From Sipunculus nudus (lineage: Eukaryota > Annelida > Sipuncula > Golfingiida > Sipunculidae): a DNA stretch of 64,000 bases. The notes under the pieces were generated by a model, which was not told the origin of the DNA, did no database searches, and was given only the letters and a program-made list of their open reading frames with translations. Positions 1 through 64,000 of this stretch are shown in pieces (the stretch's first letter is position 1; each line of letters opens with the position of its first letter). The DNA lies in assembly GCA_026874595.1 (NCBI GenBank), contig CM049316.1, positions 14,699,839 to 14,763,838 on the forward strand. The letters are read 5' to 3'. Position numbers and translations under genes: made by a program.

Positions 1-83
1 TGATATAATGAATAATTTAAATCATAAATCTAATTTTTTAAAAGCTTTATAAAAAAACATTCTTGTCAATATTAACCACAGAT

Positions 84-238
84 AATCTGAAATCTAAATG
101 TCTAGTGGCATGATGTAATAGATGCTGATAAACTGGTGCTTCACACAGCTAACGTATATGGTAAAATGACTCAATTAAATCTCTTTAATTCAGCCAAAAA
201 TCATTCACGTAAAACCATTTAAGACAATTATTATAAGA
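84..238. repeat. fragment of the ~2 kb interspersed repeat
   Basis: This stretch is nearly the same as 22990-23160 (shared words include 'ctagtggcatgatgtaata' and 'attcagccaaaaatcat'). It is therefore a piece of the repeat family seen in longer form at 3.1, 22.2, 43.8 and 46.9 kb. The similarity stops at about 239, where TatD-related sequence follows within a few hundred bases. Confidence 0.75.
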
Positions 239-479
239 ATTATATTTGCAGGGACGACAGGCATCCTTTCTGAAGACACAATGCCACGACGTCAGCTCAA
301 ATGAGGAATAGTGGGATCGTTGGTTCCAGGGGCTGTTGAATGCACTCCAAAGGGAACTTCACCACAATTCTTTTTGAAGAAATACCGCAGTTCATAATCC
401 AGAGTGGCTGCTACGCCAAGAAGGGGTTTACTCTAGAGGAGTAAATGCGTTTAACCCAGTTATCCTCAACCTACAGTTG

Positions 480-1391
480 GGACGTCCCAGAACGCCTTGT
501 CCTGGCAAGCCCACCAAACTGTACTGCGGGTCTCCTCCATTGGGAAACCCTAATATATTGTACTATTGGTCAAGCGCCTGCCTAAAAAGTTTGGGGACCG
601 TCTCCCTTCATTGGAACCCTCATGGATCCCTTATGTCATGGACACCCATATACATATCGACATATTGCTAACCCGGAGCGGACTAGACGCTCTTTCGTTG
701 AATCAGGGACAGTGTGAGTCTAAGTATAATGTCACCGGTGTTGTTGCCAACTTTAAACCCTGGCCACTGGCCGAATCACGTTTCCATCATGCAGGATCCG
801 AGAATAAAGTGTTCATTTGGTATCCATCGGAGGCTCTCAATGACTCCCATCTCAACAGTATCATTCATTAGCTGCAGCAAATGCTTGGTAATCCAAATTG
901 TGTCGCTGAAGATGTTGGCCTAGACTTCCATAATACAACACCTAATATTCAGCCACAGAGGGAGGCTCAAGTAGTTTTTCCTTGAGGCTATTCCGTGTCA
1001 CAGACTTTTCTGGAAAGGCCCTAATTCTTCATATCGGGATTCTGGAGATGTTGAGGCGTCATTTCAGGTCGCAGGCTCCTACAAGACTACGATCCCGCAC
1101 AGGCGTAAAATCCACCGACAGTGCTTCACCTGAGAAGTTGCTGAAGCAACCGCAGGGATGACTACACTGCCAAACTGCTCATTTGGCATCACCAAACTAC
1201 TGTTAATAGTAGATTGTGTCAGGGCAGCGGTAGAAGTAATTGCAGAGGCTTTTCTGCTCGAGTCAAACTGTCCTTACCTCTCAGAATCATCATGGAACAT
1301 CCTCCACATCGTTGACGAGTTGAGTAAAATTAAACAGAACCCCTTTGTCTCATTCCTCCATAGGCTAAACTACAAAGCCACACAGCTCTAA
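480..1391 (+). pseudogene. decayed TatD-like metal-dependent hydrolase
   Basis: Fragments in all three frames line up in order with the intact TatD-like ORF at 37723-39411. They are PPNCTAGLLHW (from 511), a HxH motif in MDTHIHID (about 638), VGLDFH (about 915), ALILHI (about 1020), a LPNCSFGI block (about 1165) and LLESNCPYL (about 1255). In active TatD hydrolases HxH and the Asp of ETD bind metal; here ETD has become ESN. Frameshifts and stops separate the blocks. The PPNC block lies outside the catalytic domain, so both copies share the same extended N-terminal region and belong to one gene family. No LTR or polypurine tract was found beside this copy. TatD homology is well supported; its vehicle is not known. 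Confidence 0.75.
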
Positions 1392-3085
1392 GGCCCGTTC
1401 TTCTGTAGCCCTTATGCGGCAGTTAGACTTGTTTATACACAACTAACATTCCAGCTGGAGAATCGAGAATATAACTTATGTCATTAACTCAACATTCTAA
1501 CCATTGTGCAGGAAGTGTTGTGCTTTTTTTCTATTTGTATGTTTCATTGTTTATATTTGGTGGTTTTAAATTTTGTTACTTTAATTAGTAGTTTTTATTA
1601 TGTAAGCCACAAGAATGGAAAGGTGTTGGAAACAAAATAACTCTCTGAGACAGTCGTCACCCTGGCTCAATTTTCAAAATATGAGAATGTAGTAGGATTT
1701 GACAGGTATCGCCGGACTCCACAGGTTGCCCCCCAAATATTTGACCATTGAACCAGGTTCCGGACTTGCGAAGGAGAGGCAGATCCAGAGATTTACTGGA
1801 AACGTGATTTACTAGAAGAGTTTGAAATTTACTTTAATCCATCGCCATCTGCTGCCCGAAAGTTGATAGGCGATAAGTGCTTAGGACCGTAAGGCCACGA
1901 ACTCATAATATACTAAGTGTGTTCGTTTTGGCGCATGCACGGTGTACAATTTATGGGATCGCCCTCCGCCTATCTATAAATTTAATTCAAGGTTTTTCCT
2001 TGAACCTTCTTCCAATGAATTCTTCATGAAACTCAAAGGCTCCAGGTATTACCATGAGGTGCTTTGAGGAAACCCTATGAAAGGTAATTTCTCTTTCAAG
2101 TCTAAAATATTTAGGGCTTTTACATTGACGAAAAGTGAATGGAAACCTTGTGTTTTAGAGTAAAGAACACACATTAGCCCTGCCTGGGCTTTACTATTTA
2201 CGTTTGCTACTAAAATGCGTAAAATAAAATGAGATTCCATGTACTGATAGACGTAACTCAGTCCCAGATAGTTGTTATTGTGTTACGCGACTCAACAAGA
2301 GCAAGGGTGAGCAATCAAGTCTAAAACATTGCATCGACTGGGCCAGTCTACTATTGCAATCCAAGAAATAATTCAGGTCCCTTTGATAAATAAAGGGTTT
2401 TAAAGAGATATATCAGAAATGACAGCCTTTGACGAAAAACGGTCATTTCCGAGGCTTGGCCACAGAAGTTATATGGAATCACCGTTTACTTTAGTATAAA
2501 TATGCATGACTTCTATATATTGTACCCGAAACGAAATGTAGCTTGAAACGGTTTTCCTGAGCGTGCTCGGTTCTGAACACCACATATCTCCGCATCCTCA
2601 CCGAGAAATTCTCCACAAGTGTTGCATTTTCCTGTAGGATACTAACTGAGGAATAATCTTACATCATTTCAAAGAATCCAACTAGAAAATAAGACTCAAG
2701 AGTGCATAAGATGAAATATATCCCATGGGATATACATGTTTATTATGTGTTGAAACCCTTAATCAATTTTGTAGTTATCCATTGTTCAATTCCAAACACA
2801 ACTTAAAAATAACTGATGATCTGTTATAAAGATAGCGCTACTATTCAGACGCTGAAAAAAATGCGTAGTTTTAAAGCTGATTTATCGTGGACGTGAAAAA
2901 AAACATGGCTTGTTTGTGTCTTTACAAAACGTATCAAATATTACATTTCACCGTTTGTGCCGAAACAGGAAAACCGTTTAGAGTTAATTATCGGTCTGAA
3001 CACCAGGAGCTCTCATGGGTGCGTTTTAAACAAATTTTGTTTCTCCGGATCTCCATCTGTTTTATTTTGTAAAAAAGGGTCTACC
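1392..3085. other. no gene recognised
   Basis: About 1.7 kb of AT-rich sequence with only short open frames (60 to 65 codons) that resemble nothing I recognise. No LTR, tRNA-like box or clear tandem array was seen. Confidence 0.5.
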
Positions 3086-5062
3086 GGCCTAATGCGAACC
3101 TGTGCAATGGGATACATTACATTCCTGATTATTATTTGAAAAAAAAAACCTGCTTACTTTTCAAGTACGTGTGACATGGTCATAAACAATGCAAGTACTA
3201 AATATTTTGAACCCAAGTGTAAGCACCAATTACACAAATGTCATTCCTGAAATACTGGCGTGGATGCACACAAAACAAAAATGATTGAAGGTGGGGCCAT
3301 CACTCTTGTGTATGAGAAAGCCAACGACGTTGGTTTGACATGCAAAATTTCAGGCAGATTCTTTCAAACCACTGTTATGTGCTAAGTGCGCAGATGCGTG
3401 AAACTAAAAACAATTGTAGATGGCGCCACAAGTCCTGTATACAATGAAACTATTCGAGATGTATAGACATGCACAATTTCAGGCTGACGTAATAAATCAA
3501 AATAACCGTCGATGGCACCATTAGTCTTGAGTAGATGAAGCTATCCGAGATGTACAGACATGCAAAATTTCAGGCTGATACATCAAACATCTCAGTTAGG
3601 TGCACTCGGATGGCCAAGCTCAACTAGGGCAGGCAGTTGCCACCAAGTGAACCGAAACTAATATGCAGATGCAGCTTCTGCACTAATTGAACTCTTGACC
3701 TGTTGCCTAATCTGATACAGTTGGCTGTCTACAAAAGCAATAGATGCATGGAGAATGACACTTGGCCAGTGCCAAGCTATTTAACATCTGTTTACACATA
3801 CTAAAAGATATTCATAAGATTTTTTATCAGAATTGTTCAGAATAATAACTGATGTCTATTAAAAGCAAAATAGGAATACAGATATATTGTTTTCATGGAT
3901 TGATCTTACACATAAGTTGGATAGGGACACAAATTATTTATATTGCCTGCACAGATCTGTTTATATACCCACAAAGCTCAATATGTTACAACAATAAATG
4001 TAGAAGCTTTGTTTACCAAAGTATCTATGTCCTTTCGTTGTTGAATGTCGAATAATTCGGCCAAAAATCATTAATGTAAACTTTAACCTAAAAATTTTTG
4101 CAATGTTACAGACTTTGATAACAGTTTTGCAGAAGACTATTGCAGCTCTTAGTTTGATATAGGCTGACCTGGCCACAAGACCTACTTCAGTTTTCTATGA
4201 CTCTTCCCAGAATCGGTGAATTCGATCTGTTCTTGTACAATTGGGTGAACATTACCCTAGGATAATTTTTATGAAAAGTTAGACCATACTGCTTGACAGT
4301 TTCATTATGAAACATTTTTAATGTAGAAGATGAAAGGGGCTAACATGATTCCCCCCCCCCTAAAAAAGACAAATCGATGTAGGTGGCGCATCAAAAACCC
4401 CTTATTAGTATGCTTAATTGGCCAAATGACTAAATTCTAATTCCTGTTACCAGGCCAAAATTCATCGAACTCAAGCATTTGATAAAAATTGAGACCTTGT
4501 TTGTTTAAAATTTGGTGATGCTACCTCCTGCTGTTTCTGAGAAATTATGGGTTAATGTACTATAACCGATGATCCCTGTGCAAAAAAAAAATTAATGCAC
4601 CAATACCTAAATTTCAAATATGACTCATGTGGCCATCATTTGTAGGAAATTTGGTGATGATAGCTCCAGCCATTTCTGAGACTGTTAAATTGAGTTTCCT
4701 TTTATTTGCCCAATGACTACATTCAGGTTCCTGCAACTCGGTCAAAATTGACCGAACTTGAACCATTCGATAACAAATTGAGAGAGGTTGTTTTAGGAAT
4801 TATTTCTATGAAATGTTGAACAATTTGGCTGGACAGTTTCAGAGAAAGGGATGTTTAAAGGTTTTTTAGCTTTTCCCCAATAAAATCTAAGTAAAAGCAG
4901 ATAGCAGAAAATAAGCATAATCCCACAAAGTTTTCAGATGACTTATTTTTGCATAAAATTTGGTGATGCTAGCTCCTGCCGTTTTTTAGATAGTATGGGT
5001 TAACGTACAGACGACGGGCGACGCCACACCATCGCGTAAGCTCAAAGGTTCTCTAATCAGCA
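3078..5062. repeat. ~2 kb interspersed repeat, copy A
   Basis: The copy starts with 'ggcctaatgcgaacctgtgc' and ends near the 'cgacgccacaccatcgcgta' block, the same limits as the copies at 22.2, 43.8 and 46.9 kb. Inside are loosely tandem units of about 100-150 bp with the words 'gtaggtggcgccacca' and 'catgcaaaatttcaggctgat' (3280-3600), then blocks containing 'tttggtgatgctagctcc'. It has no coding capacity. The ends carry gcgaacctgtg and its degraded complement. Confidence 0.75.
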
Positions 5063-5249
5063 CTTTTTTTTATTGATGATAAGAGATGGTGCATGTACAA
5101 GTTGGACCAATGTTTACAGTGTTAATGTTAAGTGTGTTAAGTATTGATGGAGTATTGTGTTTTATGTCAAACAATGCCATATTATATGCTAGTTTAATTA
5201 TGTAAAGTGAAGTGCAATGAAGATGAAATTGTGATAGCTAAAGACAAAC

Positions 5250-6361
5250 ATTTTGACACTAGATTTATGGATGGTTGAGCAGCACCACGGAATGTGCTAC
5301 GTAGAGGTCTAACCAAACGACGAAATGACATTCAAGATATTGTAAACATCTTCCTCGAAATGCCCCCAACATAAAATACTCTTTGTGTTGCCGAAGATTT
5401 GTCTACGCTCCCGCCATTATCCATGAACAAATTTGATACATTGAGTCTAGTCACGGAAAGAGACACAGTCCGACTCCAGATTGGTATCATCAATGAAGCA
5501 CAAGAGCAATGCACACGGGCCTGTAGAAAAATGACTGAGAGATATGTAGAGCAAAATATCGCAATGTACAGGGGGCATTGATACACAGGAAGACCTCTCA
5601 GTCGCCTCAGATACAGAAATGCAGCAAGGGCCTACAACACAGCAACTCGGCATAGTAGCCCCTGAATGCGAGGTTGACATGCCAGCTGATACTGAAACAT
5701 AGATATTCCATACGATGGAATCTCCAGAACATTAAGGTAAAACACAGTCAAGCGTAACTGACCCAGGGAGTGATCAACAACTGCCTATACAAAAAGAAAT
5801 AATTGATCACCAATACGCCAGCGTTCTCATAGTTACTCTGAGGTCAGCCGGTTCTCTTTAAGTGACAATTCGCACAGTAGGAACCAAACCAGAGTATACT
5901 CAGAGACTCAGACAACGTAACACAGCGATATCTACGGGTCACTAATCATACCGACAGGCGTGACATGACAGGTGCTAGAGGCAGTACCGGTTCCCACCGA
6001 CAGACATACTCTAGTAGACAGCAACGTGGTCACACTCCCGGTGGCAGCACTGCAGGCGCGCATCTATTACAAATGTCATACACAGTATGGCATCATACAC
6101 GGCCAGGGTCGGAATTTCCTTGTACGCTCTAACAAGCCACAGATACGATGGTCCAGTATCTTTGTCTCAAGGCTTGTCTCAACGCGGCGCTCTGATGTTG
6201 TGGGTCATATTCACAACGAGACTGGTCTGAGATTTGAATGTAAACAACTGACTACGAAAAATAACTCCTACAGATCCTTCTGTATTCGCGCTCCAAAAAA
6301 GTTCTTGCACCGACTAATGGATCCGAAAATCGGGCCAATAGGAACACTGGTGAAAGACTAA
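5250..6361 (+). pseudogene. non-LTR retrotransposon ORF1 (RNA-binding protein), degraded
   Basis: The best part is an open frame of 129 codons at 5972-6361. Its C-terminal half reads like the RRM-like domain of LINE ORF1 proteins: an 'IFVSRLVSTRRSDVVGHI' strand-helix pattern, a 'CKQLTTKNNSYRSFCI' block and a final 'LMDPKIGPIGTLVKD', which is the usual ORF1p ending of many invertebrate elements. Upstream pieces (5399-5581 and scattered frames) contain Ser/Thr-rich, coiled-coil-like sequence broken by stops. The ORF2 endonuclease begins about 60 bases later, the usual ORF1-ORF2 spacing. In such elements ORF1p coats the RNA before target-primed reverse transcription. Confidence 0.65.
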
Positions 6362-6423
6362 TTTTTATAAGTTTTATCACTGCCCTGCCTCGTGCTGTGC
6401 ATATTTTATATATTTTCTAGTAT

Positions 6424-7988
6424 AATGGACAAGAAAACTTAGTTGCGTCTTGTATCCTTCATTCAAGAATTGTGTTAAGATAATTATGTGTTATTTCTTC
6501 AAGAAACATGGCTCTCAAAAGAAGAGCAGTTAATTTAAAAACAGATTCACAAAGATTTTACTGGCTTTGGAGTGTTAGCTATGGATTACACTAAAGGCCT
6601 GGTTGCCGGACGACCACATTGTGATGTGGGTATACTGTATCGTAAACACCTTGTAAACGTATGTAATGAAATTTTTATACACTGAAGAAAGACTTTTTAG
6701 GTAAATACTAAATCTCGAGAATTTATAGCTACCATATCAAAATTGTTCCACATATGAAGATTATATGGAGTGCCTAGGTTATCTTCGGGTAGTTATTGAA
6801 ACATCTGACACATTAATTAATGTTTCATTGGTGATTTTAATGCAAGCATATATACCTTGTTTGAAGAAGAGCTTTTTGGAATGTGACAAACATTATCGTA
6901 GCTAATTATGATAAGTTTGGTAGAGACAGTGGATTCTACACTTATAACAGCCATTTACACAACCCCACTTCGTGGTTAGATCGTATTTTGTATAATACAT
7001 GTAGTAATGTATATCAGCTAATTGGTGATATTTTTGTTAACCCAAAAAGTCCTTGCTCTGATCACCTAACACTTCATGCTGTTATGAACATCTCGCTGAA
7101 CAAGGATAAATGTTCTAAGGTGACTAATGGTACAGAGGGTTTAGTTAATCAGTTATCTATTGTAAATTGGTCAATCTCTGATGAGAAAAGCTTAACTGGA
7201 AATAGGGATTAACCAAGAATATGCTGTCGGATATTAAATGACAAAAAAAATACTTTATTGTGTACAAATTTCAGATGTATTGGTGTTCTGTATTAAAGCA
7301 TCTGTGAATCTCTGCTATATGCTGGCTACAAAACGCAATCTTAATGTAAAAGTAATTCTCCTAGAGATTCTATTGTATCAGGTTGGAATGATTATGTAGA
7401 AGCCCTTTACACTCAAGCACGTCATAATTATGTTATCTGGAGAGACCAAGGCAAGCCAAGGTCTGGACCTGCCTGCGAGACTATGAGACGTTCTCGTCTC
7501 TAGTTTAAACATGCTCTTGGGCAATTTCAACAGTATGGAGATCAGTTGAGAGCTGATGCTTTGGCAAAAAGTATTGAAGAAAGAGATCCAAAATTATTCG
7601 GGAAGGAAGTTTGTAAATCTTAAACTTCAACGGTACCCCTCTAATTAATATTGATGATTTGGTTAGAGAACAGAAAATATCTAAAATGTGGAACGCCATT
7701 ATTGTAACCTACTGAATTGCATTATATCGTCAACACATAAACATCAAGTCATGTACCAGTGTAACAATATTTGTAGTGAAATAATTTTACTCCCTTAGAA
7801 GTTCCTGACACAATTAAAAGTTTGAAGTCTATTAAAACTGCTGGATTGGACTGTCTGAGTGCTAAGCACTATAAATATGCTGATAATTAAACAGAATGTG
7901 GCTTGGTTCAAAGACATATCATAAGAAACAACCTATAAATGTTAACTGGAAGACATCTGTAACGATATTAGGAATTATGATTTCACAT
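6424..7988 (+). pseudogene. non-LTR retrotransposon ORF2, APE-type endonuclease and RT N-terminus
   Basis: Frames broken by stops spell an apurinic-type endonuclease: LQETWLS (about 6500), VGILYRK (about 6625), GDFNA (about 6830), TSWLDRI (about 6970) and SDHLTLH (about 7060), the order of the catalytic motifs of LINE endonucleases. It is followed by the linker and N-terminal RT (7380-7880), with a W..F..AL..F pattern and 'SIKTAGLDCLSAKHYKYAD'. The frame then jumps straight to a late RT motif (MWLGS, then SVTILGIMISH), so the RT core with the catalytic Asp pair is missing here. The frame continues on the far side of the Gypsy element at 15106. The endonuclease call is firm; the clade is not assigned. 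Confidence 0.75.
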
Positions 7989-8475
7989 TGTGGCCAGGCG
8001 CACTTCTTACGATGTCATTTTTGGCCTAGACGATAGCGCCATCTGAGGGTAGTGAACAGTACTAGATCTATAGATGTTCAGGAGTTTCCGTGAGCGTTTG
8101 GTAGAAACGTAGTCAGAACTTAACATGGCGGAACGCTCAGCAGGGTTAGAAGATTTGTGAGGGAAATCCCTTCCTAGCGCCGATAACGGTGGTGACAGCT
8201 CCTAGTTTCCCTGCCGATCGACGGCTGTGAGGCGAGACTGACAGCTCAGGCCGCATTGTCAAGACTGACAAGAGCTTTAACATCCATGATTACTAGTGGG
8301 TGTTTTTTTTTTTGTTATACCGGGAGCAACGTGTTTGCATGCCTAGTGCCACAACCCTGGAATTGTGAGGTCATCTAAGGACAGATTATTATTAAAGGGA
8401 TTCCAGTCAACTGAACTTGTTGTGAGCTCTTTGTCAGGCCCCAAACCCAAACCTGTACAGCCCCGGCTGGTTACA
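7989..8475 (+). repeat. 5' LTR of the 8-15 kb Gypsy element
   Basis: It begins TG and ends CA. Its last 163 bases (8313-8475, from 'tgttataccggg' to 'ggctggttaca') match 14930-15101 closely. The first 320 bases have no visible counterpart at the 3' end, so the 3' LTR has been shortened or replaced. The start is fixed by the target duplication ACAT immediately before it. Confidence 0.7.
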
Positions 8476-8479
8476 GAAT

Positions 8480-8494
8480 TGTCAGAAGTGGGAT
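8480..8494 (+). promoter_or_regulatory. primer binding site, tRNA-Leu type
   Basis: Just after the LTR, 'tgtcagaagtgggat' is complementary to the 3' part of typical eukaryotic tRNA-Leu genes. The terminal TGG that would pair with CCA is not seen (bases 'gaat' stand there), which suggests decay or an internal primer site. Confidence 0.5.
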
Positions 8495-8641
8495 GATGCC
8501 TGGAATCTGTGGTGATGGCTTTCCCCTGTGATGATGTCTTTGATCCGTGATGATGCCTGGAATCTGTGGTGATGCCTTTCACCTGTGATAATGTCTTTAA
8601 TCCGTGATGATGCCTGGAATATGTGGTGATGCCTGATGCCA
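8490..8641. repeat. ~62-bp minisatellite in the Gypsy leader
   Basis: About 2.5 units of a 62-base repeat are built from 'gatgatgcctggaatctgtg' and 'gtgatgatgtctttgatccg' blocks. The open minus-strand frame across it is only a product of the repeat. Confidence 0.8.
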
Positions 8642-9786
8642 TCTGCCCTTAAGGTGTGAACATTTAGAAGTCTGTGAGACTTGTCCTACATTATAGAGTC
8701 TTCGTTTATACAACATGACTATTGTTTGCCATGAGAGTGCATGGTAAGTTACAAAGTTAAGCTCCTGGTACATGCACCCTGTAGCTGTGAGACTGACTGG
8801 GGATAACCAGCACCGGACAGGATATTTGATTTCTAGGCGGTGACAGACAAAACTAGAGTATAAGAGGCACCCATGCTGTGTCTGTGAGTTTGTGGTTTAT
8901 CTGTTGAGTATATTGGCTTGCAATTAATGATTATTTCTTAAATGTCTAATTGTCTTATAATGCATGCTTATATATAACCATTGTGTTTGATGACACTGCT
9001 GTGGTGCAGATCCTATGCAAACTACCTGGTGGTTTGTTGCCACAGTGCTCTGATTGGAGCACTTAGGTATGTGTTTACCCTAACAGATTGAACTGTCATT
9101 TATTTAATATTACATTGGTGTATTACATTGGTGGTTCCGCTGGTATATGTTGTATACTCATTATTGATATCAGAGGTGTGGTATTTATACGAGGCGACAA
9201 GTGCGTCTTATTAACTCACTGTTGTGTGGTACGGGACTATATGATGTATTATGGGCAGATACAAGGGAACCTGAATGATTGATATATATGTGTCGTTATA
9301 TGTAATACACTGATTTACTTTTACGTTCTGCTACAGTTAGGTGGTTCAGACAGGTCTTTGCAAGTCAACAGAGGCCTTCAATTGACCAGGGCAATTGCAG
9401 GTTCATTGTTTATTTGTAAATTTGGTGTTGAACTATTTTAGGTGGAGAAGAGGTGTGTAATATTTATTTTCTTTGAGAGCCAGGACAGGTACAAGTCATT
9501 GCATAGTGTGTAACACCTGTAGGAGCCAACTGTTTTGTGAATCATTGGTTTAACTCTGATGAGGCGAATATATGATGTGTAGAGTGTCAAGTCTCTAGGT
9601 GTCCAGTTAGTTTATGAAACATTACTAGGGGCCACAGTTTGTAGCCCAGAACCTGCACAACAGGAGTCATTTGGTAGCTGAACACCTTATTACCTTGTTA
9701 AGGTGTTCGTCTATGTGGAGAACTTCTGCATAATTGTGGGTTTTGTCTGAACTAAACACTAGTGTGACAATTTACCAAAAATCATT
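8642..9786. other. untranslated leader of the Gypsy element
   Basis: About 1.1 kb between the minisatellite and the gag start. It is T/G-rich with no coding similarity that I can recognise. The short frame at 9088-9282 looks random. Confidence 0.5.
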
Positions 9787-10694
9787 ATGGCTGATTTAGA
9801 AAACTTGAACCTGCCGCGTGGGGAGTCCTGTCACCAGAGTTGTACAAACCCATCAGAGGCTGAGGCACTTTGACGGCACTACACCAGACCTTGATGATTG
9901 GCTTTCAGAGGTCGAGAGGGCGCTGATTTGTCAAGGCTTGACTGGTGGGATGGCGATAGATTTCACCGAATCTTATCTGGAAGGTGCTGCGAGGGAGGAA
10001 GTGAGGTATGCCAGTGAGAAAAAAAAGTGACAAGAAAAAGGAACCAGAAGCCATATTCTCCCTACTCCGTGAGGCTATCGGTGAGAAACTGTCTACTACG
10101 CAGCTAATGGATGCCTTTTCATGCGCGAAGACAGCGAGAGAAGGAAACGCTTAGAGAGTTCAGTCATGGACTTCTGGGATTACTTGCTCGAGTGAGACGT
10201 AAAGACCTGGATGCATTTCCCCATGAAGACAAGATGGGCGTTTGAGGAGAGAGTTAAAGAGATATATCAGGGAGCATCCAGATACCACCTTCCTTGACAT
10301 AAGAGAGGAGGCAATTCGTTGGGCAGAGGAATTCGAATTACATGCAGACACGACTCGCAGGGGGACTACAGCACATGTGGTCAATGTCTGTAGTGACTGG
10401 ACCAATAGTGGTGCTGACACAAAGGGACCTGCGGGGAACAGCAGGGAAGTAGAGTAACTGCAGGAACAGCTGAAGACCCTCCTGAAGGTGCAAGAGCAGC
10501 AGCAACAACAGATCAAGAAACAGGGGGAGATAATAAACACCCTCATGGGAAGTTTTCCACCAGCAGGCAACAGGGGTCAAGGAAGCTCATCACCTCAAGC
10601 CACTGGAGAGACTTTTCGGTATTTTGGATGCGACCAGGTGTGGAACTTGAGACGAAACTGCCCAAACCGCAAGCCTAAAGGGAACTTTGAATAG
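9787..10694 (+). pseudogene. gag of the 8-15 kb Gypsy element
   Basis: It starts at the ATG of MADLENLNLPRG. After a frameshift near 9815 it continues as a capsid-like stretch (FDGTTPDLDDWLSEVERAL, a retrotransposon gag N-terminal pattern) to about 10140, then an ALRREL-type helix region and 'FLDIREEAIRWAEEFE' (10270-10340). It ends with a Gln-rich coiled coil (about 10480-10540) and a damaged zinc knuckle at about 10610-10660, where the first Cys of CX2C has become Tyr and the His is lost (YFGCDQVWNLRRNC). At least three frame changes are present. The capsid protein would package the element RNA. Confidence 0.75.
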
Positions 10695-13600
10695 GGTCAG
10701 ACGACCAACTTAGAGAAGGTTGTTGCGTACCCCATAGAACAGTACAAGACGGTTGGCAAGAGGCCATTCACCAAGGTGAAGTTCGCTGTGGTCGAGGTTG
10801 ATTGCCTTGCGGATACCGGCTCCATGGTGACCACAATTAGCGAGACTTTCTTCTCAGACTTGGTACGAACCGAGGGTCTCGACATCGTGGACCCAGTAGA
10901 GTGGCTCACTCTAAGGGCAGCCATGGTATAGAGGTCACATATGTAGGACTTGCAATTCTTGATCTGGAGGTGCATGGGACATTGATACATGATGTAGTAG
11001 TACTGGTTGTAAAGGACACTCCAATGACTTTAGAAGCATGGAAGAGGTTACCGGGTATTTTGGGAACCAATGTGTACATCAAAGACTTGGCTGGGCTCAT
11101 AAAAGTGGAAGACACGGAGAGAGATGGGTCTTCGGTAGTCAGAGTAGCTGAAACACAAGCTGTGTACATTCCATCCCTTAGTTTAAGCCCAGTTAAGGTG
11201 AGCGGACCGGTGGGTGGCTCTCTTTCCGTATTAGAGCCCTTGAAGGACATGACTCATCTGCCAAAGAATCTGCAAGTGGTGCCCACAGCGGTGAGGGCAA
11301 GCCCCAAGTACGTGCAATTGGTTAATCATGGTACCCGGGCAGTGTGCATCAAACCCAGGAGACCAATTGGAACGGTAACAAAAGTGGAAGCGGTCCACGC
11401 AGAACGTTTTAAAGTCTGTTTGGCAGGGCAAGATATTGTAATCAAGAATGATGGCCAGGGTCAAAGCCAAGCTACATCCAGGGATGGGGCCCATGTCCCT
11501 TAGGTAGACATGTTTGACTTCGGGCCTATTGGGCGAAACAAAGAAGATGTGCTTGGACTGTTTAAGGAATATCAGGATATATTCTACAGGGAGGGTGAAC
11601 CTTTGAGCTGCACCCCACTGGTACAGCATCGCATAGTCACAGAAAGTGAGTCACCAATAGTCCAGCCCTTCAGGAGACTGTCGCCTCAATTGTGGAGAGA
11701 AGTCATCTCGAAGACCTGCTCCAGCGAGGTATATGTGAGAGCAACTCGCCGTATGCGTCATTGATGGTCGTGGCACGCGAGCGATCCGGCCAGATACGTC
11801 TGTGCGTCGATTATAGAAAACTGAATCAAAGTACAAGGAGAAATTCTTTCCCGTTGCCCAGGAGTACGGAATCCCTTGAGGCCTATGGAAGTGCAATTGT
11901 TTTAAGTACTCCAGATTTGGCGACAGCCTATTCATAGGTGGAAGTGGCTCCGGAAGACCGCCACGAGACCGCATTTGCAACGCAGGCGGGGCTAAAGGAG
12001 TTTCAGAGGATGCAATTTGGCTTGGCGAATAGCCCCGAGACATGGCAGCGACTTATGAGCACTCTTTTTAGAGAAGACCTCTATGATACTCTCCTTGTGT
12101 ATTTCGACGATATAATCGTGTACTCGCCGACATGGGAGGAACACTTACCCAGGCTAGAGAACGTCTTAAGAAAGCTAAGGACACACGGGCTTAAGCTTTC
12201 TCTGCGGAAGTGTCACTTTTTTCAGACCAAGGTCAATTACTTGGGACATGTTGTTACATCCGAAGGGGTTGGCCCAGACCCAGACAAGATCAGTTGCATG
12301 GAGCGCTGGCAGAGACCAACTACCCTGAAGGAGTTGAGGACATTTCTTGGATTCTGCTCTTATTATAGGAGATTCCTTCCAAAGTTTGCCAGCAGAGTGT
12401 TTCCATTGAATGACTTGGTTAGTACCGTACTGAAACTACAGAAAACCAAGACGCAGAGCATCCCCATAGGACAGTATTGGGACTCGAGGCGTCAAGGAGC
12501 TTTCGAGGATATCAGGCAGGCCTTAACAACAGCCCCAGTTCTCAGTTTTGCAGACTTTACATTGCCGTTTGTGGTGGATACCGATGCCTCAAGTCAAGGC
12601 TTAGGGCAATACTCAGTCATGTTCAAGGAGGGAAGCGAAAAGTCAACGCCTACGCAAGCAGAGGGTTACGCCGAGGAGAAAGGAACATGAATAAGTACAG
12701 TTTCAAGAAGCTGGAGTTGTTGGCCCTGAAGTGCGCCATCACTAGAAAGTGCAGGGAGTACCTCCAAGAGAAGCCCTTTGCAGTCATTACGGATAACAAT
12801 CCGTTGACCTATTTCCTGAAACAAACCAAGCTTTCAGCGGTTGAACAGCGCTAGGCCAACGAATTAGCTGGATTCAACTTTGAGATCATGTATCGCCCTG
12901 GCCGCAAGAATGTAGGGGCGGATGCGTTGTCCCACCATGAGACCCGCCCTTGGGACCGAGATGGCGAGGAGGAACCCGCTGAGGAGGATACACATACTCT
13001 CTATGCATTAGCAGCCTGCTCAGATGACATTGACTTGCCCATAGTTAGTTCACCAAAGTCAAGTGAGATCTTTTGGGAGGCTTCGTGTACCAGACGTTTG
13101 GACCTTGAACTTCAGTTGAAGGTTTGGGAGTATGGTACTAGCGAGAAGCAGCCTTTCCTAAGCGACGCTTTGGAGGCTACTCCGCTGCCGCATTTGTCCA
13201 AGGAAGCCTTAGAAGACGTACAAGGGAAGGACCCCATAAAAGGACCATTCCTTAAGGATTGGCGGCACAAGTCCATAACGCCATTGAGTGAGAGGTGCAG
13301 GAAGCCGCGAGAACTCCAACTGATGTACCGACAATGGGATCGCTTCCAGGAGACAGAGGGAGTCCTCTAAAGACGTGTAAAAGATCCCTTAAAACAGCTT
13401 GTACTGCCTGCAGAGTTACGTGACCAACTGTTAGGTGCCCTTCATGACGAAAACGGACACCAAGGTGTTAAAAGGACGGAACAAATGGTCCGAAAGAGAT
13501 GTTATTGGCCCAGAATGAACAAGTTCATCACTGACACTAGATTGCGCGTTGTGGCCGATACACTCTGTACAAGTACAAAAAGGTGAAGACGCTTCTGGGT

Positions 13601-14760
13601 ACAGTTACTGCAGTCAGGCCACTGGAAGTAGTTGCAATCGATTTCACGGTCCTAGAGCCCGCTACAGATGGAAGAGAAAACACCAAGTCATCAATGATGT
13701 ATTCACAAAGTGGACTGTCGCAGTCCCAACGCGCGACCAGAAGGCCACAAGTCGCCCGAGTATTGAGCCGAGAGTGGTTTTCAAGGTATGGTCCACCATC
13801 ATGCTTACACAGTGATAGAGGCCGAGATTTCGAGGGTCATGTTGTCCGTGCCTTGTGCGAGACGTATGGAGTGAAGAAGTCTATAAACAACTGCGTACGG
13901 GCCCCAATCCAATGGGCAATGTGAACGGTTCAACCGGACCCTACACGATTTATTGAGGTCCCTCGAGGCAAACAAGAAACGCCGATGGCCAGAGTACTTA
14001 ACCGAGTTAGTGTTTGCAAATAACGTCATCCCCACTAATCGACAGGATACAGCCCATTTTACTTATTGTTTGGTCAGGAGGCGACCCTCCAAGATGATGT
14101 GTATCTCGGATTGGATCAACAAGAACTGGATATTGGTGAGATATCCTGGGTGACGGCACACCAAGGCCATATGCGAGGGGTGTACACTATTTGTACAGAG
14201 GAACCTTACAAAGGCAGCAGAAATGCGTAAGCAAAGACATGATGTGACTGCACGTGAACAGCCGCTAGAGCTTAGAACATATGTCTGGATGCGGAATCGT
14301 GGACTGCGGGAGAGGCATAAGATAGCTGATGCCTTTCGTCCTGAACTATACAAGATCCTGTCCCGGTTTGAGGACAAGGATGTATATAAATACAAAGAGA
14401 TGAGTGCGAAGGAGCACCAAAATCGGTGAATCGAGAAGAACTTTTGGTAGTTGACGCCAATCCAGGAGTAGCTGTGGATGTAGAGCTGGAGGATCAACCG
14501 AATGAGACTGTTGTAGACCAGGATGAGGATGGTGAGATAGAACAGTACATTGTACTTCAGCAAGATCCACCACGGGCTCTCTCAGGACCAGATCCACGTG
14601 AAAGCTGCGACCGAACGACGCTCAACCGCAGCCGCGCAGATACCCTAAGCGGGCGAATGTTGGACAGCATACTAATTTGCACCACGAGCCTCGGTCTATG
14701 TCGGGAAACGAGCTGGAAGCTCGAGAGAAACCGTTGCCGAACACATTGAATATTACTGTT
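10695..14760 (+). pseudogene. pol of the 8-15 kb Gypsy element (PR, RT, RNase H, IN)
   Basis: Domains in order: aspartic protease with an intact DTGS (Asp codon at 10812); linker (10901-11503); reverse transcriptase (11640-12370) with LCVDYRKLN, a GLANSPETWQRLM block and the catalytic YFDD at 12100-12111; thumb and connection with YLGHVV and FLGFCSYYRRF; RNase H (12560-12860) with VDTDASSQG and ITDNNPLTYF; a 'YRPGRKNVGADALSH' block (12888); integrase zinc finger near 13450 (HDENGHQGV); integrase core with AIDFTVLEP (about 13640) and HSDRGRDFEG (about 13808). The Glu-containing block is scrambled. Stops at 11502, 11935 and 12852 and several frameshifts disable it. Confidence 0.88.
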
Positions 14761-14929
14761 AAAACCTGCATCATTGTTTAAGGATGAGAATAGCATATAG
14801 ATTTTGTGCCTTGCCTTATTGGGCGATCACTGAGTTTTGATAGCTGCATAACTGTTGTCCATGTTAGTAAGTTAAGTTACCCTTCAATCTGTTCTTGGTA
14901 ACTGAGACTGTACCGTACGCCTGGTAACT

Positions 14930-15101
14930 TGTTATACCGGGTGCAACGTGATTTGCATGTCTGATGCTACAACCCTGGAATTGTGAGGTCATCTAAGGAC
15001 AGATTATTATTAAAGACATTCCAATCAAGTGAACTTGTTGTGAGCTCTTCGTCAGGCATCTAACCCCGAAACCCCGACCTGTCCAGCCCCGGCTGGTTAC
15101 A
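14930..15101 (+). repeat. 3' LTR remnant of the Gypsy element
   Basis: It matches 8313-8475 with scattered substitutions and a few small insertions. It ends GGTTACA directly before the ACAT target duplication. No good polypurine tract lies upstream and the sequence between 14760 and 14930 does not match the 5' LTR. Confidence 0.8.
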
Positions 15102-15105
15102 ACAT

Positions 15106-16650
15106 GATCAAAATAAAATTAGAGATCAGCTTATCCAACCAAACTAAAAGATTCCAAAGAAACACTTAATGCTTGGAGAAGTAGAAATTTAACTTTAAAT
15201 GGAAGGATTATGTTAGCGAAGTCTTTGGATAATTCTAATTTAGCTAATGTAGCATCAGTAGTAGATATACCTGAAAATTAAATAAGGGAAGTTGACCATT
15301 TGTTGTTTAAATTTATATGGAAAGGTGAAAAAAGAGGACGGATAAAAAGAGGATTTAAATATTTGAATATGAACAAGGTGGACAGAAAATGGTTAATGTA
15401 AAATGTATGATTGAGGCCCAAAGGATAAATTGGATGAAAAGATATTTAAATGGAAATAATATCCCATGGGAATCTCTAGTGGATTCACTGTGTAATCGTT
15501 ATTGAGGGTTCTCATATCTTTAACAGTGTAACTACTCTAGAGCAATATTACATAAACTACCACTCTATTATAAAGAGATTAAAAAATTATGGCTAACTGT
15601 TGGAGAAGAAAAAGATCAGGAAATTATTTCGAATAATACAATATAACTTTTAACGGTACAACTTTGTTTATGGAAAATATGAAAAATGCAGGTTTACTTT
15701 TTCTATCAGATTTGGTTGAAAAAGGTAAAATATTACTTTTTCTGGAGTGGAGAATAGAGGAGTGAAAGTAAATTACTGCATGTCTTGGAGAAGCATAATT
15801 AGTCAGGTATGGAAAGCTCTGAGGTTTATAAAATCTGCTGAATGTTCTATCAATAATAAATGGATTTTGAAATACTCCAGGACAAAGCTCTCAGAGGTAA
15901 CATCAAAGCAATTGTATAAAATTTTATTATATAACATCCCAAGGGACATGTAAAAAGGTGAACAAAAGCATGAAAAAATTTATGATATAGGAGACGGTCA
16001 GTGGACAGCTATATATAAATTACCATGGATAATTACCAACAATAAAAAAACTCCAAGATTTCATATACATGATAATCCATAGGATATTGGTTTTAAATGA
16101 TTGGCTCTATAAATGTAAATTCATTGAAAATGAAAAATGTTCATGCTGTGCCTATGACAGCGAGACATTAGAACATTTCAAATATGAGTGTAAATTAAGC
16201 AGACAATTTTAGGAAGAATTAGAAAATTATTAGAAGTTTTCAACAATGAAAGATTGGAGTCAAGATATAAAAAAAATATTACTTGGTAATATTGGCGAGA
16301 TAAATTTAAACAAGATTATAAATTTTGCTTGGTAAGAAGTACTTGTATGAGTGTAGTAATCCTCGAAAAAACCAAAGGTCACAATATTTTTACATAAAGT
16401 TAAACGGTATCATGACATAGAGATAGAGATGAAAGGTTAATAAATTGACTGAGACTCAAGAGTTGTGTTCCTGTCTGAACTTGCCACAAAGTTGATAATA
16501 GGTGACAATATTATGCTCGTGTTGTATATATATTTTTTTCCTATTGTGCTGAATCATGTGCTTTTTTGTGTATTGTAAATTGTTATGGTGCTGTGTTATA
16601 TGTAAGTGTATCTGAGATTGTATTTTTTTGTTAATAAAAAAATACAAGTG
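15106..16650 (+). pseudogene. non-LTR retrotransposon RT thumb and C-terminal zinc-binding domain
   Basis: This is the downstream half of the LINE split by the Gypsy element. It begins with DQNKIRDQL, then 'LNAWRSRNLTLNGRIMLAKS' near 15170, a classic LINE post-RT block, followed by 'LLFKFIWKGEKRGRIKR' (15300) and 'MVNVKCMIEAQRINWMKRYL' (15390). Near 16140 it has a CSCCAYDSETLEHF...C arrangement, the Cys/His domain found at the C-terminus of many LINE reverse transcriptases. Frameshifts and stops are frequent. The A-rich end 'aataaaaaaatac' near 16635 probably marks the element's 3' end. Confidence 0.75.
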
Positions 16651-16679
16651 TTACATTCTTTTTTGTCCTCATCTAGTGT

Positions 16680-17900
16680 AAATCAGTGATAAATTCCTAC
16701 AGGTTTAATGGATACCATAATTGTTGCTTTAGTAAAAAAAAGTGTTAAATAAATGATAAGAATAAATACAGACCAATAGGTCTTGTTACTATTATGTCAA
16801 AGATATTTCAATTTCTGTTGTTGCAGAAAATAAGGAACACTATTGGTACATGTGTTAATAAATTTGGATTTAAGGAAGGACATGCTACATATTTTGCACT
16901 AATAACACTCAAAAACACAGCATAATACAATCAGAAATTTAATAGCCCTGTCTTTGTTTGACCGAATAAATCACTGGACATTGTTTCGAAAGCTTATTGC
17001 CAGAAGTGTACCGCTACATATTATTGGTACCCCTACGAACTGGTGCCAGTAACAACGAATTGGTGTGAAATGGGGTTCAGGTACATAAAGTTATTCAGTG
17101 ATTAATGGTTGTCACATCACGCAAGTAGTGGACATAAATATCTGAGTTCTTTCACTCTCAAAAATCAAAAATATCATTCGTCTGAATTTTAAAACAAGAT
17201 TATTCCGGTAACCTCCAACAATTGGCCACCGTCGTCGATGACTGGCTCCAATCACACAATAACAACGTCTTGAACAAAGTACAAGTCACGTAATCCAGTT
17301 AACACTAGCTTCTAAATTCATTCACTGGCTCGCCGGTCTTGACACCACCTATTTATATCTGGGTAGCCGAAACTTCTAGAAATCTCTAGAAAGATCAGAT
17401 CTTTTCTCGTCAAGACTAGCACCTACAGGATTTTCTCGAATTTACCTATTGGAAATTACACATTGCCTGAATTCTCTAGAATCTTCTGTCATCTAATTAA
17501 AATAAATCAAGGTACGTACAGTTTGTCCATTTGCTTAAATAATAAACAAAATACTATTGAATAATCAACAAGCCACCTTGGCACTAATGTAAACAATCTG
17601 GATGACAACAGCAACATACAACTTTACCAAATATTATCGACTCCATCTCTCTGACTACACTTTATGATTTGATGTTCCAAATTAATATAAACTGACACCG
17701 TATAAACTATGTTTTCCTTAACCAATTCCAATTACAGCAGGCGGGTAGCACATTTGTGTCAATGGTGTACGACAAGAAAGTTTTTCGTCTCGGCACCTGT
17801 TTGCTGTATATGTGGATGACCTAAACAATTTAATAAACAAGTGACCCAAAGGTCATGACGTTCAGCTAACTAGGAAGACATTCACAAAAGGAATGATATC
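16680..17900 (+). pseudogene. LINE reverse transcriptase core fragment, interrupted
   Basis: The left part (16680-17100) reads NDKNKYRP-like, then IGLVTIMSKIFQFLLLQKIRN, GFKEGHAT and a degraded block that would hold the first catalytic Asp. The right part (about 17750-17900) reads NGVRQ and LFAVYVDDLNNLINK, with the catalytic YVDD. About 640 bases of unrecognised sequence (17100-17745) lie between them. This is exactly the RT portion missing from the copy at 7.9 kb, yet it sits downstream of that copy's 3' end, so it is either a second partial insertion or a rearranged piece. Confidence 0.7.
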
Positions 17901-17929
17901 ATCTGAATTGCAAATTTTGTAGGTTGAAC

Positions 17930-18285
17930 TGAACTGAAGCAAAGCTCGGAGAATATGGGTAACAGAGATCTATTTCATGGACCTCCCTGGATGTCATCTA
18001 AGAAGATTAGTTATATCGATGAAGGGATGATTCATGGTTCAATATGATTTTGAGTTTGGCAGAGACTTTTGAGCCCTTAGAGGAAAATGAAAGATCGATT
18101 CGGAGAACGTGATGCACCCTGCTCACTGCGACGAGAGCTTCAAGTTTTGTGAGGAAGAACGGCCACGAAAGTGTTCATAGAGGAATATGGACATAGAATT
18201 CAGTTTCTAGTGATGAAAAGCTAGTGTTGCGTCTGAAAGAACCATTGAGCAGATTGTCATAGAACACTCTGTCAGGGGAGGTTTT
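17930..18285 (+). pseudogene. Gypsy gag (capsid) fragment
   Basis: The frame at 18088 reads MKDRFGERDAPCSLRRELQVL and then, after a stop, 'KVFIEEYGHRIQFLVM'. It resembles the gag of the 27-40 kb element (RFGNKDAPISVRRELQYL, from about 32685), so it is a remnant of a related element. Upstream, 17960-18070 gives weak capsid-like sequence. No other part of that element is seen here. Confidence 0.6.
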
Positions 18286-18550
18286 TCACGGTCGGCCCCC
18301 ACCCAGGGTGAGCTCTCTGCAGGCTTAATGGGAAAGCTGTGCCCCACAGCCGTGTATCACCCACATATGGTTTTGGGGATTCCTCGGTGTTATGACCCAG
18401 CAATGGGGACGATTACACAACCAGGACCCGCAGGTGCGGTAGACACCGGGCCTGGGTGACACTGGGATACAAAAATAAAAATGACAGGAAGCGAGTGCTA
18501 CCGCCCTGTCACAAAGTCCCAAACCGAAATGGAAACTCTGCAGGTGTACA
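18286..18550. other. GC-richer spacer, no gene recognised
   Basis: This stretch has more C/G than its neighbours. A minus-strand frame of 94 codons (18325-18609) is open but resembles nothing I know. It may be the outer end of the Harbinger element. Confidence 0.35.
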
Positions 18551-18554
18551 TAAA

Positions 18555-18865
18555 AAATTATCGTACGACTGTTTAATTGTGCGATTGACCCACGGACAGG
18601 TAGTTGCATGACCAGTCTCCATAAATTTGTCCTGATTCTGAAATAGTCGTGAGTACTTGATACCGGTGGTAGGTAATCGTACGACTGGTGGCACGCTCTG
18701 TTGCACGATCAACCAGAACTAGTAATGATAGGTCGAAAGATCAGTCGTGCGACAAGTCGCTGCAATTAACGACAAGTCTCAGTGACCAGCAACCAATCGT
18801 ACGACTTGTCGTAATGACCTGCGAGTAGTCATTCAACTGGTCGTGCCATCAATCGTATGGATAAA
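18555..18865. repeat. cluster of tcgtacgac palindromic motifs
   Basis: Within 310 bases there are at least five copies of tcgtacgac or close variants on both strands, at about 18561, 18677, 18746, 18808 and 18853. They lie just upstream of the MADF-type gene. Clustered short motifs near the ends of PIF/Harbinger elements are typical binding sites for the Myb-like/MADF partner protein, so this may be the subterminal region. The binding role is inference. Confidence 0.5.
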
Positions 18866-18927
18866 TATTCCTGGGACCGATATCAGTCCTAGTCATTCGT
18901 TCGCTAGATCCCGTATAGGTCAATGAT

Positions 18928-20140
18928 ATGCCTCCAAGAAATGAAAAGGACGTGGCAAGGGCCGGATACAACTTGTTTCAAACACCGCGGCAGAAGCTGT
19001 GCTAGCAGAAATCTACATGGCACCCATGGCAGAAGATGATCCGCAGCCTGAATCTGTGCAGGAAACAGATGCCTCGGAGAGTGCAGACTCAGCGGACGAC
19101 ATGGCCAAACAAAAGAAAAAGAGCCCAGAGCTCGTGGCATCTGTTGATCAGGCCCTGTGTGAGTGGTCTGCAGAGCATCCACTGTTTTATGACCAAAGCA
19201 CTGCTAGTTCTAAAAACCGGCAAGAGAAAAACAGATTGCTCGACGATAAGGCCAATGTGCTGAACAATTAGCTGTGTGGTGTAAGTCACAACCGACGATG
19301 TATGGCAGACTACAAAAGAAGAAAAGCGGACAGGGACCATAAAAGTTTACAGACAGGCAACGATGGAACCTGAAAAAAATTGAGTTCCTGAAGTCCCACA
19401 TTGCGGTTAGAACGGCCACAAAGTAGCTTGGGACAGTCCCTGCTTCAGCTCCAGGGACGGAAGACGATGAACCCGTATCAGATGCCGACTTCGCTGTGCC
19501 GTCTACGTGAGACAATTTAGAGGTGGGTCCTAGCACCTCACAGGCCAGCTCATGTTTTTCTAAGAGGAAACGCCAGCAGCCAGCTGCTATTGACAACGCC
19601 TTGCTTAAACTGGTGGAGCAGGCTTCAGAGACCAAGCGCTTCTGCCAGCAGGTTGATGAGGTGTTGCGCTCCAGCAAACATCCAAAGGTAGCCTTCTCCC
19701 AGTGGATAACAGCTGAATCAGACTTTTTCCGTTGCTACCAGAAAGAGGTCTTCAGCACCGTAATGCGCTTCCGTGACATGGATGCGGTCCAGGCCAAAGT
19801 TCCGACCGTACAAACTGCCATGCTACCAACGATTGGCACATATCAGGGGATGCCACCTCGACCTTATTCTGCTCCACAGTCCGATTGGCACGCACCAACC
19901 ATGAACCAGGCCCCTGAGTGGACCCAGGCCCAGGGCTTTCCCCAGCTTGACCAGTCAACCCGAGCACCACGATCGCAGCCACTGCATTCTGGATCCTCCC
20001 TTAACCTGAGTGGACACAGCCAGTTGTCGTTCACGCATCTCGCTTCGATACACACGCCACCTACCCCTTCGACGACCGCCAAACTTAGTGCTCAGGTTGT
20101 CCGCAGTACACAGATCCTGCAAGGCAAAGAAGAAGATTAA
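18928..20140 (+). pseudogene. MADF/Myb-SANT-like partner protein of a PIF/Harbinger element
   Basis: The probable start is MPPRNEKDVARAG (18928). A frameshift near 18980 leads to 18999-19271, which holds the first half of a MADF domain (ALCEWSAEHPLFYDQ, then DDKANVLNN). The domain continues in another frame (QLAVWCKSQPTMYGRL) with a basic tail and WNLKKIEFLKSHI. The final frame (19523-20140, 205 codons) has a Lys/Arg patch, a helical region 'ALLKLVEQASETKRFCQQVDEVL' and a Pro/Gln-rich tail. MADF proteins of Harbinger elements bind DNA and carry the nuclease to the ends. There are two frame breaks and stops. The nuclease on the other strand at 21.4 kb is the expected partner. Confidence 0.7.
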
Positions 20141-20453
20141 GGACCTGTTTGATGACAAAGGAAACCTCCTAGTGTTTGGGACTTCATTGAGTTTGCATAT
20201 TTGTTTCCTTTGTATGTCTTTGTTTTCGCGTATTGCTTTTTAAGATGACCATTTAAAGTTTTTATTAAGACAATTATATTTTTCAATTTTGTAACTGTAA
20301 TAACAAATTAAAAATATTTACAAGATAAGTTTAATAAATATTCTGAAATTATGGGTATAAATTGTTGCATGTATCGCCTTTCTATCATAACCATTTAAAT
20401 GTTTCAGGAAGACAATTTCATTTTGCTTTTTTCTAATTATAACTAAAACATTT

Positions 20454-20503
<50 letters not shown>

Positions 20504-21409
20504 TTCTGAAATTCTGAAAATGTCCAGAACAATAGAAAGTAAGTTTCATTAAAATTTATGTGAAACATATAATTACATGGACAATTTTATGACAACATTA
20601 TTTCAGGGCATGGTCTTTATCTTTATATAATCTTTATTTCTTTTTTTTTTATTTTGACATCTATATCAATCAGTCTTAATATAAATGACTGACCGTGTGT
20701 GGTATGGACATTTCGTTTCACGCCTTTAAAATGTGCATGAAAAAGCTTTTTAGGGAAAAACGACGAGAGAGAGAGAGAGAGAGTGAGACGGAGTAATGTC
20801 GAGAGTACAAAGTGAAATTAAATCATAACTTTAATCAAATTTATTATAAAAGTATGCCGAATATTTGACTCTGTCCCTTTCTGTGTGCGTGTATGTGTTT
20901 CTTCCGAACAAATTCTAGATTTGAGGATGGATGCCGCAGGATGCGCGTGGACCGTTTACAAATGTATTAGTTTTTTTTTGCGAATAATATGTTTACGCAA
21001 ATTATTTTATATACTCTTCGTGTTTCATTGTACTTGATATATCAACATAAGCCTAAACTGTCTGTATAATTATTAATATATTCCTGGATTATGGTTAACA
21101 CACATTTTAGTTTAACAAATAATTTCTCCAAAATATAAACGATCTTCAATGTGTATGGTGTGATTTAATACTTTCATTCAGGTATTACACATAGCAAATA
21201 AAACGTGGGCATTTTATGACGGTGGTCATTTTATAATAATTGCTGCACGTAAAACTACAGACTTGTATCTTAAAAATTCTAATATAAGATATTTCCATAT
21301 ATTTCACGTTGTACCATATTTATATTTATCATTAAAATATTCAAATATCCGAACATAATTTATATATCATGCTCATACATAAAAAATGTCCAAATATTAG
21401 AGTCAAAGT
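20141..21409. other. AT-rich spacer with simple repeats
   Basis: The region contains (TA)n at about 20456-20500, a short GA run at about 20765-20785 and T-rich runs. No coding sequence was seen. It lies between the two convergent Harbinger genes and may be that element's interior. Confidence 0.6.
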
Positions 21410-21937
21410 TCAAATCATATACTGTTGCCATGGAACACTGCCAATGTTATTGTAGTAGTGCTTCAGATAGACTCGGACAGCCTTTCCCTCCTGCATGGCA
21501 AGGTTACTGCCTTGTATGTGTTGCAAGTCCTGGAGCACCTCCTCCTTCCTCCGAGCACCAGGGATTATCTGATGGTCTTCCCTCTCTTGATCAAGGTCAC
21601 GGTTCTGCAGTCCGAGGTACCTCATTCGCATAAGGTTGTGAAGGAAGAGGCACGCAACAGTGATCTCACAGACAGTCTCATGTTCCTGCTGCATGGTCGA
21701 TAGGAGACACCTCCAGCGGTGGGCTACGATCCCAAAAGCGTTCTCCACTACTCTGCGGCCACAGGACATTCGGTATTTGAAAATGCGAAACTCGAAGGTT
21801 TGTAGGGCGAATGCGTCATCCCCAATGATGAAGTAGGGAATGTCAAAGTCATCGTTAGGCAGTGGATAGAACATCGCCGGTAACATTGCCAGTGGCACCG
21901 CCGGTAACACCGACGGAACCGCCCAGGAAAATACCAA
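21410..21937 (-). pseudogene. PIF/Harbinger transposase (HARBI1-like nuclease), C-terminal half
   Basis: The 175-codon frame has the hallmark C-terminal part of the Harbinger DDE nuclease: YFIIGDDAFAL (with a catalytic Asp), a short deleted stretch, then 'IFKYRMSCGRRVVENAFGI' (with the catalytic Glu), RWRCLLSTMQ and ACLFLHNLMR. Family members are about 350 to 400 residues, so the N-terminal half with the first Asp is missing. The first 30 residues (Pro/Ala/Val-rich) are probably not native. It converges with the MADF-type gene at 18.9-20.1 kb, the usual two-gene design. Confidence 0.85.
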
Positions 21938-22179
21938 ACTGCAAAGAGGTCACAAATCCTGAACAGTACACGCGACGCGGACGTCTTATTAAACGGCCAA
22001 AGAATTACACTGCTTAAAGATTACAGTCAGCTAAAATGAAACGTGTGACACTTGCGGTGCTACATAAAACTCTCTGTTTGCTTTGAACAGGCATGTAAGA
22101 GTTTGTCAAACGGATGAGAGATTTGAGTGCTTTGGATGTGGAAACATGTACAGGCGCCCTGAATACCTAGCAAGACATT

Positions 22180-24092
22180 TAAACAGGCCTACAGGCCTTA
22201 TGCGACCCTGTGCAATGGTTTATACACAGGTATAATGCTTCAATGCTGGGCCATTTCTTTTCAAGTAGGGCTACATGTTCTGTATACGACGGAGGTATCA
22301 GAGATGTATACAAATGCCCAATTTCAGGCTGATATCCCCTCCTAAGAAATAAGCAGGGACATACACCGTGGAAAAATTGTTGTAAGTGGTGCTACCAGTC
22401 TTGTTTACGACAAAGCTTTACGATATGTATTAATTTGCCCAATTTCTGGCTGATAATATCAAATTTCTTTGGAGAAATAAGCAGGCACATACATTGTGCA
22501 AAAGTCATTGTAGGTGGCGACAAGTGTCTTATGAACGAGAAAGCCATCAAAGACGCATAGGCAGGTCAAAATATCAGGCCAATACATTAAACTTCCCGAG
22601 TTTAATGCACTGGGCTAACCAGGCTTAGGTGAGAAAGGCGGTTGCCCCGAGTGAACTGTGATAAATTGCTGGCTCAAGCTACTACACTGAGTGAACTCTT
22701 GACCTGCACCTGGCTAGACTGAGTGAACATGTGAACTGTACCTGGCTGCACTGAGTGAACTCTTGACCTGTTGCATAATCTGACACAGTTGGCAGGCTGC
22801 CAAAGCTATAAATAGAATCCAGCTACTGCACTGAGTGAATTCTTGACCTATACCTGGCTGCTTTGAGTGAACTCCTGACCTGTTGCCTAATGTGATACAG
22901 TTGCCATTGTGCCAAAGCTATAAATAGATCCAGGCTGACCTTTGGCCTGTTGCAAAATCTGAAATAGATGGCAGTCTGTCAAGCTATTTAACCTGAAATC
23001 TAGTGGCATGATGTAATAGATGCTGATAAACTGGTGCAAGGCTAGATGTAAATGATTCACACAGCTAACATATAAGGTAAAATGACTCAATTCAATCTCC
23101 ATAATTCAGCCAAAAATCATTTATGTGGAACCATTAAAGACATTTATTATAAGAATTGTGGGGAATATTCTTGTAAAATATTAAACAAATTGGCTTCAGT
23201 GGCGCAAGTCGAAAAATTTTTTGAAGGTTTATCTCTCATATAGGTAGATACAGCAAACTGGCTAAGTTCGGTGCCAAAAAGCACTGAACTAAAACCATTT
23301 GAACCAACTTGAACTGTCAACATCTGAGGATAATTAACGGGTGAGATTTAAGAATTTGGCCCAGTGGTTTTTGAGAAGAAGATCTTTGTAGCCACTGAGC
23401 TAAAATGGGCTGTCATGGTATATGACTAAATTCAACTACTAATAACTTAGCCAAAAGTCACTAAACAGAGACCATTTGAACAAACTTCGGAAAACACTAC
23501 CCCAGGATCATTTCTGTGTGATATTAAACAATTTTGCCATATGGTTTCAGAGAAATTCTTTGTAGCCCTCAATATGATACAGGCAATGTTGACCCCCGTA
23601 CAATAAAGGACGATGCAGGTGGCGCCACCAATACCTCAATTTCAGATATGACTCATGTGACAAACATTGGCATAAAATTTGGTGATGATAGCTCAAGCCG
23701 TTTCTGAGAATGAAATTTTAGTATGCCTTTTTGACGGACGACTAAGTTCAACTTCCTGTAACTCGGCCAAAAATTATCAAACTGAAACCATTTGAACAAA
23801 CTTGAAAAAGATGGTATAAGAGGTTATTTCTGTGAAATATTGAACAATTTGGCTGGACCGTTTTGAAGGAGAAGATTTTTAAACTTTTTTTTAGCTTTTC
23901 CTCTTTAAAATCCAAGAAAATGCAGTTAGCCAAAAATTAAGCAAAATCCGATATAGTTTTTCAGATGGCTAATTTTTTGCATATTTTTCGTGATGCTAGC
24001 GCCTGTCGTTTTTGAGAGTGGTTAACGTACAGACGGCGGACGACTGACAACGCCACACCATCGCATTAGCTCACAGGTTCGCTGAAAAAAAA
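22180..24092. repeat. ~2 kb interspersed repeat, copy B
   Basis: It starts at 'aggcctacaggccttatgcg' with accctgtgc and ends 'gctcacaggttcgc' followed by an A-run. Inside are tandem units with 'gtaggtggcg', a run of 'gctgcactgagtgaactcttgacctg' units at 22680-22880, and the same 'gatagctcaagccgtttctgag' blocks as the other copies. It is non-coding. Confidence 0.8.
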
Positions 24093-24159
24093 AAAGAATC
24101 AGAGTTGCCGTAATAGAAATAGCAAGACAAGCACCGCCGGTGGAGGCCGGGGATGTCAG

Positions 24160-24891
24160 GTGTCAGCCAGTGATTCAGTGCAGAACAACAAGCCCAAGGC
24201 TGGTGGTAGAGAGACTCGTACAGACGGCCGAGACGAGGAGCGAATGGGCACAGGTGAATCTCTGTCTGCTGCATCTGTATCCCCTCTGAGAAGAATAACG
24301 GTTCATTCACCGATTCAGGACATGTTCATTCTACAGGGAAACACGTGGTACAAAACTTGTTCCGTTCGGTGCATGCACCCCTGTGATGTGCCTCCAGTTG
24401 TGCCTAGAGTGAAAAATCATCAGGACTTTGGTGTGCAAACAGTTATCAAAACACTAGAAAGTTTTAATGCGGACATATTTGAGGATAGCCATGATGCAGT
24501 GCGGTGCGTGAAAACACAGCGTACAATCAAGCTAAAAGGGCTAAGATGTTGGAAACGCCTGTTGGAAAGTGCAGAAGGTGAGTGTCTGTGTGATAGAGAA
24601 TCGGCGACTGGTTCTGGGACTTGGCATGAGCCGTATGACGTACCTCCAAGTGCTGATGGGACTTTCCCTGAAGGCCAGTCACAGTATGACCAACCCCAGC
24701 CTTACATTGGAACTCGCGTGCAGAACAGCAGAATTGGTACTGGGGTCAGGACGAGCGAGATTCGACCCATACCCGCTCATGTGCAACTGAAAAACCATGA
24801 GACCGACCCTGTCGACGAGATAATGGACTGCCTTTACGGTGGTCCACAGGAAAGTGAGGTCTTCGAAAGAGACGATTATATGTTTTCATGA
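24160..24891 (+). CDS. uncharacterised 243-codon ORF with Cys pairs
   Basis: I do not recognise the family. The frame is open from about 24160 to the stop at 24889, with a hydrophilic, Ser/Asp/Glu-rich composition. The notable block is 'WYKTCSVRCMHPCDVPPVV' near residues 67-85, whose Cys spacing recurs in the ORF at 51632 (YKTCQVDCLHPCWSLPDV), followed in both by a short Thr/Gln-Thr...LES motif. The start may be further upstream or the frame may be an exon. A polypurine tract and LTR-like sequence follow 260 bases later, so it could be an accessory ORF at the 3' end of an LTR element. Confidence 0.45.
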   Translation: MSASDSVQNNKPKAGGRETRTDGRDEERMGTGESLSAASVSPLRRITVHSPIQDMFILQGNTWYKTCSVRCMHPCDVPPVVPRVKNHQDFGVQTVIKTLESFNADIFEDSHDAVRCVKTQRTIKLKGLRCWKRLLESAEGECLCDRESATGSGTWHEPYDVPPSADGTFPEGQSQYDQPQPYIGTRVQNSRIGTGVRTSEIRPIPAHVQLKNHETDPVDEIMDCLYGGPQESEVFERDDYMFS

Positions 24892-25153
24892 TTTTATTAA
24901 TAATTTCTGTTTAGAAACTTATAATTACAGATGGAAAGTATGTGAAGATAAGTTTATATTTACATGAACATTGTATATTTAAGTTATACCCGAGAAAAGG
25001 ACTGTGTCATGAGTTAATGTGTTTTAATTAATGTTTACCTTTTGTAATGTTTGCCGAGGATATCGCAAGCTCACTGCCACAGATTCGTTGAACGAACTTT
25101 GGTAGCTGGCTGCGAACGCTCTTTTACTATATAGCTTGCAAAACCCTTTTCTT

Positions 25154-25385
25154 GAGGGGAGGATAATGTAAGGATAAGACACCGTCGGGTGACCGCCGGT
25201 TTTGTAAAATACTGTCAGATGAAGACACCGTCGGGTTACCGCCGGTTGTATAATACGGCACCACCGCTTGTACAGTATGAAAGTACCTGCGCGCCACTTG
25301 CAGAGAGAGATCCTGGTGTGATTGTCTGGAGTGGACTTCGTGTTGAATAAACCAGTTTTATAGCCAACGTCTTTGTGATGCCACA
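25154..25385 (+). repeat. probable polypurine tract and 3' LTR
   Basis: A purine tract 'gaggggaggataa' (25154-25166) runs directly into TGTAAGGATAAG, and a TG...CA unit of about 219 bases ends at 'gatgccaca' (25385). Inside are a doubled 'gacaccgtcgggt' block (spaced about 46 bases) and an AATAAA at 25346. It is similar in size and first bases to the 214-bp LTR at 27200 but otherwise different. No second copy is in the window. Confidence 0.45.
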
Positions 25386-26203
25386 GATAATTGCGAACCT
25401 GGCCCACTTTACAATACTTAATATCCGAATGAACCTCATACTGTGAGAAACTGACTGCGCGTACCTTGCAGGGTCGCCCTCGGATGTAATTAGTATAATG
25501 GTTCTTATTTGATTCATAAGGGGCATGTCTGAGACTTAGGCTGCAGATAGGAATAACCAAAACCCTTGCAAAGTTGTATGGGGATGCCCAAAAATGGTAG
25601 CAGCCGATCTCTATGCCATTAATTAAAAATAAACATGTCATTTAGTACCTGTCAGAATCTAATATTATATCACATAATTAAACAAAATACAAAATTAAAC
25701 ACCAGTACAGACAAATATGAAATTATAAGATTCATCTTTTTCATTGAACCTGTCAATCCAGGGGTCGAAATTATAATACAAAGCTTGCGCAACGCAAGCT
25801 TTAATCCATCAACGCAACCTGAGTTGAAGATTGACTTGCGGCAGCCGCAATGCCAAACCGTCACATACATAGGCCTATATAGGTTGACAATGGCCATGAA
25901 AAAAACTTTAAGACCTTCAGTTGCGATCATATATATTTCAATTATTTGTCATCGCCATCCTTATGTCTTGCACATCGCGGCGCCAACCTGCCGCGGGTTT
26001 TCCGGGTGATGCTGTTTGCTTTCATGATTGTGTTCCTTCATTACGACAGTAGGCTACTCTCCTGCCGCGGGTTTTAACTTGTGCTGCCGACTGTAAAATC
26101 GTTACCGCATGTGCCACGAGATGTCAGCACACACAGCGCAGCGTCAGCAGTTGTGTTTCTCGCGAACTACGTCACCAAGTCATGCGTCTCAAATCCTGCA
26201 AGG
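25386..26203. other. no gene recognised; perfect 10-bp hairpin
   Basis: AT-rich sequence. A perfect inverted repeat AAAGCTTGCG/CGCAAGCTTT with a 3-base loop lies at 25780-25802. Open frames on both strands here show no family resemblance. Confidence 0.45.
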
Positions 26204-26250
26204 ATGGCGGGCCGCCAAGTGTCTCTGACACGTTTCTTTTCCAGTTCCAG
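26204..26250 (+). other. candidate first exon of a ZNF862/hAT-like gene
   Basis: ATG at 26204 gives MAGRQVSLTRFFSSS, then CAG|gtactg, a fair splice donor. Proteins of the ZNF862/ZMYM and related hAT-derived groups often start with such a short 'KQ.SL..FF' peptide. Same-strand pieces of such a protein occur at 41.1-42.4 and 49.9-50.5 kb, beyond the nested insertions. This is weak and needs transcript data. Confidence 0.3.
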
Positions 26251-27199
26251 GTACTGCTGCTTTTAAAATGCATATTTTTACCATTACTTCTTAACATTTA
26301 AGTCCCAATAATGGCGCAACAGGAAATTTAAGGTGTAATTCACGCGACGTTTCTGACTTTAATAAATTTTACGTCCTGTATAAATGGATCAACATGCAGC
26401 GTCTCAAACCGATTCTGACCTTGTCTTTGAGATGGCAAAGACAGACAGTTATTGTTTCCATTACGAACGTAGAAAAAGATTTAAAAAGAAGTTTCAGTTG
26501 TTTATTGTGCATAATAAGCAACTTGGGAAGTTTTCAAACCGAGCTGTACATTACTGCAATTGTGGCCAGAGGGCCGTTTCCCCGTCTTTTGGATGGGCAG
26601 TCATCAATCTGGATGGGCATATGTCACTCGAGGCGGCCTTCATATCCTACATTTATTTAAACCCCATTTGTCATAAATATAGATAATTCTCTAAAAATAA
26701 CGATTCATCATTATTCTAATGATTATACTATTGAAATATTGTATGAACGTTCCATCTGACAAATTTAACTAGAAAGATTTATGTTTAGCATATGGTCCGA
26801 CGAGCGATAATATAATACAGTAGAGCGTCGTTAATCCGAAAGCCTCGGAGGACGAGCTTTTTGTTCGGATGACCGATCGTTCGGATGAACGATTTCGCAT
26901 GAAATTGCTCTGGGAATCACCGTGATTAAGCCTACAGCCGTGTTCGGGACATTACCAGATAGTGACTGACCGAAATTGATTTAGCTTACCCCTGTTAAAC
27001 GTGTGACAAAATAATATAACGTTTTCGTTCGATTTAACAAATTTTTCATATGTTTTCATATGGAACACATAATTATATAATAATAAATACTGGTGAAAAG
27101 CCCTGCGCTGGAAACAATCGGTATCGTACCTACGTCATGAAACGCGTGGCTGCCATGATAACTGGAATGGCCTGCCAAGACCTCATGAGTTCTGCCATC

Positions 27200-27413
27200 T
27201 GTAAGGGAACCGCACTTGTGCCGACTTGTCATGAGGACGAGCTTGCTGGGGATTGATGTGACGTGAGGAAGACACGGGAGAGATCACCGCCAGAAGCCAG
27301 CTGAAGAGCGCTCGACAACCTGTTGTGCACGGAATCTACGCGCTGACTTAGTGACATCCGTGTGAGTGTATGTTAACACATTCATGTAAATGTAATCTAG
27401 TGTAAGGATTACA
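27200..27413 (+). repeat. 5' LTR of the TatD-carrying element
   Basis: 214 bases, starting TGTAAGGGA and ending GGATTACA, matched by 39486-39699 with six substitutions and no gap. It follows CATC. Confidence 0.95.
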
Positions 27414-27415
27414 TC

Positions 27416-27428
27416 TGGCGACGTGGAT
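27416..27428 (+). promoter_or_regulatory. primer binding site (TGGCGACGTGGAT)
   Basis: Two bases after the 5' LTR the sequence TGGCGACGTGGAT begins with the TGG expected to pair with a tRNA CCA end. The Gypsy element at 62.7 kb has TGGCGACAGGGGG in the same place. The tRNA is not assigned here. Confidence 0.65.
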
Positions 27429-27942
27429 AATTTTTTGTGTGTCAGAATTTGACACAATTGAAGCGAGCACTTTGACAATCCTTGCATTGTCGCCCGCCTC
27501 GTGTTTCACCCACTTGCGATGTGCATACGTTGTCTCAGTACAGAGGCAAATTCGATTTCTAAGCTTACTCTCCGGGAAGATTTTAGTATAAATATCACCC
27601 TTATATTCCAAACCAATTGACTAATATACCTATAGGTCTTAATAGTAAGTTTTTAGCTGATATTTTGGGATATTTTGAGTTTACTGTTGAGCTGTGCCTC
27701 GGACCCATGAGGCCTGCCGATCACGTGATCACCATGAGCGGCGCACGTGTTTGAACGATCTTGGTTGCTAGACCCTCAATCTGGCTATTGTCAACCATTT
27801 AAATCTTTTTCACAGTTCCCACTTCAGTAAAATTGGATATACTTTATAATATAACCCCTCCTGTTGTCATTTCAACCTTGCTTTAGCTAAAAAGCCAATT
27901 TTCTGCCAGCATCGCTGCTGCAAACCCAGTTATATGCTTTAA
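27429..27942. other. leader of the TatD-carrying element, part 1
   Basis: Non-coding leader between the primer site and an inserted MITE. The minus-strand frames here are short and without resemblance. Confidence 0.5.
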
Positions 27943-29426
27943 AGCCCCGTTCCCACTTTCACGAATTTGACGCCGAATCTCCACGAACTTACATCATTAA
28001 AATTCGTAGGGACGTCGTGGGAGTGTCCTGGATGATGTCTTGAACATTCGGTAATGTTCGTAGTGAGGTCTTGAGCACTCAGAATTCGTGGCGCTATTTT
28101 TGAAATGTTCAAAAATTAAACTTTGTCGTCGCAAGTCGTAGCTAACTCGTAACAGTTTCTTGGTAAGTCGTATGAGAGTCTTCATAATTCTTGTAAATTC
28201 GTGATGTAAAACAATGTCACGAATGCTCACGAAGGACAATGACATCGACACGACTTCAACACGACTACAATACGACAACCACAAGAACCTCTCAAGAGAG
28301 AGTCACGTTCATAAAGCCCCTTCGTACTTCCACGAATTTGGTGACGAATCATCAAGAACTGACATCATTATATAACGGAAAAGTTTATTTTCTTAGTGAT
28401 TTTTAACTTCTTACAAACCAATGAGGAATAAGGTTTAGAAGTAAGAACACTGTGTAGATTTGTAAATTTGTTTTAAAGAAGATTTGTATTGTGGTTAATG
28501 GTTCCAACTAAATTTGAACTTAAATAATTTGAAGAACCTGAATCAAATTACGTTTCCTTTGTAATTTGTAACTTTTTTGTAAACAAACAAGGAAGTTTTT
28601 GCAGTGAGTAAACCATGTAGATTCGTAAATTTGTTTTAAAGAAATTTTTTTTTATCGTGGATATTGGTTGACAAAATAAATTTGAACCAAAACAGTTTAA
28701 AGAAGCTGAATATATTATACAGTTTCGTCATACTTAAACATATGGTCAATATGATAAATTATGAATTTCCTATTTTACTATGGGAAAATAAACTGAGCCT
28801 AACACAAATTAATATTAACATAATCTTATATCACATTGAGAGCTGAATCAATAAGATATTTTAACCAATATTTTGAGAATACAGATATTTTACATCCGAT
28901 TAAGACGGTCGTCTACTTGGACTTAAAGAAGTTATCGTCGTATTTGCCACCACATAAATAAGTCGTAATTGTCTAATTACTCAAATCAAATGAGACATAT
29001 ATTATCAGTGTTTTAAACTGGATAACTTTTGTCAAATTAAAACATCTGGAGAAGTTAAGTAAAGTGTTGTTATGGTGTCCTTTTACTAATATCGTCTTCT
29101 TTGTGACATTACAATAGCTATATATCACATATAAAGCTATCTAACAATCCGTAGCAAAATTGAATGATCGTAGGAGTATCGTCCACAAGTCGCAGATTAA
29201 TCGTGGAAATATCGTACCAGTATCTTAGACATCGTCACGGAGCCGTGAACATTCTTGTGTCATATCGTGCTGGCTTCGTGTCACTGTCGTAGCCAATCGT
29301 ACTGGCATCGTACTCCTTTCGTACAATATCGTGGTCGTGATGGAATTTTTATCACTCGACAGGCCGATTGGCCACGAATTCAACATCGTGGCGATTCGGC
29401 GTCAAATTCGTGAGTGGGAACGGGGC
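27943..29426. mobile_element. 1.5 kb MITE-like element with ~45-bp inverted ends
   Basis: The left end (agccccgttcccactttcac, then gaatttgacgccgaatc) is the complement of the right end at 29384-29426 apart from a few bases. Both sides are flanked by TTAA (27939-27942 and 29427-29430), as for piggyBac and Kolobok elements. The termini are full of tcgta/cacgaat words (27960-28320 and 29160-29400), and a shortened internal copy of the left end lies at about 28313. There is no ORF for a transposase. Confidence 0.75.
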
Positions 29427-29499
29427 TTAAGTGACATATAGTTACTGACACCAATAATTTCATTGCACATATTTGCAGTTTGTTCATTCTGTCAGTAAT

Positions 29500-29960
29500 A
29501 TATAAATATATACACTGACATCACTCGCAGTGATAGTAATTTCCTGCAATTCACTGACCTCATTGTCAGTGATATTTGCATTGTCAGTGATAATTGCACT
29601 AACAATTGTTTCTAGTGTCACTGCCCTCATTGTCAGTGAAATTTGTATTGTCAGTGATATTTGCACTGACAACTGTTTCTAGTGTCACTGCCCTCATGGT
29701 CAATGCTATTTGCATTGACAGCTGTACCTCTAGCGTCACTGCCCTCATTGTCAGTGATATTTGCACTGACAACTGTTTCTAGTGTCACTGCCCTCATGGT
29801 CAGTGATATTTGCATTGACAGCTGTACTTCTAGCGTCACTGTCCTCATTGTCAGTCATATTTGCACTAACAACTCTTTCTAGTGTCACTGCCCTCATGGT
29901 CAGTGATATTTGCATTGACAGTTGTACTTCTTGTGAATGTACTTTGTGCAAGTTTCCACC
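29500..29960. repeat. 50/100-bp minisatellite
   Basis: Units of about 50 bases alternate in two versions, giving a 100-base higher-order period: identical frames start at 29682, 29782 and 29882. Each unit has 'tgtcagtgatatttgca' and 'tagtgtcactgccctcat'. The frames reported over it are repeat artefacts. Confidence 0.9.
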
Positions 29961-31259
29961 CCCCCCCCCTTGTCAGTGGTATTATTTTATATGCACTGAC
30001 ACATTTTTTTTCTTTTCATTTTTCGTTTAAACTTGCTTGCACCTTGCATTCACTGTCAGTGGTCAATTCACTAGCATTCCCTTATGGTGACCAGACCTCA
30101 CTGTAAGCAGACGCATTAATTTTGTAAGTGTCACATATTTAAGCAAGTTGCCCAGACTTTCAACTGTGCAGGTTGTGATATATGTTTAAGCTGTGTTTAT
30201 TTTTTGCACTGATTGTGCCACGCCTTGACACAACCAGATATATATATATATATATATATAAAGAAAACAAGTCATAGTAGTAGTACAGGAATAATACAGC
30301 ATTGTTTCATAACTTAACCAATAAAGTATTTCCCTGCAAGTTACAGTCACTTCCAGTGATATACAGTGATTAACTTTATCATTGAGAGTTAAAATTACAG
30401 TGATCATATTTCATTGTCAGTTCTCACTACTTTCAGTAATATACATACTTACTTTATCATTGCAAGTTACACTTGCTTGCAGTGATCACATTTCATCGCA
30501 ATTTGCTGTTCTTTCAAAGAATTTACGATATACCTGCTAACCGGATCATTGAGAGAGATCCTTTCAATGATACACCTTCACTGCAAGTTTCTACTGTTTT
30601 CACTGACCTCCATATTAACTGCAAGCTACGCAGACTTTCAGTAACCTACTCACTGAGAAATACTTCACCTCATATTGACAAATTAATGGGGTCCCTTAAA
30701 TTTTAATGACATGTTTTCTAGGTTCCATAACACTTATCATCCAACACTCATCTTTTAAGTATTCCTTTAGTATTGTTCTGATTTCAGTGTCATCAACACA
30801 CGGAGCATTTTAGTCTGTCCATTACCAGTAACAAAAACTGACTGATCGATTTACACCGACTTTGTAATAGGTACCGAGAGTCCTCTTTATTGGTTAACTG
30901 AGAGTCTGCAGCTCATTGTCGCATCTAATATCTTTATTGACCGTAATACCTGAGTGACTATACTGTACTACAATAAACTTTCCATTGCCTACCAATCTTA
31001 TGATACAGTCTACTTAATTTTATTCATTACACTTCAGTCATTGTGGGTGTTCATTAATTAATGTGATTTATGCCTATAGTCTTTCCAGTCTATATGTATA
31101 TCTCATATCTGTATGGTCACACCTGATGCTATTGTCGTTAGTACAGCTTTAAGATTTCGCTGTTTAAGCCCTCAGTAACATACTAACATTGTTGCTTAGT
31201 TCAGACCTAGCACTTTGCTTGGGCTAACATCCTCACAGTAAGAGAAAAAAGGGGGCGGA
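29961..31259. repeat. degenerate continuation rich in cagtga/tcactg words
   Basis: Dispersed cagtga, tcactg and tttatcattg words continue to about 30670, as if an older part of the same tandem array had decayed. (TA)n is at about 30237-30260. After 30710 there is plain AT-rich leader up to gag, with no gene. Confidence 0.55.
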
Positions 31260-31346
31260 AACTAGGCAGTTTAATACATCATGGCTGGTATTGGTGTATA
31301 CTTGATCATGGCAAGCCATCAGCAGTTGGATTTATGTACAGCATCA

Positions 31347-32261
31347 TCAAGGCAGATGTGAGAGTTTTTGCCGGATATTCTCACCATAGAAATGGCCAGG
31401 AAAATAGTCCTCCTCCGGGACGAAAATCCGGGATTCGGCCCAGAGGATCTGGAAACAGTAACTGGAGTAGAATCCGCCACCTGGCACCAACTCGTCAGTC
31501 AAGACAAACTGTGTTTCCCTTACACGGAACCAATGGTAGCCTCCCAGGAGGACAGTAGCATTCACAGTCCTGTGCGTAACAACAAATCCAGTCATACCGA
31601 TCCTAAAATTGGTCAGTTATTAAGAGCCCACCCGAAACAAGGTGTCTATGCAGGGGCCGAGGCTCAAAGAAGTTAACCCAGAAATTCAAACGGCAGTCAT
31701 CATTTACCACAGGACATTGCTGATTAATTGCCTCGAACTGACCCACTGGCGCCTGGAAATGCACATCAATTTACACGGAATGGGTCAATAGGATCATCGT
31801 GTAGCTCAAAACTGCCCTATTCTTATCATGTGGGCCATGATGACAGCAGGGCCACCAATATTGAGGAATTCCGGCATCCCCCACGCCAGGACCTGTCTCC
31901 TTTTAGTGCACATGAGCTGTACACAGTTCCTCAGAGTGCGACACGACATGTCACTCGCAGACGTTTACCTACTTACATGTGATGAAACAAATCTGGATAG
32001 TTATGGCTTTGACATGGTCCAAGAGGTACCACACGGTAATGTGGTTCAGCTTACTCGTAGACCAGAGAGAGAGTACATCCATAGACCCTACGGAGGGCCA
32101 GCTCCTCATCAGAGCATATCGGAGAGAGGGTACATCCATAGGCCTTACAGAGAGCCAGCTCCTCACCGGAGCATATCTGGACATACTTCTGGCAGATATC
32201 CAATTTCAAGGTCCACCCCATTAGAGAGCAAGTTCCAAACACGTATGCGGAACTACCACCT
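31347..32261 (+). pseudogene. N-terminal gag region with helix-hairpin-helix-like domain
   Basis: The frame 31368-31676 contains LTIEMARKIVLLRDENPGFG, then PEDLETVTGVESATWHQLV. This pattern (helix, 'R...p.f...eDL..v.Gv...W..L') looks like a helix-hairpin-helix DNA-binding domain. It is followed by Ser/His-rich low-complexity sequence. At about 32066-32180 a 19-residue unit is repeated (YIHRPYGGPAPHQSISERG and YIHRPYREPAPHRSISG), within frame 31828-32628. Several frame changes occur. In the intact element this was probably the N-terminal part of gag or a separate small ORF. The HhH call is by pattern only. Confidence 0.5.
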
Positions 32262-33385
32262 GTGTCCCATCACAGGTCCAGGATTCGAACTAAATCTGAC
32301 AGGCACCTTAGGGACTATAGAAATCAAAGTAGTTCAGAGAGTGCCGATAGTTCCTGCGATCGCGAGTGTAGGTCCCGCCGACGAAAATATCACAGGTATC
32401 GCAGTGACAGTTCCAGTTCAGATACCTCAGTGGAACGATCTATTCAAGGTCATCACTTGTACACCAAACGCTCGAGCAGTCCCCAGGCCCCTGCAACTTT
32501 TACAGGCAGTGGAAATAACAGCTGGGATAGTTTCATCTTCCAGTTTAACAGATATGCAGAGAGATATCAGTGGTCAAACCGCAAAAAGGCAGAACGTCTA
32601 CTGGACTGTTTATCAGGCAAAGCCCTAGATTATGTAAGAGAACTTAGGCTGGAAGCTGACTATAAAACCTTGACCCGCAAGCTTGGAAAGAGGTTTGGAA
32701 ATAAAGATGCACCCATTTCTGTGAGACGGGAACTACAGTACTTGAGACAGCAGGAAACCCAGTCCTTAGAAGAGTTTAGTCAAAAGTGCTTTTTCAGGTC
32801 ATGAGCGGCTTTCCAGGAGCCAGAGAGTCCATAGTTGAACAGCTGGCGGTAGAATATTTCCTCAAAGGGTGCCTAGACAAAAAGGCGGCGGCTACTGCCA
32901 TGGGCAGAAACCCTACACGCATACACAAGGCTGTTCAGTATGATAAGGATGCGATAAGTAACTACAAGGCAATATATGGCAAGCTCTCTCACCCAATTCG
33001 CAAGGTTAGTTTTGAGAATCTAATAGACCTGGAGGAAGAGGCAGACTTTCACTCCAGAGCTGCAAGTGTGCAGAATGTTCAACCTCAAACACGCATCAGG
33101 AGCATGCCCTCAACAGGTTCCAAGGAAGCTGATGGTCAGATCAATGAACGCATTGACCAGATGAGTGCTCACTTTGGTCAACGAATGGGCAACATTGAAG
33201 CTATGCTACAAAAGTTGATGTCTTCCGCAAGACCCCGTCCATGATCAAGGTCCCCAAGTATCCATAAATCACCTCAGAGATCTAGTGAAGTGGTATGTTT
33301 TAAATGTCATCAGAAGGGCCACTTCAAGAAGGATTGTGTTGCTCCTGCACAGTCTGAGGAGAGGCCGGAGAATTTAAACGACTAG
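32262..33385 (+). pseudogene. gag of the TatD-carrying element
   Basis: The N-terminal Ser/Arg-rich part (residues 1-70) leads into a capsid domain: 'WDSFIFQFNRYAERYQWSN', LLDCLSGKALDYV and a RFGNKDAPISVRREL block. A one-base loss near 32788 shifts the frame. It continues at 32786-33244 with 'FPGARESIVEQLAVEYFLKG' and a coiled-coil tail. An in-frame TGA at 33242 interrupts it, and the same frame then carries a perfect CX2CX4HX4C zinc knuckle (CFKCHQKGHFKKDC, 33296-33337), ending at a TAG at 33383. Gag would form the particle and bind the RNA. Confidence 0.88.
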
Positions 33386-36300
33386 GGGTTGGGCCCGCCG
33401 GCCAAGACTCAACCCATTCATTTAGTGGCCATCAAGTAGTATTGGGCAGTAACACAGGGTCCTCTGTTGAACCGGCACACGACAAGCATGGAAGGATCGA
33501 AAGTAACTGTCCAACGTCGGTAGTAGTGGCATGGACGTCATGCAAGGGACGTTCCCTTGAGGTACCAATAGAATTTAATGGCGTTAAGGCTAGTGCCACA
33601 CTGGACAGCGCGGCGCAGGTCTCCATTGTCAACAGAGAACTTTTTGATCAGTTACAGTCAAATGACATGGTTTACCTAGGGAAGGTGAACCTCAAAGGCA
33701 TAGGGAAAGATAGCAAGGTGATTCCTGCCGTAAAAATCAAAGGACTACAATTCATTCTAGGAACTAAACAATATGTTTGGGCCTGGTATGTGGCAGACAT
33801 CACCGAACCGGTGCTGCTTGGTCTGGATTTTCTTGCATGCGAACAGTGCATTATAGATTTCGCTGACAATACTGTTTCCATGCCGGACAACTTAGTACTG
33901 GCGACTCTTAAAGAAACTCCCAAGGAAAGATCTGTCAAGACGGCCTCGCTGACTGACAGAGAAGCCATGGGAGCAACAGGGGAGTTGCCTACTCATACCG
34001 AAACAGTGATCACAAATGGGGTTCTACCAGGTCACCTAGAAGATCTTTTTAGCCATTCAGTATCAACTCTCAGCAGGGTCCAAGCTGAGGCATTGCAAAA
34101 AGTGCTCTCTGATTATAGTGATGTCTTTGCGAAGCACGAGTTTGACCTTGGCTGCGTGAGGTCAATCAAACACAAAATAGACACCAAGGACGCATCTCCA
34201 GTAAAGCAGAGAATCAGGCGCACCCCCCTTGGTTTTGAGGGAGAGGAACAAAAGCACATAGAGAAAATGTTGAAAGCCGGGGTGATCCAACCTTCAAGTT
34301 CAGAATGGGCCTCAGCACCAGTCCTGGTGAGAAAGAAAGATGGAGGCGTACGTTACTGTATTGATTACAGGGCGTTAAATGAAAGAACTTCCAAGGATCA
34401 GTATCCGCTCCCACTGATAGAAGACTGTATGGATACATTGTCAGGTACCAAATTCTTCAGTACCTTGGACCTTGCGTCAGGTTACTACCACATTGAATTG
34501 GACGAGGCTTCCCGACCGAAGACACCATTCATCACAAGATTCGGCCTCTTTGAGCATACAAGACTTGGTTTTGGTTTGTGTGGAGCCCCAGCTACTTTCC
34601 AGAGGGCCATGAACATTGTTTTGCGAGACATGATCTGGAAAGACGTTCTTGTCTATATCGATGATGTGATCGTTCTGGGAGAGACATTTGGGCGACATAT
34701 GGAGAATCTGACAGAGGTCTTCAAGAGAATGAGGACACATAACCTAAAACTAAAGCCCAAGAAGTGTGTCTTACTAAGTCCGGAGATGGAGTTCTTGGTA
34801 AGCATATCAGTGCTGATGGCATATCTGTTACAGAAAGTAAGGTTTTAGCAATGAGAACCTGCCCTCCACCATCTTGCCGCAAAGATTTGGAGTCCTTTCT
34901 CGGTTTTGTAAACTATCATAGGACCAACATCAAGGAATATGCGAGCCTCACAGCAGATTTATATGCCCTGACAAAACCCAGAACTCAGTTTGAGTGGACA
35001 CTGACACATCAAGAGTCCTTTGAAGTCCTCAAAAGTGTCGTTTGTACTGCACCATGCCTTGCATTTCCAGTGAAAGATGGGCAATTCATTTTAGATTGTG
35101 ATGCTTCCCACACTGCCATTGGGGCAGAATTATCTCAGCTACAGGATAATGTCGAGAGAACCATTGCATATGGCAGTTTCGTACTGACCCCAGCACAGCG
35201 GAAGTACTGTACTACACGCAAAGAGCTTCTTTCAGTTGTCAAATTCTGCAGACAGTTTCGGCATTATCTGCTTGGGAAACGGTTTCTCATCAGAACTGAT
35301 CACAACTATTTGGCTTGGCTCATGCGGTTTAAATACATTGAAGGCCAGTAGGCACGGTGGATCGAGGAACTGGCTCAGTTCGACCTTAAAATTGTCCATC
35401 GCCTGGGTGCCAAACACCAAAATGCAGATGCCCTCTCTCGCCTCCCTGATATGCTGGATGAATGCAACTGTTACCAGGCGGGTAGTAAGCTGGCCGATCT
35501 TCCATGTGAGGGCTGCAGATATTGCAGTAGGGCTCACACTCAGTGGGAGCGTTTCTTAAGCGATGTTGACGAGATTGTACCCTTAGGAGTGAGGCATCCA
35601 ACACCCTGTGCCCAGGAAGAGCCGATCCCTGTATGTCAAGCAAGTTGTGTCTCAGACCCGTCAGATGAAGATGATAATGATGAAGGACTGCATCCGTCTG
35701 CTGCCCAGTCGCATGAGGACTTGGCCGGTTCCTCTTATGTTCAGTCAGTTGCGGACCAAGAAGGAAATGTTACATCACAAGGAGGTACCCAAACTTCAAA
35801 TTGGATAAAGTGCTACAGTTCAACAGAACTTGCTTCCTTGCAAGGGAAAGATCCAGACATTGGTCCGGTCATTCAGCAGATGGCTCTGGCTGTACAAGCC
35901 TCAGCTGTTCTTCAGTAACACAGTCCTGTATTACAAACTGGAAGGACAAGATGGCCCATCATCACAATTGATTTTGCCGGCCGTCCTGCGCTCAGAGGTT
36001 CTAAACCTGTGTCATGATGGAAAGACAGCGGCTCATGTAGGTTTTAAAAAAACCCTAGCCAGGCTAAAGAGGTCTTTCATGTGGTATCAGATGCGTCTTG
36101 ATTGTAAACTGCACTGTCTGGCCTGCAACCATTGCAACAGAAACAAGAAAGCTTCGACTAAACCTAGGGCAAAACTTCAATCATATCATGCAGGGGCACC
36201 AATGGAGCGTGTCCACTTGGATGTTTTGGGCCCTTTTACAGAGAGTGAGAGTGGAAACAAGTTCATAATAATGATGATAGACCAGTTTTCAAAGTGGGTT

Positions 36301-37415
36301 GAATGTGTTACAGTCCCCGAACAATCGGCAGTTACCATTGCAACTAAATTCTTAGATAGGTTCGTTAGCACGTTTGGTTGCCCCATGTACGTGCACACGG
36401 ACCAAGGAACCAATTTTGGTTCGCAGTTGTTCGCTTCTGCCAATTGTTAGGGATTGCACGAACAAGGACAACTCCATACCATCCCAGTTCCAATGGACAA
36501 GTGGAACGACAGAATCGCACTGTCCTGCAGATGGTACGTTGCCCTATTGATGGGAACATAAGAAACTGGGACCGAGACCTCCCGCTGATATCCATGGCTC
36601 TGCATTCAATGGTTAATAAGTCTACTGGCTACTCAGCCAACCAGATCATGCTTGGCAGAGAAATGGTTTAGCCAGAGGATATCATTTTCCGAACATCACG
36701 GATCAATACTGGAAACCTGCCAGAGGGGAATGTGGATAAATGGGTGCTTACTCTCAGAGAACGGTTGACCCAAATCCATGCAATGGTGAGGGAGAGAATG
36801 AAAGGTAAACAGGCCTACCAGAAGAAGTACTACGATTTAAGAGCTCGTGAAAAACAGTTTGAGCCTGGCGAGCTCGTATATCAACTTGATAAGACCACAA
36901 AGAAAGGCTCCAGCCCTAAAGTGCAGCCAGTGTACAAGGGCCCTTACTTCATTAATGTGAACAAACACCCAGTCTACCGCGTGCGAACAAGGAGGAAGGA
37001 GAAATACTTCCACCACGACAATCTGAAAGGTTGCAACACAAAGTACGTGCCACTCTGGCTTCATAGAGCCAGGAATCAATTTTATGCAGAGCAAGAAGGG
37101 AAGCAGGCAGTTATGGCAGAGGATCCAGAAGCCATTGAAGGGGATCCAGACTCCAGCTTTTGTGACACAGTGCCCATTGACCTGGAGAGCTTTTGTGATT
37201 CACCTGATGTGTTGACAACAGCCCCTAAAACCAAGGACTCTGTTAAAAAGTGCACTGCTGCAGAGGTTACCTCGGAACACACTCTCATTCTTGATAAAGT
37301 TGTCCAGAGTCATACAACTAAATTTTCAAATAGTGGCCTCCATGATCAGGGTGAAACCTTTACCAGTAGGGGTCGGAGGATCAGAAGACCCAAACACCTG
37401 AAAGACTTCGAGTGA
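33386..37415 (+). pseudogene. pol of the TatD-carrying element (PR, RT, RNase H, IN)
   Basis: The largest piece is 33442-34848 (468 codons): aspartic protease with LDSA in place of the usual D(S/T)G (Asp codon at 33604), then RT with YCIDYRALN, LDLASGYYHIE, GLCGAPATFQRAM and catalytic YIDD at 34654-34665. A one-base loss near 34797 shifts the frame to the thumb and RNase H (LDCDASHTAIGAE, IRTDHNYLAWL). TAG at 35349 interrupts RNase H. Integrase follows another shift near 35905: HHCC finger (35990-36150) and core Asp codons at 36220 and 36400. A shift near 36440 precedes Glu 36504, and TAG 36669 precedes the C-terminal GPY-like and basic tail (36732-37415). Pol is in the -1 frame relative to gag. 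Confidence 0.92.
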
Positions 37416-37722
37416 TTTAAGAATAAACAGATTTCAGTATGGCTTTTTAAGGCCTTCCGTTTCTTGTAAATAGAATAGAATAATTTTCTTCTCTAGTGTG
37501 CTTCCGACAGCGGTGTATGAAGCGGCTAAAGTCTGCTCCATCCTCTGTTGGGTGCTCGCTCATTAGTCATAAGGACGCCATAAGAAATTGCAGATTGGAT
37601 TTGCTGCCTATTTTTTATTATGCTGGTATTGCCTCCCCGTTGGGATTACTCTAATCAAGTAAGGCCGTACTGTAAAATTTTTAGTAAGGTCATTTTCATT
37701 CTCATTATCGTTATAATTCCAT

Positions 37723-39411
37723 GTGACTGAGTTTAAAGATTTAGATGAGGCGAATTTCTGCCCTGACTATGAGGAGGACGTTTCACTCCATAGCCAGGGT
37801 AAATCGGGGAGAAGACAATCTCGTAAGTGCCTGATATGTGGCCAGCCAGACCGACACCTGCGGCGTCACTTGGCCAGACAGCACCTTCCCTGGTGGTATC
37901 AGTCCACCACGGCTTTTTGGCAATGTCAAGTTCAGGAGGGGTGCGAAGGCACCCTGAAAGCCAGACATAAACATCCTCACTCGCCCAACAGGCAGCTCTG
38001 GTATCTCCATGTCAAGCGACTGCTCGACAAAATTCAGGTTGATTTACACCTCAGCTCAATAGAACAGCTGCGTCTCTTTGTCATCGAGGAGGGGTACTTT
38101 GCCAAGGACGCAGCATTCGGCGATGGAGAGGTACCACTGCTCCAGGGAATCTCCCGGTACCACCAGTGGGAGATCCAGGGTGTTATCAGAGCTGCCCCAC
38201 CGAACTGTGTGGCAGGCTTACTTCACTATAAGACTATGGCAATACTTATCTCACAGTTGTCACCTCTGGCTCGGGATGCCATATGTTCATCAGACCCGCT
38301 TATTTTCCCCAACTCCCCAGGTTCCCTGGAAACATCTAAACTGCAGTTGGCAGATGCTCACGGACATTTGGACATGCTAATGTCACGCCTCGGGGTAACA
38401 TTTGAAGAATTACAGGCACAAAACAAGGACTCTCCTATATATTTGTTTGGAATAATAGCAAACTTTGTGTATCCTCACCATTATCAGTCGGCCCAAGCAT
38501 TACATATTCACCCTGAAGTTAAAATCACATTTGGTTACCACCCTAAATTAATACAGGATGGAAACATTGTAGACCATGCCATGAAACAATTAACATCTTT
38601 AATAGATAACCCAAGCTGCTGTGGACTGGGACAAATCGGTCTTGACTTTGGAGGTAGTTCACGTAGGTCAAAACACCAGCAAAGACAGTTCTTGCAGAAA
38701 GCTTTGGTCCTGTCCCTTGATCATCCTGAAAAAGTCATTGTCCTGCATTGCAGGGATTGCGGTGATGGTTCTGCAGCAGAAGAGACTATGCAGCTGCTGC
38801 TGTCTCTAGGTTTGGGGAGCCACAAGATTCAGAGACACTGCTTCTGTGGAACTGCGCATGAGGTAATGAAATGGCAGAAGGCTCTCCCCAACTGCTATTT
38901 CAGCTTATCGAGTAAATCCCTGCAGCAAGCACAGGTCAGATACGCAGTGACTCAAATTCCCATTGATAGGATACTGGCGGAGACGGATTGTCCATATTTG
39001 GCCGGGACACCGTGGGATGTTGTGGACACAGTGGCAGGCATCGCGAGACTTAGAGGCACGTCCGTAGAGAGCATGCAGACGCCTGTAACCGCAATCTTGT
39101 ACGGCTGTGTGGGGAATTTAAGAGAGCCTAGGGTATTAAGAATCCCACTTGGTCCTTGCTCTGTGACTTCAAAGATGGGGATAGGAAGCACCCCGCTCCG
39201 CTCTTTTCCCCTATGGGTGGCCCACCTAGCAAGGACTCGCTTGTTTCAGGCTTGTCAATGGTTATTCTTAGCCTTTTACATTAAATATTATTTGGATAAG
39301 GAAAACTTTAAAGGTTCTGCCCGTTATTTACTTTATGTGACCTGTGGTCCATGTGATAAACATAAATGGAGGCCCGCTGGCCAGGCCCGCTGGCCAGAAC
39401 CAGTATCCTAG
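37723..39411 (+). CDS. zinc-finger/TatD-like hydrolase encoded by the LTR element
   Basis: An uninterrupted 562-codon frame lies 300 bases after pol and 60 bases before the polypurine tract, where env usually sits. Residues 1-130 hold Cys/His clusters (CLICGQPDRHLRRHLARQH near residue 37 and a CX5C...HKH group). Residues 130-205 are a helical linker with APPNCVAGLLH. Residues 207-450 are a TatD-type TIM-barrel: HxH at H213/H215, H342 (VLHCRD), H372 (RHCFCG) and D422 (LAETDCPYL). The Glu usually found in GE.GLD is Gln304 (GLGQIGLD). TatD proteins are metal-dependent DNases/exonucleases of about 260-300 residues, so extra domains exist at both ends. No signal peptide or membrane segment is visible. 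TATDN2 is the nearest named relative in layout. Whether it is active is not known. Confidence 0.85.
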   Translation: MTEFKDLDEANFCPDYEEDVSLHSQGKSGRRQSRKCLICGQPDRHLRRHLARQHLPWWYQSTTAFWQCQVQEGCEGTLKARHKHPHSPNRQLWYLHVKRLLDKIQVDLHLSSIEQLRLFVIEEGYFAKDAAFGDGEVPLLQGISRYHQWEIQGVIRAAPPNCVAGLLHYKTMAILISQLSPLARDAICSSDPLIFPNSPGSLETSKLQLADAHGHLDMLMSRLGVTFEELQAQNKDSPIYLFGIIANFVYPHHYQSAQALHIHPEVKITFGYHPKLIQDGNIVDHAMKQLTSLIDNPSCCGLGQIGLDFGGSSRRSKHQQRQFLQKALVLSLDHPEKVIVLHCRDCGDGSAAEETMQLLLSLGLGSHKIQRHCFCGTAHEVMKWQKALPNCYFSLSSKSLQQAQVRYAVTQIPIDRILAETDCPYLAGTPWDVVDTVAGIARLRGTSVESMQTPVTAILYGCVGNLREPRVLRIPLGPCSVTSKMGIGSTPLRSFPLWVAHLARTRLFQACQWLFLAFYIKYYLDKENFKGSARYLLYVTCGPCDKHKWRPAGQARWPEPVS

Positions 39412-39470
39412 ATTACAATTGTGATTATTACCGTGTTTGCATGTGTAGTTTCGTCTTATAGTTTCATCCA

Positions 39471-39485
39471 GAAAAGGGGGAGGAG
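39471..39485 (+). promoter_or_regulatory. polypurine tract
   Basis: gaaaagggggaggag directly precedes the 3' LTR (TGTAAGG at 39486). It is the expected plus-strand primer and fixes the LTR start. Confidence 0.92.
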
Positions 39486-39699
39486 TGTAAGGGAGCCGCA
39501 CTTGTGCCGACTTGTCATTAGGACGAGCTTGCTGGGGATTGATGTGACGTGAGGAGGACACGGGAGAGATCATCGCCAGAAGCCAGCTGAAGAGCGCTCG
39601 ACAACCTGTTGTGCACGGAATCTACGCGCTGACTTGGTGACATCCGTGTGAGTGTATGTTAACACATTCATGTAAATGTAATCTTGTGTAAGGATTACA
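39486..39699 (+). repeat. 3' LTR of the TatD-carrying element
   Basis: Matches 27200-27413 with six substitutions. It is followed by CATC, the copy of the target site. Confidence 0.95.
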
Positions 39700-39703
39700 C
39701 ATC

Positions 39704-40704
39704 TCTCGGCTGATAGGTTAACTACAGGAACCTATATACATGAACTGTATTTTTATTGAAATGACAAGCGAGAGGATCAGTTGAATGCAAAAGTAAACAA
39801 GTTAATGTACACATTTTTAATTCTAATCAATGACACAAAACGTAAATATCACTGATCGTTAATCTTTCGCGGTTGAATTGTCTGGCGAGTTCAGCTGGCT
39901 TGGTACCCGTGTCAAGTCTTTCAAGGATCGACAGCTTGTCATTAACTGACAGGACATTGAGCTAACTTGACTTCAGTGGCATTGACGAGTAAAAGTTAAC
40001 CGTATGTAAAAATTAACGTGATGAATAATCATGATGAGCAGTAAATCGTGTTGACATTCACTATCACAATGTTTTAATAAGCTTCGTAGCATGGTTTATA
40101 TAAAGCTCAGAATTCCTCAACTGCAGTCGTAAGCAGCGATTCTGGCTAATCGAAATCCCTATATATTGGGCAAAAATAATCTCGCCAATAGACTTAGTGA
40201 GTAAATAATGGAGTCGCACATATACTCAACTAATGCTCATCGTTGTACTCGAGGCCTTGGCGACTACCGGAACGAAGATCAAAGCTATCCTTTAAAGCCA
40301 CTCTGTTCAAAGCTGAGCCGAGGTCTACACGAATCGGCGAGGCTGAGTTTATCACACCTACAACCTGCGGTGGGCTACTCAGTTATGGCCTGTTGTAACA
40401 TTTGGTTTGTACAGGTTAATTACCCCGGCCGGAGCTTTCTGATTAAAGCAAGGACAGCCCCGGCCGGCGTGGTAGTGTTTTCACACCTACTGCCTACGCT
40501 CGGGTGCACTTATCAGTCGGCAATATGTATCACCGCTGATGCAGCTACTTCTGTTTTGAATCAAACAATCTTTTTTACCATTTTTATTTTGAGTTTTTTT
40601 TCATTGTTCAGATATCGGATAAATGGTCAAAATTTCGGTTCTCTGATTTTTATTTCGGATGAACGATTTTTCGGATAAGTGGTGTTCGGATATTCGACGT
40701 TATA
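39704..40704. other. right part of the pogo-like element, no transposase seen
   Basis: A plus frame at 40208-40678 (156 codons) is open, but it has no DDE, CENPB or other recognisable motif and ends in poly-T derived residues. I consider it non-coding. Confidence 0.5.
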
Positions 40705-40707
40705 CTG

Positions 40708-41103
40708 TAGGTTTAACTGCTTACTATAATAAATATGCAGCCATGTTTTTTCACATAGAGGGAATTGATGGCCCATCCTATTTCCATAGTTTCAGTATGG
40801 CAAATAATAAAATGTCCACCCTTGAACTTTAAATAAACGTGTTTATAACAACCAATTATGTATATCTCTATCATGCAGAAATTATCAGAATATTAAAAAG
40901 TAAAACCCAAGTAATGTAGATAAAATTTATTAATTTAGAATATTCAGAAATGCGAATCAGTATTTTCTTTGATTTACTTTCGTAGCATCATACACTGTAT
41001 GTTTTATTAGTTCTGTAGACCAGTATTCTAAATTAGTTCTCATATACTATAGGAATACTTCCAAGAACAACCTTATTCCCGAGCTTATGCTGGATTCATC
41101 TGA
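40708..41103. other. AT-rich spacer, no gene recognised
   Basis: If the ZNF862-like model is right, this is intron sequence just upstream of the next coding piece. Confidence 0.45.
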
Positions 41104-42410
41104 ATCACTTGTGCCTCATACAAGTGATAATGAAAAAAATTGAGATTTCAGTTGAAAAGGGCAACGCCCAAGAAAATACTTCCAGTAAAGAGAAACACGA
41201 TATTGAATCTTTATGTTCCAGTAGAAATAAAAAGATGATTAACACTTGTATGAAAAAGAAAAATTTAACTTTGTTCAGAATCTCAGCCTTCAAAAAAGAG
41301 AATCAGGAGTACCCCGAAATTTCATAATGAATGGCAAACAAATAGAGATTGGCTTATATTTGAACAGGACAATGAATGCATGAAATGCAAATACTGTGTT
41401 GAACAGGCCATTTAAAAGAGTGGTAGTGCTAGTACTGCTACATCTGGTGGTAGCTTTGTCATGGGAGGCAAGACATCTAGGTCGAAGGGTGTGCTATCTC
41501 ATGAAAATTTTGAACTTCATCTTTATGCTCAAGATGCTTATTGTGCAAAAAGAAGCGAATCTTTGCTTAGTCTTTTGAAACTAGAGGAAAAAGATCTAGA
41601 AAATAGACGCAGACATTTCAGCACTGCATACTATATAGCTTGGGCTGAAAGGCCATTTACAAATTTTTCTAAAGAGCTAATGTTACAGAATAAAAACTTT
41701 GGAAGCAATCTGAGTAATAATTATTGTTCAGATAAGTAGTGCAGACCATTTATGAAATATATTGCTAAGGTAGAGAGAGAAGATTTGCAGGCACTTATTC
41801 AGCATAATGATTTTTTCAGCCACAATCAATGATTCCTCAACTGACTCTGGTATGTCTGAACAGGAACTTGGTTTCTGTCCATAAAGAAGTTAGCAGTTGC
41901 TGATGCTGCTGGAATCAAAGAGGCAGGAGTTAGAAGTCTTGAAACAGAAGGAAAATGTGTCAGCTGGAGACAGAAACTTGTTTTTTTACACAGTCGATGG
42001 AGCAGCTGTTATGATGGGACAGAAAAATGGCATGGTAGCAAAACTGAAGGCTGAGGTAGGAGACTTTCTGATAGGTATCCACTGCACTGCCCATAAATTA
42101 GAGCTTGCAGTCAGAGATGCTGTGAAGAACATTGCTTTCATGAAGAAAGTTGATCAGGTGCTGCTTGATTTGTACAAATGCTATTACTACTCCGCCAAAA
42201 ACTGGTTCAACTTACAGGAAACAGGCAAGGCTCTTCAGGTGAAAGTGTTGAAAAACCCAGATATCATGGGAACTAGATAAGTAGCCTACCGGCAGAGAGC
42301 AGTTGACGTTCTCCTGCATAACTGGAAGGCAACTGTGACACATCTTGGTCACATGGCCGAACTGCAACAAGGTGAAGAAAACAAGGGACCCATGGGTCAC
42401 GGCGCTCAGC
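41104..42410 (+). pseudogene. hAT/ZNF862-like transposase-derived gene, N-terminal and central part
   Basis: Pieces in order: a Lys/Ser-rich N-terminus (41109-41327); NEWQTNRDWLIF then CMKCKYC, the TTF/BED-like zinc finger start of hAT-derived ZNF862-type proteins (about 41330-41405); 'GGKTSRSKGVLSHENFELHL' (41464 on), the finger's His region; 'FSTAYYIAWAERPFTNF' (about 41620); then 41897-42280 with FYTVDGAAVMMG, 'IGIHCTAHKLELAVRDAVK', 'LYKCYYYSAKNWFNLQETG' and GTR*VAYR (stop at 42278 where Trp is usual). The order and spacing match ZNF862-like proteins, with at least four stops or frameshifts. Further same-strand pieces lie at 49.9-50.5 kb. It may be an old multi-exon hAT-derived gene or a TE relic. 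Confidence 0.65.
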
Positions 42411-42885
42411 TTAAGTTTGAAATTTTTGCAAATGCAAAATATTCTATTTTAATGTTTTTCATTTATATAAGCATATGAGAAGCTAAGAGGAAAGAGGAAC
42501 TCTTACTTGGTTATAGTAAAGTTCTAAATATATGATTGCAAACTAATACTCTGACAAGACTGTCATGAAGAAAAACAGTGAAAATTTTGAGATACTGTGA
42601 TGCATATGAAAAATTTACAGATGGACAGGCCAGTGGACAGTATGGACTAATACCTTTATTTCAGTTTCAAGGGAATAATGCATTTAAGTTTAAATATCAG
42701 CCTATTATTTAAGCATATCCACTTTTTCCATTAAAATAGTTTTTATCTGATTAATTTTTTTTTTATTTACAAGTTTTATAAATTTGTATTTAAAAACACT
42801 GAAAATATAAGTTAAAATATTAGAATTCTAAGTTGCAGTCATTATATATCCAGAGTGTAGCTCATATTGGGTCATATTATGCATA
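42411..42885. other. AT-rich spacer, no gene recognised
   Basis: T/A-rich sequence between the ZNF862-like piece and the 3.1 kb tandem duplication. Confidence 0.5.
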
Positions 42886-45800
42886 CACATATATTTTTAT
42901 TATCTTTAAATCACAAATGTTTAAACTGAATTTAAAAGAAAATAATGCCACAACATGGCATCTACATGATTATTCCTTGAATCACTATTAAAAAGTATTG
43001 CACATTGGAGTTTTCAGTACATGCTTAATCTTATTCACTGAAATAAAATAAAAGAGTCAGTAAATTTGATAAATAAAAACATCTTTTCAAATAAAGTATA
43101 CACACTGTTGGTTGAATGAGGGACAAATAATATCATTATGCTAATTACAATCTAAGCTATAATTTATTACTGGAATTAATAGTCAATTTCACACCTGGGA
43201 AGTTTTTACTCTTCTCAAGTAAGGAATTATCTGATGAACATCCACACTTTCATAGCAATACACCACTTTGTGGACACAATTAAATGTGCACTTTAATCAT
43301 TGTAACCCTCTAGGTAAATACAAAATCTAAAATGTAGCATTGCATAGCCAAGAATAAAATGAAATACAGAAAATTATAACATTCATTTAGTTAATGCACC
43401 ATGGGGGGGGGGTGTGCAGGGCAAAGGGGAAGCCTGCTTGTAGTGGCCAGGCTGAGCCAAGGCAAGCTGCCTGGGGTGGGTTACATAATGCAAGTGAAGG
43501 CTGTACTACTAGATGGGCTAGATGAAAACACTTGACATGGTTTATGAAAACTTGAATAAAAGCTACTCTTTTTCAATCCATTCCTTTGAAATTTCATATT
43601 TTAAAAGATTAAATCCTTATGTATATATGCCGTGAAAATTAAATCAACAGTGCTTACAGGGAATAAACGTGCCATTGCCAAAGTTGGACAAAATTTAAGG
43701 TACTGATTTTTTATTTATGCTAATAACTTGAAAAAATTGCAAAATTCAGATCTAATTTTGGGTAAACAATTGAATCTTGATTAAATAAAGTTATATTCCT
43801 GAAAACAAGGCCTACAGGCCTAATGTGAACCTGTGCAAAGTTTTGGAGTATGAATGGAGGTTTATTTTTTTAATTTAATATTGTTCCTTTTAAGTCATGC
43901 ATATCTAACTTAGTCATTATGATTTCAGCAAAATGGACATTTTGGACCTGCAAGTTTCAGACTACGACATTTTAAAACTAGAATATGGGTAGTCGACAAG
44001 CAACTATGTGTATCCGCAGAAATCAGAGTGGGACGGGTGAAGTGAGGCATGGATTAAGTGGCAAGGGGAATAGGGTAAGGTGTGTTGCATATTAGCTTGG
44101 ATGTCTGCAGCGTAAATGTGAATGTAGGTGGTGCCACCTGTCATAAAATTGAGAAAATTGTCCAGGATGTATAAACCTGCAAAATTTCAGGTGGAAAAGT
44201 CAAACCACTGCTGAAATATGAGTAATATTATCCCAAGGCAGATGAACAGATGGATGCTGTGCATAAGTGGTTGCAGGTGGCACCACCGGCTTTGCCTATG
44301 ATGAAGAGCTATGTGAGATCTATACACATGCAAAATTTTGGCCCAATCGGCAAATGGTTCCCTAGATATGAGCTTGGATGTCTGCAGAGTAAACCTGAAT
44401 GTAGATGGCGCCACCTGTCATAAAATCGAGAAAGCTTTCCAGGATGTATAAACCTGCAAAATTTCAGGTGGATAAGTCAAACCACTGCTGAGATATGAGT
44501 GATATTATCTCAAGGCAGATGAACAGATGGACGCTGTGCAAAAATGGTTGCAGTTAGCGCCACCATTTTAGTGCAAAATTTTTAGCCTGATTGGTCAAAC
44601 GGTTCCCGAGATATGCGGGTTTATGTGTGGAAACAGATGTACAAATGGACTCTGGGCAGCTAGGAAAGGTAAGAGGTCAACCAAAAATGAGTGCTCAGCA
44701 GTTCACATATGACCTGATGATAAACCCAATTCGCTTAATATGCAAACCAAATTTTTTCAAACAGTTGAAAAATATAGTTCCAATAATCTGGAAATTCTGC
44801 ATCAAAACATTGTGTCTAGACGTCTAGACGCTGTGACACCCCCCACCCCCCCCCCACCGAGCCAGGTCAGTTGCCATGGTGATGTCTGGACCCCACCTGT
44901 TTGTACAGAGTGACCTCTTGACTTGGCTGCTGAAACTCATCATGTTGTCAAATCTGTGTTCAAAAACAGAAAGCCTTTTTCAATTGGCTACAATGTTTTT
45001 TTTTAAACTGTATTTAACCAATCTATTCTTATAAAACTGGCAGAACCCTACCATAGAATAATTCTGGTAAAGTTTAAACCAATCAGCTTAACAGTTTCAT
45101 CATAAATCAGTGTATAAGCTAGAAGTTTAAAATTACATTTTCGCTTGTAAAAAACCACATCACTGTAGGTGGCGCCACCAATAACTCAAAATCAGATATG
45201 ACATATGTGACAAACATAGGTATAAAATCTGGTGATTATAGCTCTAGCCGTTTCTGAGATTTTAATTTTAGTGTGCTTTTTTGGACAGATGACTAAGTTC
45301 AACCTCCTGCAACTTGGCCAAAAATCTCGGAACTGGAACCATTTGAACAAACTTGAGAGAGATTGTTCCAGGGATCATTTCTGTGAAATATTGGACAATT
45401 TGGCTGAACAGTTTCAGAGAAGAAGATTTTTAAAGGTTTTTAGGCTTTTTCTCTACAAAATCAAAATTAATGCAGATACCCAATAATAAGCACCAGGGCA
45501 CCAAGTTACACTTGTGACTTATTCTTACATGTAATTTGGAGCTGCTAGCTCCGACGGTTTCTGACTTACAGCCATGGACGGCCGAAAGCCAGTCCTGGAC
45601 GGCGGACGGCTGTTGATAGACGGACGACGCTGCGCCATCTCATAAGCTCACGGGTTCGCTAAAAAGTCTCCCGTTTCATCAATTCTCATCTTAGGTGAGT
45701 AAATATATTTCTTGATTTTTTATAAAGTGCATTATGGTTGGGCCCATAACTTTTAAAAAATATGCAATACTGACATCATTTATGGCATGTGCATAGCGAA

Positions 45801-45990
45801 TGTATTGAAAAATATGTATATTTTATATGATCAAAATTAGATCAGTGGTTTTGATATTAGGCAGTCGTAAAGTGTAACAATGGGTTTTTTAATGGAAAAA
45901 TGAAGTTTTTCATTAATATCTCGAAGGAATTAAGTCCTAGTGAATAAATTCTTGGCATGATAGGGGATTTTGGAGACATCTAACTGTATG
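42886..45990. repeat. 3.1 kb tandem duplication, unit 1
   Basis: From 'cacatatatttttatt' to 'agacatctaactgtatg' this unit is repeated head-to-tail at 46007-49124 at an offset of about 3121 bases, with few substitutions and small indels, mostly in G and C runs. It contains a full copy of the ~2 kb repeat (43806-45665). The frame at 44591-44827 recurs at 47718-47954. Confidence 0.95.
43806..45665. repeat. ~2 kb interspersed repeat, copy C
   Basis: It begins 'aggcctacaggcctaatgtg' with aacctgtgc and ends 'aagctcacgggttcgc'. Units of about 170-300 bases repeat inside with 'ggtggcgccacctgtcataaaat' and 'cctgcaaaatttcaggtgg' words. A C-run lies at about 44839-44858. Confidence 0.85.
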
Positions 45991-46006
45991 CTGATTTAAC
46001 TGTATG

Positions 46007-49000
46007 CACATATATTTTTATTATCTTTAAATCACAAATGTTTAAACTGAATTTAAAAGAAAATAATGCCACAACATGGCATCTACATGATTATTCCTTG
46101 AATCACTATTAAAAAGTATTGCACATTGGAGTTTTCAGTACATGCTTAATCTTATTCACTGAAATAAAATAAAAGAGTCAGTAAATTTGGTAAATAAAAA
46201 CATCTTTTCAAATAAAGTATACACACTGTTGGTTGAATGAGGGACAAACAATATCATTATGCTAATTACAATCTAAGCTATAATTTATTACTGGAATTAA
46301 TAGTCAATTTCACACCTGGGAAGTTTTTACTCTTCTCAAGTAAGGAATTATCTGATGAACATCCACACTTTCATAGCAATACACCACTTTGTGGACACAA
46401 TTAAATGTGCACTTTAATCATTGTAACCCTCTAGGTAAATACAAAATCTCAAATGTAGCATTGCATAGCCAAGAATAAAATGAAATACGGAAAATTATAA
46501 CATTCATCTAGTTAATGCACCATTGGGGGGGGTGGGGGTGTGCAGGGCAGAGGGGAAGCCTGCTTGTAGTGGCCAGGCTGAGCCAAGGCAAGCTGCCAGG
46601 GGTGGGTTACATAATGCAAGTGAAGGCTGTACTACTAGATGGGCTAGATGTAAACACTTGACATGGTTTATGAAAACTTGAATAAAAGCTACTCTTTTTC
46701 AATCCATTCCTTTGAAATTTCATATTTTAAAAGATTAAATCCTTATGTATATATGCTGTGAAAATTAAATCAACAGTGCTTACAGGGAATAAACGTGCCA
46801 TTGCCAAAGTTGGACAAAATTTAAGGTACTGATTTTTTATTTATGTTAATAACTTGAAAAAATTGCAAAATTCAGATCTAATTTTGGGTAAACAATTGAA
46901 TCTTGATTAAATAAAGTTTTATTCCTGAAAACAAGGCCTACAGGCCTAATGTGAACCTGTGCAAAGTTTTGGAGTATGAATGGAGGTTTATTTTTTTAAT
47001 TTAATATTGTTCCTTTTAAGTCATGCATATCTAACTTAGTCATTATGATTTCAGCAAAATGGACATTTTGGACCTGCAAGTTTCAGACTACGACATTTTA
47101 AAACTAGAATATGGGTAGTCGACAAGCAACTATGTGTATCCGCAGAAATCAGAGTGGGACGGGTGAAGTGAGGCATGGATTAAGTGGCAAGGGGAATAGG
47201 GTGAGGTGTGTTGCATATTAGCTTGGATGTCTGCAGCGTAAACATGAATGTAGGTGGTGCCACCTGTCATAAAATTGAGAAAATTGTCCAGGATGTATAA
47301 ACCTGCAAAATTTCAGGTGGAAAAGTCAAACCACTGCTGATATATGAGTAATATTATCCCAAGGCAGATGAACAGATGGATGCTGTGCAGAAGTGGTTGC
47401 AGGTGGCACCACCGGCTTTGCCTATGATGAAGATCTATGTGAGATCTATACACATGCAAAATTTTGGCCCAATCGGTCAAATGGTTCCCTAGATATGAGC
47501 TTGGATGTCTGCAGAGTAAACCTGAATGTAGATGGCGCCACCTGTCATAAAATCGAGAAAGCTTTCCAGGATGTTTAAACCTGCAAAATTTCAGGTGGAT
47601 AAGTCAAACCACTGCTGAGATATGAGTGATATTATCTCAAGGCAGATGAACAGATGGACGCTGTGCAAAAATGGTTGCAGTTAGCGCCACCATTTTAGTG
47701 CAAAATTTTTAGCCTGATTGGTCAAACGGTTCCCGAGATATGCAGGTTTATGTGTGGAAACAGATGTACAAATGGACTCTGGGCAGCTAGGAAAGGTAAG
47801 AGGTCAACCAAAAATGAGGGCGCAGCAGTTCACATGTGACCTGATGATAAACCCAATTCGCTTAATATGCAAACCAAATTTTTTCAAACAGTTGAAAAAT
47901 ATAGTTCCAATAATCTGGGAATTCTGCATCAAAACATTGTGTCTAGACGTCTAGACGCTGTGACACCCCCCCCCACCCCCCACCCCCACCCCCCGAGCCA
48001 GGTCAGTTGCCATGGTGATGTCTGGACCCCACCTGTTTGTACTGAGTGACCTCTTGACTTGGCTGCTGAAACTCATCATGTTGTCAAATCTGTGTTCAAA
48101 AACAGAAAGCCTTTTTCAATTGGCTACAATGTTTTTTTTAAACTGTATTTAACCAATCTATTCTTATAAAACTGGCAGAACCCTACCATAGAATAATTCT
48201 GGTAAAGTTTAAACCAATCAGCTTAACAGTTTCATCATAAATCAGTGTATAAGCTAGAAGTTTAAAATTACATTTTCGCTTGTAAAAAACCACATCACTG
48301 TAGGTGGCGCCACCAATAACTCAAAATCAGATATGACATATGTGACAAACATTGGTATAAAATCTGGTGATTATAGCTCTAGCCGTTTCTGAGATTTTAA
48401 TTTTAGTGTGCTTTTTTGGACAGATGACTTAGTTCAACCTCCTGCAACTTGGCCAAAAATCTCGGAACTGGAACCATTTGAACAAACTTGAGAGAGATTG
48501 TTCCAGGGATCATTTCTGTGAAATATTGGACAATTTGGCTGAACAGTTTCAGAGAAGAAGATTTTTAAAGGTTTTTAGGCTTTTTCTCTACAAAATCAAA
48601 ATTAATGCAGATACCCAATAATAAGCACCAGGGCACCAAGTTACACTTGTGACTTATTCTTACATGTAATTTGGAGCTGCTAGCTCCGACGGTTTCTGAC
48701 TTACAGCCATGGACGGCCGAAAGCCAGTCCTGGACGGCGGACGGCTGTTGATAGACGGACGACGCTGCGCCATCGCATAAGCTCACGGTTTTGCTAAAAA
48801 GTCTCCCGTTTCATCAATTCTCATCTTAGGTGAGTAAATATATTTCTTGATTTTTTATAAAGTGCATTATGGTTGGGCCCATAACTTTTAAAAAATATGC
48901 AATACTGACATCATTTATGGCATGTGCATAGCAAATGTATTGAAAAATATGTATATTATATATGATCAAAATTAGATCAGTGGTTTTGATATTAGGCAGT

Positions 49001-49124
49001 CTTAAAGTGTAACAATGGGTTTTTAATGGAAAAATGAAGTTTTTCATTAATATCTCGAAGGAATTAAGTCCTAGTGAATAAATTCTTGGCATGATAGGGG
49101 ATTTTGGAGACATCTAACTGTATG
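46007..49124. repeat. 3.1 kb tandem duplication, unit 2
   Basis: Second unit, nearly identical to 42886-45990. The junction (45981-46006) shows the word aactgtatg twice, 16 bases apart, which may mark the recombination point. Confidence 0.95.
46931..48798. repeat. ~2 kb interspersed repeat, copy D
   Basis: Copy C as carried in unit 2. It differs by a handful of bases and in the length of the C-run near 47965-47995. Confidence 0.85.
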
Positions 49125-49129
49125 CCAAA

Positions 49130-49935
49130 TTTAAGGAACTTAGAGCTGAAGCTCGGGAGCTGAGCTCTAGCAAACTGCATAACACTAGCTTGATGTAAAC
49201 AATGTGTGACATGGTGCTTGAAAACTTGAATAAAATCTACAGTTTTTGATCAACTTGTTTCAAAATTTTGTGGTAACAGTTGAAATGCTAACAAAAACAT
49301 GCTTTGAAATTTAAATCCACAGCAGTCACAGGAAAAAAACGTGCCATGGTCAAAGTTGGGCAAAATTTAAGGTACCAATTTTTTAATTTTGCTAATATTT
49401 TAAAAAATTTAAAAGATTTTGATCTAATTTTGGGTATACAATTTAATTTTGATTAATAAAAGTAATATTACTGGAAAAAAGTGCATAGCTTTAACAAGTT
49501 TTGTGTTAAGTGATCAAATTTCTTTCCTGATTATTTACAAAATGCATTATGTTTGCGCCCATAACTTTTTAAAATTATATTATACAGACCTAATTTCTGG
49601 CATGTACATAGGAACTATATAGAGAATTATTTATGGTAAATATGAGGAAAAACAGATGAGTGATTTTGATATTAGGTAGTCCTGAAGTGTGAAAATAGGT
49701 TTTTAAAAAAAATTGAGGTTTTTCCTTAATTTCTCAAAGGAACGAAGTCGCAAAGACCCAGTTTTCGGCATGGTAGGAGATCTTGGGGCCATCTAACATT
49801 ATGCCGAATTTTGGATTCCTAGGTCTTACGGTTTCAAAACGTGCCACATCTACGGACAGACGGACAGACAGACGGACGACGGACAGTGGACCATGACTAT
49901 AGCTCAGATGACTTATAGTCAGCTGAGCTAAAAAG
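49130..49935. repeat. related mollusc-type repeat ending in gacggacgacgg tail
   Basis: Bases 49200-49390 resemble 43530-43720 in the duplicated unit ('aacgtgccat', 'gggcaaaatttaaggtac'), but more diverged. The copy ends 'acagacagacggacgacgg' then 'cttatagtcagctgagctaaaaa', an ending shared with 51420. Confidence 0.7.
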
Positions 49936-49939
49936 TGAG

Positions 49940-50520
49940 AGCAAAGGGCTTAGAGGAAGCCTGAAGAATTCTCCAGTTCATGTTGTTTGTTAAAGTCTTG
50001 GCTTTCCTACTTCCTAAAATTATGGAAGTAAATGAACTGTTACAGAGTAACAGGACAACCTCAAAAGTGGCTAGAATAAATCTGTACCACACTAAAGGCC
50101 TACAGGGCAGAACAGGAGCTGGGCACTTTTGGTTTGGAGGTAGAGGAAAGTGGGGAGATGGTCCACCCAAGCTAGCAGGGAATAAGTCTAACTGTGAAGG
50201 GAAGGCGGAGAAGCCAGGACATTGGCAGCTTGGAAAACATAAAGGACAACGTAGAAAGAGAGACAGGGAAAATTTCCGTCGACCTAGCGCAGGCTATAGA
50301 AACAATATATGACAGTTTCATCAACCACCCAGTCTTTCTGGCACTTACCATACTGTTTGAACCAATGAATTGGCCAGACAGAATTTCAGATTTTCCAAGC
50401 AATGGCACGTTTGAAATCAAACTTTTTTAGATACCTACAAAAGTCTTCTGAAAAAGAAAGGCGCAGAAACTGACCTTGGGAAACTGCAAGCTGAAATTAC
50501 AGAACTAATGATATACGTGA
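49940..50520 (+). pseudogene. hAT/ZNF862-like C-terminal fragment
   Basis: The frame 50194-50430 reads ISVDLAQAIETIYDSF, 'FLALTILFEPMNWPDRISDF' and FEIKLF, then after a frameshift LLKKKGAETDLGKLQAEI. This follows the C-terminal pattern of ZNF862/C17orf113-like proteins (helical block, LDP.NWP, then a short helix). The frame 49980-50312 overlaps and contributes MLFVKVLAFLLPKIMEVNEL, which may be the preceding helix. It is on the same strand as the 41.1-42.4 kb pieces and in the right order, so the 3.1 kb duplications would lie in an intron. The resemblance is moderate. Confidence 0.4.
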
Positions 50521-50559
50521 TATAAGTGCATATTATGACACTGGTAAGAAAATTTATTT

Positions 50560-51432
50560 TGATTTTCAGGGTCCAGAGATCAAAGTTGATGGTCACTGTA
50601 GCCAATCTTTAAAAAGATTGTGGATGCACTGTAAATCAACTTTCCTCCTTAACTTTCCCTATTTCACACAGGCTTACCTGCCCAAAGTGAGGAAACCTGT
50701 ATATTTTTAGGTTACCTGGTCAGAGTTCAAGGTCACTTTTTAAAAGATTGTTACAATAATCCTAATGCTGCAAGTTCAAGGGTATTAAGTTCTAAGACTT
50801 TTTGGTCACAAGGTCACAGGACTGTCATTCTGAAAAAAAAAATCTTTATTAAGTGGTCGGTCATTATTAAAACAAGTTTGAAGTCAGTCTGTCTTTTCAA
50901 AGCAGAATTATCATCCATAAACTAATTTGAGAACGGATGGGCCCTGTGACCTTGACCTTTGACCCTATGACTCAAAAATAGAACAGAATCTTCCCCTTTT
51001 TGCGGATTTGCAATATCTTGAAGATGGAAAGTTTGCGATGGAAATTTTGGCTTCTAATGCATAAGCATTATTTTTTTAAGAATTCGGTCCTGTGACCTTG
51101 AACTTTGACCGTTGGACCCCAAAATCGACATGGTTCTTACTTTAGTGGTGGGCCATATATAAATTAAGTTTGAAAACAATATGTCAAAATAAACTGAAGT
51201 TATCATCTGGAAGCTAATTTGTGAACAGATGGCCTCTGTGACCTTGACCCTTGACCTTTGTGACCCCAAATTCATTTATGCTCTCCCCACACTGGCAAGT
51301 CTGCTAAATGGGAAAGGTGGAAAGGTTGGGATAAAAACCAGACGCCCGGATGGCCAAACGACCGGACGGACAACGGACAAAGCGCCATTCCTATACTTCA
51401 GTTGACTTACAGTCAGCTGAGCTAAAAACGGA
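50560..51432. repeat. mollusc-type repeat with TGACCTTGACCTTTGACC motifs
   Basis: Three blocks (about 50948, 51090 and 51237) carry 'tgtgaccttgacctttgacc' or variants, spaced by about 145 bases. The copy ends with 'ggacggacaacggacaaagc' and 'cttacagtcagctgagctaaaaac', as at 49.9 kb. Non-coding. Confidence 0.8.
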
Positions 51433-51631
51433 CAGGAACTACAAAGCAATCAACAATATAGTTCTCAAAACACGACTCCGCCAGGGACTCCAGAGTCAGT
51501 TCAGAACCTTCCCCTACCCTGCCGTCCATAAATGGATGATTGCAGAAAGAGGGTAAATAAATAAAGCCCAAAAAGCGTTGTGAGAAATATGTGCCACGGG
51601 TGTCAATTGTGGAATATTAGTAAACTTATAA

Positions 51632-52120
51632 ATGTCGAAATTCCGACATATCAGAGTCCAGCATACTGGGAAAAGATCGTCATGTCATGAGTGCAAGTCC
51701 GAGAATCGAAGGCCAAGGCATTTACAGAAGGGCAAATGCGCTTCAAAAACACAGAAGATTTGTGTAGAAGGTGAACATTGCATGCAGATCGAAACTGTTA
51801 GTGCGGCGTCATCCTCAGCGGGTTACGTTTTTGGCGTACGGTGGGTGATATGCATGCAGTTAATGATAAACCATACCAAAAAATCTACGAAAAAAAGGTA
51901 TAAAACATGCCAAGTGGACTGTCTGCATCCTTGTTGGTCGCTACCAGATGTAACTTGGCTGAATAAATCAGAGACGGTCACTGCAGCTAGCCAGACAGAA
52001 CTACAGCCTGTGGAAAGCATGGAGGCAGACAATTATAAGACGACAGATGTCACAAAAAATACCCTCCCGGATACTCTGCAACTGGAGATTAAATTTACAT
52101 GGAGAGGTATAAGCATATGA
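51632..52120 (+). CDS. uncharacterised 162-codon ORF with Cys/His motifs
   Basis: Not recognised. Residues 16-37 (CHECKSENRRPRHLQKGKC) give a possible degenerate zinc finger. Near residue 90, YKTCQVDCLHPCWSLPDV has the same Cys spacing as the ORF at 24160 (TCSVRCMHPCDVPPVV), and both are followed by a QT...LQPVES / QTVIKTLES motif, so the two are related. It lies upstream of the BEL/Pao gag on the same strand. It could be an accessory ORF of that element or a host or other-TE protein. Start chosen at the first ATG. Confidence 0.45.
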   Translation: MSKFRHIRVQHTGKRSSCHECKSENRRPRHLQKGKCASKTQKICVEGEHCMQIETVSAASSSAGYVFGVRWVICMQLMINHTKKSTKKRYKTCQVDCLHPCWSLPDVTWLNKSETVTAASQTELQPVESMEADNYKTTDVTKNTLPDTLQLEIKFTWRGISI

Positions 52121-52283
52121 GATAAAGGGAAGGATAGATTCTAACCTATCTATGTGCATCTAAATGGGAACTTTAAAAAATGCACTGCTCTGCTCAGGTA
52201 ACTTTAAATAAATCATATTCCTGGAGACAGTGCCCTCTCAACACACGCACACAAAAAGAGCACAAAGGACACGCATAACTGCT

Positions 52284-53575
52284 ATGCAAGAAGCTATGGC
52301 AGAAGTGGGCACCAGTACAACGGCAGATTCGGAAATTGAGTGCTTAGTTTGTGTCGGAGACATCCCGGAACACGGCAGTTTCTGTCAACACTATCAGTCA
52401 ACTTAGCGAAAGATACATAATCTTTGGTTGACAGGTAGGTGCAACACAAACAATTGAAAAAAAGAGAAGGAACGGATAAAGCTAGAAATGCTTCAAGCAA
52501 GCACTGAGGTAAAGGCAGCCAAAACAATGTCAAAGGTTTATAAACAAGTGACTTCAGTATATGAGACTGGTTTAACTTGTTTCAGGCCCTCAGCACGGTT
52601 CTTATGCATTAGAAGTTGGCGGCAAGTTTTGAACCAAAGTCTGTCGGGGTCGATGTTGCTGTTCACGCAAAATTACTAAATGAATCCATTGTGGCGAATA
52701 GACTTCCACCGCTAAAAACCATCAATATTCACAGGAGATCCTCTAAGGCAAAGAAGGCGAAGGCCTTAGTTTTAGTGAATGGTTGCATTATTTAAAGGAG
52801 TATTCGGCTGGTAATGCAAAACGAGTGGTAGAAGGCTATTTCTACAGAGATACGGAAAGCGCGTACCAGGAATCGTGGCGAGTGCTCGAAAAATATGGGG
52901 ATCCGTTCCTTGAAAAACAGGCATTCTGTGATCATAACAAGCAAGGTGCCCTAAGATAAGACCTGAAGATATTTACCAATTGAGAGACTTCTGTGATTTT
53001 CTCATGTCAACTGCAGGCGCAATTCCTAGTGTACCAGGCCTGGAGATTCTAAATGTTTGTATAGAATACCTTAAAAGTCATGAGAAATTACCGGAATTGG
53101 TTGTCAGAAAATGGAATCGAGTTGTTGTCGACCAACTGAAAGATACAGCATTGTATCCCAGCTCCGAGTCTTTTGTGGACCTTCTGACAGGTGAAACACG
53201 TGTTGCATTTAACCCAATATGTTCGCCCTTTCTGATGAAGTCAGAAAATAAAGATAGGTTTCCGTCACGGAAACATGCTGTAACAGGTAACATGGAAGTG
53301 GAAGAACCGAAACTAAAAACAGCACACAGTCAACGCAAGCTACATGTTTTTTTTACAATAACCACCTGGTCATCAGCAGTTTCGTAGGGAGTCATCAGCA
53401 CAAAGCCAGCTAAGTTCATCTGCGCAGCCCAGTTCGGAGTTAGTGAAACCCAAAGGTCCATGCATATTCTGTCAAGACTGTAATCACACAATCGCAGCAT
53501 GCCTTAGGTTTGCCAAGAAGGACATGTCAGAGAAAGAGAAGCATCCTCACACCGTATCAGGAGTAACCTGATCAC
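52284..53575 (+). pseudogene. BEL/Pao retrotransposon gag
   Basis: Pieces in several frames: a basic coiled coil (KLEMLQASTEVKAAKTMSKV, 52480 on), 'EWLHYLKEYSAGNAKRVVEG' (about 52780), 'YQESWRVLEKYGDPF' (about 52870), 'LRDFCDFLMSTAGAIPSVPG' and 'WNRVVVDQL' (52980-53150), then a Cys/His finger CIFCQDCNHTIAACLRF (about 53463). This is the arrangement of Pao gag proteins (DUF1759-type region and a C-terminal finger). At least four frame breaks occur. Confidence 0.75.
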
Positions 53576-56500
53576 GTTAAGCATAGTTCCCGAATGGCTA
53601 TCAGGTGTTGAAAAACACAATAAAGAGTATCTTACATATGCTTTGCTAGACACCCAAAGTGACACTTCCTTCGTTATAACAGATCTAGCAAAGGGGTGGA
53701 ATGAGGCTGTTCCTGAAGTATAATTAAAAATAAGGACTCACTTCTTCTGGCACATCCATGGATTGCAAGCAGCTCACAAGATTGCAAGTTCGTGGAATGT
53801 ATTCCGTCAAGCAGATATCATTACATGTAGTGTATTCGCGCGACTTCATACCGGTCCAGAGATCTCATATACCTAACTATGAGAATGTCCTGCAATGGCC
53901 TCATCTAGAGCATATTGCCAGCGAAATTCAGCCATTGCAGACATGTGATGTTGGACATCTTATAGGGTATGATTGTCCGCTCGCACTAACACCCCGTGAA
54001 GTTATTAGCGGCAATGAGTCTGAACTGTTCGCATATCAAATATACCTGGGTTGGAGTGTTATTGGCCTGTCAAATCCGTGCCTCGATCGAAATTCCGGTC
54101 TAAACATAAGAACACTTGTGAGAGAGGTTTCTGTAGTATCTCCATGTGATGTGAGCACTTGAGCAAGACTTTTCGGAAGACACATACAGCGCAGATAAAA
54201 AGTCTCTCAGCTAGACATTTTGTTTGTTCAATTGATGAGCAAATACACCAAGCATGACGAGAATGGGCCAATCGAAATGCCTCTGTCCTTAAAATCGAAA
54301 ACTAAGATGCCAAAAAACAAGAATCTAGAATCAGTTCGGCTTGAACATCTAAAGCATAAACATGAAGGTGATTCAAAACACGCTGCAGACTACAAAGCCT
54401 TTATGGCGGACATTATAGGAAAAGGTGAAGAAGAGAAAGTGTCCTAAATAGGCCCATCAAGTCGTACAAACTACGTTCCCCACCATGGTGTTTACCTCCC
54501 TCGGAAGCCTGAGAAAATTAGCCCAATTAAGAGGTCAACCGGGACATCGTGACCTGCTGGGAGGATGAGGACCCCCCAAAATTATCATATGACGGTTCAT
54601 TTGTTCGGTTCAGCTTCAAGTCCTGCTTGTGGGATATACGGGCTAAAAATCATAGCCAAGAGGTACGAGAAAGAGTATCCAAGAGCTGCAACGTTTCTAC
54701 AGTTTGATTTGTAAGTTGACGACGGATTGGTAAGTGTGTCAACGGTTAAAGAAGATGTGCAATCACGAAACCTAAAAGATATGTGAAATAGGTTGGCTAT
54801 ATTTGCATAATTTTGTGTCAAACTCCGAGGAACTCATATCGAGCAATCAACCTTTAGAAAGGGCAACGGTCAAGGGCCAAACTCGGACGATGTAAAAATA
54901 GAATGAGCTGTTGGCTTAGAGTGGTGTTTGAACTTGGATACTTTCACTTTCTCAGTTTCGCTGCGAGATACTGTTCCTACCATAAGAGGCTAAATGTCAG
55001 TGGTAGGATCACTCTAAAGCCCTCTGGGTTTTGTCGCTCCATTCACCCTCTCAGGGAAGTGTTATAGGAAATGTGCAGGACAGGAGTGACCTACAACCTC
55101 AGGAGAAACTTTAGAAAACGGGCTTACAGAACCTTCGAAGTGTGTAGATTGAAAGATGGTTTTGCACAAGCCCAGTAGATGAGGTACAGGCAGAGTTGCA
55201 TCACTTCTCAGTTACCAGTTTTGTCGGATATGAGACATGTTCGTATCTGAGATACGTTAACAAGCAGGGTGTTAAAAGTTCACTAGTTTTTGGCAAGGGG
55301 CGTGTTGCTCCTACACGGGTAGTTACCATACCTATATTGGAACTGACAGATGCCACTGTAGCAAGCAAAGATAAGCGTAATGCTGAAAGAAGAACTTCAA
55401 TACGCGAATCTTGTGGAGTGTTTCTGGACAGACACAATGGTTGTCTTGAGTTATATTCAAAATGAGAGCCGGAAATTCCACATCTTCGTTACTAATAGAG
55501 TCGAGGCCATACGAGCACGGTCAGAAGTTACATAGTGGCACTTCGTTCCGTCTGAGTTTAACCCCTGCAGACATTGCATCACAAGGTCGAATGATCCCTG
55601 AACTTATGAAACCGTGCTGGTTCATAGAACTTTTGATTTTGTGTGAGCCAGAGTTAAGGTTTTTTGAGGAACCTGGAGCAGAAATTGATTTAGGGGATCC
55701 AGAGGTTAATGTGCGCACTTAGAAGCTAACTTTTATTCAAGGTTGAAAGGTTCTCTAGTTGGAAGCTCGCTCTTACGATCTTTGGATGGTTAATTCGTAG
55801 AGCTTCAGGTGCCAAGGATTCCTGTGTTAGTACCTTGGAGTAGAGACTCAAGGCACAGAATTTAATTATAAAACTATTCCACGCAGAAGAATTCAGAGAA
55901 GAACTATCATTGCTGAAATGTTATACCACTACAAGGGGTCATCATTTGTATAACCTAGACCCTACCCTATCATGGCTGACGGTTTGATGAGAGTTGGTTG
56001 GACTAAGGCGTACCTCAGTGACAGGACACAGTCAGTTGTTATTGGCGAAAGTGTTTCGGATGGATCAGTTTTAAAATATGGTGTAAGAAGTATCGGGTTA
56101 CAAAAGATGGCTGGTTTGCCTTCTGAGCATCTCATGTCTGAAAATCCACCCTTTACATGAGTGGGAATGGATTACTTTTTACCTTTGGAGGTAAAGCAAG
56201 GTCGAAATACCATATTAAGGTACGGTCTCATGTTCACGTGTCCTTCCCGAAGAGGTGTACATCTGCAAGGGACCCCTCTCGATAAAAACTCGTGTATCAA
56301 CGCCATTTTAAGGTACATTGCTATGAGAGGACAGGGCAAGTTTAGGCCTAATAATGATCCGAAATTGGTTGGTGTCAAGAATAAGCCCGCCATTGAAATA
56401 AACATGTTGAATCAACACAGGACTGCAAACCAATTACATCAGGATGAATAGAGTGGCGGTTCCATCCACCAGGTGCTTCGCATTGTGGTGGTGTGTCATG

Positions 56501-57000
56501 GAAAGAATGAACAGAACAGTTAGGAAGTTATGGCACTCCTTACTTCATCAGCAGAATATTCGCCTTGATGATGATTCTCAACAAACGCTCGTATGCGACG
56601 TCGCGGCCATTGGGAACGAAAATGCCAATAAATGAACTTGCTTCTTATCCAAATGACCTTGAATCCTTGACTCCGAAACACTTGCTCTATCATGGCTTTG
56701 GGAGAATTTTCCTTCTGGATGATCTGTAAAACAAGATAATTATGCTTAACGCAGATGGAGCCAGGAAGAATACCTAGCGGATCTGTTTTCGAAAAAGGTG
56801 ATAAAAAGAATATCTGACCAGTTTACAGCTTAGTTTAGAAAAATGACAGATGTCTACCAGAAACATTTCATAGGATGTTGTTTTTCTTGTCGTCGACAGA
56901 AACCTTTTGTCATTAGACACAGAACCAGAAACTGTTAAATATAAGAATGATTCTGTTAGATCAGCAAAAGTTAAAACATAATTAAGGCATATTAAAATAG
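53576..57000 (+). pseudogene. BEL/Pao retrotransposon pol (PR, RT remnants, RNase H-like, IN)
   Basis: Protease with YALLDTQSDTSF (53637), the A17-type BEL signature. Linker with 'CDVGHLIGYDCPLALTPREV' (53940). The RT is largely deleted: only YEKEYPRAATFLQFD and VDDGL-type blocks remain near 54680-54740. Then 'LEWCLNLDTFTF' and PLGFVAPF (about 54925-55045), 'LHHFSVTSFVGYETCSYLRY' with KGRVAPTRVVTIPILELT (55196 on), the RNase H-like part ending in 'WHFVPSEFNPADIAS' (about 55535). Integrase pieces with 'GMDYF', FINALRRF-like and 'GGVWERMNRTVRKLWHSLLH' (about 56480) and 'RRWSQEEYLADLF' (about 56755). The element is dead, with stops and shifts every few hundred bases. Confidence 0.85.
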
Positions 57001-57151
57001 AACAGTGGCCAAACTTTAATTTTAGAATCTGAGGCTGTAAGCAAGTAAGGAAAAGATTATTGTTGAATTGGATGTTTTATTTTGTTTAGTCCTATATTTG
57101 AGTTAACAATAATTATGCAATTATTAGTGTCTCAAAATTAGAGAGCCGGGA

Positions 57152-57470
57152 TGTAGCGACCAAAATTGATTTTGTGAGTGTTAATATAAGTCAGACGATA
57201 AGAAAAATGGGAGGGGATAATCAACAATTAATAATTTTACATTTACACAACACACCCTTAAATCATATGACAGGACGGCTTGGTTGCTGGCTGTCACTTT
57301 GTAACTTGTGCTTGTAATTTCTAGAAGCGGGAGAGCGGCTCCCCTCATTGCCAATCTAACTGTCACCTGATAAACTAGATGTGGTCGGAAAATGGTCCTC
57401 AGAGGGCCCCGCATTTCTAGTAGTGCTTGACTAGTTTATATATGGGTAAAAAGTTAAATTATGGTTATAG
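57152..57470 (+). repeat. probable start of the BEL 3' LTR
   Basis: TGTAGCGACC at 57152 follows 'agagagccggga'. This TGTAGCGAC start after a short purine-rich stretch is typical of BEL elements. The end is not defined and no 5' LTR was found upstream of 51.6 kb, so the length is a guess. Confidence 0.35.
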
Positions 57471-57479
57471 TTATGACCA

Positions 57480-58195
57480 ATCATCAATTGTACTCTGGCG
57501 GCTAAATTTGATTTCCGAAAGGTCTGTAATTCAATAGGTCTGGAGCCCTCATAAGAACAAGAAAGACCAAGCATGTTCTTGTTGAGATATTGCGTGCGAA
57601 AAAAATCACCGTTTTTGTTGTGGAGGCCATATTGGAATTCCGACAAGTCTGTAATATGATAGGTCTGGAGCCCTTATAGGTACCAATCATCCGTGTGAAT
57701 TTGACAAAGATTAAGAAATTATTAATGTTCTTGTTGAGTTATTGCGCATGCAAAAATTACCGATTGTGCTGTAGTAGCCACATTGGAATTCTCTTAGGTC
57801 TATAATTCAATAGGTCAGGAGCCCCTACAGATAACAATAAGCCCTGGGAATTTGAGAAAGATCAAGCATGTTCTTGTTGAGATTTTGCGAGCGAAAGAAA
57901 AACACCGATTGTGCTGTGGCAGCCATACTGTAATTCCGACAAGTCTATAATTAGACAGGTGAGGAGCCCTCATACGTACCAATTATCCCTGTGAATTTAA
58001 AAAGATCAAGCATGATTTTGTTGAGATATCGTGCATGAAAAAAAAAAAAATCACGGATTATGCTTTGGTGGCCATATTGGAATTCTGACGGGTCTGTAAT
58101 TCGAAAGGTCAGGAGCCCTTGTAGGGACTAATCATCCCTGTGAATTTGAATAAGATCAACATGTTCTTGTTGGGATATCAGGCGCGACAGGAAAG
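57480..58195. repeat. ~125-150 bp tandem repeat, five units
   Basis: Units start with 'ggtctgtaattcaataggtc' or variants at about 57521, 57646, 57797, 57941 and 58091. Each contains 'catgttcttgttgagat', 'gattgtgctgtggtggccat' and 'ggagccct' blocks. Divergence between units is clear, so the array is old. Confidence 0.9.
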
Positions 58196-59303
58196 CTTCA
58201 CTGACGGAAGTGAAGTAGGGAAGGACAAATTGACACAGTGATCACTTATTATATATAATAGGGCCTTTTCAAGCAGGGCCCTAATTATGAATTATGCTTA
58301 TTACTATATACAAGTATAAAATGTACGTTGATATTGCATAAGCTGTGTTTAGGACTAGACAGTGTACACATACATTATATGTATCTTTGTGCTGACAGTA
58401 ATGCAACGGTAAACACTTGGTGAGCATCCATTAGATATCAAGATTGTAAATGAGATTGTTAATGACACAGAGGTGCCAACAGATTGTATGATATTAAGGA
58501 AATGGAATTAAAGCTATTATGCTAAACAAAGATTTGATATTGGATTATTTGACTTGTTTTGTGAAATGGATTCTATAGCATATCAATTCACTACTGTGAA
58601 TATTAATGCTTACGACTATGACGTCTATGTTATGCAGTGTATGACACTGTGCAGGTATACATGGTTACATACGTTTTGTCTATTACTACTGAGGCACACT
58701 GTTAAGCTTTTTTTACTGCTCTTGTGACCTGTTTTAACAGAATGGTTGTATTGTATTGATATAACTGTTTGACTACAGTGCTGCAGTGCATTATAAATTA
58801 AAACTTGTATACTGTTATCATGGGCTGATATAATTGTTATGGATGTGATGGCTTAAAGGGGAACCCTCGGTACATAAAGGGCCCAATGGGAGCTCACCAT
58901 AAGTGGGAGTGGCCTGTTCATGCAGTACAGAGCTAAGGCAGATTTTTACATTTTTTTACAGGTATCAAGATTAAACCTGGCTGTTTTAATCCAGTTTTTG
59001 TCTGAGTTACACATTAATGTATTGTGAATAAAATGGGCTAGTCAAAAACACTTAATTCCTCACCTGTTTGTTGTAATATAGGAGTGAATATACAAGTGTC
59101 AAAAGTAATATCCAGTTTGAATTTGCCGGTATGCGTCACATGACTGGGTCACATGGGCAAAGAGGGTGGAGCATGTGAATGGTAAACATAAACAGAGCCA
59201 TGTGCTCGCATGGTCATGTGATTAAACTCCTTTCAGTATTGTTCATTCACTTTATGTTGATAAAATAAGTTCAAAATAAATATCAAATTGACAATTATTA
59301 GTT
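58196..59303. other. no gene recognised
   Basis: AT-rich sequence without long frames or tandem structure. It begins with a short inverted 'cttcactgacggaagtgaag' hairpin at about 58197. Confidence 0.5.
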
Positions 59304-60110
59304 CTACTCCCATTTGTGGCCCATATATGGTCTTCCAGCCGGGTTAGGGTAGCAAGCTCTTACTAGTTTTAACACACAATGTGGCATGATCTCTCTTTTT
59401 GAGAATACTATATGCTCTTTCCTGTCTTTGCAACTGAGAAGGGTAGCTTTTCTAGCCTTGTAAATAGGATTATTCCACATTCCATATCCATGTAACAAGG
59501 CCCATAATTTTTTTATATCTGTCTTTACGCAGACTTGGATTCCTATGGTGGGGTGCTGCACCCCTATCCAGCCAGTGTGATTGGGTCAGTTGTCACACAG
59601 GGACAGCAAAGGCAGCAATCACATTGGTCAGGGTCACTGACACTTTCATTCACCTCCTCCTTATCCTTCAGCCTTATCTACATGTCTTTCATGAGCTGTA
59701 TCATATTCTGGCAGTGCAGGAGAAATTTCTCCCTGCAGTTCACTCTGTACAGTCTCACCCTGACATGTACTTCCTTGAGACAGTGGCTGAATCACTTGAT
59801 AGTCCATATCAGACTGCTCAATAACTTCAACATGCTACTGAAAATCCCAGTCCCAATGCTCAAAAAAGGCTTGCATTGCAAGGTATTGTTCTTCACTGAT
59901 GTCAGTCATAATAAACTTATATTTCAAACTCATGTTCATATATTGCTGTTGTATTGACCTATGTATACAGCATGCTGACAAGTGACCACTCAAACAAACT
60001 ATTTGTGAACAGTAGCTGAAGCCCAACTCACAGGGCTGTATGCACAGGAATGGTATGCTGACCTCTCTGACACATCCCAACTGCCAGGGGAGGGGACACA
60101 CTCCAGGCAA
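59304..60110 (-). pseudogene. P2X7-like cytosolic (ballast) domain fragment
   Basis: The minus-strand frame ending at 59304 reads 'QHPTIGIQVCVKTDIKKLWA' and then 'CKDRKEHIVFSKREIMPHCV' and LVRACYPNPAGRPYMGHK. The last part follows the end of the P2X7 cytosolic domain family (R..IPSCVV..IR..YP.P.G.Y.GF). Upstream on this strand is a frame with MTDISEEQYLAMQAFFEH and a Cys cluster (CDCCLCCPCV, about 59610) that could be the zinc-binding part. Frameshifts near 59640 and 59835 and stops break it. This domain occurs in many aquatic invertebrate proteins apart from the ion channel, often next to transposable elements. No channel membrane segments are seen. Confidence 0.5.
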
Positions 60111-60472
60111 AATTTGTCAGGACTGGGTCAATTGGAAGGATGGGGGGGGGGGGGTTGGTTATTTGGATTATTTATATTAATCTATACCTGGCTAGCTGAA
60201 ATTAAAAGCCACACTTTACCTGCTTTTTTTAAAAAATAGAACTCATTTTGTACAGATATGATTAAAAGAAGTCGGCTTTATTTTTAATGACTAATTTTCC
60301 AGGTTGTATGTCACCCCTTAATTATTTAATGTATTGCCCTAAACAGAATGTAAAGCAAAGGCATGACAGCCCTGATTAAAAAGTGTTCATTGGAGCTGCT
60401 GTAAACTACCATTTAGCAAATTTATAATTATATGTAGAAAATACTACCCTCAATCTCTTATATTGAAAGAAT
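60111..60472. other. spacer with G-run
   Basis: A run of G at about 60141-60154, then AT-rich sequence. The left end of the Kolobok-like element may lie here, but no clear terminal repeat was found. Confidence 0.4.
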
Positions 60473-62267
60473 ATGGCTACGAAGGATTCAGACATACCTG
60501 TGACAGAGGAAGTTCCAGGAGTCACAGAGAAGGATGTACCTGGTGCCATGTCAGCTGAGACATGTAGACTAAAGGATAGGCACAGACAAAAAAAAACATG
60601 GTCGTAAGCGTGTATCAGATTCTGGCATTATGATGAAACAAAGGAATGAGAGAAGGAAACAAGGAAAACCTGCAATAACTGCAAATATCAGAACATATGC
60701 AAATTCTCAAGAGAAGAAAATTGCTTTGTTGAATCTGATTGACAAAGCAAAATTGACCCTGGGAGAACAGATTACTGAGGTGTCAATCTATGATGTGCTG
60801 CATCATGTGTTTTCCCAGTATTGCAGCAGTGAAGTTCAACAGTCGCAAGAAAAAAATGTACCCCACCATAGTCATGCCACTCCAACCTACCAGTACTGTA
60901 CAAAAGAAGAAACTGGTGATGAACTTTATGTGACTACACAGTAAGCAGTGTCACATTTTGTTCAACACATTGAACACCATTGCTCTGAGTGTAAAGAGCC
61001 CCTGGAAATTAAAGGCATCACCAGATTTTCTTATGCAGGCAAGATGAACTTTTCCTGTGCACAACATCACCAGGTCTCATGGGACACATCACCACATGTT
61101 GAGGGTGGAAGTTATCTAGCTAACATGAAGATGTGCCATAGTTTGTTATGTTCAGGTCTCAGAAAAGTCCAGTATGACAGATTTTGTAAACATGCAGTTA
61201 TCGGGATGCTTCCCAATAAGTATGTTGAAAAACTGTACACTGTTCATACTGAAGCTGTACAAAAACAAGCAAATGAAAGAATGATGATGGCACTCGGGGA
61301 AGAGCAAGCAATGACAGCAGCAGAGTTGGAAGATATAGGTTTACCATATCATGGTATTGACATCATAACAGATGCACGACATCAGTGGAGGAAAAATGCA
61401 GAGTGCAGTGATATTGTTGCACTGGGGGACAAAACAAAAAAATGCATTAGAGTAGAAACTGTAACAAGGGAGGATGATATGTGCAGTCAGCGCCACGAAA
61501 CTGTTGGGACCAAGAGACTGTATGAATATTTCAAAGACAATTGTGTAGATGTTAATGTCCATGCCCATGACTGCAATGAAAGCATCAATAATTTTTTGTC
61601 AGCTAACCACCCAGAGGTAACTAATGCTAATGATACATGGCACCTTACAAAAGGCATATCAAAACAAGTGAAAGTTATATCGAAAGGACCCAAAGTAAAA
61701 CATGGAGTAACCTGGCATGAAGAACTGTCAGACAAAGCAGCCTCTAGCAAAACTCATTGTTATTGGGCAATTAAAAGTTGCAAGGGATCAGTAGACATGT
61801 TGCGCCAGGCTCTTGATAACATTGTCGATCATTATAAAGAACAACACGGATCATGCCACTCTGATTCACCATGTCGTAGTGACCCCTCATATAAACCTTC
61901 CAAAATTAAAATTACACAACCAGAAGCTGAAGTAATTTTAAAAAATGCCACCCAAATGCTACGCCTCTACAAGTCTCCTGCAGACTATGCGCATTGTAGA
62001 GACACACATTACGTGGAATCTTTTAACAATGCCTTGCTGGTATATCATGATAAACGAATTGTGTTTAGCACAAAGGAGTACCGAAGAAGAACAATGCTTG
62101 CTGTACTTGATTGGAACCAAAACATTGACAGAGAACCAACCTCTGTCTCAAGCTGGGAAGATCCACGTCATGCCAGGCGTAAACAAGGAAAAAGGGTTCT
62201 TCCCCCTAAGATGTACACTTTTGTAGATGAAAAATGGACAAAATGTATGGAATACATATATTCATGA
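60473..62267 (+). pseudogene. Kolobok-like DDE transposase, nearly intact
   Basis: It begins at ATG 60473 (MATKDSDIPVTEEVPG). A length change in an A9 run near 60590 shifts the frame. From 60600 to 62267 one frame is open except for a TAA at 60942. The 439-codon main part has a Cys/His group (HHCSECKEPLEI...CAQHH), ITDARHQWRKNA (Asp about 61371), VHAHDCNESINNFL (Asp about 61570), NDTWHLTKGISKQVK, then HCYWAIKSC, and HYVESFNNALLVYHDKR (Glu about 62020). D..D..E with a 'D.WH..K.i.k' block recalls Kolobok-superfamily transposases. The N-terminal 100 residues are basic. Only two lesions suggests recent activity. The superfamily is an inference; a related uncharacterised DDE family is possible. 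Confidence 0.55.
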
Positions 62268-62379
62268 TGCATACCCATTTTAATATATCTGTTGGTAAGT
62301 TACATTATATAAGTATTATTAGCAGTACTAGTAACAGTAGCAAGTTACATTCAGTGTCTTGTACATCAAGCAGCACAGC

Positions 62380-62397
62380 CCCCCCCCCCCCCCCCCC
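62380..62397. repeat. poly-C run
   Basis: About 18 consecutive C followed by two copies of tggcctggcc. A simple repeat. Confidence 0.9.
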
Positions 62398-62519
62398 TGG
62401 CCTGGCCTGGCCTGCATGTCACAGAGCACATGGCTTTGTTTAACAACAGAGCTCAGTGCTGGTGCAGGGTTGACAGTGATGCATTGCTTGCTGCACTTAG
62501 TCAGCTGGTGGTAGGTCCT

Positions 62520-62680
62520 ACCGCAAATTCCCCTTTAACGGTTAGAATACCGGCTTTTCGCTCCGGTGGTGGGGGTTCGTCAAGACGAGGAGTGTTATTG
62601 ATGTGAATGTATGGCCCAGCGGTTAGATTCCCAGCCTTTCCCTCTGGTCGTCCGGGTTTGATTCCCGACAAGAGAAGTCA
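62520..62680 (+). repeat. tRNA-derived SINE, two tRNA-like heads
   Basis: At 62609-62665 'tatggcccagcggttagatt' (A box) and 'gtccgggtttgattcccgac' (B box) have the spacing of a tRNA head. About 80 bases upstream a more degraded version occurs ('aacggttagaataccggc' and 'gtgggggttcgtcaagac'). The arms do not pair well enough for a functional tRNA. Confidence 0.6.
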
Positions 62681-62699
62681 GACACTTTTTTATTTAATA

Positions 62700-62990
62700 C
62701 TACAGACCTGTGTTCCCAATTATTTTCTGCAAATTGCAAATAATACGTTATGTGTGTCCTTGAAGAGTGTATGCAGGTTAATATATTTAGAATATTTATA
62801 TTCAGTTTTACTTAATATAAGAGGAGCGCATGGTATCAGAACGGGTCCCTGTTATTGCTTGGTCATTACATCCGGTCAACTGGTGGCTTATTGGTCGACG
62901 TTCAAGTTTGGCACATATTTGGATATTTGAAGTTGTGGATATATATTGACACTTCTTGGTACTCACTTATAGTGTCCAGAGAACATTACA
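62700..62990 (+). repeat. 5' LTR of a Gypsy element (start uncertain)
   Basis: The sequence before the primer site ends 'gaacattaca', as an LTR should (CA), just like the 214-bp LTRs (GGATTACA). The left limit is not fixed; a TG at 62708 is one option. The 3' copy would be outside the window. Confidence 0.45.
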
Positions 62991-62991
62991 C

Positions 62992-63004
62992 TGGCGACAG
63001 GGGG
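62992..63004 (+). promoter_or_regulatory. primer binding site (TGGCGACAGGGGG)
   Basis: It begins with TGG right after the LTR end and shares TGGCGAC with the primer site of the TatD-carrying element. Confidence 0.6.
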
Positions 63005-63113
63005 ATACGGACATTTGTTAACTATCACGCAGAAGTCACCTAGAAACTTGTCATGGCCTATAAACGTAACACTCATTTTACCGCTCGCTCACGCTGTCAG
63101 TCACCACCAAAAT

Positions 63114-64000
63114 ATGGCAGCGCTCCCAGAATTCCCGGCGTTTGACATACACGCTGAAGGTGTCGGTGTACGATGGACAAAATACGTCTCTCGCTTCCAA
63201 AATCTGTTAATGGCCACGGATATCAGTGAAGACAAACGACAAAGAGCTCTTCTATTGCACTATGCAGGTCCGTCGGTTCATGACATCTTTAACACGTTGC
63301 CAAACACATAGCCAAACCTCCACGCTGATCCCCCTGAAACTTATCTCGGCAAAGCTTTGTCCGCGTTAAACACCTATTTCTTGCCAAAGAAAAACCTAGA
63401 GTTCGAAGTTTACACATTTCGACAAGCCAAACAAGAGAGGGGGGAAGGAATTATGGCATACTTCACGCGATTAAAGCAACTTGCGTCAACATGTAAGTTT
63501 GGTGATCAAGATCGTGAAATAAAAACACAAATTGTACAGCACTGTGTATCAAACAGGCTCAGACGCAAAGAACTGAATGACCCTGATCAGACACTGCAAT
63601 CGCTAATTGACTTCAAAAAGGCAAACGAGATATCTGAGATACAAGCAAAGGGCATAGAGCAAAAGTTAAACACAAATACTGTATCAGTAATACATAAGAG
63701 TGACACTAGGAAGCCTAGGAGGTTTCAGAACAGACAATCAAACTACACACAGCTGTCAAGCCATAAGAGACCACAAGAAAAGGGACAAAATACATCAAGC
63801 TGCAGAAATTGTGGTGGTCAGTGGCCTCATCCAAGAGGTAAATCCAAATGTCCTGCCTTTAACAGAAAGTGCAAGTGTTGTGGAAAAATGAATCACTTTG
63901 CCAGAGTATGTCAGTCAAGACCACGTGATCGACAAACGCGACAAACAGTAAGCACTGTAACCACAGAGCCCGAGGATACTACAGTTTCTGATGAGGTACC
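63114..64000 (+). pseudogene. gag of a Gypsy element, running off the window
   Basis: ATG at 63114 opens MAALPEFPAFDIHAEGVGVR. It has a capsid-like domain (WTKYVSRFQNLLMATDISED, ALLLHYAGPSVHDIF), an in-frame TAG at 63309, and then the same frame stays open to the window edge: LNTYFLPKKNLEFEVYTFRQ, YFTRLKQLA, and a Cys-rich finger pair CRNCGG...KCPAFNRKCKCCGKMNHFARVC (about 63800-63910). This is the gag pattern of the K02A2.6/Mag-like Gypsy group. Only one lesion is visible, so the copy is young. The rest of the element is beyond the window. Confidence 0.85.

Follow-up and report, generated by a model that had tools for sequence, protein, structure and literature searches.

A TatD-type nuclease in the envelope position of a clade of Ty3/Gypsy LTR retrotransposons from Sipunculus nudus

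Introduction

Why should an LTR retrotransposon carry a TatD-type nuclease between its integrase and its polypurine tract, where related elements may carry env? The question is raised by a 64,000-nucleotide stretch of the Sipunculus nudus genome, here called the window, in which an earlier note made from the sequence alone described such an element. Captured enzymes in the env position are already known, and the TatD case is an addition to them: Juno and Vesta, LTR retrotransposons of bdelloid rotifers, have an ORF3 that encodes a DEDDy-type exonuclease (PMC5408684). We asked whether the TatD frame belongs to the element, where it came from and what it may do.

Results

The window contains a decayed Ty3/Gypsy element with a TatD ORF 3' of the integrase, as established by profile matches and inspection. 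Its features are as follows.

27196..27199, no strand: target-site duplication CATC, left; the same four bases recur at 39700-39703
27200..27413, + strand: 5' LTR, 214 bp, TG..CA; 97% identity with 39486-39699
27362..27367, + strand: candidate splice donor GTGAGT inside the 5' LTR; scored on 3' LTR copies, weak here (shuffle p 0.446)
27414..32261, + strand: long leader, 4.85 kb; parts alignable to the family C leader
27416..27426, + strand: primer binding site candidate TGGCGACGTGG; inspection of the window copy
32262..33244, + strand: gag, split over two frames; matches PNMA, with Retrotrans_gag under the cut-off
33442..34848, + strand: aspartyl protease, with a match below cut-off, followed by reverse transcriptase; Pfam profile match
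34764..35351, + strand: RNase H; Pfam profile match
35830..36450, + strand: integrase H2C2 and core; Pfam profile match
36732..37415, + strand: C-terminal region of the integrase and end of pol; matched at 17 of 19 element loci
37723..39105, + strand: ORF3, TatD domain with a putative zinc-binding module fused to it on the N-terminal side; portion of a 562-codon frame conserved across the family, GTG start
37828..37968, + strand: putative zinc-ligand segment of ORF3, CxxC..RHxxxxHLPWW..C..H; alignment
38353..39090, + strand: TatD domain, PF01026, residues 211-456; Pfam match
38632..38634, + strand: Q304 codon of the GEIGL motif, where the closest relative encodes glutamate; alignment
39106..39411, + strand: out-of-family tail of the 562-codon frame, probably a frameshift product
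39471..39485, + strand: polypurine tract GAAAAGGGGGAGGAG, abutting the 3' LTR; inspection
39486..39699, + strand: 3' LTR, pairing with the 5' LTR at 97% identity
39700..39703, no strand: target-site duplication CATC, right; inspection

The ends of the element are as the earlier note had drawn them, with two 214-bp LTRs, CATC on either side, and candidates for the primer site and polypurine tract, both of which were judged by inspection only. Downstream of the 5' LTR comes TCTGGCGACG in the window copy and TGGCGACGA in all six other elements, and five sister families likewise have purine tracts in the corresponding position. Pfam domains run in the order gag (PNMA), protease, RVT_1, RNase H, H2C2 and rve, with the protease and Retrotrans_gag matches scoring under Pfam's curated cut-offs, and the pol order protease-RT-RNase H-integrase is that of a Ty3/Gypsy LTR retrotransposon. 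The note's Gypsy gag-pol is confirmed, with the correction that each of the two genes is interrupted in this copy and spread over several frames.

Its 562-codon TatD frame likewise holds in part. The frame matches PF01026 (E 1.3e-33; 116.9 bits against a curated cut-off of 27) and does follow the integrase, but it begins with GTG at the position that is methionine in the seven other members of alignment A1. Beyond about residue 461 it has no counterpart in those seven, and this tail is thus probably a frameshift product. The glutamate of the GE[IV]GL motif, retained in the closest relative (L039), is Q304 here. The TatD protein of the window copy is, by its sequence, probably inactive, and the copy itself is a decayed representative of a lineage in which other copies are better preserved.

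Across 17 large contigs of the same genome, 108 loci match TatD. We read 24 of these, mostly high-scoring rows of the match list rather than a random sample, and found pol genes directly upstream of TatD in 23. The exception, L019, is an LTR-TatD-LTR deletion derivative; it retains the acceptor and pol-end sequence, which rules out an origin from spliced RNA and points to internal deletion. Another six elements are bounded by LTR pairs, of which five are 100% identical, and by exact 4-bp target duplications (ATAA, GTTA, CTTT, ATAT, GTAT and CTAT). The TatD sequences sort into about ten families: over about 8.65 kb, six copies of family A share 98.5-99.6% identity with L010, and over about 8.4 kb, four copies of family B share 98.8-99.9% identity with L015. 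Gag, pol and TatD each occupy a single frame in L010 and L018, and pol is split in two frames in L015. Whole elements with TatD inside have integrated recently. The possibility that TatD had entered one copy separately is contradicted by the pol genes upstream of it elsewhere, and repeated loci, pol context and LTR pairs with duplications rule out a single-copy capture or artefact.

We assessed how TatD is distributed over 90 related reverse transcriptase loci. It lies downstream at 55 of the 63 loci with at least 57% RT identity and at 1 of the 27 below this value; at the other eight close loci, it is absent among the matches listed. Family copies lacking TatD, which the earlier note had regarded as damaging to its reading, thus exist but are a minority. 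The two TatD-less loci placed on a tree are both nested inside family A, so the seven RTs accompanied by TatD do not form a clade free of other rows. Outside the clade, elements whose pol frame is open over 1360-1378 codons at the RT locus have no TatD among the matches listed. The proposed comparison of trees, run with integrase and TatD, gave partial agreement and one supported conflict, around W, WC and C, for which a conflict-free co-evolution of pol and TatD is unsupported. Stable carriage, as the note had proposed, is borne out by the pol context and by the frequency of TatD at close RT loci, and we hold this arrangement and its maintenance in the element clade to be almost certain.

TatD is under long-term purifying selection. 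Between families, synonymous change is saturated in all nine pairs (dN 0.22-0.70). Within families, dN/dS is 0.25-0.53 in 12 of 15 pairs; two others stand at 0.95 and 1.42, and the remaining pair differs by two replacement changes with no silent change. TatD distances have a median of 3.2 times the integrase distances, a better fit to a host-facing protein than to a core replication enzyme. The Pfam family TatD_DNase was matched in eight of eight members. The metal ligands H, H, E, H, H and D align with those of two solved TatD-family proteins, and all six are present in 21 of 27 aligned sequences, with complete sets in every family sampled; the other six, including the window copy (Q304) and L024, are each altered at one ligand position. 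On this sequence basis, well-preserved copies probably encode an active nuclease.

The origin of the domain was addressed with a tree that included three exons of a spliced host TatD gene (L028) and no named TATDN2, TATDN1 or TATDN3; in it, the 14 element-type TatD rows form one clade (100/99), and element TatD and L028 group against 11 bacterial-type rows (100/97). We take L028 as a putative TATDN2 on the basis of its motifs and its long N-terminus. Element TatD and L028 have the motifs IHRHCFTG and D.H.HLD in common. The zinc motif of the element ORF3 is absent from the long first frame of L028 and from its TatD-bearing first exon, and the TatD domain of L028 is divided among at least four exons. 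A lineage outside the TatD clade has an ORF3 protein with the putative N-terminal zinc module and no TatD, and the module therefore looks older in the element than TatD. With no motif in the host's first exon and the module present in this outside lineage, derivation of the zinc module from the host gene is unsupported. Of the TATDN2-like capture suggested earlier, the TatD domain stands, and the zinc-finger region as part of it does not. The most likely history is a single addition of a TATDN2-type domain to a third ORF that already existed, followed by its retention; an intron-free TATDN2-type coding sequence would have fused behind the zinc-module ORF3 in the clade ancestor.

Outside this genome, the only matches among the 8000 candidates sharing most words were P0001 and P0002, each from a large ENA contig; a search with the N-terminal part of P0001 returned only P0001. 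Viral contigs searched with the window protein or alignment A1 contained no retro-TatD. Prokaryote genome contigs gave five TatD loci, all bacterial records at 25-28% identity, and seven phage records gave distant TatD matches only (25-31%).

The best splice donor falls within the last 18-52 nt in six of six LTRs tested, and its score, based on general donor frequencies, exceeds that of shuffles only moderately (p 0.003-0.45 overall; 0.003-0.084 in five sister families). Pyrimidine-rich acceptors, scored without a shuffle control, occur in families C, D and E.

Discussion

The reading that we favor, with some confidence, is that the third ORF in the env position of this clade is a zinc-module/TatD fusion with an RNA or hybrid nuclease role, and that the window element is a decayed copy. 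The protein would be made from a spliced subgenomic RNA, with a donor near the 5' LTR end and an acceptor just before the ORF3 start. Its most likely mode of action would be that of a divalent-metal nuclease, led to nucleic acid by its zinc module, which removes RNA from 3' ends or from RNA-DNA hybrids, much as human TATDN2 is reported to do; it could thereby help the transcripts or cDNA of the element to succeed in the nucleus. Human TATDN2 has been described as an Mg2+-dependent 3' RNA exonuclease/endonuclease, which breaks down the RNA of R-loops (PMC10707325; PMC12709183). That RNA or an RNA-DNA hybrid is the main substrate of element TatD can be proposed only tentatively, at somewhat less than even odds, and a hybrid nuclease may be redundant because the element already has an RNase H.

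The protein might instead degrade host silencing or defense nucleic acids, such as small RNAs, their precursors or sensed DNA, rather than the element's own intermediates. We regard such counter-defense as possible but rather doubtful: it would suit the roughly 3.2-fold faster evolution of TatD relative to integrase, its accessory nature given the open-pol elements outside the clade with no TatD among the matches listed, and the apparent swapping of TatD modules between lineages seen in the tree conflict, yet weaker constraint could also produce fast evolution, and the ligand positions are strongly conserved. Trimming of cDNA 3' ends before integration, by analogy with the 3'-5' exonuclease of bacterial TatD, is unlikely. 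One to three extra bases do separate the LTR end from the primer site in the copies read, but relatives with no listed TatD match also have long pol frames, and in other LTR elements integrase itself carries out the 3' processing of cDNA ends.

We give as little weight to a TatD domain kept without catalysis as a binding or structural unit, for instance an envelope substitute or an RNA-binding protein; the ligand losses in six sequences speak for it, but these look like single-copy decay, complete ligand sets persist in every family sampled, and L039 keeps the glutamate that the window copy has lost. Chance insertion of a host TatD gene in or beside one element, with the other copies being host paralogs or assembly artefacts, is extremely improbable: at least one spliced host TatD gene does exist, but the number and spread of the loci, their upstream pol genes, and the LTR pairs and duplications that enclose whole elements all oppose it. 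A broader proposal, that a whole Ty3/Gypsy clade turned a host R-loop-type RNA nuclease into a mobile accessory protein, spliced from the env position and swapped between lineages, which disarms host silencing that works through transcripts or shields the RNA-DNA hybrids of the element itself, is offered as speculation that we think is more probably wrong than right.

The zinc-module/TatD fusion resembles Juno and Vesta in having gag, pol and, after pol, a third ORF that is a captured nuclease in place of an envelope protein; there too, earlier branches lack the ORF3 enzyme, ORF3 types are common to several retroelement lineages, and the authors describe expression from spliced messages (PMC5408684). 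Those ORF3s, however, have DEDDy (RNase D-like) or GDSL domains, whereas here TatD is fused to a zinc module, and the word TatD does not occur in the main text of that paper (PMC5408684). No DEDDy-type family is among the Pfam matches listed for ORF3, which matches TatD. Env-bearing Ty3/Gypsy elements and retroviruses share the position between integrase and polypurine tract and the splice-type signals; the matches listed for eight ORF3 proteins include no env-type Pfam family, and all eight match TatD. TATDN2, putatively represented by L028, shares the TatD domain and groups with element TatD, but the host gene is split into exons and has no zinc motif in its first frame, in contrast to the single open frame with an HLPWW zinc module in the element. 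Our literature search returned no published case of TatD in this position of an LTR element. A TatD-type nuclease joins a short list of env-position enzymes in such elements.

Reports of R-loop resolution by TATDN2 extend to medaka primordial germ cells, where retroelement copies that are passed on to offspring can originate, and a role for a TATDN2-type nuclease in the RNA-DNA hybrids at retroelements can now be tested directly. The gain of TatD can be placed on the tree, where one relative has kept the older module and has no TatD. Invertebrate genes annotated as TATDN2 may be element genes.

A decayed Ty3/Gypsy element with TatD in the env position

The window element is bounded by two 214-bp LTRs with 97% identity and flanked on both sides by CATC. 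Matches to gag, protease, RT, RNase H and integrase follow in Gypsy order, spread over several broken frames, and a third ORF, located after pol (ORF3, start 37723), matches the TatD domain PF01026 over residues 211-456 (E 1.3e-33). An earlier note had described an LTR element with a TatD ORF after pol, and these features bear it out. Compared with aligned relatives, window ORF3 has GTG in place of ATG and Q304 within the GE[IV]GL motif, and it is out of frame beyond about residue 461. The window element is a decayed copy. The related features of the window are as follows.

27200-39699: Ty3/Gypsy-type element, identified by LTRs, flanking duplication and domain matches
340-1400 (approximate), + strand: TatD remnant with a broken frame, most similar to family D (~40% identity)
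11558-14185, + strand: distant and broken Gypsy-type pol, RT ~36% identical to that of the window element
25408-25530, + strand: short TatD fragment resembling the window family (44-50% over ~40 residues)

No TatD match lies downstream of the 11558-14185 pol before the 25408 fragment. Elsewhere in the window, a 439-codon frame at 60948-62267 (+) matches a Mutator-like transposase (PF20700, E 7e-12), and blocks at 42880-48431 recur at ~3.1-kb spacing with 96-99% identity, which we read as a recent tandem duplication.

TatD-bearing elements across the genome

A PF01026 search of the same 1.43-Gb genome returned 138 matches. Leaving out 14 that fall on small contigs (C61 upwards) and three exons of one host gene, 121 matches remain; they make up at least 108 loci on 17 large contigs, although a few of these loci may be short fragments or isolated exons from further host TatD genes. 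We read 10 kb around 20 places, chosen mostly from high-scoring matches. One is a spliced host TatD gene (L028), and 18 of the other 19 carry gag and RT upstream of TatD in the same order, with an integrase-core match absent in two of the 18 (L020 and L026). Five further loci of other families, read over ~2 kb upstream, each show integrase-part matches in that stretch. The possibility raised earlier, that TatD entered one single copy, is contradicted by the number of TatD loci and by pol lying upstream in 23 of the 24 read. The sole exception (L019) is an LTR-TatD-LTR structure with gag-pol deleted, its LTRs 99.1% identical and TGCT on each side.

Several small contigs carry TatD genes (L001-L008) at 230-233 bits to PF01026. 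The two read among them, L001 and L007, are near-identical and group with bacterial TatD, so these contigs may come from a symbiont or from contamination.

Among six elements with the upstream stretch read, five have LTR pairs with 100% identity and the sixth has 99.6%, and four-base duplications surround them (ATAA, GTTA, CTTT, ATAT, GTAT and CTAT; that of family A is also readable as five bases). Within family A, six copies match L010 at 98.5-99.6% over ~8.65 kb, and within family B, four copies match L015 at 98.8-99.9% over ~8.4 kb. These copies show that TatD travels as part of the whole element. In both L010 and L018, where pol and gag domains were identified, gag, pol and TatD occupy one open frame each: respectively, at least 688 and at least 653 codons for gag (truncated where the stretch begins), 1472 and 1510 for pol, and 505 and 516 for TatD, all counted stop to stop. 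The TatD frame begins 25 and 49 bases beyond the pol frame. Near the pol end, family B (L014-L017, L024) has an imperfect repeat with a 90-bp period (oriented ~5990-6320).

Origin of the TatD domain and of the zinc module

Twelve TatD sequences of this genome and two from other large ENA contigs (P0001 and P0002) fall into a single clade (100/99); this element clade groups with the host gene against eleven bacterial-type rows (100/97). We take the host gene to be TATDN2-like from its IHRHCFTG motif and long N-terminal part; the tree compares it with element and bacterial-type rows, none of them a named TATDN1, TATDN2 or TATDN3. The proposed capture of a TATDN2-like host gene agrees with this grouping, its TATDN2 label coming from these features. 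Unlike the element ORF, which runs without a break, the host TatD domain is divided among four or more exons; the natural inference is that TatD was captured from a spliced RNA.

We compared 90 RT loci (101 rows minus 11 second pieces of the same loci; 91 scored of 7439 candidates) with the 121 TatD matches, counting TatD if it lay on the same strand, downstream and within 14 kb of RT. TatD is downstream in 55 of 63 loci at 57% RT identity or above and in 1 of 27 below it, the single one being family WC, whose 47% was measured over a longer stretch; class medians of the RT-to-TatD distance are 3.3-3.7 kb. Among the eight close TatD-less loci, L061 has no TatD in the downstream stretch read. 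The RTs of two of the eight are family A copies in the RT tree, so their TatD absence represents single-copy losses, and all TatD-bearing families and these two loci form one group (100/100).

Three lineages fall outside this clade. In lineage I (L063, L065), ORF3 contains the zinc module known from TatD-clade ORF3 (CxxC..RHxxxxHLPWW..C..H in the window copy); the similarity extends over ~150 residues with the module's Cys and His positions kept, and the 2-kb stretches read hold no TatD match beyond it. Lineage J (L062) has an unlike open frame of 541 codons after RT (L062:358-1980, -), another uncharacterised ORF3, which carries a pair of C2H2-like finger motifs and lacks any Pfam match over the curated cut-off. 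In lineage K (L064) the sole frame there spans 90 codons, without similarity. The simplest history would be one TatD gain behind an older zinc module, though TatD may once have been present in lineage I and then lost. The suggestion that the zinc-finger region was taken with the host gene is not supported: the first frame of the host gene lacks the zinc motif, and lineage I has the module without TatD.

Partial congruence between pol and TatD histories

Congruent RT and TatD trees had been proposed as a check on stable carriage; for integrase and TatD the agreement is partial. Integrase and TatD tree distances, used for 11 families, are correlated (Mantel r 0.62, p 0.0002; integrase rows for the window and family E were assembled from two aligned pieces), and both trees group G+H and D+D2. 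W pairs with C in the integrase tree and with WC in the TatD tree, and in an AU test each data set rejects the other's W grouping (p 0.003 and 0.007, groups named after the trees were seen), which points to an exchange of modules.

Selection, expression and possible function

TatD coding stretches were compared in 24 pairs. Synonymous change is saturated in all nine between-family pairs (dN 0.22-0.70), and dN/dS is 0.25-0.53 in 12 of 15 within-family pairs. One within-family pair is undefined (two replacement changes, zero silent), the window and its closest relative, L039, give 0.95 with both copies decayed, and F_L044 versus F_L045, which has a stop, gives 1.42. Judged from these sequences, the TatD of the elements is under selection. 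In an alignment of 27 TatD sequences (25 from this genome, together with P0001 and P0002), 21 retain the full set of six metal ligands, H, H, E, H, H, D, and one ligand is lost in each of the window (Q304), L025, L036, L037, L024 and L020. The TatD profile aligns with solved TatD-family proteins in the two alignments examined.

The best splice-donor match falls within the last 18-52 bases of the LTR in all six elements tested (shuffle p 0.446 for the window, then 0.084, 0.003, 0.066, 0.039 and 0.047). Scored without a shuffle control, pyrimidine-rich acceptors precede ATG by 0 bases in family C, 11 in family E and 94 in family D; those of families A, B, F and the window are weaker. This pattern supports, short of demonstrating, expression of ORF3 from a putative spliced subgenomic message.

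Human TATDN2 is described as a Mg2+-dependent enzyme with RNA 3' exonuclease and endonuclease activities, which degrades the RNA of R-loops (PMC10707325), and medaka tatdn2 loss is described as increasing R-loops in primordial germ cells (PMC12709183). By descent, the element protein would be expected to act as a metal-dependent nuclease whose substrate is RNA or an RNA-DNA hybrid, with the zinc module steering it. This expectation has a serious rival in a host-facing role, since the element already encodes RNase H and TatD changes ~3x faster than integrase.

Precedents

Judged by titles and abstracts, the open-licence papers listed on TatD/TATDN2 or captured-nuclease ORF3s include no report of a TatD-bearing retroelement, and the passages mentioning TatD/TATDN2 in PMC6962438, PMC10778899, PMC5408686 and PMC5840709 concern other subjects. 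The closest precedent is found in bdelloid rotifer elements, whose ORF3s are described as DEDDy and GDSL (PMC5408684) rather than TatD. A legend in the giant squid paper places two genes inside the Hox cluster, one TATDN2 and the other derived from pogo (PMC6962438); that this TATDN2 gene is element-derived is no more than a guess.
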